The notes under the pieces are model-generated. The model was given only the letters and a program-made list of their open reading frames with translations, searched no databases and was not told the DNA's origin. A DNA stretch of 64,000 nt from Neobacillus sp. FSL H8-0543 (lineage in GTDB: Bacteria; Bacillota; Bacilli; Bacillales; Cytobacillaceae): positions 2,358,501 to 2,422,500 of the forward strand of contig NZ_CP151943.1 in the NCBI RefSeq assembly GCF_038592905.1, given 5' to 3'. The translations under genes were made by a program, and so were the position numbers. Positions 1-64,000 of the stretch are shown piece after piece; within the stretch, counting starts at the first letter, position 1, and every line of letters begins with the position of its first letter.

Positions 1-70
1 CATAAGCCCAGTAAGTACAAACTATCAAAACTGCCAACAAAGTTATTGTTATGGGTAACCTTGTTCTCAC
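1..70 (-). CDS. partial membrane or secreted protein, N-terminus only
   Basis: The gene reads off the left edge of the window. A GTG codon at 70-68 follows a good ribosome site (GGCGGGAG) and opens a frame that stays open to base 1. The 23 visible residues are a short basic start followed by a hydrophobic stretch (ITITLLAVLIV), which is what a signal peptide or signal anchor looks like. Nothing of the mature domain is inside the window, so no function can be assigned. Confidence 0.45.
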   Translation of the reverse strand, partial: MRTRLPITITLLAVLIVCTYWAY

Positions 71-191
71 TTTACTCCCGCCTTTCTACATAAAAAATTA
101 CTCCTTTTCCGTATCCACAAATGGTAATGCCCTCTTCATTACCTCCTATCAACTTCTTTCTCCCATTCTGAATCTCTCTATAGACATAATA

Positions 192-253
192 AAAGACCAA
201 TGGCTAACAGAACGGACTTAACTTACTGTCCATTCTAAAAACCATTGGTCTTT
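192..253. terminator. long-looped inverted repeat, probable terminator
   Basis: A perfect 12-bp inverted repeat (AAAGACCAATGG at 192-203, CCATTGGTCTTT at 242-253) encloses 38 nt that contain a smaller hairpin (GGAC...GTCC). It lies between the DUF2294 gene and the clipped leftmost gene, both on the minus strand. The A/T-rich flanks suit a terminator for the DUF2294 gene, but the loop is long for one. Confidence 0.5.
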
Positions 254-299
254 ATTAGAGCTACCCTAGGTGTCTCTTTTAACTACCTCTATTAATCTT

Positions 300-713
300 T
301 TACTTTATTTCAATCAATAACTGGTCAAAAACCATTACGTGGATCCAAAAGTCTTTGTTCGCTTCCACATCAAATGTTTGATGTATACAATTTGCTCCTA
401 ATTTCTCCTCAAAATAAGGAACATTGTCTTTTGCAAATTGCTGGGCGACTTGCATGCGCGTTTGCTTTACTAGATTACCACCCCTGGTTCCTCTAGCAAC
501 AAACTTTTCTGGTTCTGTTAAGAACCCTTCCCCTTGAATAATCACTGTATCGTCCCAGATGATCACTTTTGTATAATCAGCCGCTTTACCAATTAATCCT
601 TTAAAATATTTTTCTAGATGAATCTTCATTTCGTGCTGCAGCTGTCTTCTTTCCTTATTCGTTAATCTACATTCAATCGTTCTTTTATCTTGAAAATAAC
701 TCGGTTCAGACAC
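300..713 (-). CDS. DUF2294 (YbcI-like) domain protein
   Basis: 137 aa, cytoplasmic, no signal or membrane segment. The middle and C-terminal half carry the pattern of the DUF2294 family (an ARGTRGG-type turn, a KQTR stretch, then an Asp-rich strand before VMVFD). The biochemical role of the family is not established to my knowledge. It starts at a GTG after AGGGGAGTGGGAGA. It stands alone, with a possible terminator at 192-253. Members of this family often sit near respiratory genes, but no operon with the fdh genes exists here. Confidence 0.7.
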   Translation of the reverse strand: MSEPSYFQDKRTIECRLTNKERRQLQHEMKIHLEKYFKGLIGKAADYTKVIIWDDTVIIQGEGFLTEPEKFVARGTRGGNLVKQTRMQVAQQFAKDNVPYFEEKLGANCIHQTFDVEANKDFWIHVMVFDQLLIEIK

Positions 714-951
714 TCTCCCACTCCCCTTGCTGTAAGAGTTTCTTTTAAATTACATGAAAACGCTTTCCTAGAAAAATTTAAAAAAAGAGAACTTTTTAAC
801 TCGTGGTTGTCGAATATTTCTGTTATCTTTATCGTACTACCTGTACTCTTTACGATACAGCGACTTAAGTCACTTTGAATTGCCTAAATTTGACGAAAAT
901 GTTTAAATCATAAATACAGTGCGGACGCTTTCAAATATATTTATATATCTT

Positions 952-990
952 TAGAAAAAGGCATTAGGAGTATCTCCCAATGCCTTTAAC
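952..990 (-). terminator. terminator of ywdK
   Basis: Read on the minus strand, AAAGGCATTGGGAG pairs with CTCCTAATGCCTTT and is followed by a T run. It lies immediately after the ywdK stop. Confidence 0.7.
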
Positions 991-994
991 GTAT

Positions 995-1366
995 TTATAA
1001 ATGTTTTACCGCACCAATGATAATAAGCACCCATGCTGCTAAAAAGCAAACGCCACCTAATGGAGTAATCGCGCCCAGTATCCCTATTTTCGTTAAGCTA
1101 AGAACATACAAGCTACCGCTAAATAGTATAATTCCAAGCAGCATCATCCAGCCAGCCCAAGTGAATTGTGGGCTAGTCGTTACCTTACTAAGTAACAAGC
1201 CAATCACTAATATTCCTGTCGCATGAAACATTTGATAGGTGACACCCGTTTTCCAAATGTCTAAGTATTTGGGTTCGAGTTTGTCTGCTAATCCATGAGC
1301 CCCAAAGGCACCTAGTGCCACGGCAATAAAGGCGTTAATCGCTCCAATAATAATAAATGCTTTCAT
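995..1366 (-). CDS. ywdK: DUF423 membrane protein YwdK
   Basis: 123 aa with four hydrophobic segments. The N-terminal AFIIIGAINAFIAVALGAFGAHGL block (GAFGAHGL turn) is the signature of the small DUF423 inner-membrane family, whose transport or other activity is unknown. I prefer the ATG at 1366 over the ATG six bases upstream, because AAGGGGG sits directly on the upstream ATG but is well spaced from this one. B. subtilis also has ywdK near ywdI, so the synteny supports both calls. A repeat element separates the two genes here. Confidence 0.85.
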   Translation of the reverse strand: MKAFIIIGAINAFIAVALGAFGAHGLADKLEPKYLDIWKTGVTYQMFHATGILVIGLLLSKVTTSPQFTWAGWMMLLGIILFSGSLYVLSLTKIGILGAITPLGGVCFLAAWVLIIIGAVKHL

Positions 1367-1406
1367 GTCCATCCCCCTTGTTAATAATAGGCTTTGCTAA
1401 ACTAGC

Positions 1407-1539
1407 CTGTTGATTGAAGCTCCAGGCACTTCGCTTTCCGCGGGCAGTCCGGGAGCCTCCTCGTCGCTTCGCTTCTGCGGGGTCTCCCGTGACTTGCTCT
1501 TCCCGCAGGAGTCTTCGTGCCTTACGCTCCAATCAACAG
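1407..1539. repeat. MITE-like interspersed repeat, copy 1
   Basis: A 133-bp GC-rich block in an AT-rich setting, bounded by inverted ends CTGTTGATTGAAGC and GCTCCAATCAACAG. The interior holds palindromic stretches (GCTTTCCGCGGGC, GGGGTCTCCCG). Related copies lie at 15296-15426 (opposite orientation), 17421-17510 (internally deleted) and 20156-20349 (with an insertion). It encodes nothing convincing. Confidence 0.85.
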
Positions 1540-1581
1540 AGTTAGCAAAATCAATAGTGTGCTTATTACACAACCTCTAAT

Positions 1582-1896
1582 TTAAAAATCGAGTAGTGAG
1601 TCGCCGTTTGCTTCGTCGTCCATTTCTATCTTTTTCGGCTGGTTTAATGAAACAGGCTGTTGGAAAACTTGTTGGCCTATCACTGGCTGATGAACTGCTT
1701 GCTGATTCACAGCTGACTGAAAAGTTATAGTAGTAACTGGTGTCTCACTTTTCACTGGCTTCTCATCAAGGATGAGTTCGCATAATATTTTAATAGAGTA
1801 TACCCGCTCCCGCAAGCTTTCTGACTGCGAGCTGTTTTTTGCATGCTTTAATTCTTGCTCTATTTTTGATAATAATTTATCTACTGAAATATTCAT
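1582..1896 (-). CDS. ywdI: YwdI family protein (DUF5327)
   Basis: 104 aa. The N-terminal half is an amphipathic helix region (KLLSKIEQELKHAK). The middle is Gln/Pro/Val-rich low complexity with repeated QQP/VxQQ units, and the end is an acidic NGDSLLDF tail typical of the DUF5327/YwdI family of Bacillaceae. No catalytic motif is visible and the function is unknown. It starts at ATG 1896 with an upstream GGAG. It lies downstream of the parS site and, as in B. subtilis, near ywdK. Confidence 0.75.
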   Translation of the reverse strand: MNISVDKLLSKIEQELKHAKNSSQSESLRERVYSIKILCELILDEKPVKSETPVTTITFQSAVNQQAVHQPVIGQQVFQQPVSLNQPKKIEMDDEANGDSLLDF

Positions 1897-1974
1897 GTCT
1901 CCATTACTCCTCTATTCTAAACTTCTTTCATCATAACAAACTATCCGGAAAAATTGAAACTCGACACCATTCGC

Positions 1975-1990
1975 TGTTTCACGTGAAACA
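1975..1990. other. parS site (Spo0J/ParB binding)
   Basis: TGTTTCACGTGAAACA is a perfect 16-bp palindrome identical to the symmetric form of the bacterial chromosomal parS consensus (TGTTNCACGTGAAACA). It lies in the intergenic gap between ywdI and moeB. In Bacillus such sites cluster around oriC and load ParB and condensin, so it marks this DNA as chromosomal and probably origin-proximal. Confidence 0.93.
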
Positions 1991-2007
1991 TGTCGAAAAT
2001 TGACAAT

Positions 2008-2042
2008 TAAAAACTCCGTACCAGTAAAAGTACGGAGTTAGT
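2008..2042 (-). terminator. terminator of the fdh-moco operon
   Basis: On the minus strand AACTCCGTAC, a short loop, GTACGGAGTT, then TTTT. It sits directly after the moeB stop and closes the long operon. Confidence 0.85.
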
Positions 2043-2043
2043 C

Positions 2044-3063
2044 TTATCCAAGTATTCTATGATAAATTGTTTTTGCATGTGTAATATCCTTCGTACCGTG
2101 AATCAGGGCGCGGCCATCGTTAAAAATAACCATCCGCTCTTCTCCCATTTCCACTGACAGCAGATAGGGATTACCCTTGACCACATATCCAAGCGAAGTT
2201 AGTTGACCAGATAGTTTTTCAAGCGAAATCTCACCTTGCTTGGAGGGACGAATTTGTACCGTATCCCTGCCACACAACACGCTCGTTTTCATCATATTCT
2301 CATGATCAAGATAGGGATAGGTTCGTTCCTCCCCGCAGGATAAACAACCAGCAACCTTTGCTTTGGACATTTTCAGGCTCGTATACTGATTTCTCCATAA
2401 ATCAAAACTGACAAACGAAGTACGGACCGCATCCCAATCCTCGACCAATATTTTTATAGCCTCCGCAGTTTGATGGGAGATAACCATTTGAACAGTTGGG
2501 GCAATGATCCCGCCGGTATCACAGGTCATCCCCTGCAACGGAATCGTTCTCAGCAAACAGTTCAGGCAAGGTGTTTTCCCAGGAAGAATCACAAAACTCA
2601 TCCCGAAGCTTCCAACACAAGCCCCATATATCCAAGGAATATTGTATTTTTGCGAAACATCATTGATCGCCATACGTGTTTCGAAATTATCTGTTGCATC
2701 AATAATTAAGTCAACGCCGCCAACCAACTCTTCTAAAAGGAGCGGTGTGGCATCACCAATTATCGCAGCAATTTCGACCTCTGAGTTAATCGCTTTTAAG
2801 CGTTTTTCTGCCGCCGCAGCCTTTGGAAGCTTCTCAGCTACATCCTCTTCGGTATAAAGCTGTTGACGCTGCAGATTACTAGCTTCCACATAATCTCGAT
2901 CAATGATGGTGATTTTCCCAACACCAGCCCTGGTGAGAATTTCAGCATTTCCGGAGCCAAGGGCTCCTGCACCAATCATTAACACATGTTTTGCACTAAT
3001 TTTTTCTTGCCCTGCTTTTCCGATCCCTGGAAAGAGGACTTGCCGTGAATATCGTTCGCTCAT
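2044..3063 (-). CDS. moeB: MoeB/ThiF-type adenylyltransferase
   Basis: 339 aa E1-like enzyme that would adenylate the C-terminal Gly-Gly of MoaD with ATP before sulfur loading. It shows the RYSRQVLFPGIG start, the nucleotide motif GAGALGS, DRDYVE, the Zn-binding pairs CLNC and CLSC, and a TGGI region near the activating centre. The C-terminal ~80 residues form an extra tail as in Bacillus MoeB/ThiF. ATG 3063 is preferred over an upstream ATG at 3099 because AAAGGGG stands nine bases before it. Position after moaD/moaE in a molybdopterin operon supports MoeB over ThiF. Confidence 0.88.
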   Translation of the reverse strand: MSERYSRQVLFPGIGKAGQEKISAKHVLMIGAGALGSGNAEILTRAGVGKITIIDRDYVEASNLQRQQLYTEEDVAEKLPKAAAAEKRLKAINSEVEIAAIIGDATPLLLEELVGGVDLIIDATDNFETRMAINDVSQKYNIPWIYGACVGSFGMSFVILPGKTPCLNCLLRTIPLQGMTCDTGGIIAPTVQMVISHQTAEAIKILVEDWDAVRTSFVSFDLWRNQYTSLKMSKAKVAGCLSCGEERTYPYLDHENMMKTSVLCGRDTVQIRPSKQGEISLEKLSGQLTSLGYVVKGNPYLLSVEMGEERMVIFNDGRALIHGTKDITHAKTIYHRILG

Positions 3064-3124
3064 CTTGTTGTTCCCCTTTCCAAAAATCAAAGTCCGCAAG
3101 TATTTCTGGTTATCCGAGAGTATA

Positions 3125-3358
3125 TCAGCCGCCGCTTACTGGCGGGATAAAAGCAATCTCGTCGCCTTCCCCAATAACTTCATCATCCTGGGCAAATTCT
3201 TCGTTGACGGCTGTCATTACCGTGTCTAATTTTGGCAGGTCGTACTTTGACGCCAACTCTTCCTTCAAATCAGCGACAGTTTTTCCAGCAGCATCAAGTT
3301 TAAGAAACTCTTCACCGACAGCATCACGCAAATGAGCAAAAAAGAGAACCTTATTCAT
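3125..3358 (-). CDS. moaD: molybdopterin synthase small subunit MoaD
   Basis: 77 aa ubiquitin-fold sulfur carrier. The chain ends in PPVSGG, the Gly-Gly tail that is adenylated by MoeB and then thiocarboxylated. It donates sulfur to precursor Z together with MoaE. The start ATG overlaps the moaE stop by 8 bp and has GGAGAGTG upstream, so the two subunits are translationally coupled. Confidence 0.93.
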   Translation of the reverse strand: MNKVLFFAHLRDAVGEEFLKLDAAGKTVADLKEELASKYDLPKLDTVMTAVNEEFAQDDEVIGEGDEIAFIPPVSGG

Positions 3359-3815
3359 TTAAATCACTCTCCTCTGGTTTTCCAGTAGGATAGGCAACGG
3401 TTTCAAGCTGATTGCCCATCCACTCTTCGCCATCTTCCCAATGCTCTTTTTTCCAGATTGGGACAATTTCCTTAATTCGTTCAATTGCATAGCGATTTGC
3501 CTCATATGAATCGGCACGATGGGGCGTAGAGACGGCAATGACAACTGCAATATCAGTTATATCTAAACGACCAACACGGTGCGTAATCGCGACGCGGGAG
3601 CCTTCCCAGCGCTCTTCGATTTCCTTGCCGATTTGTTCAAGTTTCTTCACAGCCATTGCTTCATATGCTTCATAAATTAAGAAAAGCGTCTTTTTTCCCT
3701 TGGTTAATTCCCGGACGGTTCCAATAAACGTAGTGATTGCGCCAGCTTCACGCTGGACCACTTTATCAATAACCTCTTGTGTGTTGATTGGTTCTTTTGA
3801 AATCTGGAAGTTCAT
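3351..3815 (-). CDS. moaE: molybdopterin synthase large subunit MoaE
   Basis: 154 aa catalytic subunit that converts cyclic pyranopterin monophosphate to molybdopterin. Recognisable landmarks are FIGTVRE near residue 30, LIYEAYEAMA, the RVG/HRVGRLDI strand, STPHRADSYEA, and the catalytic K-x-x-x-W segment PIWKKEHWEDGEEW. Full family length. It lies between the moeA fusion and moaD. Confidence 0.93.
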   Translation of the reverse strand: MNFQISKEPINTQEVIDKVVQREAGAITTFIGTVRELTKGKKTLFLIYEAYEAMAVKKLEQIGKEIEERWEGSRVAITHRVGRLDITDIAVVIAVSTPHRADSYEANRYAIERIKEIVPIWKKEHWEDGEEWMGNQLETVAYPTGKPEESDLNE

Positions 3816-3828
3816 CTATTAGCACCTC

Positions 3829-5751
3829 TTAACTCAAGCTTTTTGGTTTTGCATTTTCGACAACAACGTAGCCGCCAATCTTTTCAACCTGCTGTTTAAA
3901 AATATCCGATTGAATAATTCCGATTAACAGCTGGCCGCTTTCGCTTTCAAAAAAGCTTTTTGTCATAACCAAATCATATTCTTCATCAGCAACCGGAATA
4001 AAGTCTAAATCCATGGCTTTTGCTGCGGGATAGATTCCTAATCCCGCGCCCTTAGCATCTCCCTTTACTTCCGCTGCTACCGCTAAATGCGAAAACATTT
4101 CGCGTTCATAACCGACGATTTCTTCAGGTGCAAGACCCGCTTCTGTAAGCAGCAAATCCAAGAGAATCCTCGTCCCTGCCCCTTTTTGTCGGTTAACATA
4201 GTTTGCCTGCTTTTTTGCCACGTCATCAATCGTTTCAATAGCAAGCGGATTTCCTTTTGGCAAAATCCAGCCTTGCATTCTTTTTAAAAATGGATAAAGA
4301 ACAATGTCTTGCCCTGCTAATAATTTCTTTACATAGGAAATATTATATTGCTTTGTATTTGGGTCAAGCAAATGAATGCCCGCTACATGGGCCTCACCTT
4401 TGCGAATCGCCATGATCCCGGCCATACTGCCAACATGTGCAGAGACAATTTTCATGTCTGTTCGCACTCGTTTCAACTGTGACGATAAAAGATCGATCGT
4501 TAAATCGTGGCTGCCGCAAAACATAATCGCATTTTTTATTTCTTCAAGCGGACGCAACAACTCTACTTCGACGTGGTCCCCTTGTTCATAGCCGATTACG
4601 TTTGCGGGTACAACTAGGAGGCCATCTGCTCTGACATAGGACATTGTCACTCCAGCAGCCCTAGTCAGCGGATTGGCAACAAATTGTCCATTCACATAGC
4701 CAATATTCATTCGGACAAAGTCCTCTGCACCCATACCTGAGACAATACGGCGCCCAAGCTTAACTGTTACCGTTTGTCTTTTTGGTTCAGGAATTTGTAA
4801 ATACTTGCACAACAATGGGCGAACAAACCATTCTAATGCCAAATAAGCGGAAACTGGATACCCTGGCACACCAACAACAATTTTGCCGTTAATTTTTCCT
4901 AAAATAACAGGTTTACCTGGCCGTGCGGCAACACCATGTGTGAAAACCGTTCCGATTTCAGCAATAATATGAACGGTATAATCCTTCGAACCTGCCGAAG
5001 AGCCAGCATTGATAACAATAATATCAGACGTTTCAGCTGCTTCCAAGAGTGCTGCTTTAATCCGTTCCGGCTCATCTTTCACAATACTATGTAACTTCGG
5101 CTCTGCGCCCCATTCCTTAACGAAACCCGCAAAAACCGTCCCGTTAAATTCTATAATTTTTCCGGCAGTTAGGGATGAATCCGCATCAACTAGCTCGTTT
5201 CCAGTAGGGATGATCGTAACTACCGGCTTTTTCACAACCGGAAGTTCGAGCTGCTGGGAGGATAATAGTACACCTAAATCTGCAGGTCTAAGAATATGCC
5301 CTTGCGGAAAAAGCATTTCCTCCTGAACCACATCTTCACCAATCGGGCGAATATGCTGCCATGGTGTCGCAGGTTCGATAATTTCAATCGTATCTGCATC
5401 AAGAATGTCGACATTTTCAATCATGATTACCGCATTGAACGGAGCAGGAATCGCATTTCCCGTATCTACATATGAAAACTCTTTACCCTGTTTGAGTTGA
5501 AGAGGATTTTGCTCGTGTGCATTGTACGTACTTTCAGCGATAACGGCAATTCCATCCATTGCCGAAGCGTGATAATGAGGTGTTGAATTCTGCGCAAATA
5601 TCGGCTCGGCTGTAACACGGCCTAAGGCAGCACTTGTTGGAATCCTTTCAATTTCAAGGGGCAGCTGAAACGCTTCGAGAATCTCTCGCTTCGCTTCCGA
5701 TCGGGGTTTGTCCTCTAAATAAATTTTACGTTTATAGCGAATGTGTTCCAT
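3829..5751 (-). CDS. MoeA-like molybdopterin enzyme fused to a periplasmic-binding-protein-like domain
   Basis: 640 aa in two parts. Residues ~1-405 are a complete MoeA fold (PHYHASAMDGIAV, MIENVD, PTGNELV, the NAGSSAGSKDYT loop, and GVPGYPVSAY). Residues ~420-640 resemble a LysR/ModA-like ligand-binding domain (GSHDLTIDLLSSQL, HLLDPNTKQYN, NRQKGAGTRILLDLLL). This fusion is known in Bacillus and Clostridia beside an ordinary moeA. It may insert Mo or W, or sense an oxyanion or cofactor; that part is inference. ATG 5751 follows AAGGGGG. An upstream in-frame ATG at 5781 lacks a site and would overlap moeA. Confidence 0.85.
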   Translation of the reverse strand: MEHIRYKRKIYLEDKPRSEAKREILEAFQLPLEIERIPTSAALGRVTAEPIFAQNSTPHYHASAMDGIAVIAESTYNAHEQNPLQLKQGKEFSYVDTGNAIPAPFNAVIMIENVDILDADTIEIIEPATPWQHIRPIGEDVVQEEMLFPQGHILRPADLGVLLSSQQLELPVVKKPVVTIIPTGNELVDADSSLTAGKIIEFNGTVFAGFVKEWGAEPKLHSIVKDEPERIKAALLEAAETSDIIVINAGSSAGSKDYTVHIIAEIGTVFTHGVAARPGKPVILGKINGKIVVGVPGYPVSAYLALEWFVRPLLCKYLQIPEPKRQTVTVKLGRRIVSGMGAEDFVRMNIGYVNGQFVANPLTRAAGVTMSYVRADGLLVVPANVIGYEQGDHVEVELLRPLEEIKNAIMFCGSHDLTIDLLSSQLKRVRTDMKIVSAHVGSMAGIMAIRKGEAHVAGIHLLDPNTKQYNISYVKKLLAGQDIVLYPFLKRMQGWILPKGNPLAIETIDDVAKKQANYVNRQKGAGTRILLDLLLTEAGLAPEEIVGYEREMFSHLAVAAEVKGDAKGAGLGIYPAAKAMDLDFIPVADEEYDLVMTKSFFESESGQLLIGIIQSDIFKQQVEKIGGYVVVENAKPKSLS

Positions 5752-5767
5752 TTGTTTATTTTCCCCC

Positions 5768-7000
5768 TTATCGTGTTGCAATCACAGGCACATACTCACC
5801 CTGTGAAATACCCTCTTTTTCTGAAGTAATCTCGACTATTCCATCACTTTTTACAAGTGTCGTAATCAGTCCGGATTTTCCAATAATCGGCTCTGCCCAC
5901 CATTCGCCTTCTTTTTCAAATAGGCGTACACGGATGTAATCTGAACGGCCAGGTGCCGAAGGGATGTTTTTCGTCATCCGGGCAAAAACTCGGTCTAGTT
6001 TTTTTTCTGCCTTCTTACCTTTAAGTTTCTCCAATACTTTCTCGCCAAATAGTTTAAAAATAATCATTGCCGATGCTGGATGCCCTGGTAATCCAATTAC
6101 GGGTTTTCCATTTGCCATGGCAAGGATGGTTGGCTTCCCAGGCTTAATAGAAATGCCGTGGACGAATACTCCCGGTGTTCCTAAAGAATCAATTACTTCG
6201 ATGGTATAGTCCTTGGCACCGACCGAACTTCCTCCAGAGAGGATTAAACAATCAACTTGGTCGTAAAGTTCCTTTGCCCGCTGTTGGAATTCCTGGAAGT
6301 CATCCTTAACTATACCGCCATAGATCACTTCTATATCCCATTCAGCCGCTAAACCAGCAATCGTTAAATAGTTGATATCACGAATTTGTCCTACTAAAAG
6401 ATTCTCTGTTTGATAGGGTACAATTTCATCCCCGGAGGAAAGATATCCTGCCTTAAGTTTACGAAAAACAGTTACCTCACTAACGCCTAACGAAGCGAGG
6501 GCACCTAATTCTTGTGGGCGTAACATGGTTCCTTCGTTCAGAAGAACCTCGCCGCTGCGGATATCCTCTCCTGTACGAATGACATTCTCATTAGGAGCAA
6601 TTTGCTTATATACATTAAGTAAACCATCGATGTCTTCACAATGCTCAATCATGATAACACTATCACTGCCTGCTGGAAGCATGCCCCCAGTTGGAACATA
6701 TACGGCTTCTCCAAGCCCAACCTGGTAAGCTGAGGCTTCACCCATTTTCACTTCACCGATTACATTTAAAAAACCCGGCATCGATTCAGAGGAACCATAA
6801 GTATCTCTCGCTCGTACAGCATAGCCATCAACGGTTGAACGGTCAAAACCCGGGACATTTTCCTTGGCGGTGACAGGCACCGCTAAAATATAGTGAAGGG
6901 CATTTTCCAGTGATCGTACCTCGGTCTCTTTAATTGCTGCGACCTGTTCTTCTATTAAGTCGAAGGTTTCTTCGACTGTTTTTACTTTGAAAAATTGCAT
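5768..7000 (-). CDS. moeA: molybdopterin molybdotransferase MoeA
   Basis: 410 aa, the length of ordinary MoeA, which inserts molybdate into adenylated molybdopterin. Motifs in order: PGFDRSTVDGYAV, YVPTGGMLPAGSDSVIMIE, the LSSGDEIVP turn, LILSGGSSVGAKDYT, and GLPGHPASAM. Start ATG 7000 has GGGAGG upstream. It is followed after 16 bp by the second, fused moeA-like gene, so the operon carries two MoeA domains. Confidence 0.92.
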   Translation of the reverse strand: MQFFKVKTVEETFDLIEEQVAAIKETEVRSLENALHYILAVPVTAKENVPGFDRSTVDGYAVRARDTYGSSESMPGFLNVIGEVKMGEASAYQVGLGEAVYVPTGGMLPAGSDSVIMIEHCEDIDGLLNVYKQIAPNENVIRTGEDIRSGEVLLNEGTMLRPQELGALASLGVSEVTVFRKLKAGYLSSGDEIVPYQTENLLVGQIRDINYLTIAGLAAEWDIEVIYGGIVKDDFQEFQQRAKELYDQVDCLILSGGSSVGAKDYTIEVIDSLGTPGVFVHGISIKPGKPTILAMANGKPVIGLPGHPASAMIIFKLFGEKVLEKLKGKKAEKKLDRVFARMTKNIPSAPGRSDYIRVRLFEKEGEWWAEPIIGKSGLITTLVKSDGIVEITSEKEGISQGEYVPVIATR

Positions 7001-7009
7001 TGTGCCTTA

Positions 7010-7618
7010 CTACCTCCCTTGCTGATTTGCCTCGAACCACCTTTTTGCCTCTTCATATTCATGCGGATAATTCATGTTGAAAAAGACACGCTCGATGTCG
7101 CCGTTACTGTAAGCTTGTAATTCCTTTTCAGATAGAGATAGGACGTTTAAGTGGTCAAGCAAATGTTTGATAGGAAGACGTCCATTCTCAATACATTCTT
7201 CTATTTTCTTTACCGTACTCTTTTGAAAAACGGCACATAAGGTTTGTATTTTTCCATTAATTACGGGTACTACTGCATCATAATGGTTAATATTGTTCAC
7301 TAGGGTTTCTGCAAGCGCTCCAGTAACAAACGGCATATCACAGGCAACGATGAAATTTACATCATAGGAAGAAGCTGTTAATCCAGCATGAAAGCCGGCA
7401 AGCGGTCCTTTATTTGGATAATGATCTGCTACCAATTTCACTCCCAAAAATTGATAGTGTTCGGGTTCGTTGGTTACCAGAATTATATCATCAAAATGTA
7501 CCTTAAGTGTTTCTATCAGGCGTTCAATATTGGTTTTCTCATTTATTTTTAAGAGAGCCTTGTTTGTACCCATCCTGCTCGATTTTCCACCTGATAAAAT
7601 AATAGCCGCAGCCTTCAT
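7010..7618 (-). CDS. mobA: molybdenum cofactor guanylyltransferase MobA
   Basis: 202 aa nucleotidyltransferase that joins GMP to Mo-molybdopterin to make the guanine dinucleotide form used by DMSO-reductase-family enzymes such as formate dehydrogenase. It shows the GTP-binding LSGGKSSRMGTNKALL start, NKGPLAGFHAGL, and the metal-binding VACDMPF. The AAGAAGG site precedes ATG 7618. The bis-MGD product is what the upstream alpha subunit needs. Confidence 0.92.
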   Translation of the reverse strand: MKAAAIILSGGKSSRMGTNKALLKINEKTNIERLIETLKVHFDDIILVTNEPEHYQFLGVKLVADHYPNKGPLAGFHAGLTASSYDVNFIVACDMPFVTGALAETLVNNINHYDAVVPVINGKIQTLCAVFQKSTVKKIEECIENGRLPIKHLLDHLNVLSLSEKELQAYSNGDIERVFFNMNYPHEYEEAKRWFEANQQGR

Positions 7619-7633
7619 GAATCATGCACCTTC

Positions 7634-8443
7634 TTAATTTGTAAGTTTTTTCTCCCCAACGGCTTGATAGCCATTTTCCTGGGCGATGAAATCTAGATGT
7701 ATTGTATTTAAATCTAGCATAGCAGAAGATGGTTTGCTGAGGTATTGTCTTGTATCTATTACTTTAATATATCCTTTACATTCTTCGCAAACCTGAATTT
7801 GTGAAGCAGCATCGCCTTCGATTGTTAAAAACTGAATGGTCTTGTGATCGTCATTCCCACAGTGGGCACATTCTAGGCGTTTCGCATCCCAATGAACTAG
7901 ACAGCGCGGGCATTGCATCACCTTTTGTCCTTCCCCTTCAAGAACGGCAAGTCGTGCTGGTTCACCGCAAACTGGGCATCCTGCACCTGGGACAGCACGC
8001 TGAATTCCTTCTTGTACAGCTTCAGCAGTTAGCTGCAAATAGGGACGAAGTGCAGATTCTGCGAGGAATTGTGGAATCCAATCTTCCAGTCCGTTTTCCT
8101 CGGCAAAGTTGCCAAAATAAAACTGGTTGAAGGAAAATGCTTCATCAATCCAACGGATAGCTACTTCTTCATTAAGCAGATTACTGATTCCTGCCAGTTT
8201 CGGTTCAAGTTCGGGATTATTCTCGATTAATAAGGATTTTATTTCCTCTATCCACTGTAGGAATAGTGAAATATCAAAATCAATAGCCGTTAATGCTGCA
8301 GCAGGCACTCCTGCTGACATAGCAGCTTTATCAAGGTTTGGTGTAATAGATTCTGGATTAATGCTCTGTTTCCACTTTTCTTGCAGCTTTAATATGTCTT
8401 TGTGCAAATTTTGATATTCCTTTGAAACTACTGACTTTTTCAT
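7634..8443 (-). CDS. fdhE: formate dehydrogenase accessory protein FdhE
   Basis: 269 aa. The C-terminal half carries the FdhE set of cysteine pairs (CPVCGEPA, CPRCLVHW, CAHCGND, CEECKGY), which in E. coli FdhE bind iron and are needed for activity of respiratory formate dehydrogenases. The N-terminal half is helical with no motif. It directly follows the gamma subunit, with an intra-operon hairpin between them. Confidence 0.9.
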   Translation of the reverse strand: MKKSVVSKEYQNLHKDILKLQEKWKQSINPESITPNLDKAAMSAGVPAAALTAIDFDISLFLQWIEEIKSLLIENNPELEPKLAGISNLLNEEVAIRWIDEAFSFNQFYFGNFAEENGLEDWIPQFLAESALRPYLQLTAEAVQEGIQRAVPGAGCPVCGEPARLAVLEGEGQKVMQCPRCLVHWDAKRLECAHCGNDDHKTIQFLTIEGDAASQIQVCEECKGYIKVIDTRQYLSKPSSAMLDLNTIHLDFIAQENGYQAVGEKKLTN

Positions 8444-8470
8444 CGCTGTTACACCTCTTTAACTTTATTT

Positions 8471-8503
8471 AGCAGAAAAGCTGTCCTATTACAGACAGCC
8501 TTT
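8471..8503 (-). terminator. intra-operon hairpin between the FDH gamma gene and fdhE
   Basis: On the minus strand GCTGTC, 8-nt loop, GACAGC, followed by TTTTCT. A modest stem that could partly terminate transcripts and lower expression of the cofactor genes relative to the structural subunits. Confidence 0.5.
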
Positions 8504-8532
8504 CTACTTATTAGATTACCCTATAGGCTGAA

Positions 8533-9258
8533 TCATGCGCCTTTTTTCTTGTTTTTGCCTTTACCATGGCCTTTTGGATCATCTAGGTCAGGGAAGTTGC
8601 CTTTTGCTACTTCTTCATCATACCAGTCAGGATAGTGCTCTTTTGCCCACCAAGCTGGTACTTCCCCTGTAATAACGCCTGAATAACCAGGGCGAGAGTT
8701 TTTGTGAACTACACTAAGGTAGACATGGCCAACTACTACTGCAATCGCAAGACCAAAGCCTACGTTATGAAGGAAGTATCCCCACTGAACGACTGCCCTA
8801 GGGAAGAATTCAGGGAACCACATTGGGAATCCAGAGCCAATAATCAATAACGCTGTAACAATTTGGATGATTGAGTTGATTTTCTCACCTGCGTTAAAGA
8901 ATGATTGTCTAATATGTTTGAATTTGAATCCGAACAGTTCTTTAACAAATTCAGTAAAGAAACCAATATCCCTCTTTTTCCACGTAACAAGCTCTTTCAT
9001 CCAAAGCTTAAAGCCCTTGAAGTCCCAAATTACCCAGATGAACGTTGGCGTAATAAACGCTACTGCGAAAATCCGATGAAGTAAACGTGCACCTTCAGGT
9101 CCGCCTAGTACCGGATATAACCAATTAAAGAAATCGGTGTACATTGGTAATGCTGTGATATAAAGGGCAAAGAAGGATATGGCGTTAACACCATGTGCCC
9201 AAACAAAGGCTTTAGAAAAACGTCTTACTTTTACTGTAGGCTTCTGCTGATTACTCAT
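8533..9258 (-). CDS. fdnI: formate dehydrogenase-N gamma subunit, cytochrome b556
   Basis: 241 aa di-heme b-type membrane subunit with four transmembrane helices (around residues 15-35, 55-75, 120-140 and 155-175 as read). Helix-borne histidines include the WAHGVN, LHRIF and GHVYLS motifs. It takes electrons from the beta subunit to the quinone pool. ATG 9258 follows GGAGGTG and overlaps the beta stop by 8 bp; a longer upstream frame is not supported. The C-terminus is a very basic Lys/Gly tail, an unusual but harmless-looking cytoplasmic end. Confidence 0.9.
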   Translation of the reverse strand: MSNQQKPTVKVRRFSKAFVWAHGVNAISFFALYITALPMYTDFFNWLYPVLGGPEGARLLHRIFAVAFITPTFIWVIWDFKGFKLWMKELVTWKKRDIGFFTEFVKELFGFKFKHIRQSFFNAGEKINSIIQIVTALLIIGSGFPMWFPEFFPRAVVQWGYFLHNVGFGLAIAVVVGHVYLSVVHKNSRPGYSGVITGEVPAWWAKEHYPDWYDEEVAKGNFPDLDDPKGHGKGKNKKKGA

Positions 9259-10081
9259 GGCTTTCACCTCCGTCTTCGTCTTTTCCTTTATTTTTTTTAC
9301 TGATAATATTGTTAGTAATAAATGCTCCGACAACTGCCATTGTTGTGGCACCAATCATCATCTTACCTAGTGGCTGTGCATAATCCTTCCAAAGGACAGC
9401 TGATGTTGGAACAACTGGGTTTTCAGGCAATCCGTAGACAGATGGCTTTTCTGCTAATACATAAATCGTGTGCGTACCGCCAACTCCCTGTGGGTTATAA
9501 ACCATGGCATTAGGGTAACGTCCTTTAATTTCTTTGACACGTTGTTCTGCCTTTTGGATCATTGCCTTTTGATCGCCAAACTCCATTGCACCTGTATGAC
9601 AAGTTGTAACGCAAGCTGGCTGTAGGCCTTCCTCAATACGGTCCGTACATTGTGTACATTTATGTGCTTTTCTGTATTCCTTACCGTTTTTATCCTTATA
9701 TTCTTTAAGAGAAATAACTTCAAACGGACAGTTTTGCGTACAATACCCACAACCTACACAGGCATCTTGATCAATGACAACGGTGCCGAACTTTGTGTAG
9801 CTGATTGCATTTTCCGGACAAACCTTTTCACAGGCTGCATCCGTACAATGGAAACAGGTAGAGTGACGGAAAAGGTAGTCAAGATTTCCTTTTGAATCTT
9901 CATGCTCGATATATTGTAAAACGTTCCAAGTATCGGCAGTTGTCTTGGTATGTGACTGGGCACTTCCTAAGAAATCCTGCGGTTCAGCTGGAAGGTCATT
10001 CCAGTTTTTACAAGCTACCATACAGGCACGGCAGCCGTCACACTTGGTAACATCGACATATTTCACATATTCAGTAGCCAT
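9251..10081 (-). CDS. fdnH: formate dehydrogenase-N beta subunit, 4x[4Fe-4S]
   Basis: 276 aa electron-transfer subunit. Four cysteine clusters are visible in order: CDGCRACMVAC, CFHCTDAACEKVC, CVGCGYCTQNC, and CTQC...CVTTC. A single C-terminal transmembrane helix (MIGATTMAVVGAF) anchors it, as in E. coli FdnH, so the iron-sulfur part lies outside the membrane. The ATG overlaps the alpha stop codon by one base (TAATG), giving translational coupling. Confidence 0.94.
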   Translation of the reverse strand: MATEYVKYVDVTKCDGCRACMVACKNWNDLPAEPQDFLGSAQSHTKTTADTWNVLQYIEHEDSKGNLDYLFRHSTCFHCTDAACEKVCPENAISYTKFGTVVIDQDACVGCGYCTQNCPFEVISLKEYKDKNGKEYRKAHKCTQCTDRIEEGLQPACVTTCHTGAMEFGDQKAMIQKAEQRVKEIKGRYPNAMVYNPQGVGGTHTIYVLAEKPSVYGLPENPVVPTSAVLWKDYAQPLGKMMIGATTMAVVGAFITNNIISKKNKGKDEDGGESHE

Positions 10082-13065
10082 TAGTCAGCCCTCCTTACGT
10101 CACATAGGAATGCCTTATACTCAGGTATGGTTGTATTTGCATCCCCGATATGAGGTGTCAGGCGATTTGCTGTATCCCCAGTTGCGATTCCCTTGTATCC
10201 AAAATGCCATGGCATTCCGATTTGATGAACCTTCTTACCGTTTATAGTATAAGGTTTAAAACGTTTAGTCACCATGGCGAAGGCTTTTACCTCTCCGCGT
10301 GCAGAGCTTACAAGAATTTTGTCTTTGTTCTTAATGCCTTTTTCTTTTGCTAATTCTTCACTTATTTCCACATACATATGTGGTACAAGCTCTGATAGCC
10401 ATGGCTGATTACGGGTCATTGAACCTGATTGCCAATGCTCACTAACGCGGTAAGTTGTAGCAACAATCGGGAAGTCCGCTTTGAATCCACGTTTATTGAA
10501 GTCTCCTTCAATTACAACAGCCGCTGGATTCATTTCTTGGCTTGAAAAAGGATTTGCTACCGGGCTTTCAAATGGTTCATAGTGTTCAGGGAACGGACCG
10601 TCATTTAATGTTGGTGCGTACAGTAAGCCTACTCCATCCTTGTTCATGATAAACGGATCGGTTCCTGTTGGATCTGTTGGAGCTTTTGTTGGAACAAAGT
10701 CAGGTACGTCATGTCCAACCCATTTCTTTTGAACATCATCCCACCAGATAACTGCTTTATCCTTGCTCCATGGCTTACCGCTTGGATCTGCTGATGCACG
10801 GTTGTAGATAATTCGGCGGTTTGCTGGCCATGCAAATGCCCAATTCAGGTAATTACTCATGCCTGTATCTTTGTTGTCACGGTTTTTCGCACGATTTTTT
10901 CCTTCTTCAGGATAGAAACCAGAATAGATCCAGTTACCCGAGCAGGTTGACCCGTCATCTTTAAGAGCACCAAAGCCGGCAACCTGTTTACCAGTATTTA
11001 CATCATAGCCGTTGATTTCCTTACAAACTAAATCAATATCCGGATGATGTCCTTCACCGTAATTCCAGTAAAGAGCATTGATTGTTTTTGAAGCAGGACT
11101 TGCTTCATTTTTATAAAGTGCTTTAATTCTTGTCGCAAGCTCATGGATAATTTCTAAGTCTGCTTTTGACTCACCTAATGGCTTAATTGCCTGCCAACGG
11201 TACTGCATCCAACGGCCGCTGTTAGATATGCTTCCTTCTTTTTCATAAGAAGAACATGCAGGAAGGAAGAATACTTCTGTATTAATCTTAGATGGGTCGC
11301 TGCCAGCTTCTTTTTGCCAGAAGGCTGATGATTCAGTTTCCCAAAGATCAACTGCTACTAACCACTTAAGGTTTCCAAGAGCTTCTTTTTCTTTTCCAGC
11401 GTTCGGTCCGCCGACAACTGGGTTGGTACCAAATAGGAACGCTCCTTCTAGCTCGCCTTTATACATCGCATTAAACAAGTTAATGTGTGAGTAGTTTTTA
11501 TTACCTTTTGGCAGATTTTGATAGCCAAATTCATTATCCTTTGTTGCATTCGGACCATACCAAGCTTTTAAAAGACTGGCAACGAATTTTGGTTTATTAC
11601 TTTGATAGCCTGTTTTCGGTGTTTCCTTTGCATTATAGCCCTCAAGTGTGGCATGCTCTGGAATTGCTTTTGGTGTTGCCAGGTAACCTGGGATTGTATC
11701 ATACAATAGTGCAAAGTCGGTTGAACCTTGAACATTGGATTCACCGCGCATTGCATTAATTCCTCCGCCTGGAAGGCCGATATTTCCAAGAAGCATCTGA
11801 ATGATGGCGAAAGCGCGAACATTTTGGGTGCCAACAGTATGTTGTGTTGTTCCCATCGCATACAAAATCGTTCCTGATTTACCTACTTGACCTGTTGAAC
11901 AGAATGTTTCACAAACCTTTAAATAGTCTTCTTTTGATGTCCCTGTTACTGAAGTAACTGCATCAACATTATAACGCGAGTAATGCTTTTTCATTAATTG
12001 GAATACGGAACGAGGATGTTCTAATGTTTCATCCTTCACTGGTGTTCCATCTTCATTTGTTTCCCATGCCCATTGTGTTTTATCATAAGCACGTTTTGCT
12101 TCGTCATATCCTGAGAATAAACCATCATTAAATTTAAAGCTGTCTTTTACGATAAAGCTTGCGTTTGTATATTTAGCAACATACTCTTTGTGGTAAAGAT
12201 TATTTTCTAGCGCATAGTTAATCATCCCGCCGACAAACGGAATATCCGTTCCTGAGCGAAGCGGTGCATAAACATCAGACATTGACGAGGTTCTTGTGTA
12301 ACGTGGATCCACGCTAACAATCTTTCCGCCTTTATCCTTTGCTTTTTGCAGCCATCTAAAGCTTATTGGATGATTTTCAGCAGGGTTTGCGCCCATAATC
12401 AATGCACAATCCGTATATTGCAAATCATTCCAATGGTTAGTCATTGCTCCACGTCCAAATGAAGGTGCCAGACCGGCAACCGTAGAACTATGTCATATTC
12501 GTGCCTGGTGCTCTAAATAGGTAACACCAAGCCCTCTCATCATTTTCGCCAGCAGATAACACTCTTCATTGTCAAGAGCTGCTCCACCAAGACTGGCAAT
12601 CGCCTCAGTCTTATTTACAATCAAGCCATCTTCTTTTTCGACAAATGTTTTGTCACGTGTTTCTTTTGTGCGCTTGGCAATGGTTTCATACATCCATTCC
12701 CATTCTTTTTCTTCCCATTTACTGCTTCCTGGTGCACGATATAAAGGTTTTTTTACTCGTTTTTCAGAAGTATACAATTGTCTAATTGTCGTACCTTTAC
12801 TACATAATTTACCTTCGTTAATTGGGTTATCCGGATCCCCCTCCGTATAAACCACTTCATTGTCTTTTGTATGAACTAAAATTCCACAGCCAACGCCGCA
12901 AAAACAGCAGATGGTAGGTGTAACAGTTGATGAAGCAATCTTGAACTCTTTCGTACTAGCGTGGGCCTTTTTTTCATTAAAGCCTAATTCAACTACGGCC
13001 AAGGTTGCTGCAGTGGCACCGGACAACTTCAAAAACTGTCGGCGATTTAAGTTGATTTCAACCAT
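10081..13065 (-). CDS. fdnG: formate dehydrogenase-N alpha subunit, selenocysteine-containing, Tat-exported
   Basis: 994 aa once the in-frame TGA at 12495-12493 is read as selenocysteine 191. The upstream part (to 12496) starts with a Tat signal (NRRQFLKLSGA) and holds the N-terminal 4Fe-4S motif CCFCGVGCG...LCSKG. It ends EHQARI, then U, then HSSTVAGLAPSFGRGAMTNHW, matching E. coli FdnG around its Sec196. The downstream part has the Mo-bis-MGD domains (GNIGLPGGGINAMRGESN, LFGTNPVVGG, a C-terminal dinucleotide-binding domain). A canonical SECIS hairpin follows the TGA. It would oxidise formate at the outer face of the membrane. Start ATG 13065 has AAGGAG. Standard gene callers break this into 12493-13065 and 10081-12444. 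Confidence 0.93.
12464..12495 (-). promoter_or_regulatory. UGA(Sec) codon and bacterial SECIS element
   Basis: The TGA at 12495-12493 is followed after 11 nt by GGTTGCCGGTCTGGCACC (12481-12464). It folds as GGU(U)GCC / GGCACC with a bulged U and apical loop GGUCU. This matches the E. coli fdhF element (GGUUGCAGGUCUGCACC) in stem, bulge and loop, and the 11-nt spacing is the same. It should recruit SelB-Sec-tRNA. Confidence 0.92.
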
Positions 13066-13146
13066 TTCTCAAACTCCTTCCCAAAGTTTAATAGAATATC
13101 CCATTTCTCTAGTCTAGCTTTTTGTTGCTTAATACCCCCTTCAAAT

Positions 13147-13908
13147 TCAATGCATCTCTACAGCAGATTCTTTGATTAGGTCATTCTGCACTCTTCCTGT
13201 TGAGGTATAAATATTTGCCATTTTCCCTCTTAGATAGCCAATTACCTCAATATTTAAGTATTTTGCTAATTGGACTGCTTGCTTAGTTGCAGCTGTTCGA
13301 GATCCTATGATAGGAAAACCAAACTTCGCTGCTTTGGAGAGCATTTCATATGAAACCCTTCCGGTTGTTAACAAAACTAACCGTTCGGGAGGTAAACTAT
13401 TTCGCAGTGCATAACCAATGATCTTATCCACGGCATTATGACGCCCGATATCTTCCCGGACTGTAATGCTGCCTGCTTCGTCAATAATACAGGCACCGTG
13501 CATTCCGCCTGTTTCAAGGTATAAGGGCGAATTTTGAGCAAATTCACTTCTTTTCTTCAATAAATAACTTAATTTATGGCTAGTACCGTTTGATACTTTT
13601 TCAAAATTTTTAACATCTGTCATTGAGAAAAACGTCACACCGCGTCCACAGCCTGCCGTGTAGTGCTTCTTTTTCGAAAACATCTCTTCTTCATTAAATC
13701 CATTCAGAAGAGTAACATGGATGCTTCCCATTTCTTCGCTAAAAATTACAGACTCTACTTCACTTGCCGTTTGAATAAACCCTTCAGAAAACAAATAACC
13801 GTATGCCCAATCTACTAGATTGTGTTTTGTTAATTGAAACACAGCTATTTCATATCCGTTTACCACTAGGCTAATTGGATATTCATCAGGACAGCCTTTC
13901 TGGATCAT
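13147..13908 (-). CDS. fdhD: formate dehydrogenase sulfurtransferase FdhD
   Basis: 253 aa. FdhD passes sulfur from a cysteine desulfurase to the molybdenum cofactor of formate dehydrogenase. The family traits seen are DEYPISLVVNG, YLFSEGFI, the active-site loop AGCGRG, the TGGMHGACI strand, REDIGRHNAVDKIIG, and TTGRVSYEM. Only one Cys is present in the loop, where E. coli has CxxC; Bacillus homologues are similar as far as I recall. ATG 13908 follows AAAGGGGTGA, so the ATG 18 bp upstream is less likely. First gene of the operon. Confidence 0.9.
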   Translation of the reverse strand: MIQKGCPDEYPISLVVNGYEIAVFQLTKHNLVDWAYGYLFSEGFIQTASEVESVIFSEEMGSIHVTLLNGFNEEEMFSKKKHYTAGCGRGVTFFSMTDVKNFEKVSNGTSHKLSYLLKKRSEFAQNSPLYLETGGMHGACIIDEAGSITVREDIGRHNAVDKIIGYALRNSLPPERLVLLTTGRVSYEMLSKAAKFGFPIIGSRTAATKQAVQLAKYLNIEVIGYLRGKMANIYTSTGRVQNDLIKESAVEMH

Positions 13909-14400
13909 CGCTTTCACCCCTTTCATGAATTCACATTCATGGTGTACCTATTGTAATTTTGCTACCATATACCCTTCAGCGATATTTATCACAACAAAAT
14001 TGAAAGAATGATACTTTTTAAATTTATAACAATTTAAAAAGGTATAACTGCCAAGACATTGACAATCCTCCGACAAATTTGTGTCCTTTTGTTGTACTTT
14101 TTGTGAATCGACAACTTTTCCACTGTATATAAGTTAAAAACTGCACATCCGTAAGCGGTTTCAGTCCTATTTACTAGTAGTTCTTCGCTTTTATAGTTCC
14201 ATCGTACGATGGCCAACGTCTTTTAGGAAGTAACATTTATCACGAAAAGAAGGTTATCAGCGTAATAACCATCAATTGTCATTCTTCTGACAAAAATAGA
14301 AAAGCGGAGGACTTGTCTGGTAAAAAAATTACTATATTTCCGTGATTGTTTTATAATAGTAAATAGTGTTTCATGTACCAGCTAAGGAGGAGAATACATA
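13909..14400. other. divergent intergenic region fdhD / pdxK
   Basis: About 490 bp without a convincing gene. It holds a Crp/Fnr-like site and -10 for fdhD (13950-13993). A short dyad GGTTAT...ATAACC at 14252-14270 has no assigned role. A TATAAT at 14352-14357 is a possible -10 for pdxK. A 60-codon minus-strand frame at 14034-14216 has no ribosome site. Confidence 0.6.
13950..13993 (-). promoter_or_regulatory. Fnr/Crp-type site and promoter of the fdh operon
   Basis: Minus-strand TGTGATAAATATCGCT (13993-13978) matches TGTGA-N6-TCACA at 8 of 10 positions. A TACAAT -10 box lies at 13955-13950, which puts the site centre about 42 bp before the expected start of transcription. That is the class II activator position for Fnr/Crp proteins. 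The spacing supports function although the right half-site is weak. Confidence 0.55.
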
Positions 14401-15243
14401 ATGACAATTAAGAAGGTAATGACGATTGCAGGATCTGATACAAGCGGCGGTGCTGGAATCCAAGCTGATTTGAAAACGTTCCAGGAGCTGGGTGTATACG
14501 GAATGACAGCATTGACTACGATTGTAACGATGGATCCAAAAAACAACTGGCATCATAATGTTTTTCCTATTGCCATTGAAACTCTCGAGACTCAAATAGA
14601 AACAGTCCTATCTGTTGGTATCGATGCCATGAAAACAGGGATGCTTGGTACCGTCGAAATCATCGAATTAGCTGCAAAAGTAATTGATGAAAATAAACTG
14701 GACCGAGTGGTGATTGACCCGGTTATGGTTTGTAAAGGTGAGGATGAAGTATTACATCCAGAAACCGTCGATGCTATGCGCGAATTTTTATTACCACGTG
14801 CAACGGTGGTTACACCAAACCTTTTTGAGGCAGGCCAATTAGCGCAAACGGGACCTGTCCGCACTTTGGAGGATATGAAAGCTGCCGCAGTTAAAATCCA
14901 TGATATGGGTGCCAAATTTGTTTTGATTAAAGGTGGTAGTAAGCTATTAACGGAAGAAAAGGCAGTGGACCTCCTTTATGATGGGGAAGAATTCCAGATT
15001 TATGAGTCTGAAAAATTAGAGACTACCTATACACATGGTGCCGGCTGTACGTATTCTTCTGCCATCACAGCAGAGTTGGCAAAGGGTAAATCTGTTTATG
15101 AGGCGGTAGACGTCGCTAAGGAATTTATCACTGCAGCAATCAGCCAAGGGTTCTGTTTAAATGAATATGTCGGTCCAACCTGGCATGGTGCCTACCGCAG
15201 CGCCTCAAAAGTAACGGAGTACTGCGACGATTGCGAAGAATAA
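14401..15243 (+). CDS. pdxK: pyridoxine/pyridoxal/pyridoxamine kinase PdxK
   Basis: 280 aa ribokinase-fold kinase of the ThiD/PdxK group. Visible motifs: MTIAGSDTSGGAGIQADLKTF at the N-terminus, VIDPVMVCKGEDE, TPNLFEAGQL, LIKGG, and the C-terminal anion hole HGAGCTYSSAI. The HGAGCTYS cysteine and overall wording match the B. subtilis pyridoxal kinase (ywdB/pdxK) rather than HMP kinase ThiD. It makes PLP by salvage. Ribosome site AAGGAGGAG; the gene is monocistronic with its own terminator. Confidence 0.88.
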   Translation: MTIKKVMTIAGSDTSGGAGIQADLKTFQELGVYGMTALTTIVTMDPKNNWHHNVFPIAIETLETQIETVLSVGIDAMKTGMLGTVEIIELAAKVIDENKLDRVVIDPVMVCKGEDEVLHPETVDAMREFLLPRATVVTPNLFEAGQLAQTGPVRTLEDMKAAAVKIHDMGAKFVLIKGGSKLLTEEKAVDLLYDGEEFQIYESEKLETTYTHGAGCTYSSAITAELAKGKSVYEAVDVAKEFITAAISQGFCLNEYVGPTWHGAYRSASKVTEYCDDCEE

Positions 15244-15250
15244 TAAACAG

Positions 15251-15279
15251 TTGAAGAGCCGAAATTGGCTCTTTTTTAT
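15251..15279 (+). terminator. terminator of pdxK
   Basis: AAGAGCC, loop GAAATT, GGCTCTT, then TTTT, a few bases after the pdxK stop. Confidence 0.85.
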
Positions 15280-15295
15280 TTGCTATAAACTCATA

Positions 15296-15426
15296 GTTGA
15301 TTGGAGCGGAAGGCACGAAGACTCCTGCGGGAAGAGCAAGTCACGGGAGACCCCGCAGGAGCGAAGCGACGAGGAGGCTCCCGGACTGCCCGCGGAAAGC
15401 GAAGTGCCTGGAGCTCCAATCAACAG
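15296..15426. repeat. MITE-like interspersed repeat, copy 2 (inverted)
   Basis: 131 bp with ends GTTGATTGGAGC and GCTCCAATCAACAG. It is the reverse complement of the copy at 1407-1539, to which it is nearly identical internally (the GCGGAAAGCGAAGTGCCTGG and GACTCCTGCGGGAAGAGC blocks). Confidence 0.88.
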
Positions 15427-15548
15427 GCAAATTTTATTATATAAGCTTGAATTTCGCATTTTCCAACTGATTTTAGTATGATAGTTACATTATTAAATAC
15501 ACTAGTTTATAGATTCTTATCTGCAAAAAGGGAAAGGAGGCACGTACC

Positions 15549-15899
15549 ATGGACCCAATAAAAAACCATCAAAGCGTTCAAGAAGAAATTAACCGTTTCG
15601 CCAACCAGGATGTCTATCTGCATCTCGAAACCACAAATGGTGCCTATGCATCCCACCATGATCAAAAATTCTTTAATGCTGGGGCCCATATTCGCAATGC
15701 CCTCGTTAAGTATGAGCATGGAAAGATTACTGGTAATGACCCATATCGCGTTGGTTTAAAATTAAACCTCGGCTGGATTTATGCAGAGGGACTTACCCAC
15801 TTCGAGGTAGACGAAGAAGGCCGATTATTATTGGCTGGCCATGATTCCAACGGCAAACTGGCAGTCGCTCTACAACTTAGCCACACACCATTTGAGTAA
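15549..15899 (+). CDS. yojF: YojF family protein (DUF1806)
   Basis: 116 aa. It has the YojF traits: VQEEINRFANQDVYLHLETTNGAYA, a FNAGAHIRN strand, and GLKLNLGWIYAEGLTHFE. The role is unknown, but it regularly precedes bshB2 in Bacillus, as here with 27 bp between them. AAAGGAGG is placed just before ATG 15549. Cotranscription with a bacillithiol deacetylase suggests a thiol-related role; this is inference from context. Confidence 0.85.
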   Translation: MDPIKNHQSVQEEINRFANQDVYLHLETTNGAYASHHDQKFFNAGAHIRNALVKYEHGKITGNDPYRVGLKLNLGWIYAEGLTHFEVDEEGRLLLAGHDSNGKLAVALQLSHTPFE

Positions 15900-15926
15900 G
15901 AGATAAACCCGAAAGGAGAATGTTAA

Positions 15927-16598
15927 ATGGAAAAAGAACGGCATGTTTTGGTTGTCTTCCCTCATCCGGATGACGAAGCTTTCGGGGTTTCGGGGACAAT
16001 CGCAACCCACGTAAAAAATGGCACCCCTGTTACCTATGCTTGCTTAACATTAGGGGAAATGGGACGCAACATGGGGAAACCTGTTTTTACTAATAGAGAA
16101 AACCTCCCGAAAATACGAAAAGAAGAATTAATAGAGGCTGCCCGCGTTTTAGGGATTCAAGACTTGCGGATGCTTGGATACCGCGATAAAACGGTTGAAT
16201 TTGAGGATGACGAAAAGCTGACAAATGCTATGTCCGCATTAATTGCTGATGTAAATCCATCATTAATTATTACCTTTTATCCCGGCTATTCCGTTCATCC
16301 GGATCACGATGCGACCGGTGCGGCCGTCGTCAGGGCAGTCGAAAGAATCCCTGCCGCCGCAAGGCCCAAATTGCATTGTGTAGCATTTTCAAATGATTGT
16401 ATCCAAGCACTCGGTGAGGCAGACATCATTAATAATATCAGTCCTGTTGCTAACATTAAGCTGGCTGCCATTCAGGCACACCGCTCCCAATCGGAGCAAA
16501 TGTTTGGAGATATCGCAGAAAAATTAAAAAACCAGGACCCGCAAATGATGGCCTGGATTAATAACGAACGGTTTTGGACCTACAAATTTACCAATTAA
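15927..16598 (+). CDS. bshB2: bacillithiol biosynthesis deacetylase BshB2
   Basis: 223 aa PIG-L/LmbE family zinc deacetylase. The Zn site is visible: PHPDDEAFG near the N-terminus and HPDHDATGAAVVRA around residues 128-142. It removes the acetyl group from GlcNAc-malate on the way to bacillithiol, or acts on S-conjugates. The YojF-BshB2 pairing makes BshB2 (YojG) more likely than BshB1. A strong terminator follows. Confidence 0.9.
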   Translation: MEKERHVLVVFPHPDDEAFGVSGTIATHVKNGTPVTYACLTLGEMGRNMGKPVFTNRENLPKIRKEELIEAARVLGIQDLRMLGYRDKTVEFEDDEKLTNAMSALIADVNPSLIITFYPGYSVHPDHDATGAAVVRAVERIPAAARPKLHCVAFSNDCIQALGEADIINNISPVANIKLAAIQAHRSQSEQMFGDIAEKLKNQDPQMMAWINNERFWTYKFTN

Positions 16599-16615
16599 CG
16601 GTAAGTAAACCAAAG

Positions 16616-16652
16616 GCTGACCTTAACAGTAAAACTGCTTAAGGTCAGCCTT
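16616..16652. terminator. terminator shared by bshB2 and the Crp/Fnr gene
   Basis: AGGCTGACCTTAA pairs with TTAAGGTCAGCCT across a 12-nt loop and is followed by TTTTTTT on the plus strand. The near-symmetric stem lies between convergent genes. Confidence 0.88.
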
Positions 16653-16655
16653 TTT

Positions 16656-17390
16656 TTAATAGTTTGGTTTTAACAGAGTACAAAGCGTACACCAATCAAG
16701 GATGATGATTTTCCTTGTTTTCATCTCAATGATCCCCTGCTTTTTCAATTTAGAAAACACTCTGCTTACACTTTCTCTCGAGGTTCCAACCACAGTCGCA
16801 AATTCTTGAATCGTCAAAGGAATTTCAATATTCCATCTAGTCTTTGAGTTGTTAAATTTATTGCCTAGCCGCTCTAGCGTTTTAATCGTTTTCGCATAGA
16901 CATCTAGTAAGGCCACATCTCTCAATGTTGAGGTTTTTTCTCGGAGAGCATCGCTCATGTAGCGAATCATTTCAATAGCAAGTTCCGGATATTCATGCAT
17001 CCCTTTTTCTAATTCTAGTTTATCCAAATAGAACAACTGACCGTCTTCGAGCATTGTTGCTGTCGCCGGATAGAGCTCGGAGGTCCTAGAAAATAAACAA
17101 GCTTCAGCAAAAACATCTCCCTTTTGCTTGATACATACGATAATTTCATTCCCATTCTCATCCTGCTTTGTCAGCTTTACTGTCCCCGAATGGACAAAAT
17201 ATACTCCCTTGGCAACCTCATCTTCAAAAATGATATGTTCCCCTTTTTTATAAGACAATGTCTGGATTCTCCTAATAATGAGATTCATAGATTCTGTTGT
17301 TAAATCTCTAAAAACAACAATTTTACGCAAGAATGCCTCTGTTTTGACATCTTGAATATTCATATGTCTGTCTTCTAACAGTTCATACAT
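16656..17390 (-). CDS. Crp/Fnr family transcriptional regulator
   Basis: 244 aa. Residues ~25-140 are a cyclic-nucleotide-binding-type beta roll (KKGEHIIFEDEVAKGVYFVHSGTVKL, EACLFSRTSELYPATA). Residues ~180-230 are a winged helix with recognition helix TVVGTSRESVSRVFSKL, where the E-SVSR pattern predicts TGTGA-type half-sites. There is no N-terminal cysteine cluster, but the C-terminus carries a CTLC pair (Cys234/237). B. subtilis Fnr binds its 4Fe-4S with C-terminal cysteines, though it uses three plus an Asp. It is divergent from nosC and could control nos, fdh and the B12/radical SAM gene. Start ATG 17390 has AAAGGAGGG. Confidence 0.82.
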   Translation of the reverse strand: MYELLEDRHMNIQDVKTEAFLRKIVVFRDLTTESMNLIIRRIQTLSYKKGEHIIFEDEVAKGVYFVHSGTVKLTKQDENGNEIIVCIKQKGDVFAEACLFSRTSELYPATATMLEDGQLFYLDKLELEKGMHEYPELAIEMIRYMSDALREKTSTLRDVALLDVYAKTIKTLERLGNKFNNSKTRWNIEIPLTIQEFATVVGTSRESVSRVFSKLKKQGIIEMKTRKIIILDWCTLCTLLKPNY

Positions 17391-17420
17391 CTTCTTCCCT
17401 CCTTTTTGCTTGTTGGTCTA

Positions 17421-17510
17421 TTGATTTTCCGCTCCAGGCGCTTAAGCGCCTGTGGGGTCTCCCCAGCCCCGTACTCCCGCAGGAGTCTCGTGCCTTCCGC
17501 TCCAATCAAA
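17421..17510. repeat. MITE-like interspersed repeat, copy 3 (deleted)
   Basis: A shorter copy bounded by TTGATT and TCCAATCAA, lacking the ~40-bp segment between GGCGCTT and AGCGCC that copy 4 has. It lies in the leader of the Crp/Fnr gene, between that gene and its likely promoter region. Confidence 0.8.
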
Positions 17511-17592
17511 ATCAACATGATCTTTTATACAGCCTACAATTCCATGTCTTCTAGTAAGTATCTCCATTTTAATAAATCTTCCATTTTCCTGT

Positions 17593-17608
17593 AGTGATAA
17601 ATTTCACA
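17593..17608. promoter_or_regulatory. Fnr/Crp-type dyad, possible autoregulation of the regulator
   Basis: AGTGATAAATTTCACA; on the minus strand TGTGAAATTTATCACT, nine of ten matches to TGTGA-N6-TCACA. It could act toward the regulator gene (minus) or as a second site for nosC (plus). Confidence 0.5.
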
Positions 17609-17678
17609 AAATGTTCATCTTTTTAAACCCTTTTGGCGACAAGGGGTTTCACAAAATTTTCACACAAACGCCTTCAAA

Positions 17679-17726
17679 TGTGCTAAACATCACATTTCAA
17701 CATTGGATTACAGACTAGGATATGAT
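17679..17726 (+). promoter_or_regulatory. Fnr/Crp-type site and promoter of nosC
   Basis: TGTGCTAAACATCACA (17679-17694) lies inside a longer dyad AAATGTG...CACATTT. TAGGAT at 17716-17721 can serve as -10, which places the dyad centre near -41.5. Nine of ten core bases match TGTGA-N6-TCACA. Confidence 0.65.
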
Positions 17727-17754
17727 TGTAAATTCGACAGAAGGAGGGGGAAGA

Positions 17755-18192
17755 ATGAAGAAGGCAATTATCAGCTTTGTCACAAGTATAATAATCGGAT
17801 TTGGTCTAGGATACCTAGTGTTTGGGGTGATCTTAGACGATTCTGCTAAAGAGCCTCAAGTAGCTCAAACAGAAGCAACTGAAGAGGCAACTCCAACTGA
17901 AGAGCAAAAGAAAGAACCAGAAACAGCAGCAGTTGATGCAGATAACATCCTAAACAGTAAAGGCTGTCTTGGCTGTCACGCTGTTGAATCCCTTGGTTTA
18001 CAAGGCGGTGCAACAGGCCCAGACCTTTCAAAGGCCTTTGAAGGCGTAGAAGATAAGCATGGCAAGCCAATTGATGAATTCTTAAAAGAACCAACTTCAG
18101 CGGTTATGTCCAGCGTAATCGACGGTAGCCCATTAACAGAAGATGAACTTACTAAAGTTTTAGAAATGCTCAATCAGGCTTCTGAAAAATAA
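17755..18192 (+). CDS. nosC: membrane-anchored cytochrome c, NosC-like
   Basis: 145 aa. An uncleaved N-terminal helix (residues ~4-27) is followed by an acidic Glu/Thr-rich linker. A single-heme cytochrome c domain comes next, with CLGCH at residues 71-75 and Met118 as candidate sixth ligand. It would deliver electrons from the menaquinol/cytochrome bc chain to NosZ on the outer face of the membrane. Ribosome site AAGGAGGGGG selects ATG 17755; a longer frame from 17722 is not supported. It is 24 bp upstream of nosZ. Confidence 0.86.
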   Translation: MKKAIISFVTSIIIGFGLGYLVFGVILDDSAKEPQVAQTEATEEATPTEEQKKEPETAAVDADNILNSKGCLGCHAVESLGLQGGATGPDLSKAFEGVEDKHGKPIDEFLKEPTSAVMSSVIDGSPLTEDELTKVLEMLNQASEK

Positions 18193-18216
18193 TAACAAAC
18201 AAGGTGGTGTAACTAA

Positions 18217-20085
18217 ATGAAAAAATGGATTCCAATTGCTTCAGGTTTAATGGCAGGCTTTGTTGCTGCAACGATTAGTTTTGCAGATTTCTCAAAGAAT
18301 ACGAATTCTGAACTTTCCTCTGCAACTAACAAAAGTGATGCTGAAAAAGTTTATGTTCCTTTCGGTGAAAAGGATGATTATTATTTATTCGCTTCAGGCG
18401 GGCACTCTGGTCAAATGTTTATTTACGGTGTTCCTTCGATGCGTCAAATTCGAACCGTTCCTGTATTCTCTCAAGACTCAGCAACAGGCTATGGATTTGA
18501 TGAGCATTCTAAGGAAATGATGGGGGGCTATACATGGGGAGACCTTCACCACCCGGCTTTTTCAGAAACTAATGGCGATTATGACGGTAAATACATGTTT
18601 GCAACCGATGTCGGAAATAGCCGTGCAGCGGTTATGGACCTTGAAACCTTTACAACAAAGGATATCTTAAAGGTACCGAATACTAGCGGACCTCACTGTG
18701 CGGCCTTCGTTACGGAAAATACGGAGTATATGTTCCTGCCAACACGATTTGCCGTTCCACTTGGACAAGAATATGAATCTCTTGATGACTACAGCACAAA
18801 GTACCGTGGTGTTATGTCTGCGGTTACATTTGACGAGGAAAATACAAAATTAAATATTGGTTACCAAGTTGCTCTTCCGCCTTGGTCTTATGATCTTTCT
18901 GATGCTGGCAAAAAGAGTTCAGCGGACTGGGCTGTCATGACAACCTATAACACAGAGGAAGCAACAACCAATCTTGAAATCAATGCTTCACAGGCAGACC
19001 GTGACTTCATTGTTCTTTTTAACTGGAAAGAGCTTGAGCAAATGGTGAAGGACGGACAGTATGACGATGTAACTGGTCAAAAAATGATTTTCCCTGAAAA
19101 ACATAAAGGCGGAATTTACCTTGTGCCGGTTGCGAAATCACCGCATGGTGTTGACGTAACCCCTGATGGAAAGCACTTTATCGCTTCAGGAAAATTGGCT
19201 CCATCAATGACTGTATTTTCTTTTGAAAAAGCGTTTGAAGCCGTTAAAAACCAAGACTTCTCAGGTGAACGGAACGGAATTCCAATCTTAAAGTATGAAT
19301 CAGTAATGGAAAGAGAAGTAAACCCTGAAAATGCTCTTGGACCGCTTCACACTCAATTTGATGACAAAGGCATGGCTTACACAACAATGTTTATTTCTTC
19401 CGAGATTGTTAAATGGGATCCAAAAACGGGCGAAACATTAGACCGTGTTCCGGTTCAATATTCTCCAGGACATTCTGTTGCTGCCGAAGGTGACACGGTT
19501 TCACCTGATGGACAATGGTTAATTGCCTTAAATAAGATTGCTAAAGACACCTATTTATCTGTTGGTCCTTCTCATCCAGAATCGATGCAATTAATTGATA
19601 TCAGCGGAAAAATGAAGGTCATTCAATCATCACCGGTTAACCCGGAACCGCACTATGCACAAATGATTAAGGCAGACAAAATTAAAACAATCGAAGTTTA
19701 TCCGAAAGATGAAAAGAACAAGCTTGCTACCTACAAACAAGAAGATGCCAAAATAGTACGAAATGGCAATAAAGTAGATGTTTACGGTATTGCGATGCGC
19801 TCAAAATTCATTTTTGACTCAAAGGCTAAACGTCCTGACGTAATCGAAGTAAATGAAGGCGATCAGGTAACCATCCATCTGACAAATACGGACTTCGATG
19901 AAGATATTACCCATGGTTTTGCAATTAACAGTTATGACTTAAACATTGAGGTACAACCTGGTCAAACGAATACCATCACATTCACTGCTGATAAAGCTGG
20001 TACTTTCCCAATTTACTGTACAAACTTCTGTTCAGCACTGCACCAAGAAATGACCGGCTACTTCCTTGTAAAACCGAAGAACTAA
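18217..20085 (+). CDS. nosZ: nitrous-oxide reductase NosZ (Sec-type, clade II)
   Basis: 622 aa. The signal is a simple Sec-like N-terminus (KKWIPIASGLMAGFVAATISFA) without twin arginines, which fits clade II NosZ of Gram-positives. The beta-propeller part provides CuZ histidines (DLHHPAF, GPHCAAF, PHGVDVT, LHTQF, GHSVAAEGD, PHYAQ). The C-terminal cupredoxin domain has the CuA motif CTNFCSALHQEM and the HGFAINSYD strand. It reduces N2O to N2. Ribosome site AAGGTGGTG. It forms a two-gene unit with nosC, ending in a hairpin. Confidence 0.96.
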   Translation: MKKWIPIASGLMAGFVAATISFADFSKNTNSELSSATNKSDAEKVYVPFGEKDDYYLFASGGHSGQMFIYGVPSMRQIRTVPVFSQDSATGYGFDEHSKEMMGGYTWGDLHHPAFSETNGDYDGKYMFATDVGNSRAAVMDLETFTTKDILKVPNTSGPHCAAFVTENTEYMFLPTRFAVPLGQEYESLDDYSTKYRGVMSAVTFDEENTKLNIGYQVALPPWSYDLSDAGKKSSADWAVMTTYNTEEATTNLEINASQADRDFIVLFNWKELEQMVKDGQYDDVTGQKMIFPEKHKGGIYLVPVAKSPHGVDVTPDGKHFIASGKLAPSMTVFSFEKAFEAVKNQDFSGERNGIPILKYESVMEREVNPENALGPLHTQFDDKGMAYTTMFISSEIVKWDPKTGETLDRVPVQYSPGHSVAAEGDTVSPDGQWLIALNKIAKDTYLSVGPSHPESMQLIDISGKMKVIQSSPVNPEPHYAQMIKADKIKTIEVYPKDEKNKLATYKQEDAKIVRNGNKVDVYGIAMRSKFIFDSKAKRPDVIEVNEGDQVTIHLTNTDFDEDITHGFAINSYDLNIEVQPGQTNTITFTADKAGTFPIYCTNFCSALHQEMTGYFLVKPKN

Positions 20086-20095
20086 TGCTGGTGAT

Positions 20096-20122
20096 GGGTA
20101 TCAATTAATTAAATTGATACCC
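20096..20122 (+). terminator. hairpin after nosZ
   Basis: GGGTATCAAT pairs with ATTGATACCC. The T tract is poor (TTCTCCG), so it may stabilise the nosCZ mRNA or only partly terminate before nosD. Confidence 0.6.
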
Positions 20123-20155
20123 TTCTCCGTTTAATCTTTAGCTCTGTGAACTTGG

Positions 20156-20349
20156 CTGTTGATTGGAGCTCCAGGCGCTTCGCTTTCCGCGGGCGTGCCG
20201 GGGAGCCTCCTCGGCGCTTTAGCGCCTGTGGGGTCTCCCCAGCCCCGTACTCCCGCAGGACATTGAATAAGCTTCCTTGAATTTGCACCGCACGAAGGAA
20301 ATGCGGTAGCATTTTCGAGGAGTCTCGCGCCTTCCGCTCCAATCAACAG
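20156..20349. repeat. MITE-like interspersed repeat, copy 4 (with ~61-bp insertion)
   Basis: 194 bp bounded by CTGTTGATTGGAGC and GCTCCAATCAACAG. Relative to copy 3, an extra ~61 bp (from CATTGAATAAGC to CATTTTCGA) is inserted between CGCAGGA and GGAGTCTCG. It lies between nosZ and the rest of the nos genes. Confidence 0.87.
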
Positions 20350-20392
20350 GTTAGTTTTAACAAAGCCTAATTTTTAGAAAGGTGTGGTTAAC

Positions 20393-20965
20393 TTGATTGA
20401 TAAGAGTAGAAAATTGTCGATTTTATCTTCTTTACTCATAACACTTTCAGCAGGATTACTAGTCCTTTCTATCTTTTTCCCATGGTGGCAAATGGTCTTT
20501 TTTGCCCCGCAATATCCTGAAGGGCTGAATATTATTGTTTATCCGAATAAACTTGAGGGTGAGATTGATATTGTTAATGGACTGAATCACTATATCGGTA
20601 TGGAAAACTTTAGTGAGGAGAATTTCCCGCAATTACAGTATCTTTCCTATTTAGTTATTGGTTTAGCAGCCATTACGCTTTTAGTAGCGCTGCTTAGAAA
20701 CAAAAAGCTCCTTTACGGATTAATTGGACTGTTTATGGTTGGCGGCGTACTTGGAGTTATTACGCTTCGGAAAGCACTCGTCCATTTTGGTACAAATTTA
20801 AGCCCTACTGCTCCCATTAAGATTGACCCATTTGTACCGCCGATTTTAGGGCATAATACAGTGGCAAACTTTTTAACCAATAGCATTCTTGGCTACGGTA
20901 CATATTTCCTTATCGCTGCCTTTATTCTATTACTCATTCCGTTATGGAAGGACCGAAAAAAATGA
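20393..20965 (+). CDS. nos-cluster 4-TM membrane protein of unknown function
   Basis: About 190 aa with four hydrophobic helices (roughly residues 10-30, 85-103, 109-126 and 163-185). An outside loop between helices 1 and 2 contains FPWWQMVFFAPQYPEGL. No cysteine or heme motif is seen. Similar small polytopic proteins occur in nos clusters of Gram-positive and other clade II denitrifiers, but I cannot name a function. A TTG at 20393, eight bases after AGAAAGGTG, is the likelier start; a GTG at 20384 overlaps that site. Its stop overlaps the nosD start (ATGA). Confidence 0.72.
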   Translation: MIDKSRKLSILSSLLITLSAGLLVLSIFFPWWQMVFFAPQYPEGLNIIVYPNKLEGEIDIVNGLNHYIGMENFSEENFPQLQYLSYLVIGLAAITLLVALLRNKKLLYGLIGLFMVGGVLGVITLRKALVHFGTNLSPTAPIKIDPFVPPILGHNTVANFLTNSILGYGTYFLIAAFILLLIPLWKDRKK

Positions 20966-22299
20966 AAAAACTGCTCTTTCTTTTCGTTTTCTCACTTCTG
21001 TTTGTCATCCATCCTGAGAAAAATATAGCCGCCGAAAACTTACAATCGCTTATCGACAGCTCGGAAGAAGGAGCGGTATTAAAACTTGAAGATCGGACGT
21101 ATGAGGGCAATCTTGTTCTCATGAAGCCGATTACCATTATTGGCACGAGGAATACCGTGATTAAAGGTGACGGAAAGGGTAATGTTATTTCTATCAAAGC
21201 ACCTGGGGTAACACTTAAACAGCTCACCGTAACCAATGGCGGTATGGACCGAAATTCGCCAGAAGAGTATGCTGCCATCAAAATCCATACAAATGGAAAT
21301 GTAGTTGAACATATCAAGATCCGCAATAGTTTTCACGGTATTTATTTAAGTCAAGCTCATGAAAATACCATCCGTTATGTTGACATTAAAGGCATAGGCA
21401 AAGGCGAAATTGCTGCCCAAGGAAATGGATTTCACGTCTATTACGCGAACGACAATATCCTTTCCCATAACACCATCGAAGGCACACGGGATGGAATGTT
21501 CTTTGACTACTCAAACAACAATCAAAGCTATGAAAATAACATAAGTAACACTAGATATGGACTTCACTATATGTATTCAGACAAAAATATCTTTAAAAAG
21601 AATACCTTTACGATGAACACTGGCGGCGCAGCTATTATGAACTCAAATCACTTAATTCTTGAGGACAATCAATTCATTGTAAACTATGGAAATAAATCGT
21701 TTGGGTTATTACTGCTTCAAGCAAATGATAATCAAATTATGAACAATACTTTTTACATGAACCAACGAGGACTTTACATTGATCAAGCCACACGCAACCA
21801 TATCGAGGGCAATAAAATTACTCAAAATCAGATTGGCATTGAGCTTTGGGCTAGTTCCAATCAACAAATTTTTACACAAAATCAAATTACTGAAAATACG
21901 ATTCCCGCTGTTACCATTGGTGGAACGAGTGAGAGCAATTCCTGGAGCAAGGATAGCAAAGGAAACAACTGGGGAAGTTCGTTCCCGCTCACCGACTTAA
22001 ATCAGGATGGCCTCGGGGATTTTCCGATAACCTATCAATCTTCTTTATACCAGCTGATTGAAGAGCAGGAATTATCCTATTTATTTTTAAAAAGTCCTGC
22101 AATTACGATATTTGAAAAAATGAACGCCCTACTAAAAGATGAAAAAGTTATGTTTAACGACCCGCACCCGTTGGCCGCGGAAAAAGGGAATGCTGGTTCA
22201 ATGCTACTTATTGCTTTTGCGCTGCTTGCTGGGTTGATTTTATTAAAAGGGAGACATCGACTATGCATTATATTTGGAAGGAATGGAAAGAAAACATAA
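20962..22299 (+). CDS. nosD: copper-site maturation protein NosD
   Basis: 445 aa. A Sec signal (KKLLFLFVFSLLFVI) is followed by a right-handed beta-helix of CASH/PbH1 repeats (NVVEHIKIRNSFHGIYL, NDNILSHNTIEGTRDGMFF, NGIGIELW-type turns). One C-terminal helix (LLIAFALLAGLILL) ends at a basic tail. NosD works with the NosFY transporter to assemble the CuZ site of NosZ outside the membrane. ATG 20962 overlaps the upstream stop; the last 37 bp overlap nosY. Confidence 0.93.
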   Translation: MKKLLFLFVFSLLFVIHPEKNIAAENLQSLIDSSEEGAVLKLEDRTYEGNLVLMKPITIIGTRNTVIKGDGKGNVISIKAPGVTLKQLTVTNGGMDRNSPEEYAAIKIHTNGNVVEHIKIRNSFHGIYLSQAHENTIRYVDIKGIGKGEIAAQGNGFHVYYANDNILSHNTIEGTRDGMFFDYSNNNQSYENNISNTRYGLHYMYSDKNIFKKNTFTMNTGGAAIMNSNHLILEDNQFIVNYGNKSFGLLLLQANDNQIMNNTFYMNQRGLYIDQATRNHIEGNKITQNQIGIELWASSNQQIFTQNQITENTIPAVTIGGTSESNSWSKDSKGNNWGSSFPLTDLNQDGLGDFPITYQSSLYQLIEEQELSYLFLKSPAITIFEKMNALLKDEKVMFNDPHPLAAEKGNAGSMLLIAFALLAGLILLKGRHRLCIIFGRNGKKT

Positions 22300-23060
22300 G
22301 AGGGAAGGGATTATGGCTCGCTTTAAGCATTGTTGTTCTCCTAATGATTAGTATTCTGTTTCGTTCCACTGCCCTTTCATTTGATAAAGGCTTTTATGTC
22401 CTCTTAATTAATTTGTTTGATACGATTATCTACTTTATCCCGATCCTTTGCTTATTTATTGGCGCCTTTTCAATCTTTCAAGAAAAAGAACAAAAGACGT
22501 TAATCATGCTATTAACAAAGAAAGACAACTATATGAGCTTTTTAATCAAAAAGAGCCTTGGACTTTACGTCGTCGTCCTTGTCCCGCTCCTTGTCTGGTT
22601 CTTCTTGTACCTGCTATTACTCAAATTTAACTTCCAACTGGATATGAAAAGCTACTACATCTTTGTGGCTGCGATTGTGATTTTGTCTATTACTTTTCTT
22701 CAAATCGGAGCAGCAATCGGAAGTTTCAGCCGTTCGCGGATGCAAATTATCGGCTATACGATTTTTGTCTGGTTTTACTTTTTCTTCCTGCATGATTTTA
22801 TCTTGCTTTCCTTTCTATCTGACGTAACCTATGAAAATGTAAAGTTATTTTCAAGCATGTACTTTTTAAATCCCTTACAGTCGGTAAGGATGTTTTTAGA
22901 AACGGGGATGGGTGTTTATTCCTTCGGCCATATGTCACGGCTTCTGCAGGCCTTTATGTGGACGCAGCCAGTATTCTTTTTGCTTGGAAACCTCCTATTC
23001 TGGCTTGCTACCTCGATAGGAGCAGCACTTGTCTTTCACCGTAAGGAGGGCTTCGAATGA
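22263..23060 (+). CDS. nosY: NosY-like ABC transporter permease
   Basis: 265 aa ABC-2 type permease with six predicted helices. It opens MHYIWKEWKENIRGKG, followed by a long helix (LWLALSIVVLLMISILF). Together with NosF it should supply a sulfur species or mechanical work for CuZ assembly via NosD. Ribosome site AAAGGGAGA inside the end of nosD; the stop overlaps the nosF start (ATGA). Position between nosD and nosF fixes the assignment. Confidence 0.85.
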   Translation: MHYIWKEWKENIRGKGLWLALSIVVLLMISILFRSTALSFDKGFYVLLINLFDTIIYFIPILCLFIGAFSIFQEKEQKTLIMLLTKKDNYMSFLIKKSLGLYVVVLVPLLVWFFLYLLLLKFNFQLDMKSYYIFVAAIVILSITFLQIGAAIGSFSRSRMQIIGYTIFVWFYFFFLHDFILLSFLSDVTYENVKLFSSMYFLNPLQSVRMFLETGMGVYSFGHMSRLLQAFMWTQPVFFLLGNLLFWLATSIGAALVFHRKEGFE

Positions 23061-23734
23061 TTAAGGTAACCAATCTAAACCAATCCTTCGGGAAAAAAAC
23101 AGTCTTAGAGGACATCACCATCGAAATTTGCAGACATGAAATTTGCGCGCTTGTCGGCCGCAATGGTGCCGGGAAATCTACTTTTATCAATAGTTTGCTC
23201 GGTTTACTGCCAGTTAAGCAAGGAACGATTACAATCAATGAAATCGAAGTGACAAAGAAAAACAGTGAATGGAAAAGTGCGATAGCTTATCTTCCTGAAA
23301 AATTTCAGTTATATCCAATGTTAACAGGACTTGAGAATCTTACCTTTTTTGCAGAAGTGGTCGAAAAAGCCGCCAACCAAGAACGCATTCAGCAGGTACT
23401 TACTTCGGTAAGCCTGTGGGATGACCGCGATGTCCAGGTGAAAAAATATTCAAAGGGCATGCTCCAGCGTCTTGGCTTAGCGATTACCCTTTATCAGGAT
23501 TCCAGCATCCTGATTCTTGATGAGCCCACAAGCGGAATTGATCCGATGGGAAGGAAGGAAATTTTAGAAGTGTTAAAATCACTTCACGATAAAACCATCC
23601 TCCTCTCCTCACACCATCTGGATGAAATCAAACAGGTATGTACCCATGTCGCCTATTTGGATAATGGGAAAATGAACAAATACACGGTTGCAGAATTCTT
23701 GCAAACACATAATCTTGGAGGGATTGACTCATGA
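23057..23734 (+). CDS. nosF: NosF-like ABC transporter ATPase
   Basis: 225 aa. Walker A GRNGAGKST, Q-loop region IAYLPEKFQLYPML, signature YSKGMLQRLG, Walker B ILILDEPTSGID, and switch histidine in LLSSHHLDE. The chain is shorter than proteobacterial NosF but complete as an ATPase. Both ends overlap neighbours by 4 bp, indicating tight coupling with nosY and the following lipoprotein gene. Confidence 0.9.
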   Translation: MIKVTNLNQSFGKKTVLEDITIEICRHEICALVGRNGAGKSTFINSLLGLLPVKQGTITINEIEVTKKNSEWKSAIAYLPEKFQLYPMLTGLENLTFFAEVVEKAANQERIQQVLTSVSLWDDRDVQVKKYSKGMLQRLGLAITLYQDSSILILDEPTSGIDPMGRKEILEVLKSLHDKTILLSSHHLDEIKQVCTHVAYLDNGKMNKYTVAEFLQTHNLGGIDS

Positions 23735-24633
23735 AAAAGGCGATGATGCTCACCGCACTGCTGCTACTGCTTGCACTCTCAGGCTGTAGTGCGAGCCCTG
23801 AGTATAAGATAGAGGTAACAAAACCCATCTACTACCAACAAAATACTAATGTTCCCTTTGAAATCAAAGTAACCGAGAAGGACAAGGCAGCGACGGGACT
23901 TGAAGTTTCAGCAGTATTTTCGATGACCAATATGGATCACGGCACATATGATGTTAAGTTAACTGAAGGGGAAAACGGCATTTATTCCGGTAATGTGGAG
24001 CTTCCAATGGGAGGCAAATACGAAATATTACTAACATTGACAACAGATGGGGAAAAAATTGAAAAGGTTATTAATTATGAAGTTGAAAAACCTGAAGGTG
24101 TCGCATCCGTTAATGGAAGCTGGATTACAAATGAGGATGTAGAGTTCTATAAGTTTATCAATAAGCTACAGTTAGCGATCAACCGGGAGACAGATCAAAA
24201 GAGATACACGGGTGAGGAGTTGAATGAGGCCTTAGCTTATTGGGATTCTCAAGAAAAATTGATAGAGGATAAGAATCAATTATTGACGCAAATCATCCGT
24301 CTGCGTTCAATGGCGATGCTTGCCGAAGAAAAAGGCCATCAGGCAGCTGATGCTGAAATAGAGACTGAAATCAACAAGGTTCAGGCTCAGTACAATCAAT
24401 ATGAAGCTGCTAAAGCAATGATTACTGAGTACGGGGAAGAAGCGTTTTGGGAGATAGAAAAACAGCAATATAAGTTAATTGTTCTTTCTCAAAAGGTGCA
24501 AAATGACTTGGTTGCCCAGGTTAAAAAGGAAAACCCTAAGATGGGTGAACAAGAAGTTTTCTTCCAAGCACAAAAACGTTATGAGGAGCTGCTTGTATCA
24601 CAGGTAAATTCATTGGAAATTGTTATTTATTAA
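23731..24633 (+). CDS. nos-operon lipoprotein: YtkA/FixH-like domain plus SurA-like chaperone region
   Basis: 300 aa. Residues 1-19 are a lipoprotein signal with lipobox LSGC. Residues ~25-120 look like a YtkA/FixH beta-sandwich (VTEKDKAATGLEVSAVFSMTNMDHG, then GIYSGNVELPMGGKYEI), with Met/His of the MTNMDHG type that can bind copper. Residues ~127-300 begin VASVNGSWITNEDVEFYKFI, the pattern of the N-terminal SurA/PrsA chaperone region. They continue as charged helices with no parvulin domain. The ATGA overlap ties it to nosF. No nosL-like gene is present, so it may replace that copper chaperone; this is inference. Confidence 0.75.
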   Translation: MKKAMMLTALLLLLALSGCSASPEYKIEVTKPIYYQQNTNVPFEIKVTEKDKAATGLEVSAVFSMTNMDHGTYDVKLTEGENGIYSGNVELPMGGKYEILLTLTTDGEKIEKVINYEVEKPEGVASVNGSWITNEDVEFYKFINKLQLAINRETDQKRYTGEELNEALAYWDSQEKLIEDKNQLLTQIIRLRSMAMLAEEKGHQAADAEIETEINKVQAQYNQYEAAKAMITEYGEEAFWEIEKQQYKLIVLSQKVQNDLVAQVKKENPKMGEQEVFFQAQKRYEELLVSQVNSLEIVIY

Positions 24634-24681
24634 AGCTCTTTTCTTAAACGATGTTGCTTTTTGTACTAATCCATAGAGATG

Positions 24682-25020
24682 AATTCAGACAGGTTTGGTG
24701 AATTCATGGGCAATCTTGCCTGGTTTTTCATATGGAGTTGTCCTTCATCGAACTTATGAAGGACATCTTGCCTGATTTTTCGAACGGAGTTGTCCTTCAT
24801 CGGGCTTATGAAGGACATCTTGCCTGATTTTTCGAACGGAGTTGTCCTTCATCGGGCTTATGAAGGACATCTTGCTCGGTTTTCCATATGGAGTTGTCCT
24901 TCATCGAACTTATGAAGGACATCTTGCTCGGTTTTCCATATGGAGTTGTCCTTCATCGAACTTATGAAGGACATCTTGCTCGGTTTTTCGCACGGAGTTG
25001 TCCTTCAGACAGGTTTGGAC
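24682..25020. repeat. 52-bp tandem array of perfect hairpins
   Basis: GGAGTTGTCCTTCATC recurs at 24734, 24786, 24838, 24890, 24942 and 24994, exactly 52 bp apart. Each full unit contains a 10-bp perfect stem TGTCCTTCAT / ATGAAGGACA with a 7-nt loop (CGAACTT or CGGGCTT). The last unit is truncated. Both flanks carry TTCAGACAGGTTTGG (near 24685 and 25003), also within small dyads. No open frame runs through it. Confidence 0.92.
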
Positions 25021-25038
25021 ATTGTCAGCGTGCTTTTT

Positions 25039-25272
25039 TCATTCTTCTGGTGTGTTGATGATTTTTAGGGTTTTAAAGCCGAGGTTTATTTTATAGTTTA
25101 GGTTCCAATTTGCTCCTAAAATCTCAATCTCATTTTCCTGGAGGTTAAACCTGATCACGACATCATTGTCTTCATCGACAATGACATAGGAATTCTTATT
25201 AGTGAAGACTTGGTAGGATGTATGGGCAATTAAGGTCCAGCCATTTTGTAATTTATTACTTTTTGTACTCAT
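25039..25272 (-). CDS. small hypothetical protein
   Basis: 77 aa, no signal or membrane segment; mainly beta-strand-like with aromatic residues (NGWTLIAHTSYQVFTN, YVIVDEDNDVVIRFNL). I do not recognise a family. AAGGAAGG precedes the ATG. It starts 14 bp after the stop of the sugar-dehydrogenase gene, so the two are likely cotranscribed. Confidence 0.6.
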   Translation of the reverse strand: MSTKSNKLQNGWTLIAHTSYQVFTNKNSYVIVDEDNDVVIRFNLQENEIEILGANWNLNYKINLGFKTLKIINTPEE

Positions 25273-25286
25273 CGTTAACCTTCCTT

Positions 25287-26423
25287 TTACTTCAGATTAC
25301 TAAGTAGTACTCGGAACAAACGATCATCGTTTTCATCCGGAGTGCCTCTGCCGTCGGTATTGTTACTGACAAAATATAAATAGTCGCCATCGATGAAAAG
25401 GTCACGTATTCTCCCTAATCCGGTAATGACAGGACTCGTAGTTTTCTTTTCCAAATCAAATTCGCGGACCGCAATGCCCCTTAATGTCGCTACATATAGT
25501 TTTCCAGCAAATGCCGCCATCCCTGAAGGTGCCCATGTATCCTCACCTGATTGAAACAACGGCGTCTCCATTCCTGCTTTCTCTTCCCATCCCTCGATTA
25601 CAGGCCAGCCATAATTGGCACCCGGCTTAATCTGATTTACTTCATCATGTGCCGATTGACCATGCTCACTCGCATACAATGTCCTGCCAATCCACACTAA
25701 TCCCTGTGGATTCCGATGGCCATAACTGTAAACATAGGAATTTAGAAAAGGATTATCATCAGGTATCGTTCCATCTAAATTCATTCTTAGAATTTTTCCA
25801 TTCAATGTTGTTAAATCCTGTGCTGTTTCAGGTGTGGTGGCGTCACCCGTGGTGATATAAAGCTTATTGTCTTGGCCAATTTTCAGCCGGCCGCCATGAT
25901 GATAGGTAGCGCTTGGAATTCGATCAAGGAGGATTTTTTCCTCTTTCCATCGATCACCATCATAATCTAAGATGACAATCCGATTAAACTGGTCCCGTCC
26001 ATTGTCAGAATACGTATAATAAGCAAACGCCCTTTGGCTGTCAGTGAAATTAGGGTCGAGAACAAAGCCTAACAGTCCAGCCTCAGCCGCTTTAGCAAGC
26101 TGTTTTTCCAGGCTTACTTGCTGCCGTTCCATTTTACCATTTTCGACTTTCACGATACTTCCCGTTCGTTCACTCAGATAGAAAACCCCGTTAACCATGT
26201 CAATTGACCATGGAACCCGTAAGTTTTCTGCGATTACTTCAATCTCTGGATGAAGGACGATAGCTTCGTCGTCTGGCTGAGGGATGATTGCTCCTTCGTC
26301 TGGCTGGAGGACGACTGCTTTGTCCTCTGGCTGGACCTTTGGCTGCACTTCCTCTTTTTCAAAAAAAGAACAACCTGACATCAATAAGACCATCGATAAT
26401 AAAATAGAACAAGCCTTGTACAT
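25287..26423 (-). CDS. PQQ-dependent sugar dehydrogenase-like lipoprotein
   Basis: 378 aa. Signal with lipobox LMSGC (Cys18), then a short linker of imperfect repeats (VVLQPDEGAI / IIPQPDDEAI / VVLHPEIEVI), then a six-bladed propeller of the glucose/sorbosone dehydrogenase family. Motifs: NLRVPWSIDMV, LGFVLDPNF, HHGGRLKIGQDNKLYITTGD, GHRNPQGLVW, EHGQSAHDEVNQIKPGANYGWP. The HHGG and GHRNPQG parts are the usual catalytic and cofactor region. It should act outside the membrane; the substrate is unknown. Confidence 0.87.
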   Translation of the reverse strand: MYKACSILLSMVLLMSGCSFFEKEEVQPKVQPEDKAVVLQPDEGAIIPQPDDEAIVLHPEIEVIAENLRVPWSIDMVNGVFYLSERTGSIVKVENGKMERQQVSLEKQLAKAAEAGLLGFVLDPNFTDSQRAFAYYTYSDNGRDQFNRIVILDYDGDRWKEEKILLDRIPSATYHHGGRLKIGQDNKLYITTGDATTPETAQDLTTLNGKILRMNLDGTIPDDNPFLNSYVYSYGHRNPQGLVWIGRTLYASEHGQSAHDEVNQIKPGANYGWPVIEGWEEKAGMETPLFQSGEDTWAPSGMAAFAGKLYVATLRGIAVREFDLEKKTTSPVITGLGRIRDLFIDGDYLYFVSNNTDGRGTPDENDDRLFRVLLSNLK

Positions 26424-26464
26424 AGCCTCTTCCTTTCTGTCTGTTTAGATTTGCCTCAGCCCTT

Positions 26465-27319
26465 CTAAAGTACCTCCAGAATCGCTTTTGCCACTCCATG
26501 CTCATCATTCGTGCTTGTAATTACATCACAGAGCGATTTAATTTCAAAGCCTGCATTCTCCATAGCAACCGCTCTGCCGACTCTCTCAAGCATGGAGACA
26601 TCATTATAACTATCGCCTATCGCCATCGTCTCGGATAAATCAATACCTCTTTCCTTCGTAAAGGCCTCTAAGGCAATGCCCTTTTGTGCATATTTATTGG
26701 TGATTTCAAGGTTCTCATGCCCTGAAGTCGTAACTGTTAGTTCTGTTAACTCTTTAAGTGAGTCGCTAGCATGATCAAGTCTTTCTGAATCAAATGAGAA
26801 GGCAAGAAATTTATAAATCTGATATTCGTCCTGCTCAAATAAAATTTGATAATCACTAATGGTTTCAACTAAGCCATCACGGATTCTCGCTGCTGCAGCA
26901 TATTCTATTTCCTGTTGATTCACTTCGGGGTTTGCACTGACAATAATATCAACTAGAATGGATACCGCCTTGTCCGCATCAATCGTGAATGCCCCTTTAT
27001 TTGTATAGACTTCAAAGTAGACATCTTTTTCAGTAAGTTTGGAAGCAACCTTTATTGCCGTTTGCTTATCAATTGGTGTCGAGGTAACCCGTTCCCCCTC
27101 TTTCGTTCGTACTTCTGCACCATTTACACCAATGACTGGACATTCCAGTCCTGCTGCATCTAAGACGTACCGTGCTTCCTGATAAGAACGACCTGTAGCA
27201 ACGACAACTTCTACTCCCTGAGCTTGTGCTTTTAAGATCGCTGCTTTATTTTCTTTACTAATTTGCTGAACAGAGTTCAATAAGGTTCCATCCATATCTG
27301 TTGCAATACATTTAATCAT
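26465..27319 (-). CDS. Cof-type HAD family hydrolase
   Basis: 284 aa. HAD motif I DMDGTLL at the N-terminus, motif II VVATGRSY, the C2B cap in the middle, Lys in motif III (YAQKGIAL), and motif IV IGDSYNDVSML. These are phosphatases of sugar phosphates or flavin nucleotides; the substrate cannot be read from sequence. ATG 27319 follows AGGTGA; an upstream GTG (27328) overlaps that site. Confidence 0.88.
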   Translation of the reverse strand: MIKCIATDMDGTLLNSVQQISKENKAAILKAQAQGVEVVVATGRSYQEARYVLDAAGLECPVIGVNGAEVRTKEGERVTSTPIDKQTAIKVASKLTEKDVYFEVYTNKGAFTIDADKAVSILVDIIVSANPEVNQQEIEYAAAARIRDGLVETISDYQILFEQDEYQIYKFLAFSFDSERLDHASDSLKELTELTVTTSGHENLEITNKYAQKGIALEAFTKERGIDLSETMAIGDSYNDVSMLERVGRAVAMENAGFEIKSLCDVITSTNDEHGVAKAILEVL

Positions 27320-27392
27320 GCTATTCACCTAATCCCCGTTTTAGTATTACTGCCATTCTAACATGATTACTGCTACATTCTCGCCTTTTTGC

Positions 27393-28061
27393 TCAGGTTA
27401 AATACTTGCTTCCTTCACGAATACTTAAGGGAGCTAATTGATTATCCTCGATAAACTCTTTAACGGAGGCAGGGTTCGTTTTTGAATATTCTCTTAGGGC
27501 CCAGCCTATTGCCTTTTGGATAAAAAACTCCTTACTATCAGCATTCTTTTGTATGTATTGATAAAGGAGATTTTCATTTGTTTGCTGCTTATATTTCAGT
27601 TGAAAAAGAATGGACGCTCTTCGCAGCCAAAGGTTTTCGTTGGCTGCCCAGCCATTAATCGTTTCTTTAATCACTTCCGGGTATTTTTGTGCAATTTCCC
27701 CTACAGGCTTCGGTGCTAGCGCATCAACCGTATCCCACCACGATTTTGTAACGATTAGGTTTTCAAGGAAATGCAAATCTTCCTTTTGCAGTTTTTTTAG
27801 CGATTTCTCCAGATAGACCAGCGCCGTATACTGATATTCTCTTTCATCTTTATTCCATAGTTCTAATACAAACTCTTGATTAAAAGGCTCTTTTAAGAGA
27901 TTCGTCTCTTTGAAAAATTGTTTCTCAAGCTCTTTTCTTAGCGGTGACTTGATTCCCAAAAAGGGAAAATGGTCTTTCATATACTTTTTCATCGGTTCTG
28001 CGTCTTGCAGATTTCGACTTTTTTCAAACATTTGGGTTAGTAAATCTATGTGTTTTTGCAA
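27393..28061 (-). CDS. DNA alkylation repair protein, AlkD-like
   Basis: About 222 aa of HEAT-like helical repeats. Typical AlkD wording is present: FPFLGIKSPLRKELEKQF, ELWNKDEREYQYTAL, VTKSWWDTVDALAPKPVG, ENLWLRRASILFQLKYK, FIQKAIGWALREYSKTNP. It would excise N3/N7 alkyl purines. The frame is open to an ATG at 28139, but AAGGGAG with correct spacing precedes a TTG at 28061, and family members begin near there, so I chose TTG. Confidence 0.83.
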   Translation of the reverse strand: MQKHIDLLTQMFEKSRNLQDAEPMKKYMKDHFPFLGIKSPLRKELEKQFFKETNLLKEPFNQEFVLELWNKDEREYQYTALVYLEKSLKKLQKEDLHFLENLIVTKSWWDTVDALAPKPVGEIAQKYPEVIKETINGWAANENLWLRRASILFQLKYKQQTNENLLYQYIQKNADSKEFFIQKAIGWALREYSKTNPASVKEFIEDNQLAPLSIREGSKYLT

Positions 28062-28202
28062 AAGCTCATCTCCCTTTTTCCTATACAAATATTGTAACCT
28101 TTTCTTTATATTCCCTACACCTCTTTTTGCGGTAATCATATTGAATAAAGGAGCAGAGGGACGACAAACTAAGAATTAGTAAAGACGAAAGGAGTTTTTC
28201 AA

Positions 28203-28358
28203 ATGACAAAAAAGTATAATAAAGGCAGTAAAAATCAAAATTCCCCACAGGCTGGGTATGCAGAAGCTGAATTTGCCTCAGAGATTGTCAGCGGTGATAA
28301 CAGCAAAGGCAATAAACGCAATGTAAAAGAAAAGACAAGCAAAACCAATCCTAAATAA
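28203..28358 (+). CDS. gamma-type small acid-soluble spore protein-like peptide
   Basis: 51 aa, absent from normal length cut-offs. Rich in Lys, Asn, Ser and Gly, with a single AEFASE block at residues 22-27. That is the repeated GPR-protease recognition motif of gamma-type SASPs (SspE), which usually have two or three such blocks. Ribosome site GAAAGGAG, ATG 28203, and a strong terminator after it. A spore amino-acid reserve is the likely role; the single block and small size make the family call tentative. Confidence 0.6.
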   Translation: MTKKYNKGSKNQNSPQAGYAEAEFASEIVSGDNSKGNKRNVKEKTSKTNPK

Positions 28359-28390
28359 ATAATCATTTAAAAATACCCTTCAAATAATAA

Positions 28391-28425
28391 GAAGTCAGCT
28401 TTCTTTTTGAAAGCCGACTTCTTAT
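28391..28425. terminator. bidirectional terminator
   Basis: GAAGTCAGCTTTC, loop TTTTT, GAAAGCCGACTTC with one mismatch. It lies between the SASP-like gene and a convergent small gene. Confidence 0.82.
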
Positions 28426-28431
28426 TAAAAG

Positions 28432-28635
28432 CTACTGTGGGGTGACAATAGCAGCTGGTGAGGCACGTAAGTCCTTCTGATCATCATCATTATTACTGAA
28501 TTGATTCTGCAATTCAAGGTTTGCTCTTTCTGCTTCGGAGTGTGCTTGAATGGGGGCATGGAGCTTTCCGTCTTCAAGTTGTTTGTTAATCTCAATATTT
28601 GCTTCAACAGCTTCATTCGTTGAGTTGTTTTTCAC
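28432..28635 (-). CDS. small hydrophilic hypothetical protein
   Basis: 67 aa, GTG start nine bases after AAGGAGCC. Very polar, rich in Asn, Gln, Glu and Ala, with a helical first half (NEAVEANIEINKQLEDGK) and two ANxELQ/ANIEIN-like repeats. No family recognised. It is small, hydrophilic and convergent with a SASP-like gene, so a spore-related role is possible but unproven. Confidence 0.55.
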   Translation of the reverse strand: MKNNSTNEAVEANIEINKQLEDGKLHAPIQAHSEAERANLELQNQFSNNDDDQKDLRASPAAIVTPQ

Positions 28636-28753
28636 TGTAAATGGCTCCTTCTATATTCAGATTTACTAGACCGTACCGATAGATTCCCCCAATCTGCACT
28701 AAGGTAATCATGAAAAAACTGCCCCCAACATCAGGACAGTCTCGCGAGTCTTA

Positions 28754-29854
28754 TTAATTATTAACTAAAGCCAATTCTCTAATTTCCTCCGCAATGAAGC
28801 TTTGAATGTTTTCAACGATGGAGAAGTCCATTGCAGGGACATAAATCGCCTCAAGCCCATCGTGAAATTCCTTCGCCTTCGCTAAGTAGGAAATTGCTTC
28901 TTTCATTTTTGCTTTATAGTTAGCTGCAATCGGCTTAATTTGGTCAGCGTAAATCTCATCAGTACCCGGTGTAATTAGGAGCTCATACATATCAATGATT
29001 TCATCTCCCGCACGGCTAGGGAAATATTCATGTGGAGCCGTGCTGTCAAAAATTGCAATCCCCAGCTCCCTGAATAACACCATATCCAGACTATTGGGAT
29101 CAAATCCACAATGATAAACTTCGGTGTCGACGCCACGCGCTTCCGCGGCTGCTGCAATCTTTTTCAGCATCGTTGACTTTCCAGAACCTGGCCGTCCCTT
29201 AATAAAATAACGATTAGGCAGCTCTTCCGTTAAATTCGGGACAAAGTCCACGGCTCCCTTTGGTGTAGCTGCTCCTAAGAAACGGTGGCGAATATCCGAT
29301 TTTTTGTTCAACTTTATTTTTCCAAAAAATGAACCAATTAACTTCTTTGTCAGCTGTTCTGCCTTTGAAAAATCCATGTTATCTATATAAATTTTTTCCC
29401 AGTCATCATGAATGTCCAATGCTTGCTTGAAGGTTGCATAGGCCTGCTTATACGCCTGGCTAATCTGATTGGATAAACGGAAAATTTCTTGTTTATGTGC
29501 TCCGAGTGCGCGGGCATCCCAAGCTTCTCCCAGATTAATATATTCTTCGACGGCACCTGGTGCTTTTGGTTCAATCACATGTGGAGCTGTACCATCCACG
29601 ATTCCTACCTTCAGTGCAGGAATGAGCACTCCGTCGATGGAGCTGTTGTCTGAAGAACAATGAAGGAATTCTATATTATAGCCCTTTTCGATCCATTCAC
29701 TGCCTATCTTTTTCATCAACGAGGATTTCCCCGTACCTGGACCGCCCTTTAAGATAAAAATACGGTCAAGCCCCTGGAGATTGGAATCATAAAGGCTATG
29801 AAACCCCTTCGCTGTATTACCACCAGCGTAATAGTTTTTAACTTTCCCTGCCAC
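28754..29854 (-). CDS. tandem P-loop NTPase of the PRK06851 type
   Basis: 366 aa built from two homologous halves. Half one has Walker A GGPGTGKSSLMKKI near residue 37; half two has GRPGSGKSTMLKKI near residue 220. Each is followed by an FLHCSSD / VYHCGFD strand and an IVDGTAPHV / IFDSTAPHE strand. The opening KNYYAGGNTAKGFHSLYDS is characteristic of this Firmicutes family, whose function I cannot state. Monocistronic. Confidence 0.8.
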   Translation of the reverse strand: MAGKVKNYYAGGNTAKGFHSLYDSNLQGLDRIFILKGGPGTGKSSLMKKIGSEWIEKGYNIEFLHCSSDNSSIDGVLIPALKVGIVDGTAPHVIEPKAPGAVEEYINLGEAWDARALGAHKQEIFRLSNQISQAYKQAYATFKQALDIHDDWEKIYIDNMDFSKAEQLTKKLIGSFFGKIKLNKKSDIRHRFLGAATPKGAVDFVPNLTEELPNRYFIKGRPGSGKSTMLKKIAAAAEARGVDTEVYHCGFDPNSLDMVLFRELGIAIFDSTAPHEYFPSRAGDEIIDMYELLITPGTDEIYADQIKPIAANYKAKMKEAISYLAKAKEFHDGLEAIYVPAMDFSIVENIQSFIAEEIRELALVNN

Positions 29855-30015
29855 TGATCAACACTCCCTTTAATGGCTATTAAATATTACCCATAAGTAC
29901 AACTACGCTTCATGACCCGCCTTAAGAGGCTTGTCAATTGCCGAGTAACATTGTAGATTTTCTTACACACTATCTTATGCAGCAATTCGCTATGGGTGAA
30001 AGCCTAATCAGGAGA

Positions 30016-30495
30016 TTAATTCTTCAACAAATCAACTATTTCTATCTTTGCTATAGTAATCAAGTCTTCTGGCTTCAACGCCATCTGTACGCCTATTTTC
30101 CCTGCGCTGACGACTATCTCTTCCAACAATCTACAACTTTCATCGAGAAACGTCCGATAATCCTTTTTCATTCCGACTGGTGAGCATCCGCCGCGGATAT
30201 AGCCAGTCCATTTTTGAATATCCTTCACAGGAATCATCTCAACATTTTTTTCACCCGCTGCCCTTGCCGCCTTTTTTAAATCGAGCTCCGCTTCGACGGG
30301 AATAATAAAAACAAAGATATTCTTGCTTGCCCCTTGAGCCACTAGAGTTTTATATACCATATTTGGGTTTCTCCCCACTTTACCAGCCACGGTAATCCCA
30401 TCAATTTTTCCATCCTTGTTGTCGTATGTTAGCACCTCATAGGCGATCTTTTTTGCATCGAGAATTCGAATTGCATTTGTTTTAACTTTAGCCAC
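30016..30495 (-). CDS. ybaK: Cys-tRNA(Pro)/Cys-tRNA(Cys) deacylase YbaK
   Basis: 159 aa YbaK/EbsC fold. It has KTNAIRILDAKKIAYEVLTYDN, the conserved VYKTLVAQG, the VIPVEAELDLKKAA region, and YIRGGCSPVGMKK with the catalytic Lys. It hydrolyses mischarged tRNA. GTG 30495 fits AAAGGGTGA better than the GTG at 30504, which sits inside that site. Confidence 0.9.
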   Translation of the reverse strand: MAKVKTNAIRILDAKKIAYEVLTYDNKDGKIDGITVAGKVGRNPNMVYKTLVAQGASKNIFVFIIPVEAELDLKKAARAAGEKNVEMIPVKDIQKWTGYIRGGCSPVGMKKDYRTFLDESCRLLEEIVVSAGKIGVQMALKPEDLITIAKIEIVDLLKN

Positions 30496-30706
30496 TTTTC
30501 TCACCCTTTCACTGTCGGAAATTCGCTTCTATTTTAATATAAGTCCACGGAATCTCCACATACTTGTCACTCGTTCGTCACTCTATTAAACATAGAATAT
30601 AGCAAAGATATAGTAAACTAAAGGTGTTAGAAATATATCCCTTTTTAGAATACACAAAGGTTTTTCTAATTACTCACTTAGTCACGTTTATTTTAGTAAA
30701 AATTAT

Positions 30707-30722
30707 TGTGAATATATTCACA
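30707..30722 (+). promoter_or_regulatory. perfect Fnr/Crp-type site
   Basis: TGTGAATATATTCACA is a perfect dyad, extended to 18 bp by flanking T/A, and an exact match to TGTGA-N6-TCACA. It lies 61 bp upstream of the radical SAM start codon. A TATAAA at 30756-30761 could be the -10, which would put the dyad near -53; other -10 choices are possible. Confidence 0.75.
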
Positions 30723-30783
30723 AATTTAGATAATTTATTAATTGCACTTATTCATTATAAAACCAAAAAAAAGGGTGGCTGTT

Positions 30784-32592
30784 ATGAAATATGATTTAGT
30801 CCTTTTACACGCACCTAGTGTATATGACTTTAGAAAAAACTCCCTGCTTGCAGGTCCGATTAGTGATGTTGTTCCTTCTTCACCAGTTTTTGAAATGTAT
30901 CCAATCGGAATCACTAGTATTGCCGAATACCTTGAAAGATACGGTCTTCGGGTAAAAATCATCAATATTGCTAACCGGATGCTAATGAGTGAAAAATTTG
31001 ATGTTGAAAAAAAGCTAAGGAATATTAAGACAAAGGCTTTCGGAATCGACCTTCACTGGTTACCACATGCTCACGGAAGTATCGAACTTGCAAAAATCGT
31101 CAAAAAGCTTCATCCCGATGTACCAATGATCTTTGGTGGTCTGTCTGCTACCTATTATCATAAAGAGTTAATTGAGTATCCTTGTATTGACTTTGTCTTG
31201 CGCGGCGATTCAACTGAAAAGCTGACGCTTCTCTTAATGAATAAGATTGAAACAGGCAATACCCACTATGTCGACATTCCTAACTTAACTTGGAAAAAGG
31301 GTACTGACGTTGGCTACAATCCCATTACCTATGTACCAAAGGATTTGGATGATTTAGATGTTCCAGGTTATCGTTATGCGGTCCGTTCCGTATTTAAATA
31401 TCGCAATTTCCTAGACCCACTTCCATACAACGGCTGGCTGCAATACCCAAATACCGCTTTACTTACAGCACGAGGCTGTTCGCAAAACTGTCTTATTTGC
31501 GGCGGTTCAAAGGATGCCTACGACCAAAACTGCGGCCGTAGTTCTCTTGCTCTAAGATCACCTGAAAAACTGATCGAGGATATTAAATTTATTTCTCGCT
31601 TTAGCCGGGCACCAATTTTTATCCTCCATGACTTGCGCCAGGGCGGGCGTGAATATGTAAAGGAATTCTTCAGCAGGCTGAAGGCAATTAATCTTAAAAA
31701 TGAAGTCGTTTTTGAGTTATTCCAGTATGCAGATGAAGAGTTCTTCCAACAGATGAATGACAGTGTACCAAATTATAGTATTGAAATTACGCTTGAAACA
31801 CATGATGAAAAAATCAGACGCTATAACGGGAAGTTTAACTGTACCAACCCTAAGGTTATCGATACGCTTAATTTCGCTTTAAAGCACGGCTGTAAAAAAA
31901 TCGACTTATTCTTCATGGTTGGTATCCCAGGACAGACCTATGCTAGTGTGTTAGAAAACATTGATTTTTGTGAAACAATTCATCTTGCTTGTAATCAAGA
32001 CAAACGAATCTTTTACTTTGTTGCACCACTTGCACCGTTCCTTGACCCTGCAAGCCCAGCATTTGAACATCCAGAAATTCATGGCTATAAAAAGTTCTGT
32101 CATACGCTTGAGGATCATCGCGAGGCGATAAAACAGCCATCATGGAAGCATATGCTTAGCTACGAAACAAAGGATTTGTCACGTGATGATATTGTTAATT
32201 CAACCTATGAATCTGCTCAACTTTTAAATGAATTTAAGTTAAAATATGGACTGATTGACCAAGCAGGCTATGATGATATTAAGTGGAAAATAGAGAAATC
32301 TGTCGATTATATTGAAAAAATCGATCGTGTTCTTGCCCTTCCAAAAGAGCAGCATGCGGCTGAATTAGAAAAAATCCGCAAGGAAGTTCAACAATTAAAT
32401 GAATATAGTATCTGTGGAAAGAACGAACTAAAATGGGAGGTTCAAAAGAACTACGCTAATTTCTTCTCCCTTGCTATGGTTGGTTTAGAGCAGCTGTATC
32501 TAGAATATGCAAATAAAGTGAAAATCAGCTTACGGCCACAAATCCGTCATCAATTCAAACTGGATCCAGAGCACAACGAAGCTGAAAGTTAA
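30784..32592 (+). CDS. B12-binding/radical SAM protein
   Basis: 602 aa. Residues ~1-170 look like a cobalamin-binding domain (PIGITSIAEYLERYGLRVKIINIANR, FGGLSATYYHKELIEYP). The radical SAM core follows with CSQNCLICGGS (Cx3Cx2C), FILHDLRQGG, ITLETHDEKIRRYNGK, and FMVGIPGQT. The C-terminal ~150 residues are helical. It resembles the Ta0216-type B12/radical SAM group, whose reaction is unknown to me. ATG 30784 follows AAAGGGTGG. A perfect Fnr-type site upstream suggests anaerobic expression. Monocistronic, with a terminator. Confidence 0.85.
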   Translation: MKYDLVLLHAPSVYDFRKNSLLAGPISDVVPSSPVFEMYPIGITSIAEYLERYGLRVKIINIANRMLMSEKFDVEKKLRNIKTKAFGIDLHWLPHAHGSIELAKIVKKLHPDVPMIFGGLSATYYHKELIEYPCIDFVLRGDSTEKLTLLLMNKIETGNTHYVDIPNLTWKKGTDVGYNPITYVPKDLDDLDVPGYRYAVRSVFKYRNFLDPLPYNGWLQYPNTALLTARGCSQNCLICGGSKDAYDQNCGRSSLALRSPEKLIEDIKFISRFSRAPIFILHDLRQGGREYVKEFFSRLKAINLKNEVVFELFQYADEEFFQQMNDSVPNYSIEITLETHDEKIRRYNGKFNCTNPKVIDTLNFALKHGCKKIDLFFMVGIPGQTYASVLENIDFCETIHLACNQDKRIFYFVAPLAPFLDPASPAFEHPEIHGYKKFCHTLEDHREAIKQPSWKHMLSYETKDLSRDDIVNSTYESAQLLNEFKLKYGLIDQAGYDDIKWKIEKSVDYIEKIDRVLALPKEQHAAELEKIRKEVQQLNEYSICGKNELKWEVQKNYANFFSLAMVGLEQLYLEYANKVKISLRPQIRHQFKLDPEHNEAES

Positions 32593-32596
32593 TACA

Positions 32597-32631
32597 AAAG
32601 GGTATCGGAGATCACTTCCGATACCTTTTTT
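32597..32631. terminator. terminator between the radical SAM gene and livF
   Basis: AAGGGTATCGGA, 6-nt loop, TCCGATACCTT, then TTTTT. It lies between convergent genes and can serve both. Confidence 0.88.
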
Positions 32632-32652
32632 GTATATTCATAGTCTACTAGT

Positions 32653-33360
32653 TTAATGTCCACCGAGGTAGGCCATTCTAATCTGGTCGCTTTCATTTAA
32701 TTCCTCTGACGTTCCTGAGATGACAATTTTCCCTGTCTCAATTACATAAGCTCTGTCAGCAATCGATAATGCCATGTTAGCATTTTGCTCGACTAACAAA
32801 ATGGTTGTTCCGCTTTGATTAATTTCGGCAATAATTTTAAAAATCGTCTTAACCAAAAGAGGCGCAAGACCCATCGAAGGCTCATCGAGAAGCAATAGAC
32901 GAGGACGTGCCATTAAGGCACGGCCCATAGCAAGCATTTGTTGCTCTCCGCCAGATAATGTCCCCGCTAGCTGTTTACGACGCTCTAGCAGGCGAGGGAA
33001 CAGGGTAAATACCTTTTCGAAATCTTCTCGGATCCCTTTTTTATCCTTACGTAGATAGGCCCCTAATTCAAGATTCTCCTCGACTGTCATATTAGAAAAG
33101 ACACGCCGACCTTCGGGTACATGGGACAATCCTTGTTTGACAATAGATTGGGCAACCTTACCTGAAATCGATTCACCATGAAATAGAATATCGCCTTTTT
33201 TTGGTTTTAGTAAGCCTGAAATGGTTTTTAACAATGTGCTTTTACCGGCACCATTCGCACCTATCAGCGTCACTATTTCCCCTTCATTAATTTCAAGCGA
33301 GACCCCTTTTAAAGCATGAATAATTCCATAATACACATCGATATCTTCTATTTTTAACAT
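32653..33360 (-). CDS. livF: branched-chain amino acid ABC transporter ATPase LivF
   Basis: 235 aa. Walker A GANGAGKST, signature LSGGEQQML, Walker B LLLLDEPSMGLAP, and the LivF-type EGRRVFSNMTVEENL. The last gene of livJHMGF. Its start overlaps the livG stop by one base. Confidence 0.93.
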   Translation of the reverse strand: MLKIEDIDVYYGIIHALKGVSLEINEGEIVTLIGANGAGKSTLLKTISGLLKPKKGDILFHGESISGKVAQSIVKQGLSHVPEGRRVFSNMTVEENLELGAYLRKDKKGIREDFEKVFTLFPRLLERRKQLAGTLSGGEQQMLAMGRALMARPRLLLLDEPSMGLAPLLVKTIFKIIAEINQSGTTILLVEQNANMALSIADRAYVIETGKIVISGTSEELNESDQIRMAYLGGH

Positions 33361-34145
33361 TATGAAACCTCGACCTCCTCGCCTAGGTATGCTTCGATGA
33401 CTTTTGGATGATTTCTGATATGCTCCGGGGTTCCTTCGGCAATCAATTGACCATGATCAAGCACATATATTCTTTCACATACTCCCATAACAAGAAGCAT
33501 GTCATGTTCAATTAATAGAATGGTCAGATCGAATCTTTTTCGAATTAAGGCTATTAAATTCATTAATTCTTCTGTTTCCTGCGGGTTCATTCCTGCAGCG
33601 GGTTCATCCAATAGCAATAATTTAGGGTTTGCTGCAAGTGCTCTGGCAATTTCTAGCCGCCGCTGCTGTCCATAGGGCAGGTTCTTGGCTTTCTCGTGCA
33701 TTACAATATCGAGGTTGAATATTTTTAAAAACTCAATGGCCTTTTCCTCCATCTCTTTCTCTCCGGAAAAATGAGGCGGGAGGCGGAAAACTGAGCTTAG
33801 GATCGAATGCTTAGCAAGGGAATGGTAAGCAACCTTTACATTATCAAGTACGGATAATTCACTAAATAAACGGATATTTTGGAAGGTTCGGCTGATCCCC
33901 CTTTTAGTTATCTTGTAGGGTGCTAAGCCATTTAATTTATCCCCATCTAATTCAATACTACCTTCAGTAGGAACATAAACACCTGTCAGCAAGTTAAAAA
34001 AGGTTGTCTTTCCTGCTCCGTTTGGTCCGATTAATCCCACTAATTCGCCCTGCTGTAATTCCAGATTTACATCAGCCACTGCCCTGAGCCCGCCAAAGCG
34101 AATTCCAGCATTATTTACTTTAAGCAACGGTGTCTTTGCTATCAT
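33360..34145 (-). CDS. livG: branched-chain amino acid ABC transporter ATPase LivG
   Basis: 261 aa. Walker A GPNGAGKTT, RTFQNIRLFSELSVLDNV, LPYGQQRRLEIARAL signature, Walker B LLLLDEPAAGMNP, and LIEHDM. The C-terminal EGTPEHIRNHPKVIEAYLGEE is typical of LivG. Starts within livM (26-bp overlap) after AAAGGAGG. Confidence 0.93.
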   Translation of the reverse strand: MIAKTPLLKVNNAGIRFGGLRAVADVNLELQQGELVGLIGPNGAGKTTFFNLLTGVYVPTEGSIELDGDKLNGLAPYKITKRGISRTFQNIRLFSELSVLDNVKVAYHSLAKHSILSSVFRLPPHFSGEKEMEEKAIEFLKIFNLDIVMHEKAKNLPYGQQRRLEIARALAANPKLLLLDEPAAGMNPQETEELMNLIALIRKRFDLTILLIEHDMLLVMGVCERIYVLDHGQLIAEGTPEHIRNHPKVIEAYLGEEVEVS

Positions 34146-35094
34146 TATGGACTCCTCCTTTAGCCGACTTGCCGAATTTAAAGAATGTGGTCAACTCTCT
34201 TGTTCCCAGTAAGCCTTGTGGACGATAAATCATCATGATAATGAGTACTAAGCTATAAATAATCATCCGGACTTCAGGATAGCTTTGGAGGAACGTTGAA
34301 ATAATCGTTAACAGAATAGCAGACAGTACAGCCCCCGATAGACTTCCTAACCCGCCAAGAACAACAAAAATTAAGATATCGAATGACTTTAAGAAACCAA
34401 AGTTTGTCGGCTGAATGATGAAAAAATTATGGGCATAAAGTGCGCCGGCCACGCCGGCAAAAAACGATCCAATCACAAACGCGATAACCTTATAATACGT
34501 GGTATTAATCCCCATTGCGTCTGCAGCAATTTCATTTTCTCTTACAGAAATACAGGCTCGTCCATGTGTGGAGTTTGTAAAGTTTCGAATCACGATGACA
34601 GTGAGCAAAATACTGCCGAAAAGCCACGGCCATGTTGTTAGTTGAGTAACTGACATCCCGCTAGCCCCGCCGACATAATCAATATTCAAAAAGACAATCC
34701 GGACAATTTCTCCAAAACCTAGTGTAGCAATCGCCAGATAATCACCCTTTAACCTTAATGAAGGAATCCCAATAATTAAACCGGCAACGGCCGCCGCCAA
34801 TCCGCCTGCTAATAATCCCAATGAAAAAGGGAGCTCCAGTTTCATCGTAATGATTGCCGATGCATAGGCACCAACTGCTAGGAAACCCGCATGGCCAATC
34901 GAGAATTGACCGGTTATTCCAATTATTAAGTGTAAGCTGGCAGCAAGAATGATATTTATTCCGATGAAATATAAGGTATTTACATAAAAAAAGTTAATTA
35001 TTTCTCCAGTTATTAAAAACTGCATAACAATTCCAAAAACAACGGCTAAAACGATTGAGGTCCAAAAACCTTTGGCACTTTTAAGTATTTTCAT
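34120..35094 (-). CDS. livM: branched-chain amino acid ABC permease LivM
   Basis: 324 aa, about nine transmembrane helices. Family motifs: IIGITGQFSIGHAGFLAVGAYASA, LRLKGDYLAIATLGFGEIVR, GGLGSLSGAV near the end, and YRPQGLLG. It forms the channel with LivH. The C-terminus is a short charged tail. Confidence 0.92.
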   Translation of the reverse strand: MKILKSAKGFWTSIVLAVVFGIVMQFLITGEIINFFYVNTLYFIGINIILAASLHLIIGITGQFSIGHAGFLAVGAYASAIITMKLELPFSLGLLAGGLAAAVAGLIIGIPSLRLKGDYLAIATLGFGEIVRIVFLNIDYVGGASGMSVTQLTTWPWLFGSILLTVIVIRNFTNSTHGRACISVRENEIAADAMGINTTYYKVIAFVIGSFFAGVAGALYAHNFFIIQPTNFGFLKSFDILIFVVLGGLGSLSGAVLSAILLTIISTFLQSYPEVRMIIYSLVLIIMMIYRPQGLLGTRELTTFFKFGKSAKGGVHNDSKDTVA

Positions 35095-35106
35095 CGCTTA
35101 GGCCCC

Positions 35107-35985
35107 CTACACTTTTTCCCGTACATTTTTACCGAATAACCCGGATGGACGGAAAATCAAAATTAAGATTAGTACGACAAACGCTACGCCATCACGCCAT
35201 AATGAAAAGCCTAGAGCACTGACAAGTGATTCAATTACACCCAATAATAGCCCGCCAACCATCGCACCTGGGATAATCCCGATCCCTCCCAATACAGCGG
35301 CAACGAACGCTTTAAGGCCAGGAATAATTCCCATCAAGGGCTCGATTTTTGTATAATACATTCCAAAAATAACTCCCGCTGCCCCTGCAAGTGCTGAACC
35401 AATAGCAAACGTAGCAGAAATTGTATTATTGACATTAATTCCCATTAATTTTGCTGCATCCATATCATGTGAGACAGCTCGCATTGCTTTACCAATCTTA
35501 GTTTTATGTACGATAAACTGCAATAAAACCATGAGGGAAAGGGAAATTCCTAAAATTAAAAGCGATTGACCGCTAATTTTGACTCCGAGGATTTCTATTG
35601 CTTTAATCGGAACAAGTCCACTAGGATAAGCTTCCGGCTGGGCACCTCTAAAATAAATCACGCCATATTCTATTAGCAGGGATACACCGATTGCTGTGAT
35701 TAAGGCTGCAATCCGTGTTGCATTTCTTAAAGGCTTATAGGCAATCCGCTCAATGAGAACTCCAAATATCGCACAAAAAACCATTGATATAATTAAGGCT
35801 AGGAAAAAATTCAAATGTAAGAATGTAATCGAATAAAAGCCAATAAATGCACCGATCATGAATACGTCACCATGGGCGAAGTTAATTAATTTAACAATCC
35901 CATAAACCATTGTATATCCAAGGGCTATCAGCGCATAAATGCTGCCCAAGGAAACCCCATTGACAAGCTGCTGCACAAATTCCAT
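35107..35985 (-). CDS. livH: branched-chain amino acid ABC permease LivH
   Basis: 292 aa polytopic permease: LVNGVSLGSIYALIALGYTMVYGI, INFAHGDVFMIGAF, AVSHDMDAAKLMGINV, LGGIGIIPGAMVGG, FRPSGLFGK. I chose the second ATG (35985): GGAAGGAG lies only two bases before the first ATG but eight before the second. Confidence 0.92.
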   Translation of the reverse strand: MEFVQQLVNGVSLGSIYALIALGYTMVYGIVKLINFAHGDVFMIGAFIGFYSITFLHLNFFLALIISMVFCAIFGVLIERIAYKPLRNATRIAALITAIGVSLLIEYGVIYFRGAQPEAYPSGLVPIKAIEILGVKISGQSLLILGISLSLMVLLQFIVHKTKIGKAMRAVSHDMDAAKLMGINVNNTISATFAIGSALAGAAGVIFGMYYTKIEPLMGIIPGLKAFVAAVLGGIGIIPGAMVGGLLLGVIESLVSALGFSLWRDGVAFVVLILILIFRPSGLFGKNVREKV

Positions 35986-36037
35986 GTCCATGACTCCTTC
36001 CTAGAAATAGGAAAATAATACCAACTACTAAAATTAG

Positions 36038-36065
36038 AATAGGGAGACATATATTCTCCCTATTC
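36038..36065. terminator. hairpin between livJ and livH
   Basis: GAATAGGGAGA pairs with TCTCCCTATTC across a 6-nt loop, 26 bp after the livJ stop. The minus-strand tail is T-rich (TAATTTTAG) rather than a clean T run, so partial termination is more likely than full. Confidence 0.6.
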
Positions 36066-36090
36066 TTTTTTCACTATAAAATTTGTCTAC

Positions 36091-37263
36091 TTACGGATTT
36101 ACCTTTGTATTAAATTCTTGTTTTCCGCCTTTGTATTCAAGAATAACGGCAGCTTTGATTGGGTCATGATTTTTATCAAGCTTCATTTTTCCTGATACTA
36201 GTGAAAGTCCATCTGTTTCAGCAAGTGCCTTCTGAATTTTTTCAGGATCTGCACTTCCCGCACGCTTAATTGCATCAGCAAGGAAATAAAGTGAATCATA
36301 ACCTAAGGCATTAAAGGCGTCAGGAGATTTACCTTTGTATTTTGCTTCAAATGCTTTTACGAAATCTTGAACCTTTGGATCTGAATCTCCAGAAGAATAG
36401 TGGTTAGTAATGAATGTGTTATTTAACGGGTCAGCACCCGCAATTTCAACGAGTGTTGGAGAATCCCAGCCATCGCCACCCATGATTGGAACCTCAATAC
36501 CAAGGGCACGAGCCTGCTTGATAATTAAACCAACTTCCTCATAATAACCGGGAAGGAAGATGAATTCCGGATTGGCTGATTTAATATTTGTCAAAATGGC
36601 ATTGAAGTCAGTATCTTTTGCGATATATGCCTCTTCTTTAATAACCTTTCCGCCATTTGACTCAAATGCTGTTTGGAAGGCTGCAGCAAGACCTTTTGCA
36701 TAGTCGCTGGAGCTATCAATAATGACGGCAGCATTTTTTACCTTAAGTTCATTGGAAGCAAAGTTAGCTGCAACGGTCCCTTGGAATGGATCGATGAAGC
36801 ATGTACGGAATACAAAGTCACTTAGGACGCCGTCCTTGTTTGTAATCGTTGGATTTGTTCCAGTTGGTGTTATCAATGGTATTTTATTTTTCTGAGCAAT
36901 TTGAACTTGTGCTAATGTATTCGTACTAGTAGCCGCACCGATGATTGCTACTACCTTATCCTGGCTAATCAATTTAGTTGTACCGCTTGTTGCCTCAGCA
37001 GCATCCGATTTATTATCAAACTTAACCAGTTTTAATTTCTTGCCATCAATTCCTTCTTTGTTGATTTCCTCTAATGCTAGTTGGATCCCTTCCTCGACTG
37101 ATTGACCGTACGAAGCTACCCCGCCGGAAAGCTCGAGATTGGCACCAATTTTAATCGTTTTGTCATCGCCATCTCCACTAGTACTAGACGAATTACACCC
37201 AGCCATTACACCTGCCGCAACCATAAGCGACATAAAAATGCCCGCCAATTTTTTCTTTCTCAT
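36091..37263 (-). CDS. livJ: branched-chain amino acid ABC substrate-binding lipoprotein
   Basis: 390 aa. Lipoprotein signal KKKLAGIFMSLMVAAGVMAGC, then a type I periplasmic-binding fold: IKIGANLELSGGVASYGQSVEEGIQLALEEIN, VVAIIGAATSTNTLA, LITPTGTNPTIT, FVFRTCFIDPFQG, YDSLYFLADAIKRA. It binds Leu/Ile/Val or a related amino acid outside the membrane. Ribosome site GGGGGG before ATG. Confidence 0.92.
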   Translation of the reverse strand: MRKKKLAGIFMSLMVAAGVMAGCNSSSTSGDGDDKTIKIGANLELSGGVASYGQSVEEGIQLALEEINKEGIDGKKLKLVKFDNKSDAAEATSGTTKLISQDKVVAIIGAATSTNTLAQVQIAQKNKIPLITPTGTNPTITNKDGVLSDFVFRTCFIDPFQGTVAANFASNELKVKNAAVIIDSSSDYAKGLAAAFQTAFESNGGKVIKEEAYIAKDTDFNAILTNIKSANPEFIFLPGYYEEVGLIIKQARALGIEVPIMGGDGWDSPTLVEIAGADPLNNTFITNHYSSGDSDPKVQDFVKAFEAKYKGKSPDAFNALGYDSLYFLADAIKRAGSADPEKIQKALAETDGLSLVSGKMKLDKNHDPIKAAVILEYKGGKQEFNTKVNP

Positions 37264-37324
37264 TACCTAACCCCCCTGTTTTTTTGTAATCCCTTTCAAT
37301 TGTTGCATTGTTCTAAAGAAAATT

Positions 37325-37339
37325 AATATTCTGAAAACA
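37325..37339. promoter_or_regulatory. possible CodY box upstream of livJ
   Basis: AATATTCTGAAAACA matches the CodY consensus AATTTTCWGAAAATT at 12 of 15 positions and lies 62-76 bp before the livJ start. Branched-chain amino acid uptake is a usual CodY target. The match is weak enough to arise by chance. Confidence 0.4.
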
Positions 37340-37532
37340 TTGTACGAAATTATCTCCAATTAGTCTAGTATTATTATCAATTATTTTAATATAGTTTCCC
37401 TAAATAGTATTTTACCCTTTTAACACTATCTGCACTGATTTAACCCATTAAAGAGTGCGTTGCCTCTATCCTAACTTAAATAGGCAGCTATAAATATTAT
37501 TAGAATAATAAAAACGATCCTTATAGAAAAAA

Positions 37533-37562
37533 AGCGAGAGATTCCATTTTGGAATCTCTCTT
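37533..37562 (-). terminator. terminator of niaP
   Basis: Minus strand GAGAGATTCC, AAAA-containing loop, GGAATCTCTC, then GCTTTTTTT, ten bases after the stop. Confidence 0.88.
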
Positions 37563-37571
37563 ATCTAAAAA

Positions 37572-38777
37572 TTATACTAATTCGGTCTTTGCTGTTTCTT
37601 TTCCCATAAATAGAACGGTAAATGCTCCAATTAAGACAGATATACAAAAAATGGTGAAAATTGTTGAAATCGGCATATTATTTTTGACAAAATAACCCAC
37701 CAATAGCGGACCCAGTATGCCGCCAACACGACCAACAGCTGCAGCCATTCCTGCACCAGTTCCTCGAATAATCGTAGGATACTGTTCGGGTGTGTACGCA
37801 TATAAACCTCCCCAAGCTCCAAGGTTAAAGAAGGAGAGGAGGATACCAGAGGTCATCAGGAGAGCCGTGGATTCTGCTGTTCCGAATAAATAGGCACTTA
37901 TTGCTGTACCAATTAAATAAACAACTAAGACGAACTTCCGCCCAAATCGTTCAATACTCCAAGCTGCTGTAAAATAACCTGGCAGCTGTGCGACAGTCAT
38001 AATTAGCACATATTCAAAGCTTTTTATTAGGCTAAACCCCTTCATGACCATTACACTTGGAAGCCAGAGGAACATGCCATAATAGGAAAAGACGACACAA
38101 AACCAGACAATCCACAACATTGTGGTAGGACGACGGTACTCTTTTGACCATAATTTTGCAAAACTTTGGGAAACGGAGATTTTTGTTTTATGTTTAACCG
38201 CCGAGAATCTTGGAGAATCCGGCAGTCCCATCCGTAAATATAACGCATAGATTGCCGGAGTTGCACTAATTAACAACGCAATCTGCCAACCAAATTTCGG
38301 AATAATAAAGTAGGAGATTACAGCAGCAATCAACCAGCCTGCCGCCCAAAAGCTTTCTAGTAAAACAACGACCCTGCCGCGTTTTTCGGCAGAAACACTT
38401 TCAGAAACAAGCGTTGATGCAACGGGGAGCTCGCCGCCAAGACCCATGCCTATAATAAATCTTAGTACGAGAAAGAAAGATAAGGTGGTGGCAAAGGCTG
38501 AAACTCCACTACCGATGGAAAATAATAAAAGCGTAATGATAAAGACGTGTTTTCGACCAATTCGATCGGCCATGATTCCAAAGACTAAGGCACCAACTGC
38601 CATACCAATCGAATTAATACTGCCAATCCAACCCATCTGCTCTGCAGATAAATTCCATTCTACACTTAATGCCGCAATAATGAAGGAAAGCATTCCCACA
38701 TCTAATGCATCAAACATCCAACCCAAACCAGCTACTCCCAGCAATTTACGTTCTGAGATTTCCTTCTGCTTTTTCAT
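37572..38777 (-). CDS. niaP: MFS transporter, NiaP/YceI-like
   Basis: 401 aa, 12 transmembrane helices. The GWMFDALDVGMLSFIIAAL start, FGIMADRIGRKHVF between helices 2 and 3, RFIIGMGLGGELPVASTLVSE, PEQYPTIIRGTGAG, and GRVGGILGPLLVG fit the NiaP group (niacin or aromatic acid uptake, B. subtilis YceI). Substrate assignment is by wording only. ATG 38777 follows AGGGGG; the upstream frame is ignored. An imperfect dyad upstream could be a NiaR operator. Confidence 0.75.
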   Translation of the reverse strand: MKKQKEISERKLLGVAGLGWMFDALDVGMLSFIIAALSVEWNLSAEQMGWIGSINSIGMAVGALVFGIMADRIGRKHVFIITLLLFSIGSGVSAFATTLSFFLVLRFIIGMGLGGELPVASTLVSESVSAEKRGRVVVLLESFWAAGWLIAAVISYFIIPKFGWQIALLISATPAIYALYLRMGLPDSPRFSAVKHKTKISVSQSFAKLWSKEYRRPTTMLWIVWFCVVFSYYGMFLWLPSVMVMKGFSLIKSFEYVLIMTVAQLPGYFTAAWSIERFGRKFVLVVYLIGTAISAYLFGTAESTALLMTSGILLSFFNLGAWGGLYAYTPEQYPTIIRGTGAGMAAAVGRVGGILGPLLVGYFVKNNMPISTIFTIFCISVLIGAFTVLFMGKETAKTELV

Positions 38778-38861
38778 ATTGAACCCCCTGTATGAATAAT
38801 AGCTATTTATATTATTCCCCACTATTTGAGTTGTTTACTCTAGTAACCAATTAACATTCTA

Positions 38862-38881
38862 ACAGTTGTCTTTACACATGT
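38862..38881. promoter_or_regulatory. possible operator upstream of niaP
   Basis: ACAGTTGTCTTTACACATGT is an interrupted dyad (ACA..TGT at both ends, TGT/ACA inside), 85 bp before the niaP start. NiaR (YrxA) represses niacin genes through TGT/ACA-type palindromes in Bacillus; identity as a NiaR site is a guess. Confidence 0.3.
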
Positions 38882-38895
38882 CACCCTATTTATAA

Positions 38896-38932
38896 TAAAA
38901 AAAGAGAATGCAGTATGCATCCTCTTTTTATT
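38896..38932 (-). terminator. terminator of the cell-wall-binding protein gene
   Basis: AAAAAGAG, ATGCA gta TGCAT, CTCTTTTT; symmetric stem with T run in either direction, six bases after the stop. Confidence 0.85.
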
Positions 38933-38937
38933 ACGCA

Positions 38938-40068
38938 TTAACGAATCCAAGCACCGTTACTGCCTAAGCGGTAACTGCCGATCCTTGTGTTTGAAGCCAT
39001 GCTTCCATCGCTATATAAGTAGTACCATTTTTTACTAATTTCTATCCAACCTTTTTGCATTGCACCACTATTATTCATGTAGTACCATTTGCCGCCAGTT
39101 TGTAACCAGCCAGTTTTCATTGCTCCACTCGTCGCGAAGAAGTACCACTTACCACCAACAAATTCCCAACCAGTTTCCATCACACCGCTTTTCGCAAAGA
39201 AGTACCATTTGCCACCAACTTTATACCAATTGGTTTTCATGTCACCATTAGCTTGATCAAGATAGTACCATTTATCTCCTTGTAGGAACCAACCAGTTTT
39301 CATTGCTCCACTAGTTTCTAGGTAGTACCATTTACCGTTAATGAATTCCCAGCCTGTTTGCATTGCTCCACTAGTTTCTAGGTAGTACCATTTGCCGTTA
39401 ATGAATTCCCAGCCTGTTTGCATTTCTGCTGTAGTTGGATCAAAGTAGTACCATTTATTTGCAATCTCATACCAACCTAAAACCTGTTCACCTTTATTAT
39501 TGTGGTAAAACCATTTTCCGTTATCTAAATTCCAACCTGCAAATGTAATAGAAAACGGTGATTCATTTCCATCTGCATCCGAAACAAAGCCATCATTGCC
39601 CATCCACAGATCATATTCAGCAACTAAATTATTTAGTTCTTGGATTGTAAACAAGTAATCTGTTGTTTCATTACCTGGAAATAAAAAGTAATAGATGTCA
39701 TCTCCCGTTCTGTTTGTCCAATCTACAACATCGGCCTTATTTATAACCTTCTCATTATTCACAAATTGTCCATCGTATGGTTCTGAATAAAAATCATCAT
39801 AAATAGACATAAGCGAGATAATTTTTGCTTCATTAGATGTTACTTTAACTGCCTGAACCTTTGTAGTTCCAGGGTATCCAGCAAAGTTAAAAGAAAAATT
39901 GTTGATTCCTGTTTCAGTTGCTTTGATTTCGCCTAATTCGGTAATTAATGAAACACCCGTAAGTTTAACCGAGTTATCATTTGTTTCAGCAGCATAAGAA
40001 ACTTGGGTAGGAAGCAATGTCATTAGTAAAATGAATAAAAAACTTGTAAATGCAATAATTTTTTTCAC
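38938..40068 (-). CDS. secreted cell-wall-binding repeat protein
   Basis: 376 aa. Signal peptide with VSYAAE cleavage region near residue 27. An N-terminal domain (~28-165) of unknown type has a GYPGTTKVQAVKVTSNEAK strand and FPGNETTDYLF. About nine CW_1/choline-binding-type repeats of 20-21 residues follow (GKWYYLETSGAMQTGW pattern), covering ~170-360. Repeats 3 and 4 are almost identical at DNA level, pointing to recent duplication. It should bind polymer in the wall or be released. No enzymatic motif is visible. Confidence 0.82.
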   Translation of the reverse strand: MKKIIAFTSFLFILLMTLLPTQVSYAAETNDNSVKLTGVSLITELGEIKATETGINNFSFNFAGYPGTTKVQAVKVTSNEAKIISLMSIYDDFYSEPYDGQFVNNEKVINKADVVDWTNRTGDDIYYFLFPGNETTDYLFTIQELNNLVAEYDLWMGNDGFVSDADGNESPFSITFAGWNLDNGKWFYHNNKGEQVLGWYEIANKWYYFDPTTAEMQTGWEFINGKWYYLETSGAMQTGWEFINGKWYYLETSGAMKTGWFLQGDKWYYLDQANGDMKTNWYKVGGKWYFFAKSGVMETGWEFVGGKWYFFATSGAMKTGWLQTGGKWYYMNNSGAMQKGWIEISKKWYYLYSDGSMASNTRIGSYRLGSNGAWIR

Positions 40069-40204
40069 TATAATCCTCCTATTAATATATGTATATTACT
40101 TCTCCAAAAATCAGCTAGATTACTAACTTGAATGTGAAGCATTACTACCATTTTACATATAACTCCAATTTACTACAATATCTTTCAATTTTTTTATTAA
40201 ACTT

Positions 40205-40891
40205 TTATATATTTATATAAGTTTTTGCTTTACCAATTAAAGAAGAACGTCTTTCTTTTTTCATACTACGATAATGATCCTCGATATATTGCGCTTCACT
40301 CGCTTTAAAGCCCGCCTTCTTCAAATCACTTACAAGTGCAGCAAAAATGTATTCAAAAGACTCATCTGTACTCGCTTCTAATTTTTCTGCTGCCGTCTCA
40401 TATTTTGAAAGAAAATAAAAATAGTTAATAGCCTCATCATTTGCCTTCTTTGATTTATATTCATTAAAAGCATGGGATAAAAGAGTATTGAGCCGCGTTG
40501 ATGCCTGGTTTTCTAAATCATTGAAGGATGGTTGATATCTTTCAATAATCGCAGTAGCTGTTACTGTTACAGCAGTTGCAGTTTTTTGTTTATTATTAGG
40601 CATACTAGTATTTGCAGACCCTTTATCTTCTGCTACGCCAGAGGTTATGTTTGTCGTTTCAACAGATGTTATTTCTATGTCAGGGGCTGTGTTATTTTCG
40701 GCAGAATTCTGATTGGCGTCATCTCTGAATCCTTCGTCAGGCAATTTAATATCGTACTTTTCTTCGACAATATCCTCGACTTTTGTATCTGTTGTCTCAT
40801 AATCCTTAATTTTTAGAAGATAATAAATTGATCCAGCCCCCGCTGCTAGGATCAAAACAACAATACTCACTATTATTTTCCACTTCTTCAC
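40205..40891 (-). CDS. membrane-anchored hypothetical protein
   Basis: 228 aa. One N-terminal helix (IIVSIVVLILAAGAGSIYYLL) after a KKWK start. A disordered Asp/Thr/Asn-rich linker (~45-115) follows, then a helical C-terminal domain (FNDLENQASTRLNTLLSHAFNEYKSKK, ISKYETAAEKLEASTDESFEYIF). Family not recognised; similar single-pass proteins in Bacillus are uncharacterised. GTG 40891 follows AAGGGTGG. Confidence 0.65.
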   Translation of the reverse strand: MKKWKIIVSIVVLILAAGAGSIYYLLKIKDYETTDTKVEDIVEEKYDIKLPDEGFRDDANQNSAENNTAPDIEITSVETTNITSGVAEDKGSANTSMPNNKQKTATAVTVTATAIIERYQPSFNDLENQASTRLNTLLSHAFNEYKSKKANDEAINYFYFLSKYETAAEKLEASTDESFEYIFAALVSDLKKAGFKASEAQYIEDHYRSMKKERRSSLIGKAKTYINI

Positions 40892-41022
40892 GGTCGTACC
40901 ACCCTTATGTTTTATCAATGCATACTTATACACATTATCATAGTTTAGGATAGTAGCAAAGCCTTATTAAATTGGTACTGAATTACCAATATCCTCAATA
41001 GAAGGGCGCAAGGGAGGATTTA

Positions 41023-42882
41023 TTACTCATTTGCCAATTCAACATTTCTAAACTGATTATGGTACATATTGTAGTAATTTCCTTGCTGTTCTAGTAACCG
41101 ACCATGGCTGCCTTTTTCAATAATTTCCCCATGGTCAATGACCATAATCGTGTCCGCATCACGAATCGTATTTAGGCGATGAGCGATAATGAAGCTCGTC
41201 CGCCCCTCCATTAACGTTAACAGCGCTTCCTGAATGTGATGCTCCGTGCGGGTGTCAATACTGCTAGTTGCTTCATCTAAGATGAGTACCGAGGGTTTAG
41301 CTAGGATGACTCTGGCAATGGCAATCAGCTGACGCTGACCTTGGCTTAGATTTCCCCCATTTTCAGCTAGGACCGTTTCATACTGGTTCGGTAAACGCCG
41401 AATAAATGGATTGGCATTTGCCATCTTTGCCGCTTTGATTACTTCCTCTTCCGTTGCCTCTGGCTTACCATACTTAATATTCTCCAGAATTGTTCCAGAA
41501 AAAAGATACGTATCCTGGAGGACAAAGCCAAAGCTTCGTCTTAAGCTATCACGTGTATAGTCTCTAATATCGCGACCATCTAGCAAAATCCTCCCACTCG
41601 TTACATCGTAAAAACGGGTGAGTAGATTGACAATCGTTGTTTTCCCAGCTCCCGTCGGACCAACCAAGGCCGTGCTGCTGCCAATGTTCGCTTCAAAGCT
41701 GACATTCTTTAAAATCGGCACATCCGTGCGATAGCCAAAGCTAACATTTTCAAACACTACATGACCTTTAGGATTCTCCAATACAACCGCTTCCTGTATA
41801 TCGGACGTTTCCTCTTGTTCGTCAAGGATTTCAAAAACACGCTCGGCTCCTGCAACACCTGATTGGAGGATATTAAAAATGTTCGCTAAGTCATTAAGTG
41901 GCCGAACAAATTGCCTTGAGTAGGTAATAAAGCTAGCAATCACACCAACCGTTATCATGTTGTTAACAGCAAGAATTCCTCCCGTAACCGCAACTAGCGC
42001 AAACCCCAAATTATTTATAACGTTCATAATCGGCATTAGAAAACCAGACCATATTTGCGCCTTAAGGCCGACCTCACGCAATTCTGTATTAATCTCTTCA
42101 AACTCAGAAATAACCTTTTCTTCATGGTTAAAAGCCTTTACCACTTCGATTCCAGAGATTGTCTCCTCCACATGTCCATTTAATTTACCAAGCTGAACCT
42201 GCTGGGCTTTAAACAACTTACCTGTCCGCTTTGCAATCATCCGTGTTAACAAAAAGACGAGCGGTACGGTTAGTAAACTCGCAACCGTTAAAATTGGACT
42301 CAAAATTAACATCATGATTAACGAACCGCTGATCACAATGACTCCAGACATTAGTTGTGTCGTAGACTGGGAAATCGTGTTGCTAACGTTATCAATATCG
42401 TTTGATAACCTGCTCATCAGCTCACCATATGTCCGTTGATCAAAAAAAGAAACAGGCAGCTTCTGTAATTTCCTAAATAGCGTATCCCGTAAGCTTTTAA
42501 CAATTCGCTGAGATACTCCAGCCATGAGCCATCCCTGTAAAAAGGTAAGCACGCCCTCCAAGATAAAGGCTACAACCAGGATAAAGATTGCAATTTTGAG
42601 GATTCCAAAATCTACTACTCCATTCGCAAGATTGATTGCATCGATCGCTCTGCCAATTAAATAGGGGGCAAGTAAGGTAAGTGCTGAACTAAAAAAAATA
42701 AAAATGAATACGATGGTGAGCATGTTTCTTTCCTTACCGAAGTATTGCCATAACCTTCGTAATGTCGCTTTGAAATTCTTCGGTTTTACTACCGGTCCTC
42801 TTCGGTGGGCTCCCCCAAAACCACCAGGCTTTCCTTGAGGTCCTGGCATTGGCGGCGGTGTATTTGTACGATCCTTTGACAT
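41023..42882 (-). CDS. ABC exporter half-transporter (YfiC-like), canonical ATP site
   Basis: 619 aa. A disordered Pro/Gly-rich start (PPPMPGPQGKPGGFGG), six transmembrane helices, then a complete ATPase: Walker A GPTGAGKTT, signature LSQGQRQLIAIARV, Walker B VLILDEATSSID, switch IIAHRL. Paired with the next-upstream gene, whose ATG/stop overlap shows coupling. The pair matches B. subtilis YfiB/YfiC-type heterodimers; the drug or lipid substrate is unknown. Confidence 0.88.
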   Translation of the reverse strand: MSKDRTNTPPPMPGPQGKPGGFGGAHRRGPVVKPKNFKATLRRLWQYFGKERNMLTIVFIFIFFSSALTLLAPYLIGRAIDAINLANGVVDFGILKIAIFILVVAFILEGVLTFLQGWLMAGVSQRIVKSLRDTLFRKLQKLPVSFFDQRTYGELMSRLSNDIDNVSNTISQSTTQLMSGVIVISGSLIMMLILSPILTVASLLTVPLVFLLTRMIAKRTGKLFKAQQVQLGKLNGHVEETISGIEVVKAFNHEEKVISEFEEINTELREVGLKAQIWSGFLMPIMNVINNLGFALVAVTGGILAVNNMITVGVIASFITYSRQFVRPLNDLANIFNILQSGVAGAERVFEILDEQEETSDIQEAVVLENPKGHVVFENVSFGYRTDVPILKNVSFEANIGSSTALVGPTGAGKTTIVNLLTRFYDVTSGRILLDGRDIRDYTRDSLRRSFGFVLQDTYLFSGTILENIKYGKPEATEEEVIKAAKMANANPFIRRLPNQYETVLAENGGNLSQGQRQLIAIARVILAKPSVLILDEATSSIDTRTEHHIQEALLTLMEGRTSFIIAHRLNTIRDADTIMVIDHGEIIEKGSHGRLLEQQGNYYNMYHNQFRNVELANE

Positions 42883-44624
42883 TATTGCACCACCTCTTTA
42901 CCCATCTGAGAATGACAGATTTCTTGATAGACGGTACAGCTTTTTACTAATTCTGCATGACTGCCAATCCCAACAATTCTGCCCTCGTCCATGACAACGA
43001 TTTTATCCGCATCAATAATTGAGGAAATCCGTTGCGCAATTAACAAACAAGTCAGCCCTTTTGCATATTTCTTCAATCCTGCTTTAATTCCTGCCTCTGT
43101 TGTCACATCAACGGCACTCGTACTATCATCTAAGATTAAGATTTCTGGGTTTTTAATTAACGCTCTGGCAATTGAGAGCCTTTGCTTTTGACCACCGGAA
43201 AAATTTACGCCACCTTGACCAATTTTCGTTTGATATCCTTCTGGTGAAGTTGAAATAAAGTCATGGGCACCAGCAATTTCTGCAGCAGCAATCATTTCCT
43301 CAGCACTTGCATCTTCCTTGCCCCATTTGATATTTTCCTCAATGGTTCCTGTAAATAAGGTGGTTTTTTGCGGTACAATCGAAATTTTTTCTCGTAATCG
43401 TTTTGGATTCACATCGCGAATATCCTCTCCATCCACCCTTATGGTTCCAGAGCTAGCATCATAAAAGCGTGGGATAAGTCCAACGAGTGTACTCTTTCCT
43501 GAGCCAGTTGAACCAATGATCCCCACGGATTCTCCAGGTAAAATGGTGAGGTTAATATTTTTGATAATTGGTTCCCCGCTAGTACCTTCATAGGAGAAGC
43601 ACACATTATCAAAATCAATCCTTCCTGTTATGGAGGAGATTCCACTACTTTCCTCCTTCCAGGTTAGCAGATCCTCCTGTGAAAAGACTTCACCTATTCT
43701 TACTGCAGAAGTCTTTGCCCGTACAAACATATTAAACACCATTGATATTAACATCAGCGAAAAGAGGATTTGCGTCATATAGTTTATGAAAGCAACAATA
43801 TGACCTACTTGAATATTTCCGTTATTTACTCCTAAGCCGCCAATCCAAAGAACAGCAACAATCCCTAGGTTGACCGTTAGCATAATCGCTGGGCTAAATA
43901 CTGCCATTAGCCGCGTTGCTGCAATCGATTGATTTTTAAATTCCTCATTCGCTTGATCAAATTTATTCACTTCCACATCAAAACGGTTAAATGCCTTAAC
44001 GACACGAACACCTGATAAATACTCCCTCATTACACGGTTCACACGATCTAGTGCTTTTTGAACCTTAGAGAAGAGAGGGAAGCCTAACCTCAGATTTATA
44101 ATGATAAAAAAGGCTACAATCGGAACAACCACTGCAAGGACTACTGAAAGATGGAGATTCAGCCTAGTAGCCATAATCAAACCGCCAATGGCTAACAGGG
44201 GGGCTTTAACAAAGATTCTCATCAAGCCATTTGCAAATATTTGTACCTGGGTGACATCATTCGTTAGCCTTGTGATTAGCGAGGCCCGTTCAAACTGGTC
44301 AATATTTTTAAAGGACAATGTTTGAATTTTTCTAAATAAATCCAAGCGCAGTTCCGCGCCAAAGTTTTGTGAAACATTGCTTGCCAGTATACTTCTCGTC
44401 GATGCAGACACTGCACCAAAAGCCGTGATCAGCAGCATTAGTCCGCCCATTTTCAGCACATAATCCAGGTCCCTACCCACAATCCCAACATCAATAATTT
44501 TTGCCATAATCGTTGGCATCATTAAATCACTAACCGTTTCAAAGGTTAGAAATAACACCGCTAGGCTAAAAGACTTCCAATACTTCCTGATGTACTTTGT
44601 TAAAAATCCCATGAACCTCGACAC
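42882..44624 (-). CDS. ABC exporter half-transporter (YfiB-like), degenerate catalytic Glu
   Basis: 580 aa with six transmembrane helices and an ATPase: Walker A GSTGSGKST, signature FSGGQKQRLSIARAL, Walker B ILILDDSTSAVD. The second Asp of Walker B replaces the catalytic Glu found in the partner, and the switch His is replaced (LLIAQRIS). So one ATP site of the heterodimer should be non-hydrolytic, as in BmrCD and TM287/288. Confidence 0.88.
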   Translation of the reverse strand: MSRFMGFLTKYIRKYWKSFSLAVLFLTFETVSDLMMPTIMAKIIDVGIVGRDLDYVLKMGGLMLLITAFGAVSASTRSILASNVSQNFGAELRLDLFRKIQTLSFKNIDQFERASLITRLTNDVTQVQIFANGLMRIFVKAPLLAIGGLIMATRLNLHLSVVLAVVVPIVAFFIIINLRLGFPLFSKVQKALDRVNRVMREYLSGVRVVKAFNRFDVEVNKFDQANEEFKNQSIAATRLMAVFSPAIMLTVNLGIVAVLWIGGLGVNNGNIQVGHIVAFINYMTQILFSLMLISMVFNMFVRAKTSAVRIGEVFSQEDLLTWKEESSGISSITGRIDFDNVCFSYEGTSGEPIIKNINLTILPGESVGIIGSTGSGKSTLVGLIPRFYDASSGTIRVDGEDIRDVNPKRLREKISIVPQKTTLFTGTIEENIKWGKEDASAEEMIAAAEIAGAHDFISTSPEGYQTKIGQGGVNFSGGQKQRLSIARALIKNPEILILDDSTSAVDVTTEAGIKAGLKKYAKGLTCLLIAQRISSIIDADKIVVMDEGRIVGIGSHAELVKSCTVYQEICHSQMGKEVVQ

Positions 44625-44691
44625 CCCTGCTTAAGAAACCATTCTTTGCAAATCTTCTGATATTATAATAGCAATATTATAGCAAAAAAAT

Positions 44692-44722
44692 AAGCATCAG
44701 CCCTTATAGAAAGGACTCATGC
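44692..44722 (-). terminator. terminator of the ASCH gene
   Basis: Minus strand GCATGAGTCCTTTC...AAGGGCTGATGC (imperfect stem), then TTATTTTTTT, after the stop at 44749. Confidence 0.65.
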
Positions 44723-44748
44723 AAATGGATTATTATTATTGTTACTTT

Positions 44749-45093
44749 TTAAGCAGGGCGGAATTCATGGACCCACACGCGCATTTGCGGCAGCCAAGGC
44801 ATTCCTGGATGATATGAAAGAATCGACTGCTTGTATTCCTCGACCGTAGCGTAGCCCTCACTGCGTGCATCATTATCCGTTAATTCTCCTAAGCTTTGCG
44901 AATAAACCTTGTCAATAACAAAGTCACGGCCTTCAAGAGTCATAATTTCACCTGGGTCGGCATATCGGCCATTCCTGCGTGTAGCCGATTTTTCTCCAGA
45001 AAGCACCTTTTTTACATCGGATTCTAATGTAACCAATTTGTCCACAGAACAGGTTTTTGGCGGTAATGTATTGTTTTCGTTTTGTGCAGCCAT
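44749..45093 (-). CDS. ASCH-domain protein
   Basis: 114 aa. It reads like a short ASCH domain: DVKKVLSGEKSATRRNGRYADPGEIMTLEGRDFVIDKVYSQSLGELT, then DARSEGYATVEEYKQSI, ending with a beta strand. ASCH folds bind RNA or act as small hydrolases. ATG 45093 follows GGAGGAAAAG; the 12 codons upstream are not part of it. Monocistronic. Confidence 0.72.
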   Translation of the reverse strand: MAAQNENNTLPPKTCSVDKLVTLESDVKKVLSGEKSATRRNGRYADPGEIMTLEGRDFVIDKVYSQSLGELTDNDARSEGYATVEEYKQSILSYHPGMPWLPQMRVWVHEFRPA

Positions 45094-45164
45094 TTTCTTT
45101 TCCTCCTTTTTACAATTCGACTTTATCATATTACCACTTTCGTTAGCTTAATAAAAATAGTAAA

Positions 45165-45186
45165 GGAAACAAGATGCGCTTGTTCC
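45165..45186 (-). terminator. terminator of the ABC-2 operon
   Basis: Minus strand GGAACAAG, short loop, CTTGTTTCC, then TTTACTATTTTT, after the second permease gene. Confidence 0.65.
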
Positions 45187-45196
45187 CTCCTGCTCG

Positions 45197-45994
45197 CTAT
45201 ACGTTTAAGTCTCTTTTTTGATAAAAAACATAGGTTACCACCGTAAGTGCGACAATTACCACCACTGATAGGATCACAAAACTTAGCTCTAATCCGCCGC
45301 CAAACATGATATTTTTTGCTTCAAAATATTTAAAAGGAGTGACATACTTCAAGCCTTCGATACTTTCATTCAAATCGATGGCGATCGATAATACATACGT
45401 TAATAATAGAACACCCGTTGCCAGGGAGGCTGCCGCCTTTGGCTTCTTTTTTACCGCAGCAAGTGCACTACCAATCAACATAAACAGAAGCTGCAATATA
45501 AACATTCCCGCCATTGTCAGCACGATATCACCAGAAAATGTTTCACCCTCGCTATAATTGCCTACAATAACCAGCGAGGAAATAAGGGTAATAATGTTCA
45601 ATATCACAATATTCACGAAGGCCGCCAGTAGTTTTGCGGTAATAATCGTTCTTCTTGATACTGGCTTTACAAATAAAAACTCAGAGGTCTTATCCCGTTC
45701 TTCTTTAGCCAGAATTATGGAACCGAGCATTGTAGCATGAATCGTAGCCATTAAAAGCAAATAAAGAAAAAGGATTCCATAATAACCGCTTGCCTTTGAA
45801 ATATCAAAACTCCCCAAACCAAAGACCGCTTTAATTGAGGTTGGCATCTGTGCGACCATTTCATTCATCGATTGCCCCGATGAAGACATACCGGCATATT
45901 TACTCATGCCCGTTACAACCATCAGGACGACACCAATACTCCAAAAAATCAGCGATTTTCGGTGAGACTTCATTTCTCTCATAAAAATATTCAT
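45197..45994 (-). CDS. ABC-2 type permease, second of a pair
   Basis: 265 aa, six helices. It shares length and layout with the upstream permease (MNIFMREMKSHRKS start, KTSEFLFVKPVSRRTIITAKLLAAF, SPFKYFEAKN-like stretch), so the two are paralogues forming a heterodimer with the ATPase. The substrate is unknown. Confidence 0.82.
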   Translation of the reverse strand: MNIFMREMKSHRKSLIFWSIGVVLMVVTGMSKYAGMSSSGQSMNEMVAQMPTSIKAVFGLGSFDISKASGYYGILFLYLLLMATIHATMLGSIILAKEERDKTSEFLFVKPVSRRTIITAKLLAAFVNIVILNIITLISSLVIVGNYSEGETFSGDIVLTMAGMFILQLLFMLIGSALAAVKKKPKAAASLATGVLLLTYVLSIAIDLNESIEGLKYVTPFKYFEAKNIMFGGGLELSFVILSVVVIVALTVVTYVFYQKRDLNV

Positions 45995-46017
45995 GTTTGG
46001 CTCTCCTCCTAACGCCT

Positions 46018-46815
46018 TTATACGGCATGGATATCCTTTTTTGCATAGACGTAATAACTTACCCCAATAGCTAAGATAATGACAGCCGCTCCCGCAATCA
46101 AAAAGGGTATCTCATAGCCGGCGTTTTCCATGACATAGGCAGTATCAAAATATTTAAACGGAGAAATATACCGTTTTGCGTCATCACCCGTCGTTGAGCT
46201 GAACATTCCTAAAAAGTAAAAGGCGAATACAGTAGCTAGCGAAATGGTCAACACAGATTTTACCTTAGGTACAACAACAGTGACGATAATTCCAATTGCC
46301 AGAAACATCAATTGCACAAAAAACAATGTTAGTGAAAGCAGAATAAACGTGCTTAGATTAAACTCTTCTGTTCTGACTTGAATGGCCATGAAGCTTGCTG
46401 CCGCAATATAAACCACATTTGTCACCACTAATGAAGCGAGTGCAGCCAGAAGCTTAGCAGTCAAAACCTGGTGGCGTGTCACGGGCTTTGTTAACAGAAA
46501 ATCAGCGGTCTTTTCACGAACTTCCTTGCTGATAATTGAGGTTCCTAGATTCATTGCCTGAATTGCGCCACACAGGGTAACCATTGTTAATGCATAGCAG
46601 TAAAATCCAAGGATTGAAAAAAAAGTTCCAAGGTCAATCCCGAAGGCATCTCTAACTGCCTGCGGATAACCCTCCAGTACCTTTATAAAACTTTCTGCAT
46701 CCGTTGCAAAGGCAGGAAACATTAACATCATAACGACAACTAGCAACACTAACGAGAACGTCCATATCATGGTCGATTTCTGATAAGACTTCCATTCATG
46801 GATAAATATATTCAT
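46018..46815 (-). CDS. ABC-2 type permease, first of a pair
   Basis: 265 aa, six helices: MNIFIHEWKSYQKSTMIWTF, then EVREKTADFLLTKPVTRHQVLTAKLLAAL, ISPFKYFDTAYV, and a C-terminal helix. It starts six bases after the ATPase gene and precedes its paralogue by 23 bp. Confidence 0.82.
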   Translation of the reverse strand: MNIFIHEWKSYQKSTMIWTFSLVLLVVVMMLMFPAFATDAESFIKVLEGYPQAVRDAFGIDLGTFFSILGFYCYALTMVTLCGAIQAMNLGTSIISKEVREKTADFLLTKPVTRHQVLTAKLLAALASLVVTNVVYIAAASFMAIQVRTEEFNLSTFILLSLTLFFVQLMFLAIGIIVTVVVPKVKSVLTISLATVFAFYFLGMFSSTTGDDAKRYISPFKYFDTAYVMENAGYEIPFLIAGAAVIILAIGVSYYVYAKKDIHAV

Positions 46816-46820
46816 GTTAC

Positions 46821-47705
46821 TTAAGCCTCCTTTACGTAATAATGCATAAAGATCTCCTCAAGGTCAGGTTCTTCGATCCATAGATTTGCGATTTCAATTG
46901 CAGCAATTTTCTTCATGATTTCATTTATATTGCCGCTAAAAAGGAAGCTGACAACTTTATTCTTTTCTTCTAAATTACTAACACCCGTTAAGTTAAAATA
47001 GCTTGTATCCAGCGGTGATTTTAATTCGATTTTAAACCTTTTATGGGTGTTTTCTTTTAAGGTGCTAATTTTTTCAACCGTAACTATTTTACCTTCTTTA
47101 ATGATTGCCACCCGATTACATAGGCGCTGAACCTCACTTAAGATATGAGAGGAAAAGAGAATTGTCGCCCCTTTCTTATTCTCTTTTTCTAGTAATTCAA
47201 AGAACTTTTGCTGCATCAAGGGGTCCAGACCGCTTGTAGGTTCATCGAGAATAATAAGCTTCGGTTCATGGAGCAGACCTTGGACAATCCCAACTTTCTT
47301 CTTGTTTCCTAAGGATAGGTCATCGATTTTTTTATTGAGGTCAAGGTCCATAATTTCAGCCAATTCTTTGATTCTCTTGCTACAATCCTTTTTATAAAAG
47401 CTCGCTGAATAGTTTAAGAGGTCCTTTACCTTCATATTGTCATAGTAAAAAACTTCAGAAGGCAGATATCCGATTTCCCTTTTGATTTCGGGAGCAAATT
47501 GAATGCAGTCCTTCCCAAAGATTGTCGCACTGCCGCTTGTCGGGTAGATAAGCGACAATAGCGTCCGAATCGTCGTCGACTTTCCCGACCCGTTTGGCCC
47601 AATGAAGCCAAAAATCTCTCCTTCTTCCACATTAAAGCTAATATCGGTTATCCCTCTTGCTTTGCCGTACGTCTTTGTTAAGCTCTTAATTTCAATTATA
47701 TTCAT
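46821..47705 (-). CDS. ABC transporter ATPase of the ABC-2 cluster
   Basis: 294 aa. Walker A GPNGSGKST, LPSEVFYYDNM, signature LSLGNKKKVGIVQGL, Walker B LIILDEPTSGLDP, switch ILFSSHILSE. The C-terminal ~80 residues are the usual extension of bacitracin/Bcr-type ATPases. No regulator gene is adjacent; control is suggested by a promoter-operator at 47840-47878. Confidence 0.87.
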   Translation of the reverse strand: MNIIEIKSLTKTYGKARGITDISFNVEEGEIFGFIGPNGSGKSTTIRTLLSLIYPTSGSATIFGKDCIQFAPEIKREIGYLPSEVFYYDNMKVKDLLNYSASFYKKDCSKRIKELAEIMDLDLNKKIDDLSLGNKKKVGIVQGLLHEPKLIILDEPTSGLDPLMQQKFFELLEKENKKGATILFSSHILSEVQRLCNRVAIIKEGKIVTVEKISTLKENTHKRFKIELKSPLDTSYFNLTGVSNLEEKNKVVSFLFSGNINEIMKKIAAIEIANLWIEEPDLEEIFMHYYVKEA

Positions 47706-47839
47706 TTGTAGAACCTCCCTTTATTTGTAAAAAGCGGTTTTAACATCTCTACGTAAACATCTCTTTGGTCTAGATTTAAGAACTTTGTTTACACACTGTG
47801 CGTCTCCTTATTTCAACGTTGAACACATCAGGCAAGCAC

Positions 47840-47878
47840 ATTGTAATCCCGTTGACCTCTCTGGTCAATAGTGGTCAA
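47840..47878 (-). promoter_or_regulatory. promoter with overlapping dyad operator for the ABC-2 operon
   Basis: Minus-strand -35 TTGACC (47868-47863), 17-bp spacer, -10 TACAAT (47845-47840). The -35 is the left arm of a perfect dyad TTGACC-N5-GGTCAA (47868-47852), and a second TTGACC lies at 47878-47873. A repressor bound there would block RNA polymerase. About 130 nt of leader follows, containing a TGTAAACA/TGTTTAC inverted pair. Confidence 0.65.
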
Positions 47879-47971
47879 GTCTAATTTTCAAAATTTAATG
47901 AATTGTACAAATTTTGTTAAATTAAATTGTGGTACGATGCTTTGGAAGGAAATATTTTTTGGAGGTTAAAG

Positions 47972-48949
47972 ATGATTACGGCTAAAGATAGGGATGATTC
48001 ACTTAGTTTACAAGGTTTAATCGCCACTCAAAGCCGATTATCGGTACAGCATGCAATTGCCCCGATATTAGCTACAAAGCAAGCTGCAGTGGAGGCAGGA
48101 ATCGGCGGTGAGGAAAGGGTAGCAGAGGTACTTCGAAGTTACACATTTCCGATTAAAAATACTATTTTTCACGATTTATCACTCTCTTCAGACAGTACCT
48201 TTCAAATGGATCATTTTTTTAAGACTCCTTATTATGGTGTGATCCTGGAAACGAAAAACATTAGCGGAAGCTTAAACTTCAAGGAAAATCCTCCCCAACT
48301 GGTTCAGACGAAGGAAAATGGAGTTGTCCATTCGTATGAAAGTCTCGTGGTACAATTGGAGAGAAATCTTGAGCTACTTACAGCCTGGCTTAAGTCTCGA
48401 AATATCCATCTTCCACTTTATGGTGCAGTAGTATTAGCCTACCCGAAACAAATTGTTGAATTTCCCCCTTCAAAAACAACAATCTTATTCCCAAACATGA
48501 TTCCACCCTATATTAAAAATCTCCCCCGGCATGGAAAAAAGTTGGAACTAGATGCCTTCAACCGATTGTCTGCTGAGCTCTTAAAATGTCATCGTATTTA
48601 TATTCCAAAGCCAATCAGTGAGACCTATCAAATTCCATTTAATGAACTTCAGTCAGGTGTGCGGTGTGTGACGTGCGGGACGATAGGGATGATCAAAGTT
48701 CCAAGGACATGGCATTGTCCCGGCTGCAAGGCCAACAATCATCTGGCTCATATCCCAGCGTTAAGGGAGTGGTTCTTGGTTTTTAAAAGGACTATCACGA
48801 ATAGTGAATGCGGAGAGTTTATGGGTGGGGATATAGATACGGCGAAACGGATATTGCAGAGTATGGAATTAGATAGCAAAGGAGCTTTTCGATACCAGTC
48901 ATATACAATGGACTTCAGAAAAAAAGGAAACCCTATAAAAAACAAATAG
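47972..48949 (+). CDS. NERD-domain protein with C-terminal zinc ribbon
   Basis: 325 aa. Residues ~30-160 match the NERD nuclease-related domain: GIGGEERVAEVLR, FHDLSLSSDSTFQMDHFF, GVILETKNISGSL. These provide the E, D and ExK residues of the PD-(D/E)XK fold. Near residue 230 is a zinc ribbon CVTCG...CPGC. Function in vivo is unknown; DNA processing is inferred from the fold. ATG 47972 follows TTGGAGG; upstream codons are unsupported. Monocistronic. Confidence 0.8.
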   Translation: MITAKDRDDSLSLQGLIATQSRLSVQHAIAPILATKQAAVEAGIGGEERVAEVLRSYTFPIKNTIFHDLSLSSDSTFQMDHFFKTPYYGVILETKNISGSLNFKENPPQLVQTKENGVVHSYESLVVQLERNLELLTAWLKSRNIHLPLYGAVVLAYPKQIVEFPPSKTTILFPNMIPPYIKNLPRHGKKLELDAFNRLSAELLKCHRIYIPKPISETYQIPFNELQSGVRCVTCGTIGMIKVPRTWHCPGCKANNHLAHIPALREWFLVFKRTITNSECGEFMGGDIDTAKRILQSMELDSKGAFRYQSYTMDFRKKGNPIKNK

Positions 48950-48960
48950 GCTATTTAGGC

Positions 48961-49045
48961 TGGCGTATCCGCCAGTTGCGGCGCCCATACGCCAGTTGCG
49001 ACGCCCATACGCCAGTTGCAGCCCTCATCCGCCAGTTGGAACCAC
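48961..49045. repeat. 20-bp tandem repeat
   Basis: GCCAGTTG recurs at 48971, 48991, 49011 and 49031, exactly 20 bp apart, within units of the form GCCAGTTGCGACGCCCATAC. A reversed TGGCGTATCCGCCA stands at the start. GC-rich against AT-rich surroundings, between the NERD gene and pepT. Confidence 0.85.
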
Positions 49046-49146
49046 CTATCCGCTGCGAATTTCAGCCAACACCCAGTTATCCTATTTCCGCACTCATTAT
49101 GAAAGTGCTATTATAAAAATGACTAACTAAAATGAGGAGTGTGGCT

Positions 49147-50382
49147 ATGTTGAAGAGTGAGATGATTGAAAGATTTACTTCTTATGTAAAAATTGATACG
49201 CAGTCTGATGAAAATAGTGAGACCTGTCCATCTACCAAGGGGCAATGGACGCTGATTAACATGCTTGTTGGTGAGCTAAAGGCAATCGGTATGGAAGAGG
49301 TAACCGTGGATGAAAATGGTTATGTTATGGCGACGTTACCATCCAACACAGACAAGGACGTGCCTGTGATCGGCTTCTTAGCGCATGTTGATACTGCTAC
49401 CGATTTTACTGGAGCAAACGTGAACCCGCAAATCATTGAAGATTACCACGGAGACGAAATTGTTTTAAATCAAGCACTCAACGTAGTGATGTCGCCTAAA
49501 GATTTCCCAAGCTTACCAAGCTACAAGGGTCATACCTTAATCACAACCGACGGGACGACGCTCCTGGGTGCGGACAACAAAGCTGGCATAGCAGAAATCA
49601 TGACCGCAATGTCCTACCTACTTAACCATCCTGAAATCAAACATGGCAAGGTCCGCGTTGCGTTCACACCTGATGAAGAAATTGGCAGGGGCCCGCATAA
49701 ATTTGATGTCGCTAAATTTAATGCCAAGCATGCGTATACCGTTGACGGCGGGCCGCTAGGGGAGTTAGAGTATGAGAGCTTTAATGCCGCTGCTGCAAAG
49801 ATCACTATCCAAGGAAACAATATTCATCCTGGCTCCGCGAAGGACAAGATGGTTAGCTCAATGAAAATTGCGATGGACTTACATAGCATGCTGCCTGAAA
49901 AGGAAGCGCCAGAGCATACAGAAGGATATGAAGGTTTCTACCATCTGCTGGAAATCAACGGAGATGTTGAGCAAACAAAGCTCCACTATATTATTAGGGA
50001 CCATGACATGGAAATCTTCCAAGCCAGAAAAACGAAGATACAAAACGTCACGAACGAACTTAAAGAAAAATACGGTCAGGATAAAATCACTCTTGAACTG
50101 AATGATCAATATTACAACATGGGGGAAAAAATTAAACCAGTAATGGAGATTGTTGATATTGCTGAACAGGCCATGAAGAATCTCAACATCCAGCCAATCA
50201 TCAAACCAATTCGCGGCGGGACGGACGGTTCTCAACTATCCTATATGGGTTTGCCAACGCCGAATATTTTCACTGGCGGGGAGAACTTCCACGGAAAGTT
50301 TGAGTTTATTTCTGTTGATAATATGATTAAATCTACTAACACCGTAATAGAAATTATCAAACTGACTGAACAACAAGCCTAA
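49147..50382 (+). CDS. pepT: peptidase T
   Basis: 411 aa M20 family aminotripeptidase. Metal ligands and catalysis are visible: [98 protein letters not shown]. Cytoplasmic, two zincs, cleaves the N-terminal residue of tripeptides. ATG 49147 follows GAGGAG; an in-frame ATG at 49132 overlaps that site. Confidence 0.95.
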
Positions 50383-50390
50383 AAAATAGA

Positions 50391-50418
50391 GCTAACCCAT
50401 CGTATAAAGGGTTAGCTC
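50391..50418. terminator. bidirectional terminator pepT / glycosyltransferase
   Basis: GAGCTAACCC, 10-nt loop, GGGTTAGCTC between convergent genes, with A/T tracts on both sides. Confidence 0.85.
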
Positions 50419-50421
50419 GAT

Positions 50422-51420
50422 TTATTTTATCCAATCCTCAAAAAACTCTTTATAGCCTTGCTTCATAACCTTCGAAGAAAACCTCTCATAGGCATATAAA
50501 CGATTTTCCAACGAGAACTTCTTAGGGGCAGCCACCGCCATATTCACAAGCTCAAACCAATTCTTTTCATTACCCGCAAACGCATGCTGCGAGCTAATAT
50601 GATCGTAACAGGGATGTTCTGGTTTGACGACAATTTTCCCCATCGCTAACGCCTCTGTCAGTGGCATGGCAAAGGTATCAAACTTCGAACAACTCCAATA
50701 CACCTTAGCCGTATTCATCAATACAAAAATTTCATCCTGCGTCAAAGCAAACTTCAACTTCACATTGTCTGAGATTTGATACTTCTTCATACTCTCGCGG
50801 TAACGTTCACCGCCAAACACCATAAAAACTTCCTTATCAGGATTCCGCCTTGCATATTCTAAAACAAGATCTGGACGGCGATTCTCTTCGTCGCGACCAA
50901 TCCATAGCACCCGGTTATCAACGATTTGCAACGGGTCAAAATGTTTATCTGCCAGATTGTCATTAAAGCCGATCGGAATGACCTTAACATCGGTAACACC
51001 AAAGTTTCGATCTAACTCCCGCTTGAGAAACTCAGTAGAAACGACCGCCTTGTCGACGATTTGATAAAAGGGCTTCATCATCTCGTAGCCTGTCAAAGCA
51101 GGATCAGGGAAACTATGCGGGAAAAGTACACTATTTTTAATAAACATTTTTAAATAAGTAAAACCTGATACGGTATAGATCACATGGTCAATTTTTTCAG
51201 CATAGATTTTATCCAGTACGACATCATAATTAACCAGATCACCCTTTTCATGTTCATAACCAGGAAGCCAGTCATACTCACTCACATGACGTTCCGGTGA
51301 AATAAACACAATTTCCACACCTACTTCCTGACCAATTTGTTTGAGGCGTTCGGCAAATACACGCGGGCCCTGCGCTTCCGCAAATTGAATCTTCCGCATC
51401 ACTAAACCAACCTTTTTCAT
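50422..51420 (-). CDS. glycosyltransferase family 1/4-like protein
   Basis: 332 aa GT-B-like. The N-terminal half holds VGLVMRKIQFAEAQGPRVFAERLKQIG. The C-terminal half has RVLWIGRDEENRRPDLVLEYARRNPDKEVFMVFGG and WSCSKFDTFAMPLTEALAMGKIVV, where the E-A-L-A-M-G-x-x-V pattern is the donor-binding end. Acceptor and donor are unknown. ATG 51420 follows AAAGGTGG. Monocistronic. Confidence 0.75.
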   Translation of the reverse strand: MKKVGLVMRKIQFAEAQGPRVFAERLKQIGQEVGVEIVFISPERHVSEYDWLPGYEHEKGDLVNYDVVLDKIYAEKIDHVIYTVSGFTYLKMFIKNSVLFPHSFPDPALTGYEMMKPFYQIVDKAVVSTEFLKRELDRNFGVTDVKVIPIGFNDNLADKHFDPLQIVDNRVLWIGRDEENRRPDLVLEYARRNPDKEVFMVFGGERYRESMKKYQISDNVKLKFALTQDEIFVLMNTAKVYWSCSKFDTFAMPLTEALAMGKIVVKPEHPCYDHISSQHAFAGNEKNWFELVNMAVAAPKKFSLENRLYAYERFSSKVMKQGYKEFFEDWIK

Positions 51421-51549
51421 ATTAATCCACCTTTTCCTAATGCAGTAAGACATTGCCTTAGACTTGAAATCGTCTCGTCAAGCTGCCTATTTAATTTGTA
51501 TTTTATCATCATGAATAAAATACGAATAGTACAACGGCTGACCAGAACT

Positions 51550-52455
51550 TTACACCTGAAACTGGTCTAGCCTCATAAAGAAGTCTATGAGAAAATCATA
51601 GAAAAGTTTTTCGGTAGGGAGGAGCTCACGGTCACTTGGAATGATGACACCGACCGTACGGGTAACAGTAGGCTCAATAATAGGGATTTTTACTGTTGAA
51701 CGCGGCTGATGATCGACCAAAGTTATTTCAGGAATTAGCGTAATGCCAAGCCCCGCAGAAACTAACCCCTTTATCGAATCAATATCCTCTCCCTCAAAGG
51801 ACACTTTTGGCTGAAAACCTTGCTGAGCACAGGCATTCACAATAATATCCCTTAGGACGAACTCTTTTGGAAACAAGACATAGGAATCCTCTCGTAGTTC
51901 ACTCAGTTTCACTGTCTTTCTATTGGCAAGCGGATGACTTACAGGCAGAAGCGCGACAATGTTATCAGAAAAAAGCGTCCTACCTTTCACCTTTTTTTCC
52001 TGCTTTGGAACAGGTCCAATTAATGCCAAATCAAATTCCCCTCGGATTACTCCATCAATTAAATTACGGTAGGAGCCTTGTTTCAGTTGAAATTTAACCT
52101 GAGGATATTGGTCACGAAATGCTGAGATGGCAGTTGGAAGAGTATAGGAAGCCAAACTGCTGGGAAAACCAATTCGAATCGTCCCTTGCTCAGGGTCTAA
52201 ATATTCTTCAATTTCTCTCTTTGCATCATCGATCACATTTATTGCTTGCTGCATATGGTCTAAAAATACCTTGCCTATCGGTGTTAATCTAACATTTCGT
52301 CCTTCTCGAAAAAATAAATCAATACCCAATTCTGCTTCAAGATTAAAAATTTGCCGGCTTACGGCCGATTGGGCAACATGAAGGTTATGGGCCGCTTCTG
52401 TAACATGCTCACGCTTAGCTACTTCTATAAAATATTGGATTTGTCTTAGTTCCAC
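51550..52455 (-). CDS. gltC: LysR family regulator GltC
   Basis: 301 aa. HTH at the N-terminus (HVTEAAHNLHVAQSAVSRQIFNLE), then an effector domain. Long stretches follow B. subtilis GltC closely: LFxREGRNVRLTPIGK, IEEYLDPEQGTIRIGFPSSLAS, VLFPKEFVLR, EGEDIDSIKGLVSAGLGITLIPE. GltC activates glutamate synthase in B. subtilis; here it is divergent from gdhA, so it probably controls that gene. GTG 52455 gives the GltC-like ELRQIQYF start. Confidence 0.87.
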   Translation of the reverse strand: MELRQIQYFIEVAKREHVTEAAHNLHVAQSAVSRQIFNLEAELGIDLFFREGRNVRLTPIGKVFLDHMQQAINVIDDAKREIEEYLDPEQGTIRIGFPSSLASYTLPTAISAFRDQYPQVKFQLKQGSYRNLIDGVIRGEFDLALIGPVPKQEKKVKGRTLFSDNIVALLPVSHPLANRKTVKLSELREDSYVLFPKEFVLRDIIVNACAQQGFQPKVSFEGEDIDSIKGLVSAGLGITLIPEITLVDHQPRSTVKIPIIEPTVTRTVGVIIPSDRELLPTEKLFYDFLIDFFMRLDQFQV

Positions 52456-52476
52456 ATTCCTCACCTCACTTCACTC

Positions 52477-52491
52477 ATCTAATTTTGATAT
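52477..52491. promoter_or_regulatory. possible GltC box
   Basis: ATCTAATTTTGATAT resembles the interrupted ATCT...AGAT dyad used by GltC in the gltC-gltA region of B. subtilis, with one arm imperfect. It lies 22 bp before gltC in the divergent gltC-gdhA gap. Confidence 0.4.
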
Positions 52492-52624
52492 TAATCTTAT
52501 CTATATTCTATATTGCTTAGATTGATTAATAAATGTAAAATACTCACTAGAATAATATACTAAAAATATTGAAAATTTTAAAAATAACTTGACTTTAATT
52601 TTTTTATACACAAATAGGTGATAG

Positions 52625-54016
<1,392 letters not shown>

Positions 54017-54020
54017 AAAG

Positions 54021-54049
54021 AAAACGGGTGCTTAGGCATCCGTTTTCTC
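54021..54049 (+). terminator. terminator of gdhA
   Basis: GAAAACGGGTGC, loop, GCATCCGTTTTC then TCTTATT, immediately after the stop. Confidence 0.85.
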
Positions 54050-54079
54050 TTATTCCACCGCTATTTTATCAACTGATTT

Positions 54080-54364
54080 CTATAATGCTTCAATCTCTAA
54101 CTTCAAACTTCTATTTTCCTGTTTGATATCTTCTTCTTTCCTGCTAGACTCAACCCTCTCACCATTAGCAGGAGAGAGAGTAATTTCAAACCACGACTTT
54201 CCATCCGCACATACGTCTGACAGCAAATTTTTGATCATTGCCCTTGGATATTTAACTTTTACATAAGCTAATTCATCCGCAGATAATCTTAATTCTCTGC
54301 AACTAATTCCATCTCTAAAAGACTCAAGTAAAAACTCCTCAAATGTATCTGCCTTCCGTTTCAC
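54080..54364 (-). CDS. small hypothetical protein
   Basis: 94 aa. GTG start seven bases after AAGGAGG. The first half is acidic and helical (DTFEEFLLESFRDGISCREL), followed by YVKVKYPRAMIKNLLSDV. The C-terminal end is a charged coiled-coil-like helix (VESSRKEEDIKQENRSLKLEIEAL). No family recognised; compact and probably cytoplasmic. Confidence 0.6.
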   Translation of the reverse strand: MKRKADTFEEFLLESFRDGISCRELRLSADELAYVKVKYPRAMIKNLLSDVCADGKSWFEITLSPANGERVESSRKEEDIKQENRSLKLEIEAL

Positions 54365-54456
54365 GACATTCCTCCTTACCTGAGTAAATGAACATAATAT
54401 AGTGCAAACGTTAATTCAGTACAATATTGACTCTACTTCAGATCAATTTCCTACTT

Positions 54457-55938
54457 TTAACCTACTAATTGCTTTTTATTATTAATCGCATTTAACACAA
54501 TTTCGGATTCATTAAATGGAATTTCCTTATTACCGATAATTTGCGAGGTTTCGTGACCCTTACCCGCTATAAGAATAATATCATTCGATTCACTCATTTC
54601 AACCGCACGCTCAATTGCCTCTTTACGATCGACATAGACCTGATATTCTCCATTTTCCGCTTCGATTGCTTCAACAATTTCATCAATAATTGCATTGGGA
54701 TCTTGGTCTTTTGGGTTGTCCGAGGTCACAATGGCTACATCTGCATAATTTGCCGCAATCTTGCCCATCGCTACCCGTTTATCCCTTCCTTCTTCACCTG
54801 GTGCCGCATAGACACCAAAGACTAAAATCATTCGTCCTTTTGCATGTGGCTTCAGTGTTGAAAGTGCTTTTTCTAAGCCATCTTCAGTATGGGCAAAGTC
54901 TATGACAATTTTATAATCATCCTCTTTATAAACAACCTCAAGTCTACCTTTAATACCTTCCAGACTGTTTATTCCCTTTTGAATATCCTCTAGACTAATA
55001 TTATTACAGTAAGCACAAGCAATAGCTGCGAGGCTGTTATATACGTAAATAACCCCAGGAATATTCACCCTAACATCAATACTTCCACTTGGAGTATTCA
55101 CAGTATAGCTCGTAAAATCTGCACCATAGTGAATATTCGTCGGATAAATATCAGCATTATTTTCAAGTCCATAAGTTAGTAGAGCTGGGTCTTCCTCTTT
55201 AATTATATCCACTAGCTTTTTCCCATACTCATCATCAATATTGATAATATTAAAATCCTTAGCCATGTGGAATAATTCCGCTTTTGCGAGGAAATATTCC
55301 TCCATCGTACCGTGCAGCTCCAAATGATCCGGTGTTAAGTTGGTAAAAATGGCTGTATTAAAGTTAGAAAAAGCCACTCGTTTTAGACTTAAAGCGTGCG
55401 AGGACACTTCCATAATGCAATTCTCTGTTTCCACTTCAACCATTTCAGAAAAAATTTGCTGCAGGTTTAAAGATTCTGGCGTTGTATTTTTATTCTTTCT
55501 TACTTGATTTTTTATCATCGTACCAATTGTACCGATGAGTCCAATTGATTTTTTTGCTTGTTCAAAAATTGATTGGATAAAATAAGTAGTTGAAGTTTTG
55601 CCATTTGTCCCCGTTATCCCGATTAAGTTTAGCTTTTCAGTAGGATTATCATAAAAGTTAGCAGAAACTCTTGCTAATGCCTCTCTCGTATCAGCAACCT
55701 TAAGGATCGTGATATCAGCTTCTACCACGACATCTTTTTCACTAATTATGGTGGTTGCTCCCATTTCAATTGCTTTTGTAATATATTGGTGCCCATCGAC
55801 CGTGAAACCAGTTATTGCAACGAAAACACTATCGGCAATCACGTCTCTGGAATCGTAAGCAATTGAACTTACCTCACGATTTAAATCACCTTTAATAATC
55901 CTAAAATTTAAATTTTCAACTACTGAGGCTGCTAGCAT
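54457..55938 (-). CDS. MurE-like Mur ligase (UDP-MurNAc-tripeptide synthetase), divergent
   Basis: 493 aa with the three Mur ligase domains: P-loop GITGTNGKTSTTYF near residue 110, TTPESLNLQQIF, MEVSSHALSLKRV, NLTPDHLELHGTMEEYFLAKAELF (carbamylated Lys), and the C-terminal domain. The C-terminal signature differs from standard MurE: FGVYAAPGEEGRDKR replaces FGxGGDRDxGKR, and DNPK replaces the DNPR that fixes diaminopimelate. It lies alone, outside a dcw cluster, so it is probably a second copy with altered specificity. ATG 55938 follows AAGGAG. Confidence 0.8.
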   Translation of the reverse strand: MLAASVVENLNFRIIKGDLNREVSSIAYDSRDVIADSVFVAITGFTVDGHQYITKAIEMGATTIISEKDVVVEADITILKVADTREALARVSANFYDNPTEKLNLIGITGTNGKTSTTYFIQSIFEQAKKSIGLIGTIGTMIKNQVRKNKNTTPESLNLQQIFSEMVEVETENCIMEVSSHALSLKRVAFSNFNTAIFTNLTPDHLELHGTMEEYFLAKAELFHMAKDFNIINIDDEYGKKLVDIIKEEDPALLTYGLENNADIYPTNIHYGADFTSYTVNTPSGSIDVRVNIPGVIYVYNSLAAIACAYCNNISLEDIQKGINSLEGIKGRLEVVYKEDDYKIVIDFAHTEDGLEKALSTLKPHAKGRMILVFGVYAAPGEEGRDKRVAMGKIAANYADVAIVTSDNPKDQDPNAIIDEIVEAIEAENGEYQVYVDRKEAIERAVEMSESNDIILIAGKGHETSQIIGNKEIPFNESEIVLNAINNKKQLVG

Positions 55939-56386
55939 TTCCTCAACTCCTTGTTTGTACATAATAAAGAATACTTACCAATCTATTTTTATAGAACTTT
56001 CATTATTAAAGCATAGCGCCTGTTATAAAACGGTTTGTCTACCCCTTATAAAGCAATTTAGCTAAATGTGAATTGTAAGTATTTAGGTAATAATAGTGAC
56101 TTAACTATTAGCTTTAAAGGCCTCCATCTTTAAAATATTAACCAAGTCCTACTACTCATGTTTATTTAGATAATTATACTCTTAGAACTCTAATAATTCT
56201 ACTTCTACCTCTAGTGAAAGGGATGATTTCCATAACTTCCACCCTATCTAAAACGCCATATAAAGTTCGAATCTTTCCTGAATTAAAACTATTTATAATG
56301 ATATATTTATTATGTCTTATTTAATATATCTATTTTTATATATCATTATTCAAAAAAGTATAATCTCAGTTCTTGGAGGGAGTTTA
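55939..56386. other. divergent intergenic region murE-like / Ni-Co permease
   Basis: About 450 bp, AT-rich, no gene seen. A 7-bp stem TAATAGT / ACTATTA occurs near 56092-56115. I looked for a cobalamin or Ni/Co riboswitch pattern and did not find one. Confidence 0.5.
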
Positions 56387-57103
56387 ATGGAAGCAAGTTT
56401 GTTATCTATATTGGCTTTAGGTTTTGTTCTTGGCTTTAAGCATGCGATTGAGCCAGATCATGTCATTGCAGTGTCCACTATAGCCACTCAGAGTAAAAAG
56501 TTATGGCGTTCCTCATTAGCCGGAGTGTTTTGGGGGATTGGCCACACGGTGACATTATTTGTTATTGGTATCGTTCTTATTGCCATGAAAGGTGAAATCC
56601 CTGAAAAATGGGCAATGTCCTTAGAGTTTTTAGTAGGCATTATGCTTGTTTATTTAGGAATTACAACGATTCGTTCTTTCAAAAACATCCATATACATAA
56701 GCATGAACATGATAACGAACTGCATAAACATATCCATTCCCACGGCCATAACGGAGATCACGAACATATCCACCAACATAAAAAGCTTCCCTATCTGCGG
56801 TCGATGATTATTGGTCTGGTTCACGGCCTTGCCGGCAGCGGTGCAATGGTTTTGTTAACAATGAGCACGGTAGATAGTGTTTGGGAAGGGGCCATTTATA
56901 TCCTAATCTTTGGAGCAGGAACAGTAATTGGGATGCTTCTCTTTACTACACTTATTGGAATCCCCTTTGTTTTTAGTGCAAAAAAACTAAGCCTTAATAA
57001 AACACTAACTCAAATCACCGGCGTAGTTAGTACCGTTTTCGGACTTTATTACATGTACAATTTAGGGATTACAGAAGGCTTGTTCTTGCTCTGGATACAG
57101 TGA
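56387..57103 (+). CDS. nickel/cobalt permease of the HoxN/UreH-like group
   Basis: 238 aa, six helices. The signature HAIEPDHVIAVST in helix 1/2 corresponds to the metal-binding H-x-x-x-D-H of NiCoT/UreH permeases. A cytoplasmic loop at ~105-140 is very histidine-rich (HIHKHEHDNELHKHIHSHGH). A second GLVHGLAGSGAM follows. Ni versus Co is not decidable; a cobalt role would suit the B12-dependent gene elsewhere in the window. ATG 56387 follows TTGGAGGG. Confidence 0.8.
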   Translation: MEASLLSILALGFVLGFKHAIEPDHVIAVSTIATQSKKLWRSSLAGVFWGIGHTVTLFVIGIVLIAMKGEIPEKWAMSLEFLVGIMLVYLGITTIRSFKNIHIHKHEHDNELHKHIHSHGHNGDHEHIHQHKKLPYLRSMIIGLVHGLAGSGAMVLLTMSTVDSVWEGAIYILIFGAGTVIGMLLFTTLIGIPFVFSAKKLSLNKTLTQITGVVSTVFGLYYMYNLGITEGLFLLWIQ

Positions 57104-57112
57104 CTTTTAAAA

Positions 57113-57145
57113 AACGGACCCATTGAATTGGGTCCATTTTTCTTG
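57113..57145 (+). terminator. terminator of the permease gene
   Basis: GGACCCA, 5-nt loop, TGGGTCC, then ATTTTTC. Confidence 0.85.
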
Positions 57146-57167
57146 GATGGCTCTATTCAACCAACCA

Positions 57168-57179
57168 GTTGATTGGAGC
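57168..57179. repeat. solo end of the MITE-like repeat
   Basis: GTTGATTGGAGC equals the terminal inverted repeat of the interspersed element, with no recognisable interior or partner end nearby. Twelve bases could arise by chance. Confidence 0.4.
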
Positions 57180-57224
57180 CAATATGAGCTTAATAAAGCC
57201 TTTTGCATACATTTTTAGAAGAAA

Positions 57225-57839
57225 CTACTTATTCATGTTCGCAAGAAAACCACCTAATAGATCTTCAAGGTCATCTTCTGTCATATTGATTTGTTCTTCG
57301 CTTTTTGGCTTTTGTTGTTTGGCATTTTCCCAATCAAAATCAAGTAAATCATCTTCGATATCATTTATATCAATGGCAGCAGCAGATTCCACGCTTGCCT
57401 CTGTTTCCTGAGACAGATTATCCCTGTAGTTGTGAACGGAAGGTTTCTCGGGAAATACCTCTTCCTGAAGATATAAAGCCTCATCGATATCTAGCGAGTT
57501 GCTATTTAAATTTGCCAATAAAGAAGTGGAACGCACAGGGTCAGCTATTAACTGATAGATAATATTTCCCAGGAGTGCCTCTGAATGTTCATGTTTTAAC
57601 CAATTCCGCTGTGCCTTCGTCAGTTTTTTTGGAAGTGGGATCGTAATCGTCTCACGATCTTTTGCGTTTGAAAGGCTGACCCCCTCCATAACAAACTCGG
57701 CAATTCTACTGGAAAAATTTCTCTTTTCCGTTTCTTTTAGCTTTTGTAAATGCTTTACGATATGGTCAGGTGTGTCAGAGGGGACACGAAAGGAAATCGC
57801 TTGGCCCCGCTGAATCTCATTAGAGGAGTTTTTTTTCAT
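57225..57839 (-). CDS. ParR-like partition adaptor
   Basis: 204 aa. The N-terminal ~60 residues read as a ribbon-helix-helix DNA-binding unit (QAISFRVPSDTPDHIVKHLQKLKETEKRNFSSRIAEFVMEGV). The middle is basic/helical (ITIPLPKKLTKAQRNWLKHEHSEALL). The C-terminus is acidic and ends EEQINMTEDDLEDLLGGFLANMNK, a short helix of the kind that contacts the end of an actin filament. It follows the ParM-like gene by 13 bp. Ribosome site AAGGTGATG. Confidence 0.75.
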   Translation of the reverse strand: MKKNSSNEIQRGQAISFRVPSDTPDHIVKHLQKLKETEKRNFSSRIAEFVMEGVSLSNAKDRETITIPLPKKLTKAQRNWLKHEHSEALLGNIIYQLIADPVRSTSLLANLNSNSLDIDEALYLQEEVFPEKPSVHNYRDNLSQETEASVESAAAIDINDIEDDLLDFDWENAKQQKPKSEEQINMTEDDLEDLLGGFLANMNK

Positions 57840-57852
57840 TTCATCACCTTAG

Positions 57853-59040
57853 TTAATTTGCAACAGGTTTTTTGGCTTCTGCTACTTTTTGCTTTTCTGC
57901 TTTTCGAACAAAGTCAGTAATCAGCTTGTAATACGCATTGGCCATCATCCAAATACTTTCTTTTTCATCTTCAAAAAAGTCAATATTATATCCATCTAAA
58001 TTATTATTTAATGTTTTAAGATAATCCTTGAGCACTGTGGCACCGCCGCCCACAAAATAACAAATCTCTGTTTGTGAATTCTTTGACCAGACATTTCGTA
58101 ATAGGCGATATTGTTTCTTTGCTAAATCAAGCAAAATACGATCGGTGATATCGTGGACACTTGTCCGGCTTCCTTTGACCATAATATGGTTACGGTCATT
58201 TTTCTTTGTGATAATGTCAACTACATCACGGCGACTATCCAGTTCAACTCCGTGCTTTGATCTAATCTCTTCACGAATAGCTTCTAAACTTTCCGAAACC
58301 CCAAGATTAAAGCCCTGTGCTTTATCATCATCCACATTACGATTTTTAATCACGGCGATATCTGTTGATAAACCACCGATATCCTGAATCAAAATCTGAC
58401 GGTCAATTAGGTCCTTATTAATAATCTTAAGATTATTATCCATTACAAGGTTAATATAGGCGGCAAATCCTTCAGGATAGACCTTTACCTCATCAAATTT
58501 TATATTTACTTTTATTCCCTGGTATTTCGGAGTAACTAAGAATTCTACTTGATGTACAGAACCACTAAGTTTTGAGCGATACCCTGCATCTTTCCCTTCC
58601 TTTACTTCACGAAGAGGGAGACCAGTGCCTAAGGTATAGTTTGCATCAATCACATTTTTCACTCTCGGGAATACCCTAGCATTTTCTTCGTTTACTGCAT
58701 CAAGTGCTAACGTAGTAAAAAGCATGATCAGTGTTTGATCTTCCTCTGATTTACTACTGCCTGGATCTAACTCTGTTGCATTATTGCTTTTCGTTGCAAG
58801 ATTACCAATTCGATAAATTGCATTATTTTCTTTCAAGGCAGGGGAGTGGACCTTAATATGAATACCATCCAATGGATTTTTATCATCTAATTCTTCAATG
58901 CCGATGACAGGGCGATCCTCCGTATCCCTTGCGACTATATTGGGGATATTTAACTCATATTCCACTTCTCCAAAAATCGCTTTTATGGAATCATTTCCGA
59001 CATCAATTGCTGCAATTCTAGTATTATTCAAATCAATCAT
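57853..59040 (-). CDS. ParM/Alp-like actin-family protein
   Basis: 395 aa actin/Hsp70-fold ATPase. Phosphate-1 AAIDVGNDSIKAIFGE, phosphate-2 ILIQDIGGLSTDIAVIKN, adenosine motif CYFVGGGATVLKDYL. The wording resembles ParM/StbA and Alp7A-type plasmid segregation actins. Together with the downstream ParR-like gene and the upstream iteron array it makes a type II partition cassette. ATG 59040 sits right beside GGAAGG; a TTG at 59031 is better spaced and may be the true start. Confidence 0.83.
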   Translation of the reverse strand: MIDLNNTRIAAIDVGNDSIKAIFGEVEYELNIPNIVARDTEDRPVIGIEELDDKNPLDGIHIKVHSPALKENNAIYRIGNLATKSNNATELDPGSSKSEEDQTLIMLFTTLALDAVNEENARVFPRVKNVIDANYTLGTGLPLREVKEGKDAGYRSKLSGSVHQVEFLVTPKYQGIKVNIKFDEVKVYPEGFAAYINLVMDNNLKIINKDLIDRQILIQDIGGLSTDIAVIKNRNVDDDKAQGFNLGVSESLEAIREEIRSKHGVELDSRRDVVDIITKKNDRNHIMVKGSRTSVHDITDRILLDLAKKQYRLLRNVWSKNSQTEICYFVGGGATVLKDYLKTLNNNLDGYNIDFFEDEKESIWMMANAYYKLITDFVRKAEKQKVAEAKKPVAN

Positions 59041-59177
59041 CCTTCCATTCTATTAAATTTAAGTTGTGAATTGGTAAAGTTATGTAACTAGTTATCTACT
59101 ATTAGATTATAGAAGATTGGTAGATTCTTCAATAGGACTTTACTAATATATATCAAAATGTAAAACTGAAAACATTT

Positions 59178-59325
59178 TGTAATCGTTGTAAACACTTTTG
59201 TATACAACGATTACAAACCCGTATACATGGCTGTACAACGGGATGTGTACAGGTTCGTAAACAAGTATACGTTTTTGTAAACATTACGTTTACAAATTGT
59301 AGACATGTAAACATTTTTGTATACA
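59178..59325. repeat. TGTAWACA iteron array, probable parC centromere
   Basis: About 14 copies of an 8-mer close to TGTAAACA/TGTATACA begin at 59178, 59187, 59199, 59208, 59220, 59232, 59244, 59256, 59264, 59276, 59287, 59298, 59306 and 59318. Spacing is mostly 11-12 bp (some 8-9), near helical phasing. It lies 138 bp upstream of the ParM-like gene, where plasmid parC/alfC-type sites stand. Confidence 0.8.
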
Positions 59326-59386
59326 AAGGAAAATGGACCTATATTATTGTATAGCTCAGAGGGAGGTTAAGCGCTAATCCAACCCT

Positions 59387-59430
59387 AAAAGAACACCTCA
59401 CACTATTTAGAAAGTGTGAGGTGTTCTTTT
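59387..59430. terminator. strong bidirectional terminator
   Basis: AAAAGAACACCTCACACT pairs perfectly with AGTGTGAGGTGTTCTTTT across an 8-nt loop. On the minus strand it directly follows the ADH remnant and probably once ended that gene. Confidence 0.88.
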
Positions 59431-59533
59431 AGATTATTGTATCTATTTCTAAATAAATTTTTTCTAGAATGGTTTCAATATCTTTGCTTGTTGGTATTCT
59501 CGGGTTTGAAAAGAAATTTCTTTCATCGAAAAC
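59429..59533 (-). pseudogene. C-terminal remnant of an iron-containing alcohol dehydrogenase
   Basis: 34 codons open between an in-frame TGA and the TAA at the terminator. The peptide contains ERNFFSNPRIPTSKDIETIL, then EKIYLEI. The NPR-x-P-x-x-x-D/E-I-x-x-I-L end is typical of Fe-ADH/AdhE-type enzymes. No start codon or upstream domain remains. Short, so the family call is tentative. Confidence 0.4.
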
Positions 59534-59655
59534 TCACCTCTCTATCATTAACTATACTTTAGTACTTTTTACTGCCAATTGACATTTCTGTAGATGAATC
59601 TTTTTTCCTACAAACTCGTATAAATAGTAAGCAAACTTTTTTTAGGAGGAATTTC

Positions 59656-61338
59656 ATGGGAAATATAATATTATTTTCACTCATTTTTTCAATCACAGCT
59701 ACACTTATACTTATTCCCTTTTTTAAAAAAGGAAAAGATGACAAGAAAAAGCGTGCAGGGGTTTCCCCTCTGGCCATTGTCACTGCTGTTGTCTTATTAA
59801 CGATTGCTGCCTTTCTGTTTTTCTATGGAACAAATATAGACAGAAACCTGTCATCTTTATGGCCATTATTTATCATTATCACTGCTATTGGTACTTTATT
59901 TTCATCAGGTAACGAAAGAATGGTTAAGGCTATTCTCTTTGTTGGCAGTCTCTTCATTGGTATCTATTTCTTAACGGCCTTTCTGTTTAATGCTGAAGAA
60001 AAGTTTGAAGTGGCAAAAATGGAGGAACAGGTCGAGCTTAAGGCCTTCGATGAGAAAGAAACTCCTGCTAGTGTTCCACCACAGTTTGCACGCAATAAGA
60101 TGAAAAAAGCTTTTAGCCAGGTCCCAAATACGAGCTATTACGAGCTTGGCAACCTGCAAATACAAAAAGTAAACGGTGATTATGTCTATATTGCTCCTGT
60201 TGAATTTTCTGGTTTTTTCAAATGGTGGAAGGGTGATACTACGCCTGGATACTTTACTTTAAGCGCTACAGATTCTTCTGCAAATCCTAAATTTATTAAA
60301 GCAGAAATGGATTATACGCCTTCTTCCTTTTTCAACAAAAACATTGAACGTCATATTCGCATGCAATATCCAAAAAATATTTTCTATGGTGACGTACAAT
60401 TAGAGGTTGATGATGAGGGGACACCCTATTACATCCGTTCATTTGGTGAATTTATTTCAGGTAGAAATGGATTTGATGTTAAAGGAGTCGTTGTTGTAGA
60501 CTCCAACAGCGGCGAAACGAACAGCTATCCATTATCAAAAGTCCCGGACTTTATTGAAGGGGCTGTATCACCTGAAGTAGTCAGCCTCCAAAACAGCTAT
60601 TACGGCAACTATATTCATGGCTTCTGGAATAGTATATTTGGAAAATCTGATGTAAAGCTCCCCTCAGATGAAGGAACAGAAGCTAACGTAAGTCCGATTT
60701 TCGATGAAAATGGCGTGATGTACTACTTCACTGACTTCACAAGCCCTAAAGAAGGCGTTGACTCCATGCTTGGGTACTCACTCACCGATTCGCGGTCAGG
60801 CGAAGCGACATACTACACAGGTAACCTAGAGGAATCCTATATGGACTCACAGGGTAACCTGCAAATTATTGAAAAGAAGTTTATTGAAAAGAAATGGCAT
60901 GGAGAAATGCCTGTTCTCTATAATTTCTACGGCGAAGCCAGCTGGTTAACACCTGTGCTTGATTCAAATGGCTTCCTGCAAAATTACTTTATCGTTTCTG
61001 CAGCTAATCCGGAAATATCAGTATTTGGAACGACTCCCAATGATGCTCTAAGACAGTACAAACTGGCGTTACAAAGAGGGGGCGGCAGCGTTGATGGCAG
61101 CTCAAAGGCGTTGGAAAAGAAGGTTAGCGGAGCCGTTTTGAGAGTCTATAAGGAAAAATCCGGTGACTATACCGTTATTTCCTTCTTATTGGACAATCGT
61201 AAAAACTTTATCATCTCTTCTGAAAAGGAACCAATCGCTATTTACTTAAAAGAAGGGGATAGAGTAAACGCAACCTACCAAGATACCGAGGAACAATTCT
61301 TGCCTGTAAAGGATCTTGTCATTGAGGGTATTGAATAA
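59656..61338 (+). CDS. large membrane protein of unknown function
   Basis: 560 aa. Four N-terminal helices (about residues 3-22, 38-61, 66-82 and 90-112), with a basic KKGKDDKKKR loop after the first. A long extracytoplasmic part (~115-560) follows, of beta-rich repeats: YGDVQLEVDDEGTPYYIRSFG, VSPIFDENGVMYYFTDFTS, LTPVLDSNGFLQNYFIVSA. The D-x-N/D-G-x-x-x-Y motif recurs about three times, which suggests a propeller or tandem-sandwich fold. The last ~90 residues look like a small OB/beta domain (SGAVLRVYKEKSGDYTVISFLLDN). I do not recognise a family. Confidence 0.75.
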   Translation: MGNIILFSLIFSITATLILIPFFKKGKDDKKKRAGVSPLAIVTAVVLLTIAAFLFFYGTNIDRNLSSLWPLFIIITAIGTLFSSGNERMVKAILFVGSLFIGIYFLTAFLFNAEEKFEVAKMEEQVELKAFDEKETPASVPPQFARNKMKKAFSQVPNTSYYELGNLQIQKVNGDYVYIAPVEFSGFFKWWKGDTTPGYFTLSATDSSANPKFIKAEMDYTPSSFFNKNIERHIRMQYPKNIFYGDVQLEVDDEGTPYYIRSFGEFISGRNGFDVKGVVVVDSNSGETNSYPLSKVPDFIEGAVSPEVVSLQNSYYGNYIHGFWNSIFGKSDVKLPSDEGTEANVSPIFDENGVMYYFTDFTSPKEGVDSMLGYSLTDSRSGEATYYTGNLEESYMDSQGNLQIIEKKFIEKKWHGEMPVLYNFYGEASWLTPVLDSNGFLQNYFIVSAANPEISVFGTTPNDALRQYKLALQRGGGSVDGSSKALEKKVSGAVLRVYKEKSGDYTVISFLLDNRKNFIISSEKEPIAIYLKEGDRVNATYQDTEEQFLPVKDLVIEGIE

Positions 61339-61350
61339 TATTTATAAGTT

Positions 61351-61390
61351 AAAAAAAACATGATGAAGCCTACTTCATCGTGTTTTTTTA
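61351..61390 (+). terminator. terminator of the membrane protein gene
   Basis: AAAAAACATGATGAAG, loop CCTA, CTTCATCGTGTTTTTT. Confidence 0.88.
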
Positions 61391-61485
61391 AGATATGTAA
61401 CATGGAAAATTACCTTACTTCTTGAAAAATGGCCGATAGTTGGTTATTGTAAGAAATAAATTAACCTTTTAAGGGTGTGGGTGAC

Positions 61486-62193
61486 ATGAGATTAAATAAA
61501 TATATTTCTGAGGCTGGTAAAGCGTCAAGAAGAGGTGCAGATAAATTAATTAGTGAAGGCAGAGTTACGATAAATGGGAAAGTCGCCAGGATAGGCAGTC
61601 AGGTGGAGCCTGGGGATGATGTCCGTGTAAGCGGTGACCCAATCAGGGTTGCTAGAAATTACGTTTATATTGCCTTAAATAAACCAATTGGAATCACTAG
61701 TACCACTGAAAAAAGTGTTAAAGGTAATATTGTTGATTTAGTAAATCATCCATTGAGGATTTTTAATATTGGAAGACTTGATAAGGATTCGGATGGGTTG
61801 ATTTTACTTACAAACGATGGCGATATTGTCAATGAAATTCTACGGGCTGAACATAAGCACGAAAAAGAGTATATCGTAACCGTGGACAAACCTATTACGC
61901 CTGATTTTTTAAAAAATATGACTGAAGGGGTAAAAATTTTAGGAACGAAAACACTACCCTGTAAGATTGTTCAACTTTCAAAATATGTCTTTCAAATTAC
62001 CTTAACTCAAGGATTAAATCGCCAAATTCGCCGTATGTGCGAAGCGCTTGGCTATGAGGTATATCGATTGCAGCGAATACGAATAATGAACATTCATTTA
62101 GGCAACCTCCCTGTTGGACAATGGCGTGACCTATCTAAGAAAGAACGTACTCAATTATTTAGAGAGCTAAATTACGAACCAAAGGAATGGTAA
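61486..62193 (+). CDS. rluF: RluF-type 23S rRNA pseudouridine synthase
   Basis: 235 aa. N-terminal S4 domain ([21 protein letters not shown]), then the RsuA/RluB/E/F catalytic core: [30 protein letters not shown] with the catalytic Asp, [35 protein letters not shown]. The [10 protein letters not shown] wording and single-domain length fit RluF (U2604) best. ATG 61486 follows AAGGGTG; a GTG at 61477 overlaps the site. Confidence 0.88.
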
Positions 62194-62196
62194 TGA

Positions 62197-62226
62197 TAAG
62201 AGGATAAGCATTTTGCTTATCCTCTT
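62197..62226. terminator. bidirectional terminator
   Basis: AAGAGGATAAGC, ATTTT loop, GCTTATCCTCTT between convergent rluF and the pseudokinase gene. Confidence 0.85.
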
Positions 62227-62232
62227 CTATCT

Positions 62233-63018
62233 TTAATTGAGTTTGAAATAAACTGCTAGGATAAGTAATCCCAAAATTACTGCTCCGCCCAGAATCACGT
62301 TACGATTGACAATTACTCTAGTAGCGAGTTCCTTTTTTTGGTTCATACTTTTCCTTTCAAGAAAGGCAACTAATTTATTATCTTCGCTCAATCCTAATTT
62401 TTTGTCAGCGTTCTTTAGAATTATTTCTACCTCATCAATAGTCATCGGCTGCTCTATCTTTAAGTTTTCATGTATTGACGGCCTTAACTTGGCATACCTT
62501 TGGATTAAAGTTACTAACTGCCGAGTATCTGAAGCAGTACTTACACGTGACTTCCCTTCAAAAATCTTTGCTTCCCCCGCACCATATAAGATCACTTTAC
62601 CTTCTGTTGTAATCCAAATATTCTCAGCTGTTATAGACCCGTGTACCATATTATTATGGTGCAAATGGCGCACTGCTTCTAGAAGTTGATTTACCTGCTC
62701 TAAATTGATGTTTCCCTTTATTGCTAATGTCTCGCCCTCTTCGCATTCCAAAAGTGAATAGGAGTAATCCTGGTCAATCATTGTCATTTTTACTATTCGA
62801 GGCAAGTGGGTAAATTCAGAAATGACTCGCTGATACTCATCATGTAAGCTGCTCCACTGTGCCTTCTTAAAATCAGTTGTTTTATTAGAAAAGTCAGCTA
62901 ACCTCAAAATAAAGAAGCTGCCAGTTTCTTTCTCAACTACCTCGAATACTGACAAGCCTGTGTCATTTGAGGATAATTTTCTTTTTACTTCATAACCGCC
63001 AATATCCACATACTTCAC
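62233..63018 (-). CDS. tail-anchored protein-kinase-like protein (pseudokinase)
   Basis: About 261 aa. Kinase layout is visible: ILRLADF where the beta-3 Lys belongs (Arg instead), a helix, YSLLECEEGETL as hinge, HLHHNNMVHGSITAENIWI as catalytic loop, and VILYGAGEAKIF as the DFG position. The HRD Asp is missing (HGS) and DFG reads YGA, so catalysis is unlikely. One C-terminal helix (VILGGAVILGLLILAVYF) followed by KLN makes it tail-anchored. The start is uncertain (TTG 63021, GTG 63018, or GTG 63009). Confidence 0.75.
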   Translation of the reverse strand: MKYVDIGGYEVKRKLSSNDTGLSVFEVVEKETGSFFILRLADFSNKTTDFKKAQWSSLHDEYQRVISEFTHLPRIVKMTMIDQDYSYSLLECEEGETLAIKGNINLEQVNQLLEAVRHLHHNNMVHGSITAENIWITTEGKVILYGAGEAKIFEGKSRVSTASDTRQLVTLIQRYAKLRPSIHENLKIEQPMTIDEVEIILKNADKKLGLSEDNKLVAFLERKSMNQKKELATRVIVNRNVILGGAVILGLLILAVYFKLN

Positions 63019-63062
63019 CAAACCTTCTAAAATTTAAGACCTTTTATGACATTAAAAATTTT

Positions 63063-63995
63063 TTAGAAACATACAATTACTTCACGCGTAAATAATCCCT
63101 TTTTAGCAACTGCACGGTCAACAATGGTAAATCCAGCCTTTACTAGTATCTCATCAATTGGTTCAACCGTTACTACGACTACCTTCTTGGCAAACCTGCG
63201 TGCACTTTTTAGCATCTCCAATTGTTCTTCTGGCGTGATTACGGAACATAAATTGTACGGTAAATCGATAATTCCAACATCGAATTGTCCAGTAATATCA
63301 CGGATATCTGCTAAGTCTACTTCTCCTGTAAGACCAAAGTGTTTGATGTTTGCCCTTGCCCCTGGAAGGATTAAATGATTACGGTCACTTCCCACGATAT
63401 CGATCCCCATTGAACGTGCTTCGACTAGCACCGTCCCAATTCCGCAGCAAGGGTCAATTGCCTTGATATTACTAGGATTTGGAATAGCGATATTCACCAC
63501 TGCTCTAGCAACACGTGTGTTAAGCGCTGTCGAATAACCATGGGGTTTCTTTTGATGACGGTACCATACAGCCTCACTTTTAACATAGTCCCCAAATATC
63601 CACCTATCGTTTACATTCATTACTCCAAATAATCGGCCCGGGTCTTGAAAATCTGCCTCACCATTAATATGTAATCCAATTTCGCGCTCAATCTTCCTTC
63701 GAATCTCATACCCTTCCTTATCTGCGTTTGCGAGGCTGGCGTTTTTCACATATATTACTTTAAATGTTGCCCCGCTAAGTTGTAAGGTCGCTGTTTTTTC
63801 GAGAAGTTTCTGTAGACTATTCTCTTCAAAGAGCACAGCAATTCTTTCTTTAATAAACGGGCTTCTTGATGGATCAATTTCCACCTTGCTCTCCAATATA
63901 TTTGAAAAAGTATCAACACCAAACATAGAGCGCATTTCTAGTCCACACAATGACTTTTCATCCTCTGGATAGGCATATGTATAGATATAATTCAT
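63063..63995 (-). CDS. TRM11/THUMP-like RNA methyltransferase
   Basis: 310 aa. The N-terminal half is a divergent RNA-binding part. The C-terminal half is a Rossmann methylase: motif I DPCCGIGTVLVEARSMG, VGSDRNHLILPGARANIKHFG, and motif IV DLPYNL, a D-x-P-Y variant typical of guanine-N2 methylases. The likely target is a tRNA guanosine, as in archaeal Trm-G10 enzymes. ATG 63995 is five bases from the window edge, so its ribosome site cannot be seen. Confidence 0.78.
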   Translation of the reverse strand: MNYIYTYAYPEDEKSLCGLEMRSMFGVDTFSNILESKVEIDPSRSPFIKERIAVLFEENSLQKLLEKTATLQLSGATFKVIYVKNASLANADKEGYEIRRKIEREIGLHINGEADFQDPGRLFGVMNVNDRWIFGDYVKSEAVWYRHQKKPHGYSTALNTRVARAVVNIAIPNPSNIKAIDPCCGIGTVLVEARSMGIDIVGSDRNHLILPGARANIKHFGLTGEVDLADIRDITGQFDVGIIDLPYNLCSVITPEEQLEMLKSARRFAKKVVVVTVEPIDEILVKAGFTIVDRAVAKKGLFTREVIVCF

Positions 63996-64000
63996 TATTT

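Follow-up and report, generated by a model that had tools for sequence, protein, structure and literature searches.

A formate dehydrogenase gene of Neobacillus with an in-frame UGA for selenocysteine and a conserved SECIS-like hairpin

The gene for the formate dehydrogenase alpha subunit (fdhA) of Neobacillus sp. FSL H8-0543 contains an in-frame UGA that is almost certainly decoded as selenocysteine (Sec); on this reading fdhA is a standard bacterial selenoprotein gene, in which SelB and an mRNA hairpin place Sec at UGA-191 and both halves form a single protein of 994 amino acids. The gene lies in a stretch of 64,000 nucleotides (contig NZ_CP151943.1, positions 2,358,501 to 2,422,500), here called the window, and its features are collected in Table 1. 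The in-frame TGA itself is confirmed: the frame of 994 codons has the TGA at 12495-12493 as its sole internal stop, as an earlier sequence-only reading of this DNA had claimed when it described the subunit as open on both sides of one TGA, and the surrounding residues are QARI-U-HSSTV. The mass computed for the 994-aa chain, with Cys in place of Sec, is 110.7 kDa, close to the value of about 110 kDa given in that reading. A mechanical list of open reading frames splits fdhA into two, at 12493-13065 (190 aa) and 10081-12444 (787 aa), and the correct frame is now fixed for a respiratory enzyme that such a list breaks apart. None of the tandem repeats of the window touches fdhA. The identification as a Sec-containing formate dehydrogenase is well supported, but an enzyme of this kind is already known.

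Table 1. Position, strand and supporting evidence of fdhA, its decoding signals and neighbouring genes in the window.
Feature	Position	Strand	Basis
fdhA (fdnG-type), formate dehydrogenase-N alpha subunit, 994 aa with Sec191, Tat signal	10081..13065	-	TIGR01553; Pfam domains
UGA codon for selenocysteine 191	12493..12495	-	Reading frame; TGA in 78/80 relatives and 30/30 same-genus loci
SECIS-like region (best Rfam model SECIS_3)	12440..12498	-	54 bits, E 4.3e-12, gathering score 63
Conserved apical hairpin GGU-U-GCC-GGUCU-GGC-ACC, bulged U	12464..12481	-	Six pairs 46/46; codons 195-199 invariant
fdhD, sulfurtransferase for formate dehydrogenase	13147..13926	-	TIGR00129, 170.1 bits, cut-off 140.9
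fdhB, iron-sulfur beta subunit	9251..10081	-	TIGR01582, 219.5 bits, below cut-off 334.7
Cytochrome b gamma subunit	8533..9354	-	TIGR01583, 79.3 bits, below cut-off 115.85
fdhE-like accessory protein	7634..8443	-	TIGR01562, 47.5 bits, below cut-off 187.65
mobA-like, molybdenum cofactor guanylyltransferase	7010..7618	-	NF011056, 170.8 bits, below cut-off 379
moeA-like molybdotransferase	5768..7000	-	NF011068, 409.7 bits, below cut-off 534
moeA with extra C-terminal domain, molybdopterin biosynthesis	3829..5781	-	NF011068, 713.6 bits, over cut-off 534
moaE-like molybdopterin synthase subunit	3351..3815	-	NF011061, 93.2 bits, below cut-off 215
Nitrous-oxide reductase gene	18217..20085		889 bits, cut-off 625

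When read through the UGA, the product matches TIGR01553 with 1277.7 bits (cut-off 814.2) along its full length (residues 6-991), and of the 25 families shown for FdhA no other lies over its own cut-off; the Pfam domains Molybdopterin, Fe4S4, Molydop_binding (dinucleotide-binding) and TAT_signal were also found. Among proteins of solved structure, its best matches are formate dehydrogenases whose deposits describe them as 'selenocysteine-containing'. The structures PDB 9qm0, 8cm4 and 6sdv are Desulfovibrio-type FdhA, and in the 9qm0 alignment Sec191 corresponds to residue 192 (counted by hand along the alignment), within the identical stretch EHQARI-x-HS; the active-site order of Sec followed by His, QARI-U-H, is thereby aligned to a Sec-containing enzyme. 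The match to the Sec site of E. coli FdnG, as previously claimed, holds by way of this aligned Desulfovibrio protein, whereas FdnG itself was compared by score alone. It is highly improbable that the product is a molybdopterin oxidoreductase for another substrate, such as a nitrate or sulfur-compound reductase; the fold is common to the family and the NasC, NapA and PhsA models do give weaker matches, but the TIGR01553 result, the nature of the best solved relatives, and the fdhD gene, fdhE-like gene and beta/gamma pair that adjoin fdhA all argue for formate dehydrogenase. The best models for the adjoining pair are FDH-beta and formate-DH-gamm, each below its NCBI cut-off, and the listed start of the gamma-subunit gene is probably too early, with an in-frame ATG at 9258. 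Judged by similarity, fdhD, the beta/gamma pair, the fdhE-like gene and the Mo-cofactor genes are the neighbours to be expected of a formate dehydrogenase that is exported by Tat, bound to the membrane and reduces quinone.

From a scan of named genomes, the best 80 of 293 relatives of fdhA were kept, the closest named ones among these 80 being from Neobacillus niacini (94 and 91% identity). At the Sec position, 78 of them have TGA, one has TGT (L077, from Robertmurraya siralis) and one is a fragment short of the site (L110), that is, the in-frame UGA is conserved or replaced by Cys. The relatives in this set, in the codon set and in the genus survey share ancestry and probably come in part from the same genomes, so that these counts are not independent trials. 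Codon usage was analysed in 79 genes, consisting of the relatives without L077 and L110 and with the window's own gene added. Codons 195-199 (ACG GTT GCC GGT CTG), which cover the 5' arm, the loop and the first base of the 3' arm of the hairpin, are identical in all 79 Sec genes, and at codon 200, part of the 3' arm, 75 genes read GCA and 4 read GCG. Synonymous entropy averages 1.28 bits across the 443 codons whose residue is conserved, and the only other codons among them with zero entropy are 991-992 (AGG AGG), which stand just before the fdhB start and are plausibly its ribosome-binding site.

The hairpin begins 11 nt 3' of the fdhA TGA and has six pairs, one bulged U and a GGUCU loop; the distance, the bulged U and the loop are as had been described for a SECIS core at this place. 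All six pairs stand in each of the 46 distinct sequences obtained from the 79 Sec genes, and only one of the six varies (U-A in 42, U-G in 4). A covariance-model check, which had been proposed before, gave a divided answer: Rfam SECIS_3 (RF01989) matches the region, but the score is under the gathering threshold and membership by score fails, so we describe this hairpin as a SECIS that works like SECIS_3 and do not file it as a member of RF01989. At the default gathering threshold Rfam returned no match in the whole window. In the 5.3-Mb genome the fdhA site was the only place reported by RF01989 at E <= 0.001, with 150 of 590 first-look candidates scored, and E. coli alone rang among 14 control genomes; SECIS_2 reached 14.6 bits at fdhA, which is chance level. 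Folding of the full-length region was rejected as evidence. Compared with 200 shuffles, the energies were not unusual at 61 nt (z -1.59, 16/200 as good), 46 nt (z +0.44, 124/200) or 31 nt (z -1.70, 11/200), and three pairs of the lower stem in the window's own minimum-energy fold stand in only 20, 21 and 33 of the 46 sequences, though others stand in 46/46. Since conservation does not extend to the whole of the long lower stem and the fold is ordinary, the apical hairpin is preferred to the full-length structure; the sequence comparison supports it as the probable functional unit, through conservation that is mostly invariance and not covariation.

The R. siralis gene is a homologue with Cys at the Sec position, of the kind that the sequence-only reading had proposed to align. 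Its frame is uninterrupted and most of the protein motif around the Cys is kept (TVPGLS versus TVAGLA), while the hairpin is lost (-0.3 versus -6.3 kcal/mol for the 18 bases), which makes this gene a natural control for Sec-to-Cys replacement. The same strain record also has a Sec-type copy (L091); as this copy lies on a separate contig of 6,745 bases and is 94% identical to that of another species (L089), it may derive from contamination.

The genome, a single contig of 5.296 Mb that is 99.8% complete, encodes the whole Sec machinery. The sequence-only reading had predicted selA, selB, selC and selD elsewhere in the genome and had made its case depend on selB and selC, and all four were found above their family cut-offs: selA with 561 bits (cut-off 268), selB with 339 bits (cut-off 242) and with C-terminal winged-helix domains, selD with 405 bits (cut-off 125), and two tRNA-Sec (selC) genes with 63.5 and 59.7 bits (gathering score 47), for which ARAGORN gives a UCA anticodon. 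Its Sec reading of fdhA is thus supported. The selD gene has a TGA of its own at codon 18, counted from the chosen start, as does a second formate dehydrogenase gene, of the FdhF type (801.7 bits to TIGR01591, cut-off 666), at codon 137. There are exactly two copies of the 14-mer GTTGCCGGTCTGGC in the genome, each just after the in-frame TGA of a formate dehydrogenase gene; with two mismatches it was found at 15 further places, compared with 12 places for a reversed-pattern control allowed up to two mismatches. Rfam detected no SECIS at E <= 0.1 at the selD and second-dehydrogenase loci, and the assignment is based on the TGA and homology for selD, and on the TGA, the 14-mer and homology for the second dehydrogenase. 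The genome therefore carries no fewer than three UGA genes from known selenoprotein families: fdhA, the FdhF-type gene and selD. Against this background we give hardly any credence to the idea that UGA-191 encodes some other residue, such as Trp or Cys, with no selenium involved: a Cys at this site does occur in the R. siralis homologue, but the sel set is complete, the hairpin shows full synonymous constraint wherever the gene codes for Sec and has disappeared from the gene with Cys, and a second formate dehydrogenase and selD carry UGA as well. Conservation and the sel set together lead us to reject it in favour of Sec.

To place these results in the genus, 61 same-genus genomes were surveyed for selA, selC, selD, fdhA (E <= 1e-100) and the FdhF-type gene (E <= 1e-150). 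Of the 61, 49 have fdhA, and in every case the match contains a single TGA; in one of them (G002) the gene is split over two contigs, with the TGA in the first piece. All 30 fdhA loci that were read, our own copy included, have TGA at the Sec position followed by an identical 18-base hairpin. The FdhF-type gene, in every case with a TGA inside, is present in 53 genomes, in two of which (G005 and G016) the sole match is 51-52% identical. The selA, selC and selD genes occur in the same 60 genomes, and selD has one TGA in all 60; the remaining genome (G009) lacks these three genes and both dehydrogenases, and is the only such genome. At least one of the two dehydrogenases is present in 55 of the 61, and these 55, including all 49 with fdhA, have selA and selC. 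As only one genome is sel-negative, the co-occurrence of fdhA with the sel genes is weak as statistics (Fisher p 0.098), and the survey supports the Sec reading but proves nothing alone. The tRNA-Sec model exceeded its cut-off in 5 of the 14 control genomes, and three of these five, Caulobacter, Thermus and Thermotoga, gave no signal with the selA model, so that taken alone the tRNA-Sec model is not specific; within the genus, ARAGORN found a tRNA-Sec with a UCA anticodon at 29 of the 29 loci given. That fdhA is a pseudogene, or its TGA a sequencing error, is refuted: the stop does split the frame into two mechanical ORFs, but 78 of the best 80 of 293 relatives share the TGA position, as do the 30 same-genus loci, a TGA lies inside the match in every one of the 49 same-genus genomes with the gene, and the frame has no other stop, which leaves this explanation a negligible probability.

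The claim that selenoproteins are uncommon in aerobic spore formers fails for this genus, in which, by gene content, Sec use is the rule and the machinery is ordinary for a spore former. Five genomes (G010, G015, G025, G032 and G059) have selA, selC and a TGA-containing selD, yet neither dehydrogenase at the thresholds used. An unlikely reading, which we put forward with low confidence, would be that Sec decoding is near-universal and stably kept in the genus and that in these five SelD is the sole selenoprotein, the apparatus serving largely its own precursor enzyme, or else that they have a selenoprotein of an unsearched, perhaps undescribed, family.

As a separate observation, mobile elements of this genus use selC as a site of integration. 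A phage record as the source of the second selC was rejected (0 matches in 50,697 phage records), and an exact 23-mer search of viral contigs likewise gave 0 matches. Among plasmid records 4 of 72,556 matched, the best being a Peribacillus simplex plasmid (82% covered, 97.5%).

In published surveys, the bacterial selenoprotein family met most often is formate dehydrogenase alpha, with 822 organisms in Table 3 of PMC5029168; it is listed among the five most widespread (PMC9312934) and tops the family table of another study with 103 (PMC1794560). The same study, from 2006, tabulates three selenoprotein families and three selenoproteins for Firmicutes/Bacillales and contains the view that Sec use favours anaerobic conditions (PMC1794560); in the figures of another study 40.4% of Sec users are aerobic and 35.8% anaerobic (PMC5029168). 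A paper on a denitrifying Bacillus ties a formate transporter to formate dehydrogenase and, in its passages on 'formate' and 'selen', names no selenoprotein (PMC3475470). Our literature search returned no paper naming both 'selenoprotein' and 'Neobacillus' and, among the titles listed, none on Sec in Neobacillus or relatives.

The gene, its UGA, the hairpin, their conservation and the complete sel set are observed, and on them we base the following scheme, in which decoding, export, metal and electron acceptor are predicted. In E. coli, by a mechanism that is well established, UGA is decoded with Sec-tRNA(Sec) that SelB carries to the ribosome. Here, SelA and SelD would make Sec-tRNA(Sec), and SelB, bound to the hairpin that closely follows UGA-191 in the mRNA on the ribosome, would deliver Sec, both halves of fdhA then being translated as one alpha subunit of 994 amino acids. 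FdhA would be exported by the Tat pathway, for which the signal is present, and would be matured with FdhD and the products of the adjoining Mo-cofactor genes. Together with FdhB and the cytochrome b subunit, it would pass electrons from formate to the quinone pool, which probably feeds the respiration of oxygen or N-oxides; the nitrous-oxide reductase gene nearby makes N-oxide respiration a possible electron sink. The fdhB start overlaps the fdhA stop (TAATG), so a shortage of selenium, by causing termination at the UGA, might lower fdhB expression too.

Compared with known systems, the Sec-decoding trait resembles that of other bacteria in that all four sel genes are present and SelD itself has a TGA. 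The genes are scattered here, selA and selD being divergent neighbours, with selB and two copies of selC elsewhere. The region downstream of UGA-191 is like Rfam SECIS_3 in that the full model is aligned, directly after the UGA, with the bulged U and the GUCU loop; it differs in its poorly paired lower stem and in a GGUCU loop where the model consensus has AGUCU. The selenoproteomes covered by PMC1794560 include those of Bacillales, and formate dehydrogenase alpha is among its families, Neobacillus not being named in the passages concerned. As for the enzyme, the window's FdhA is matched over its full length by the Desulfovibrio-type proteins (PDB 9qm0, 8cm4 and 6sdv) with 1067 to 1073 bits and by E. 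coli formate dehydrogenase-N FdnG (PDB 1kqf) with 958.6 bits. The Tat signal is common to all of them, and so probably are the beta and gamma partners. In contrast to the Desulfovibrio and E. coli systems, the scores of both partners fall short of the NCBI cut-offs here and the host is a spore-forming Bacillaceae.

The source genome carries two copies of selC, the tRNA-Sec gene, which lie 495 kb apart and differ at two positions; on our reading, these differences keep wobble pairs. A gene for a phage-type integrase (237 aa) is found approximately 120 nt from the second copy, and genes for a terminase small subunit, a DUF3987 protein and a CHC2 zinc-finger protein are also present in its vicinity. 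The coordinates of both copies are listed with those of the other features described here.

Features located in the window and elsewhere in the source genome (L, fetched locus; C1, contig of the source genome)
Feature	Locus or window position	Genome position
tRNA-Sec gene, copy 1	L009:1501-1597	C1:4291423
tRNA-Sec gene, copy 2	L010:1501-1597	C1:4786641
FdhF-type formate dehydrogenase with UGA	L026:181-2238	C1:392151-394205
Nitrous-oxide reductase, then nosD-like, ABC permease-like and ABC ATPase-like genes	window 18217-24633	
Tandem array, 52-bp unit, 5.7 copies, 92% matches	window 24713-25007	

Searched with the Rfam model, six of the 61 same-genus genomes show at least two selC copies. In three genomes, G060 (locus L182), G025 (L183) and G040 (L184), a segment of 9-16 kb is flanked by two selC copies that have 97, 97 and 92 identical bases in common, respectively, and a tyrosine recombinase gene is located at most about 170 nt from one of them. 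On this arrangement, selC looks like an integration site in this genus. In genome G037, ARAGORN reported an extra tRNA-Sec (UCA) at L158:535-626. This second gene, roughly 0.9 kb away from the first, is absent from the output of the genus Rfam search.

Five genomes of the survey (G010, G015, G025, G032 and G059) carry selA, selC and selD with TGA, and no formate dehydrogenase of either type was found in them at the thresholds used. The Robertmurraya siralis record holds both versions of fdhA, a Cys-type gene (L077:4992-7973), which has lost the hairpin, and a Sec-type copy (L091); the latter sits on a separate short contig and therefore may be contamination.

Within the window, only the nitrous-oxide reductase of its gene group was tested against family models, and "Sec-dependent" in the name of the NCBI model refers to Sec secretion; judging from the ORF list, the genes that follow resemble nosD and genes for an ABC permease and an ABC ATPase. 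The tandem array is flanked by an ORF that ends at 24633 and by another at 25287.

The source genome also encodes a second formate dehydrogenase, of the FdhF type, in which codon 137 is TGA and the 14-mer hairpin core of fdhA recurs just downstream; FdhF-type matches containing TGA were obtained in 53 of the 61 genomes.
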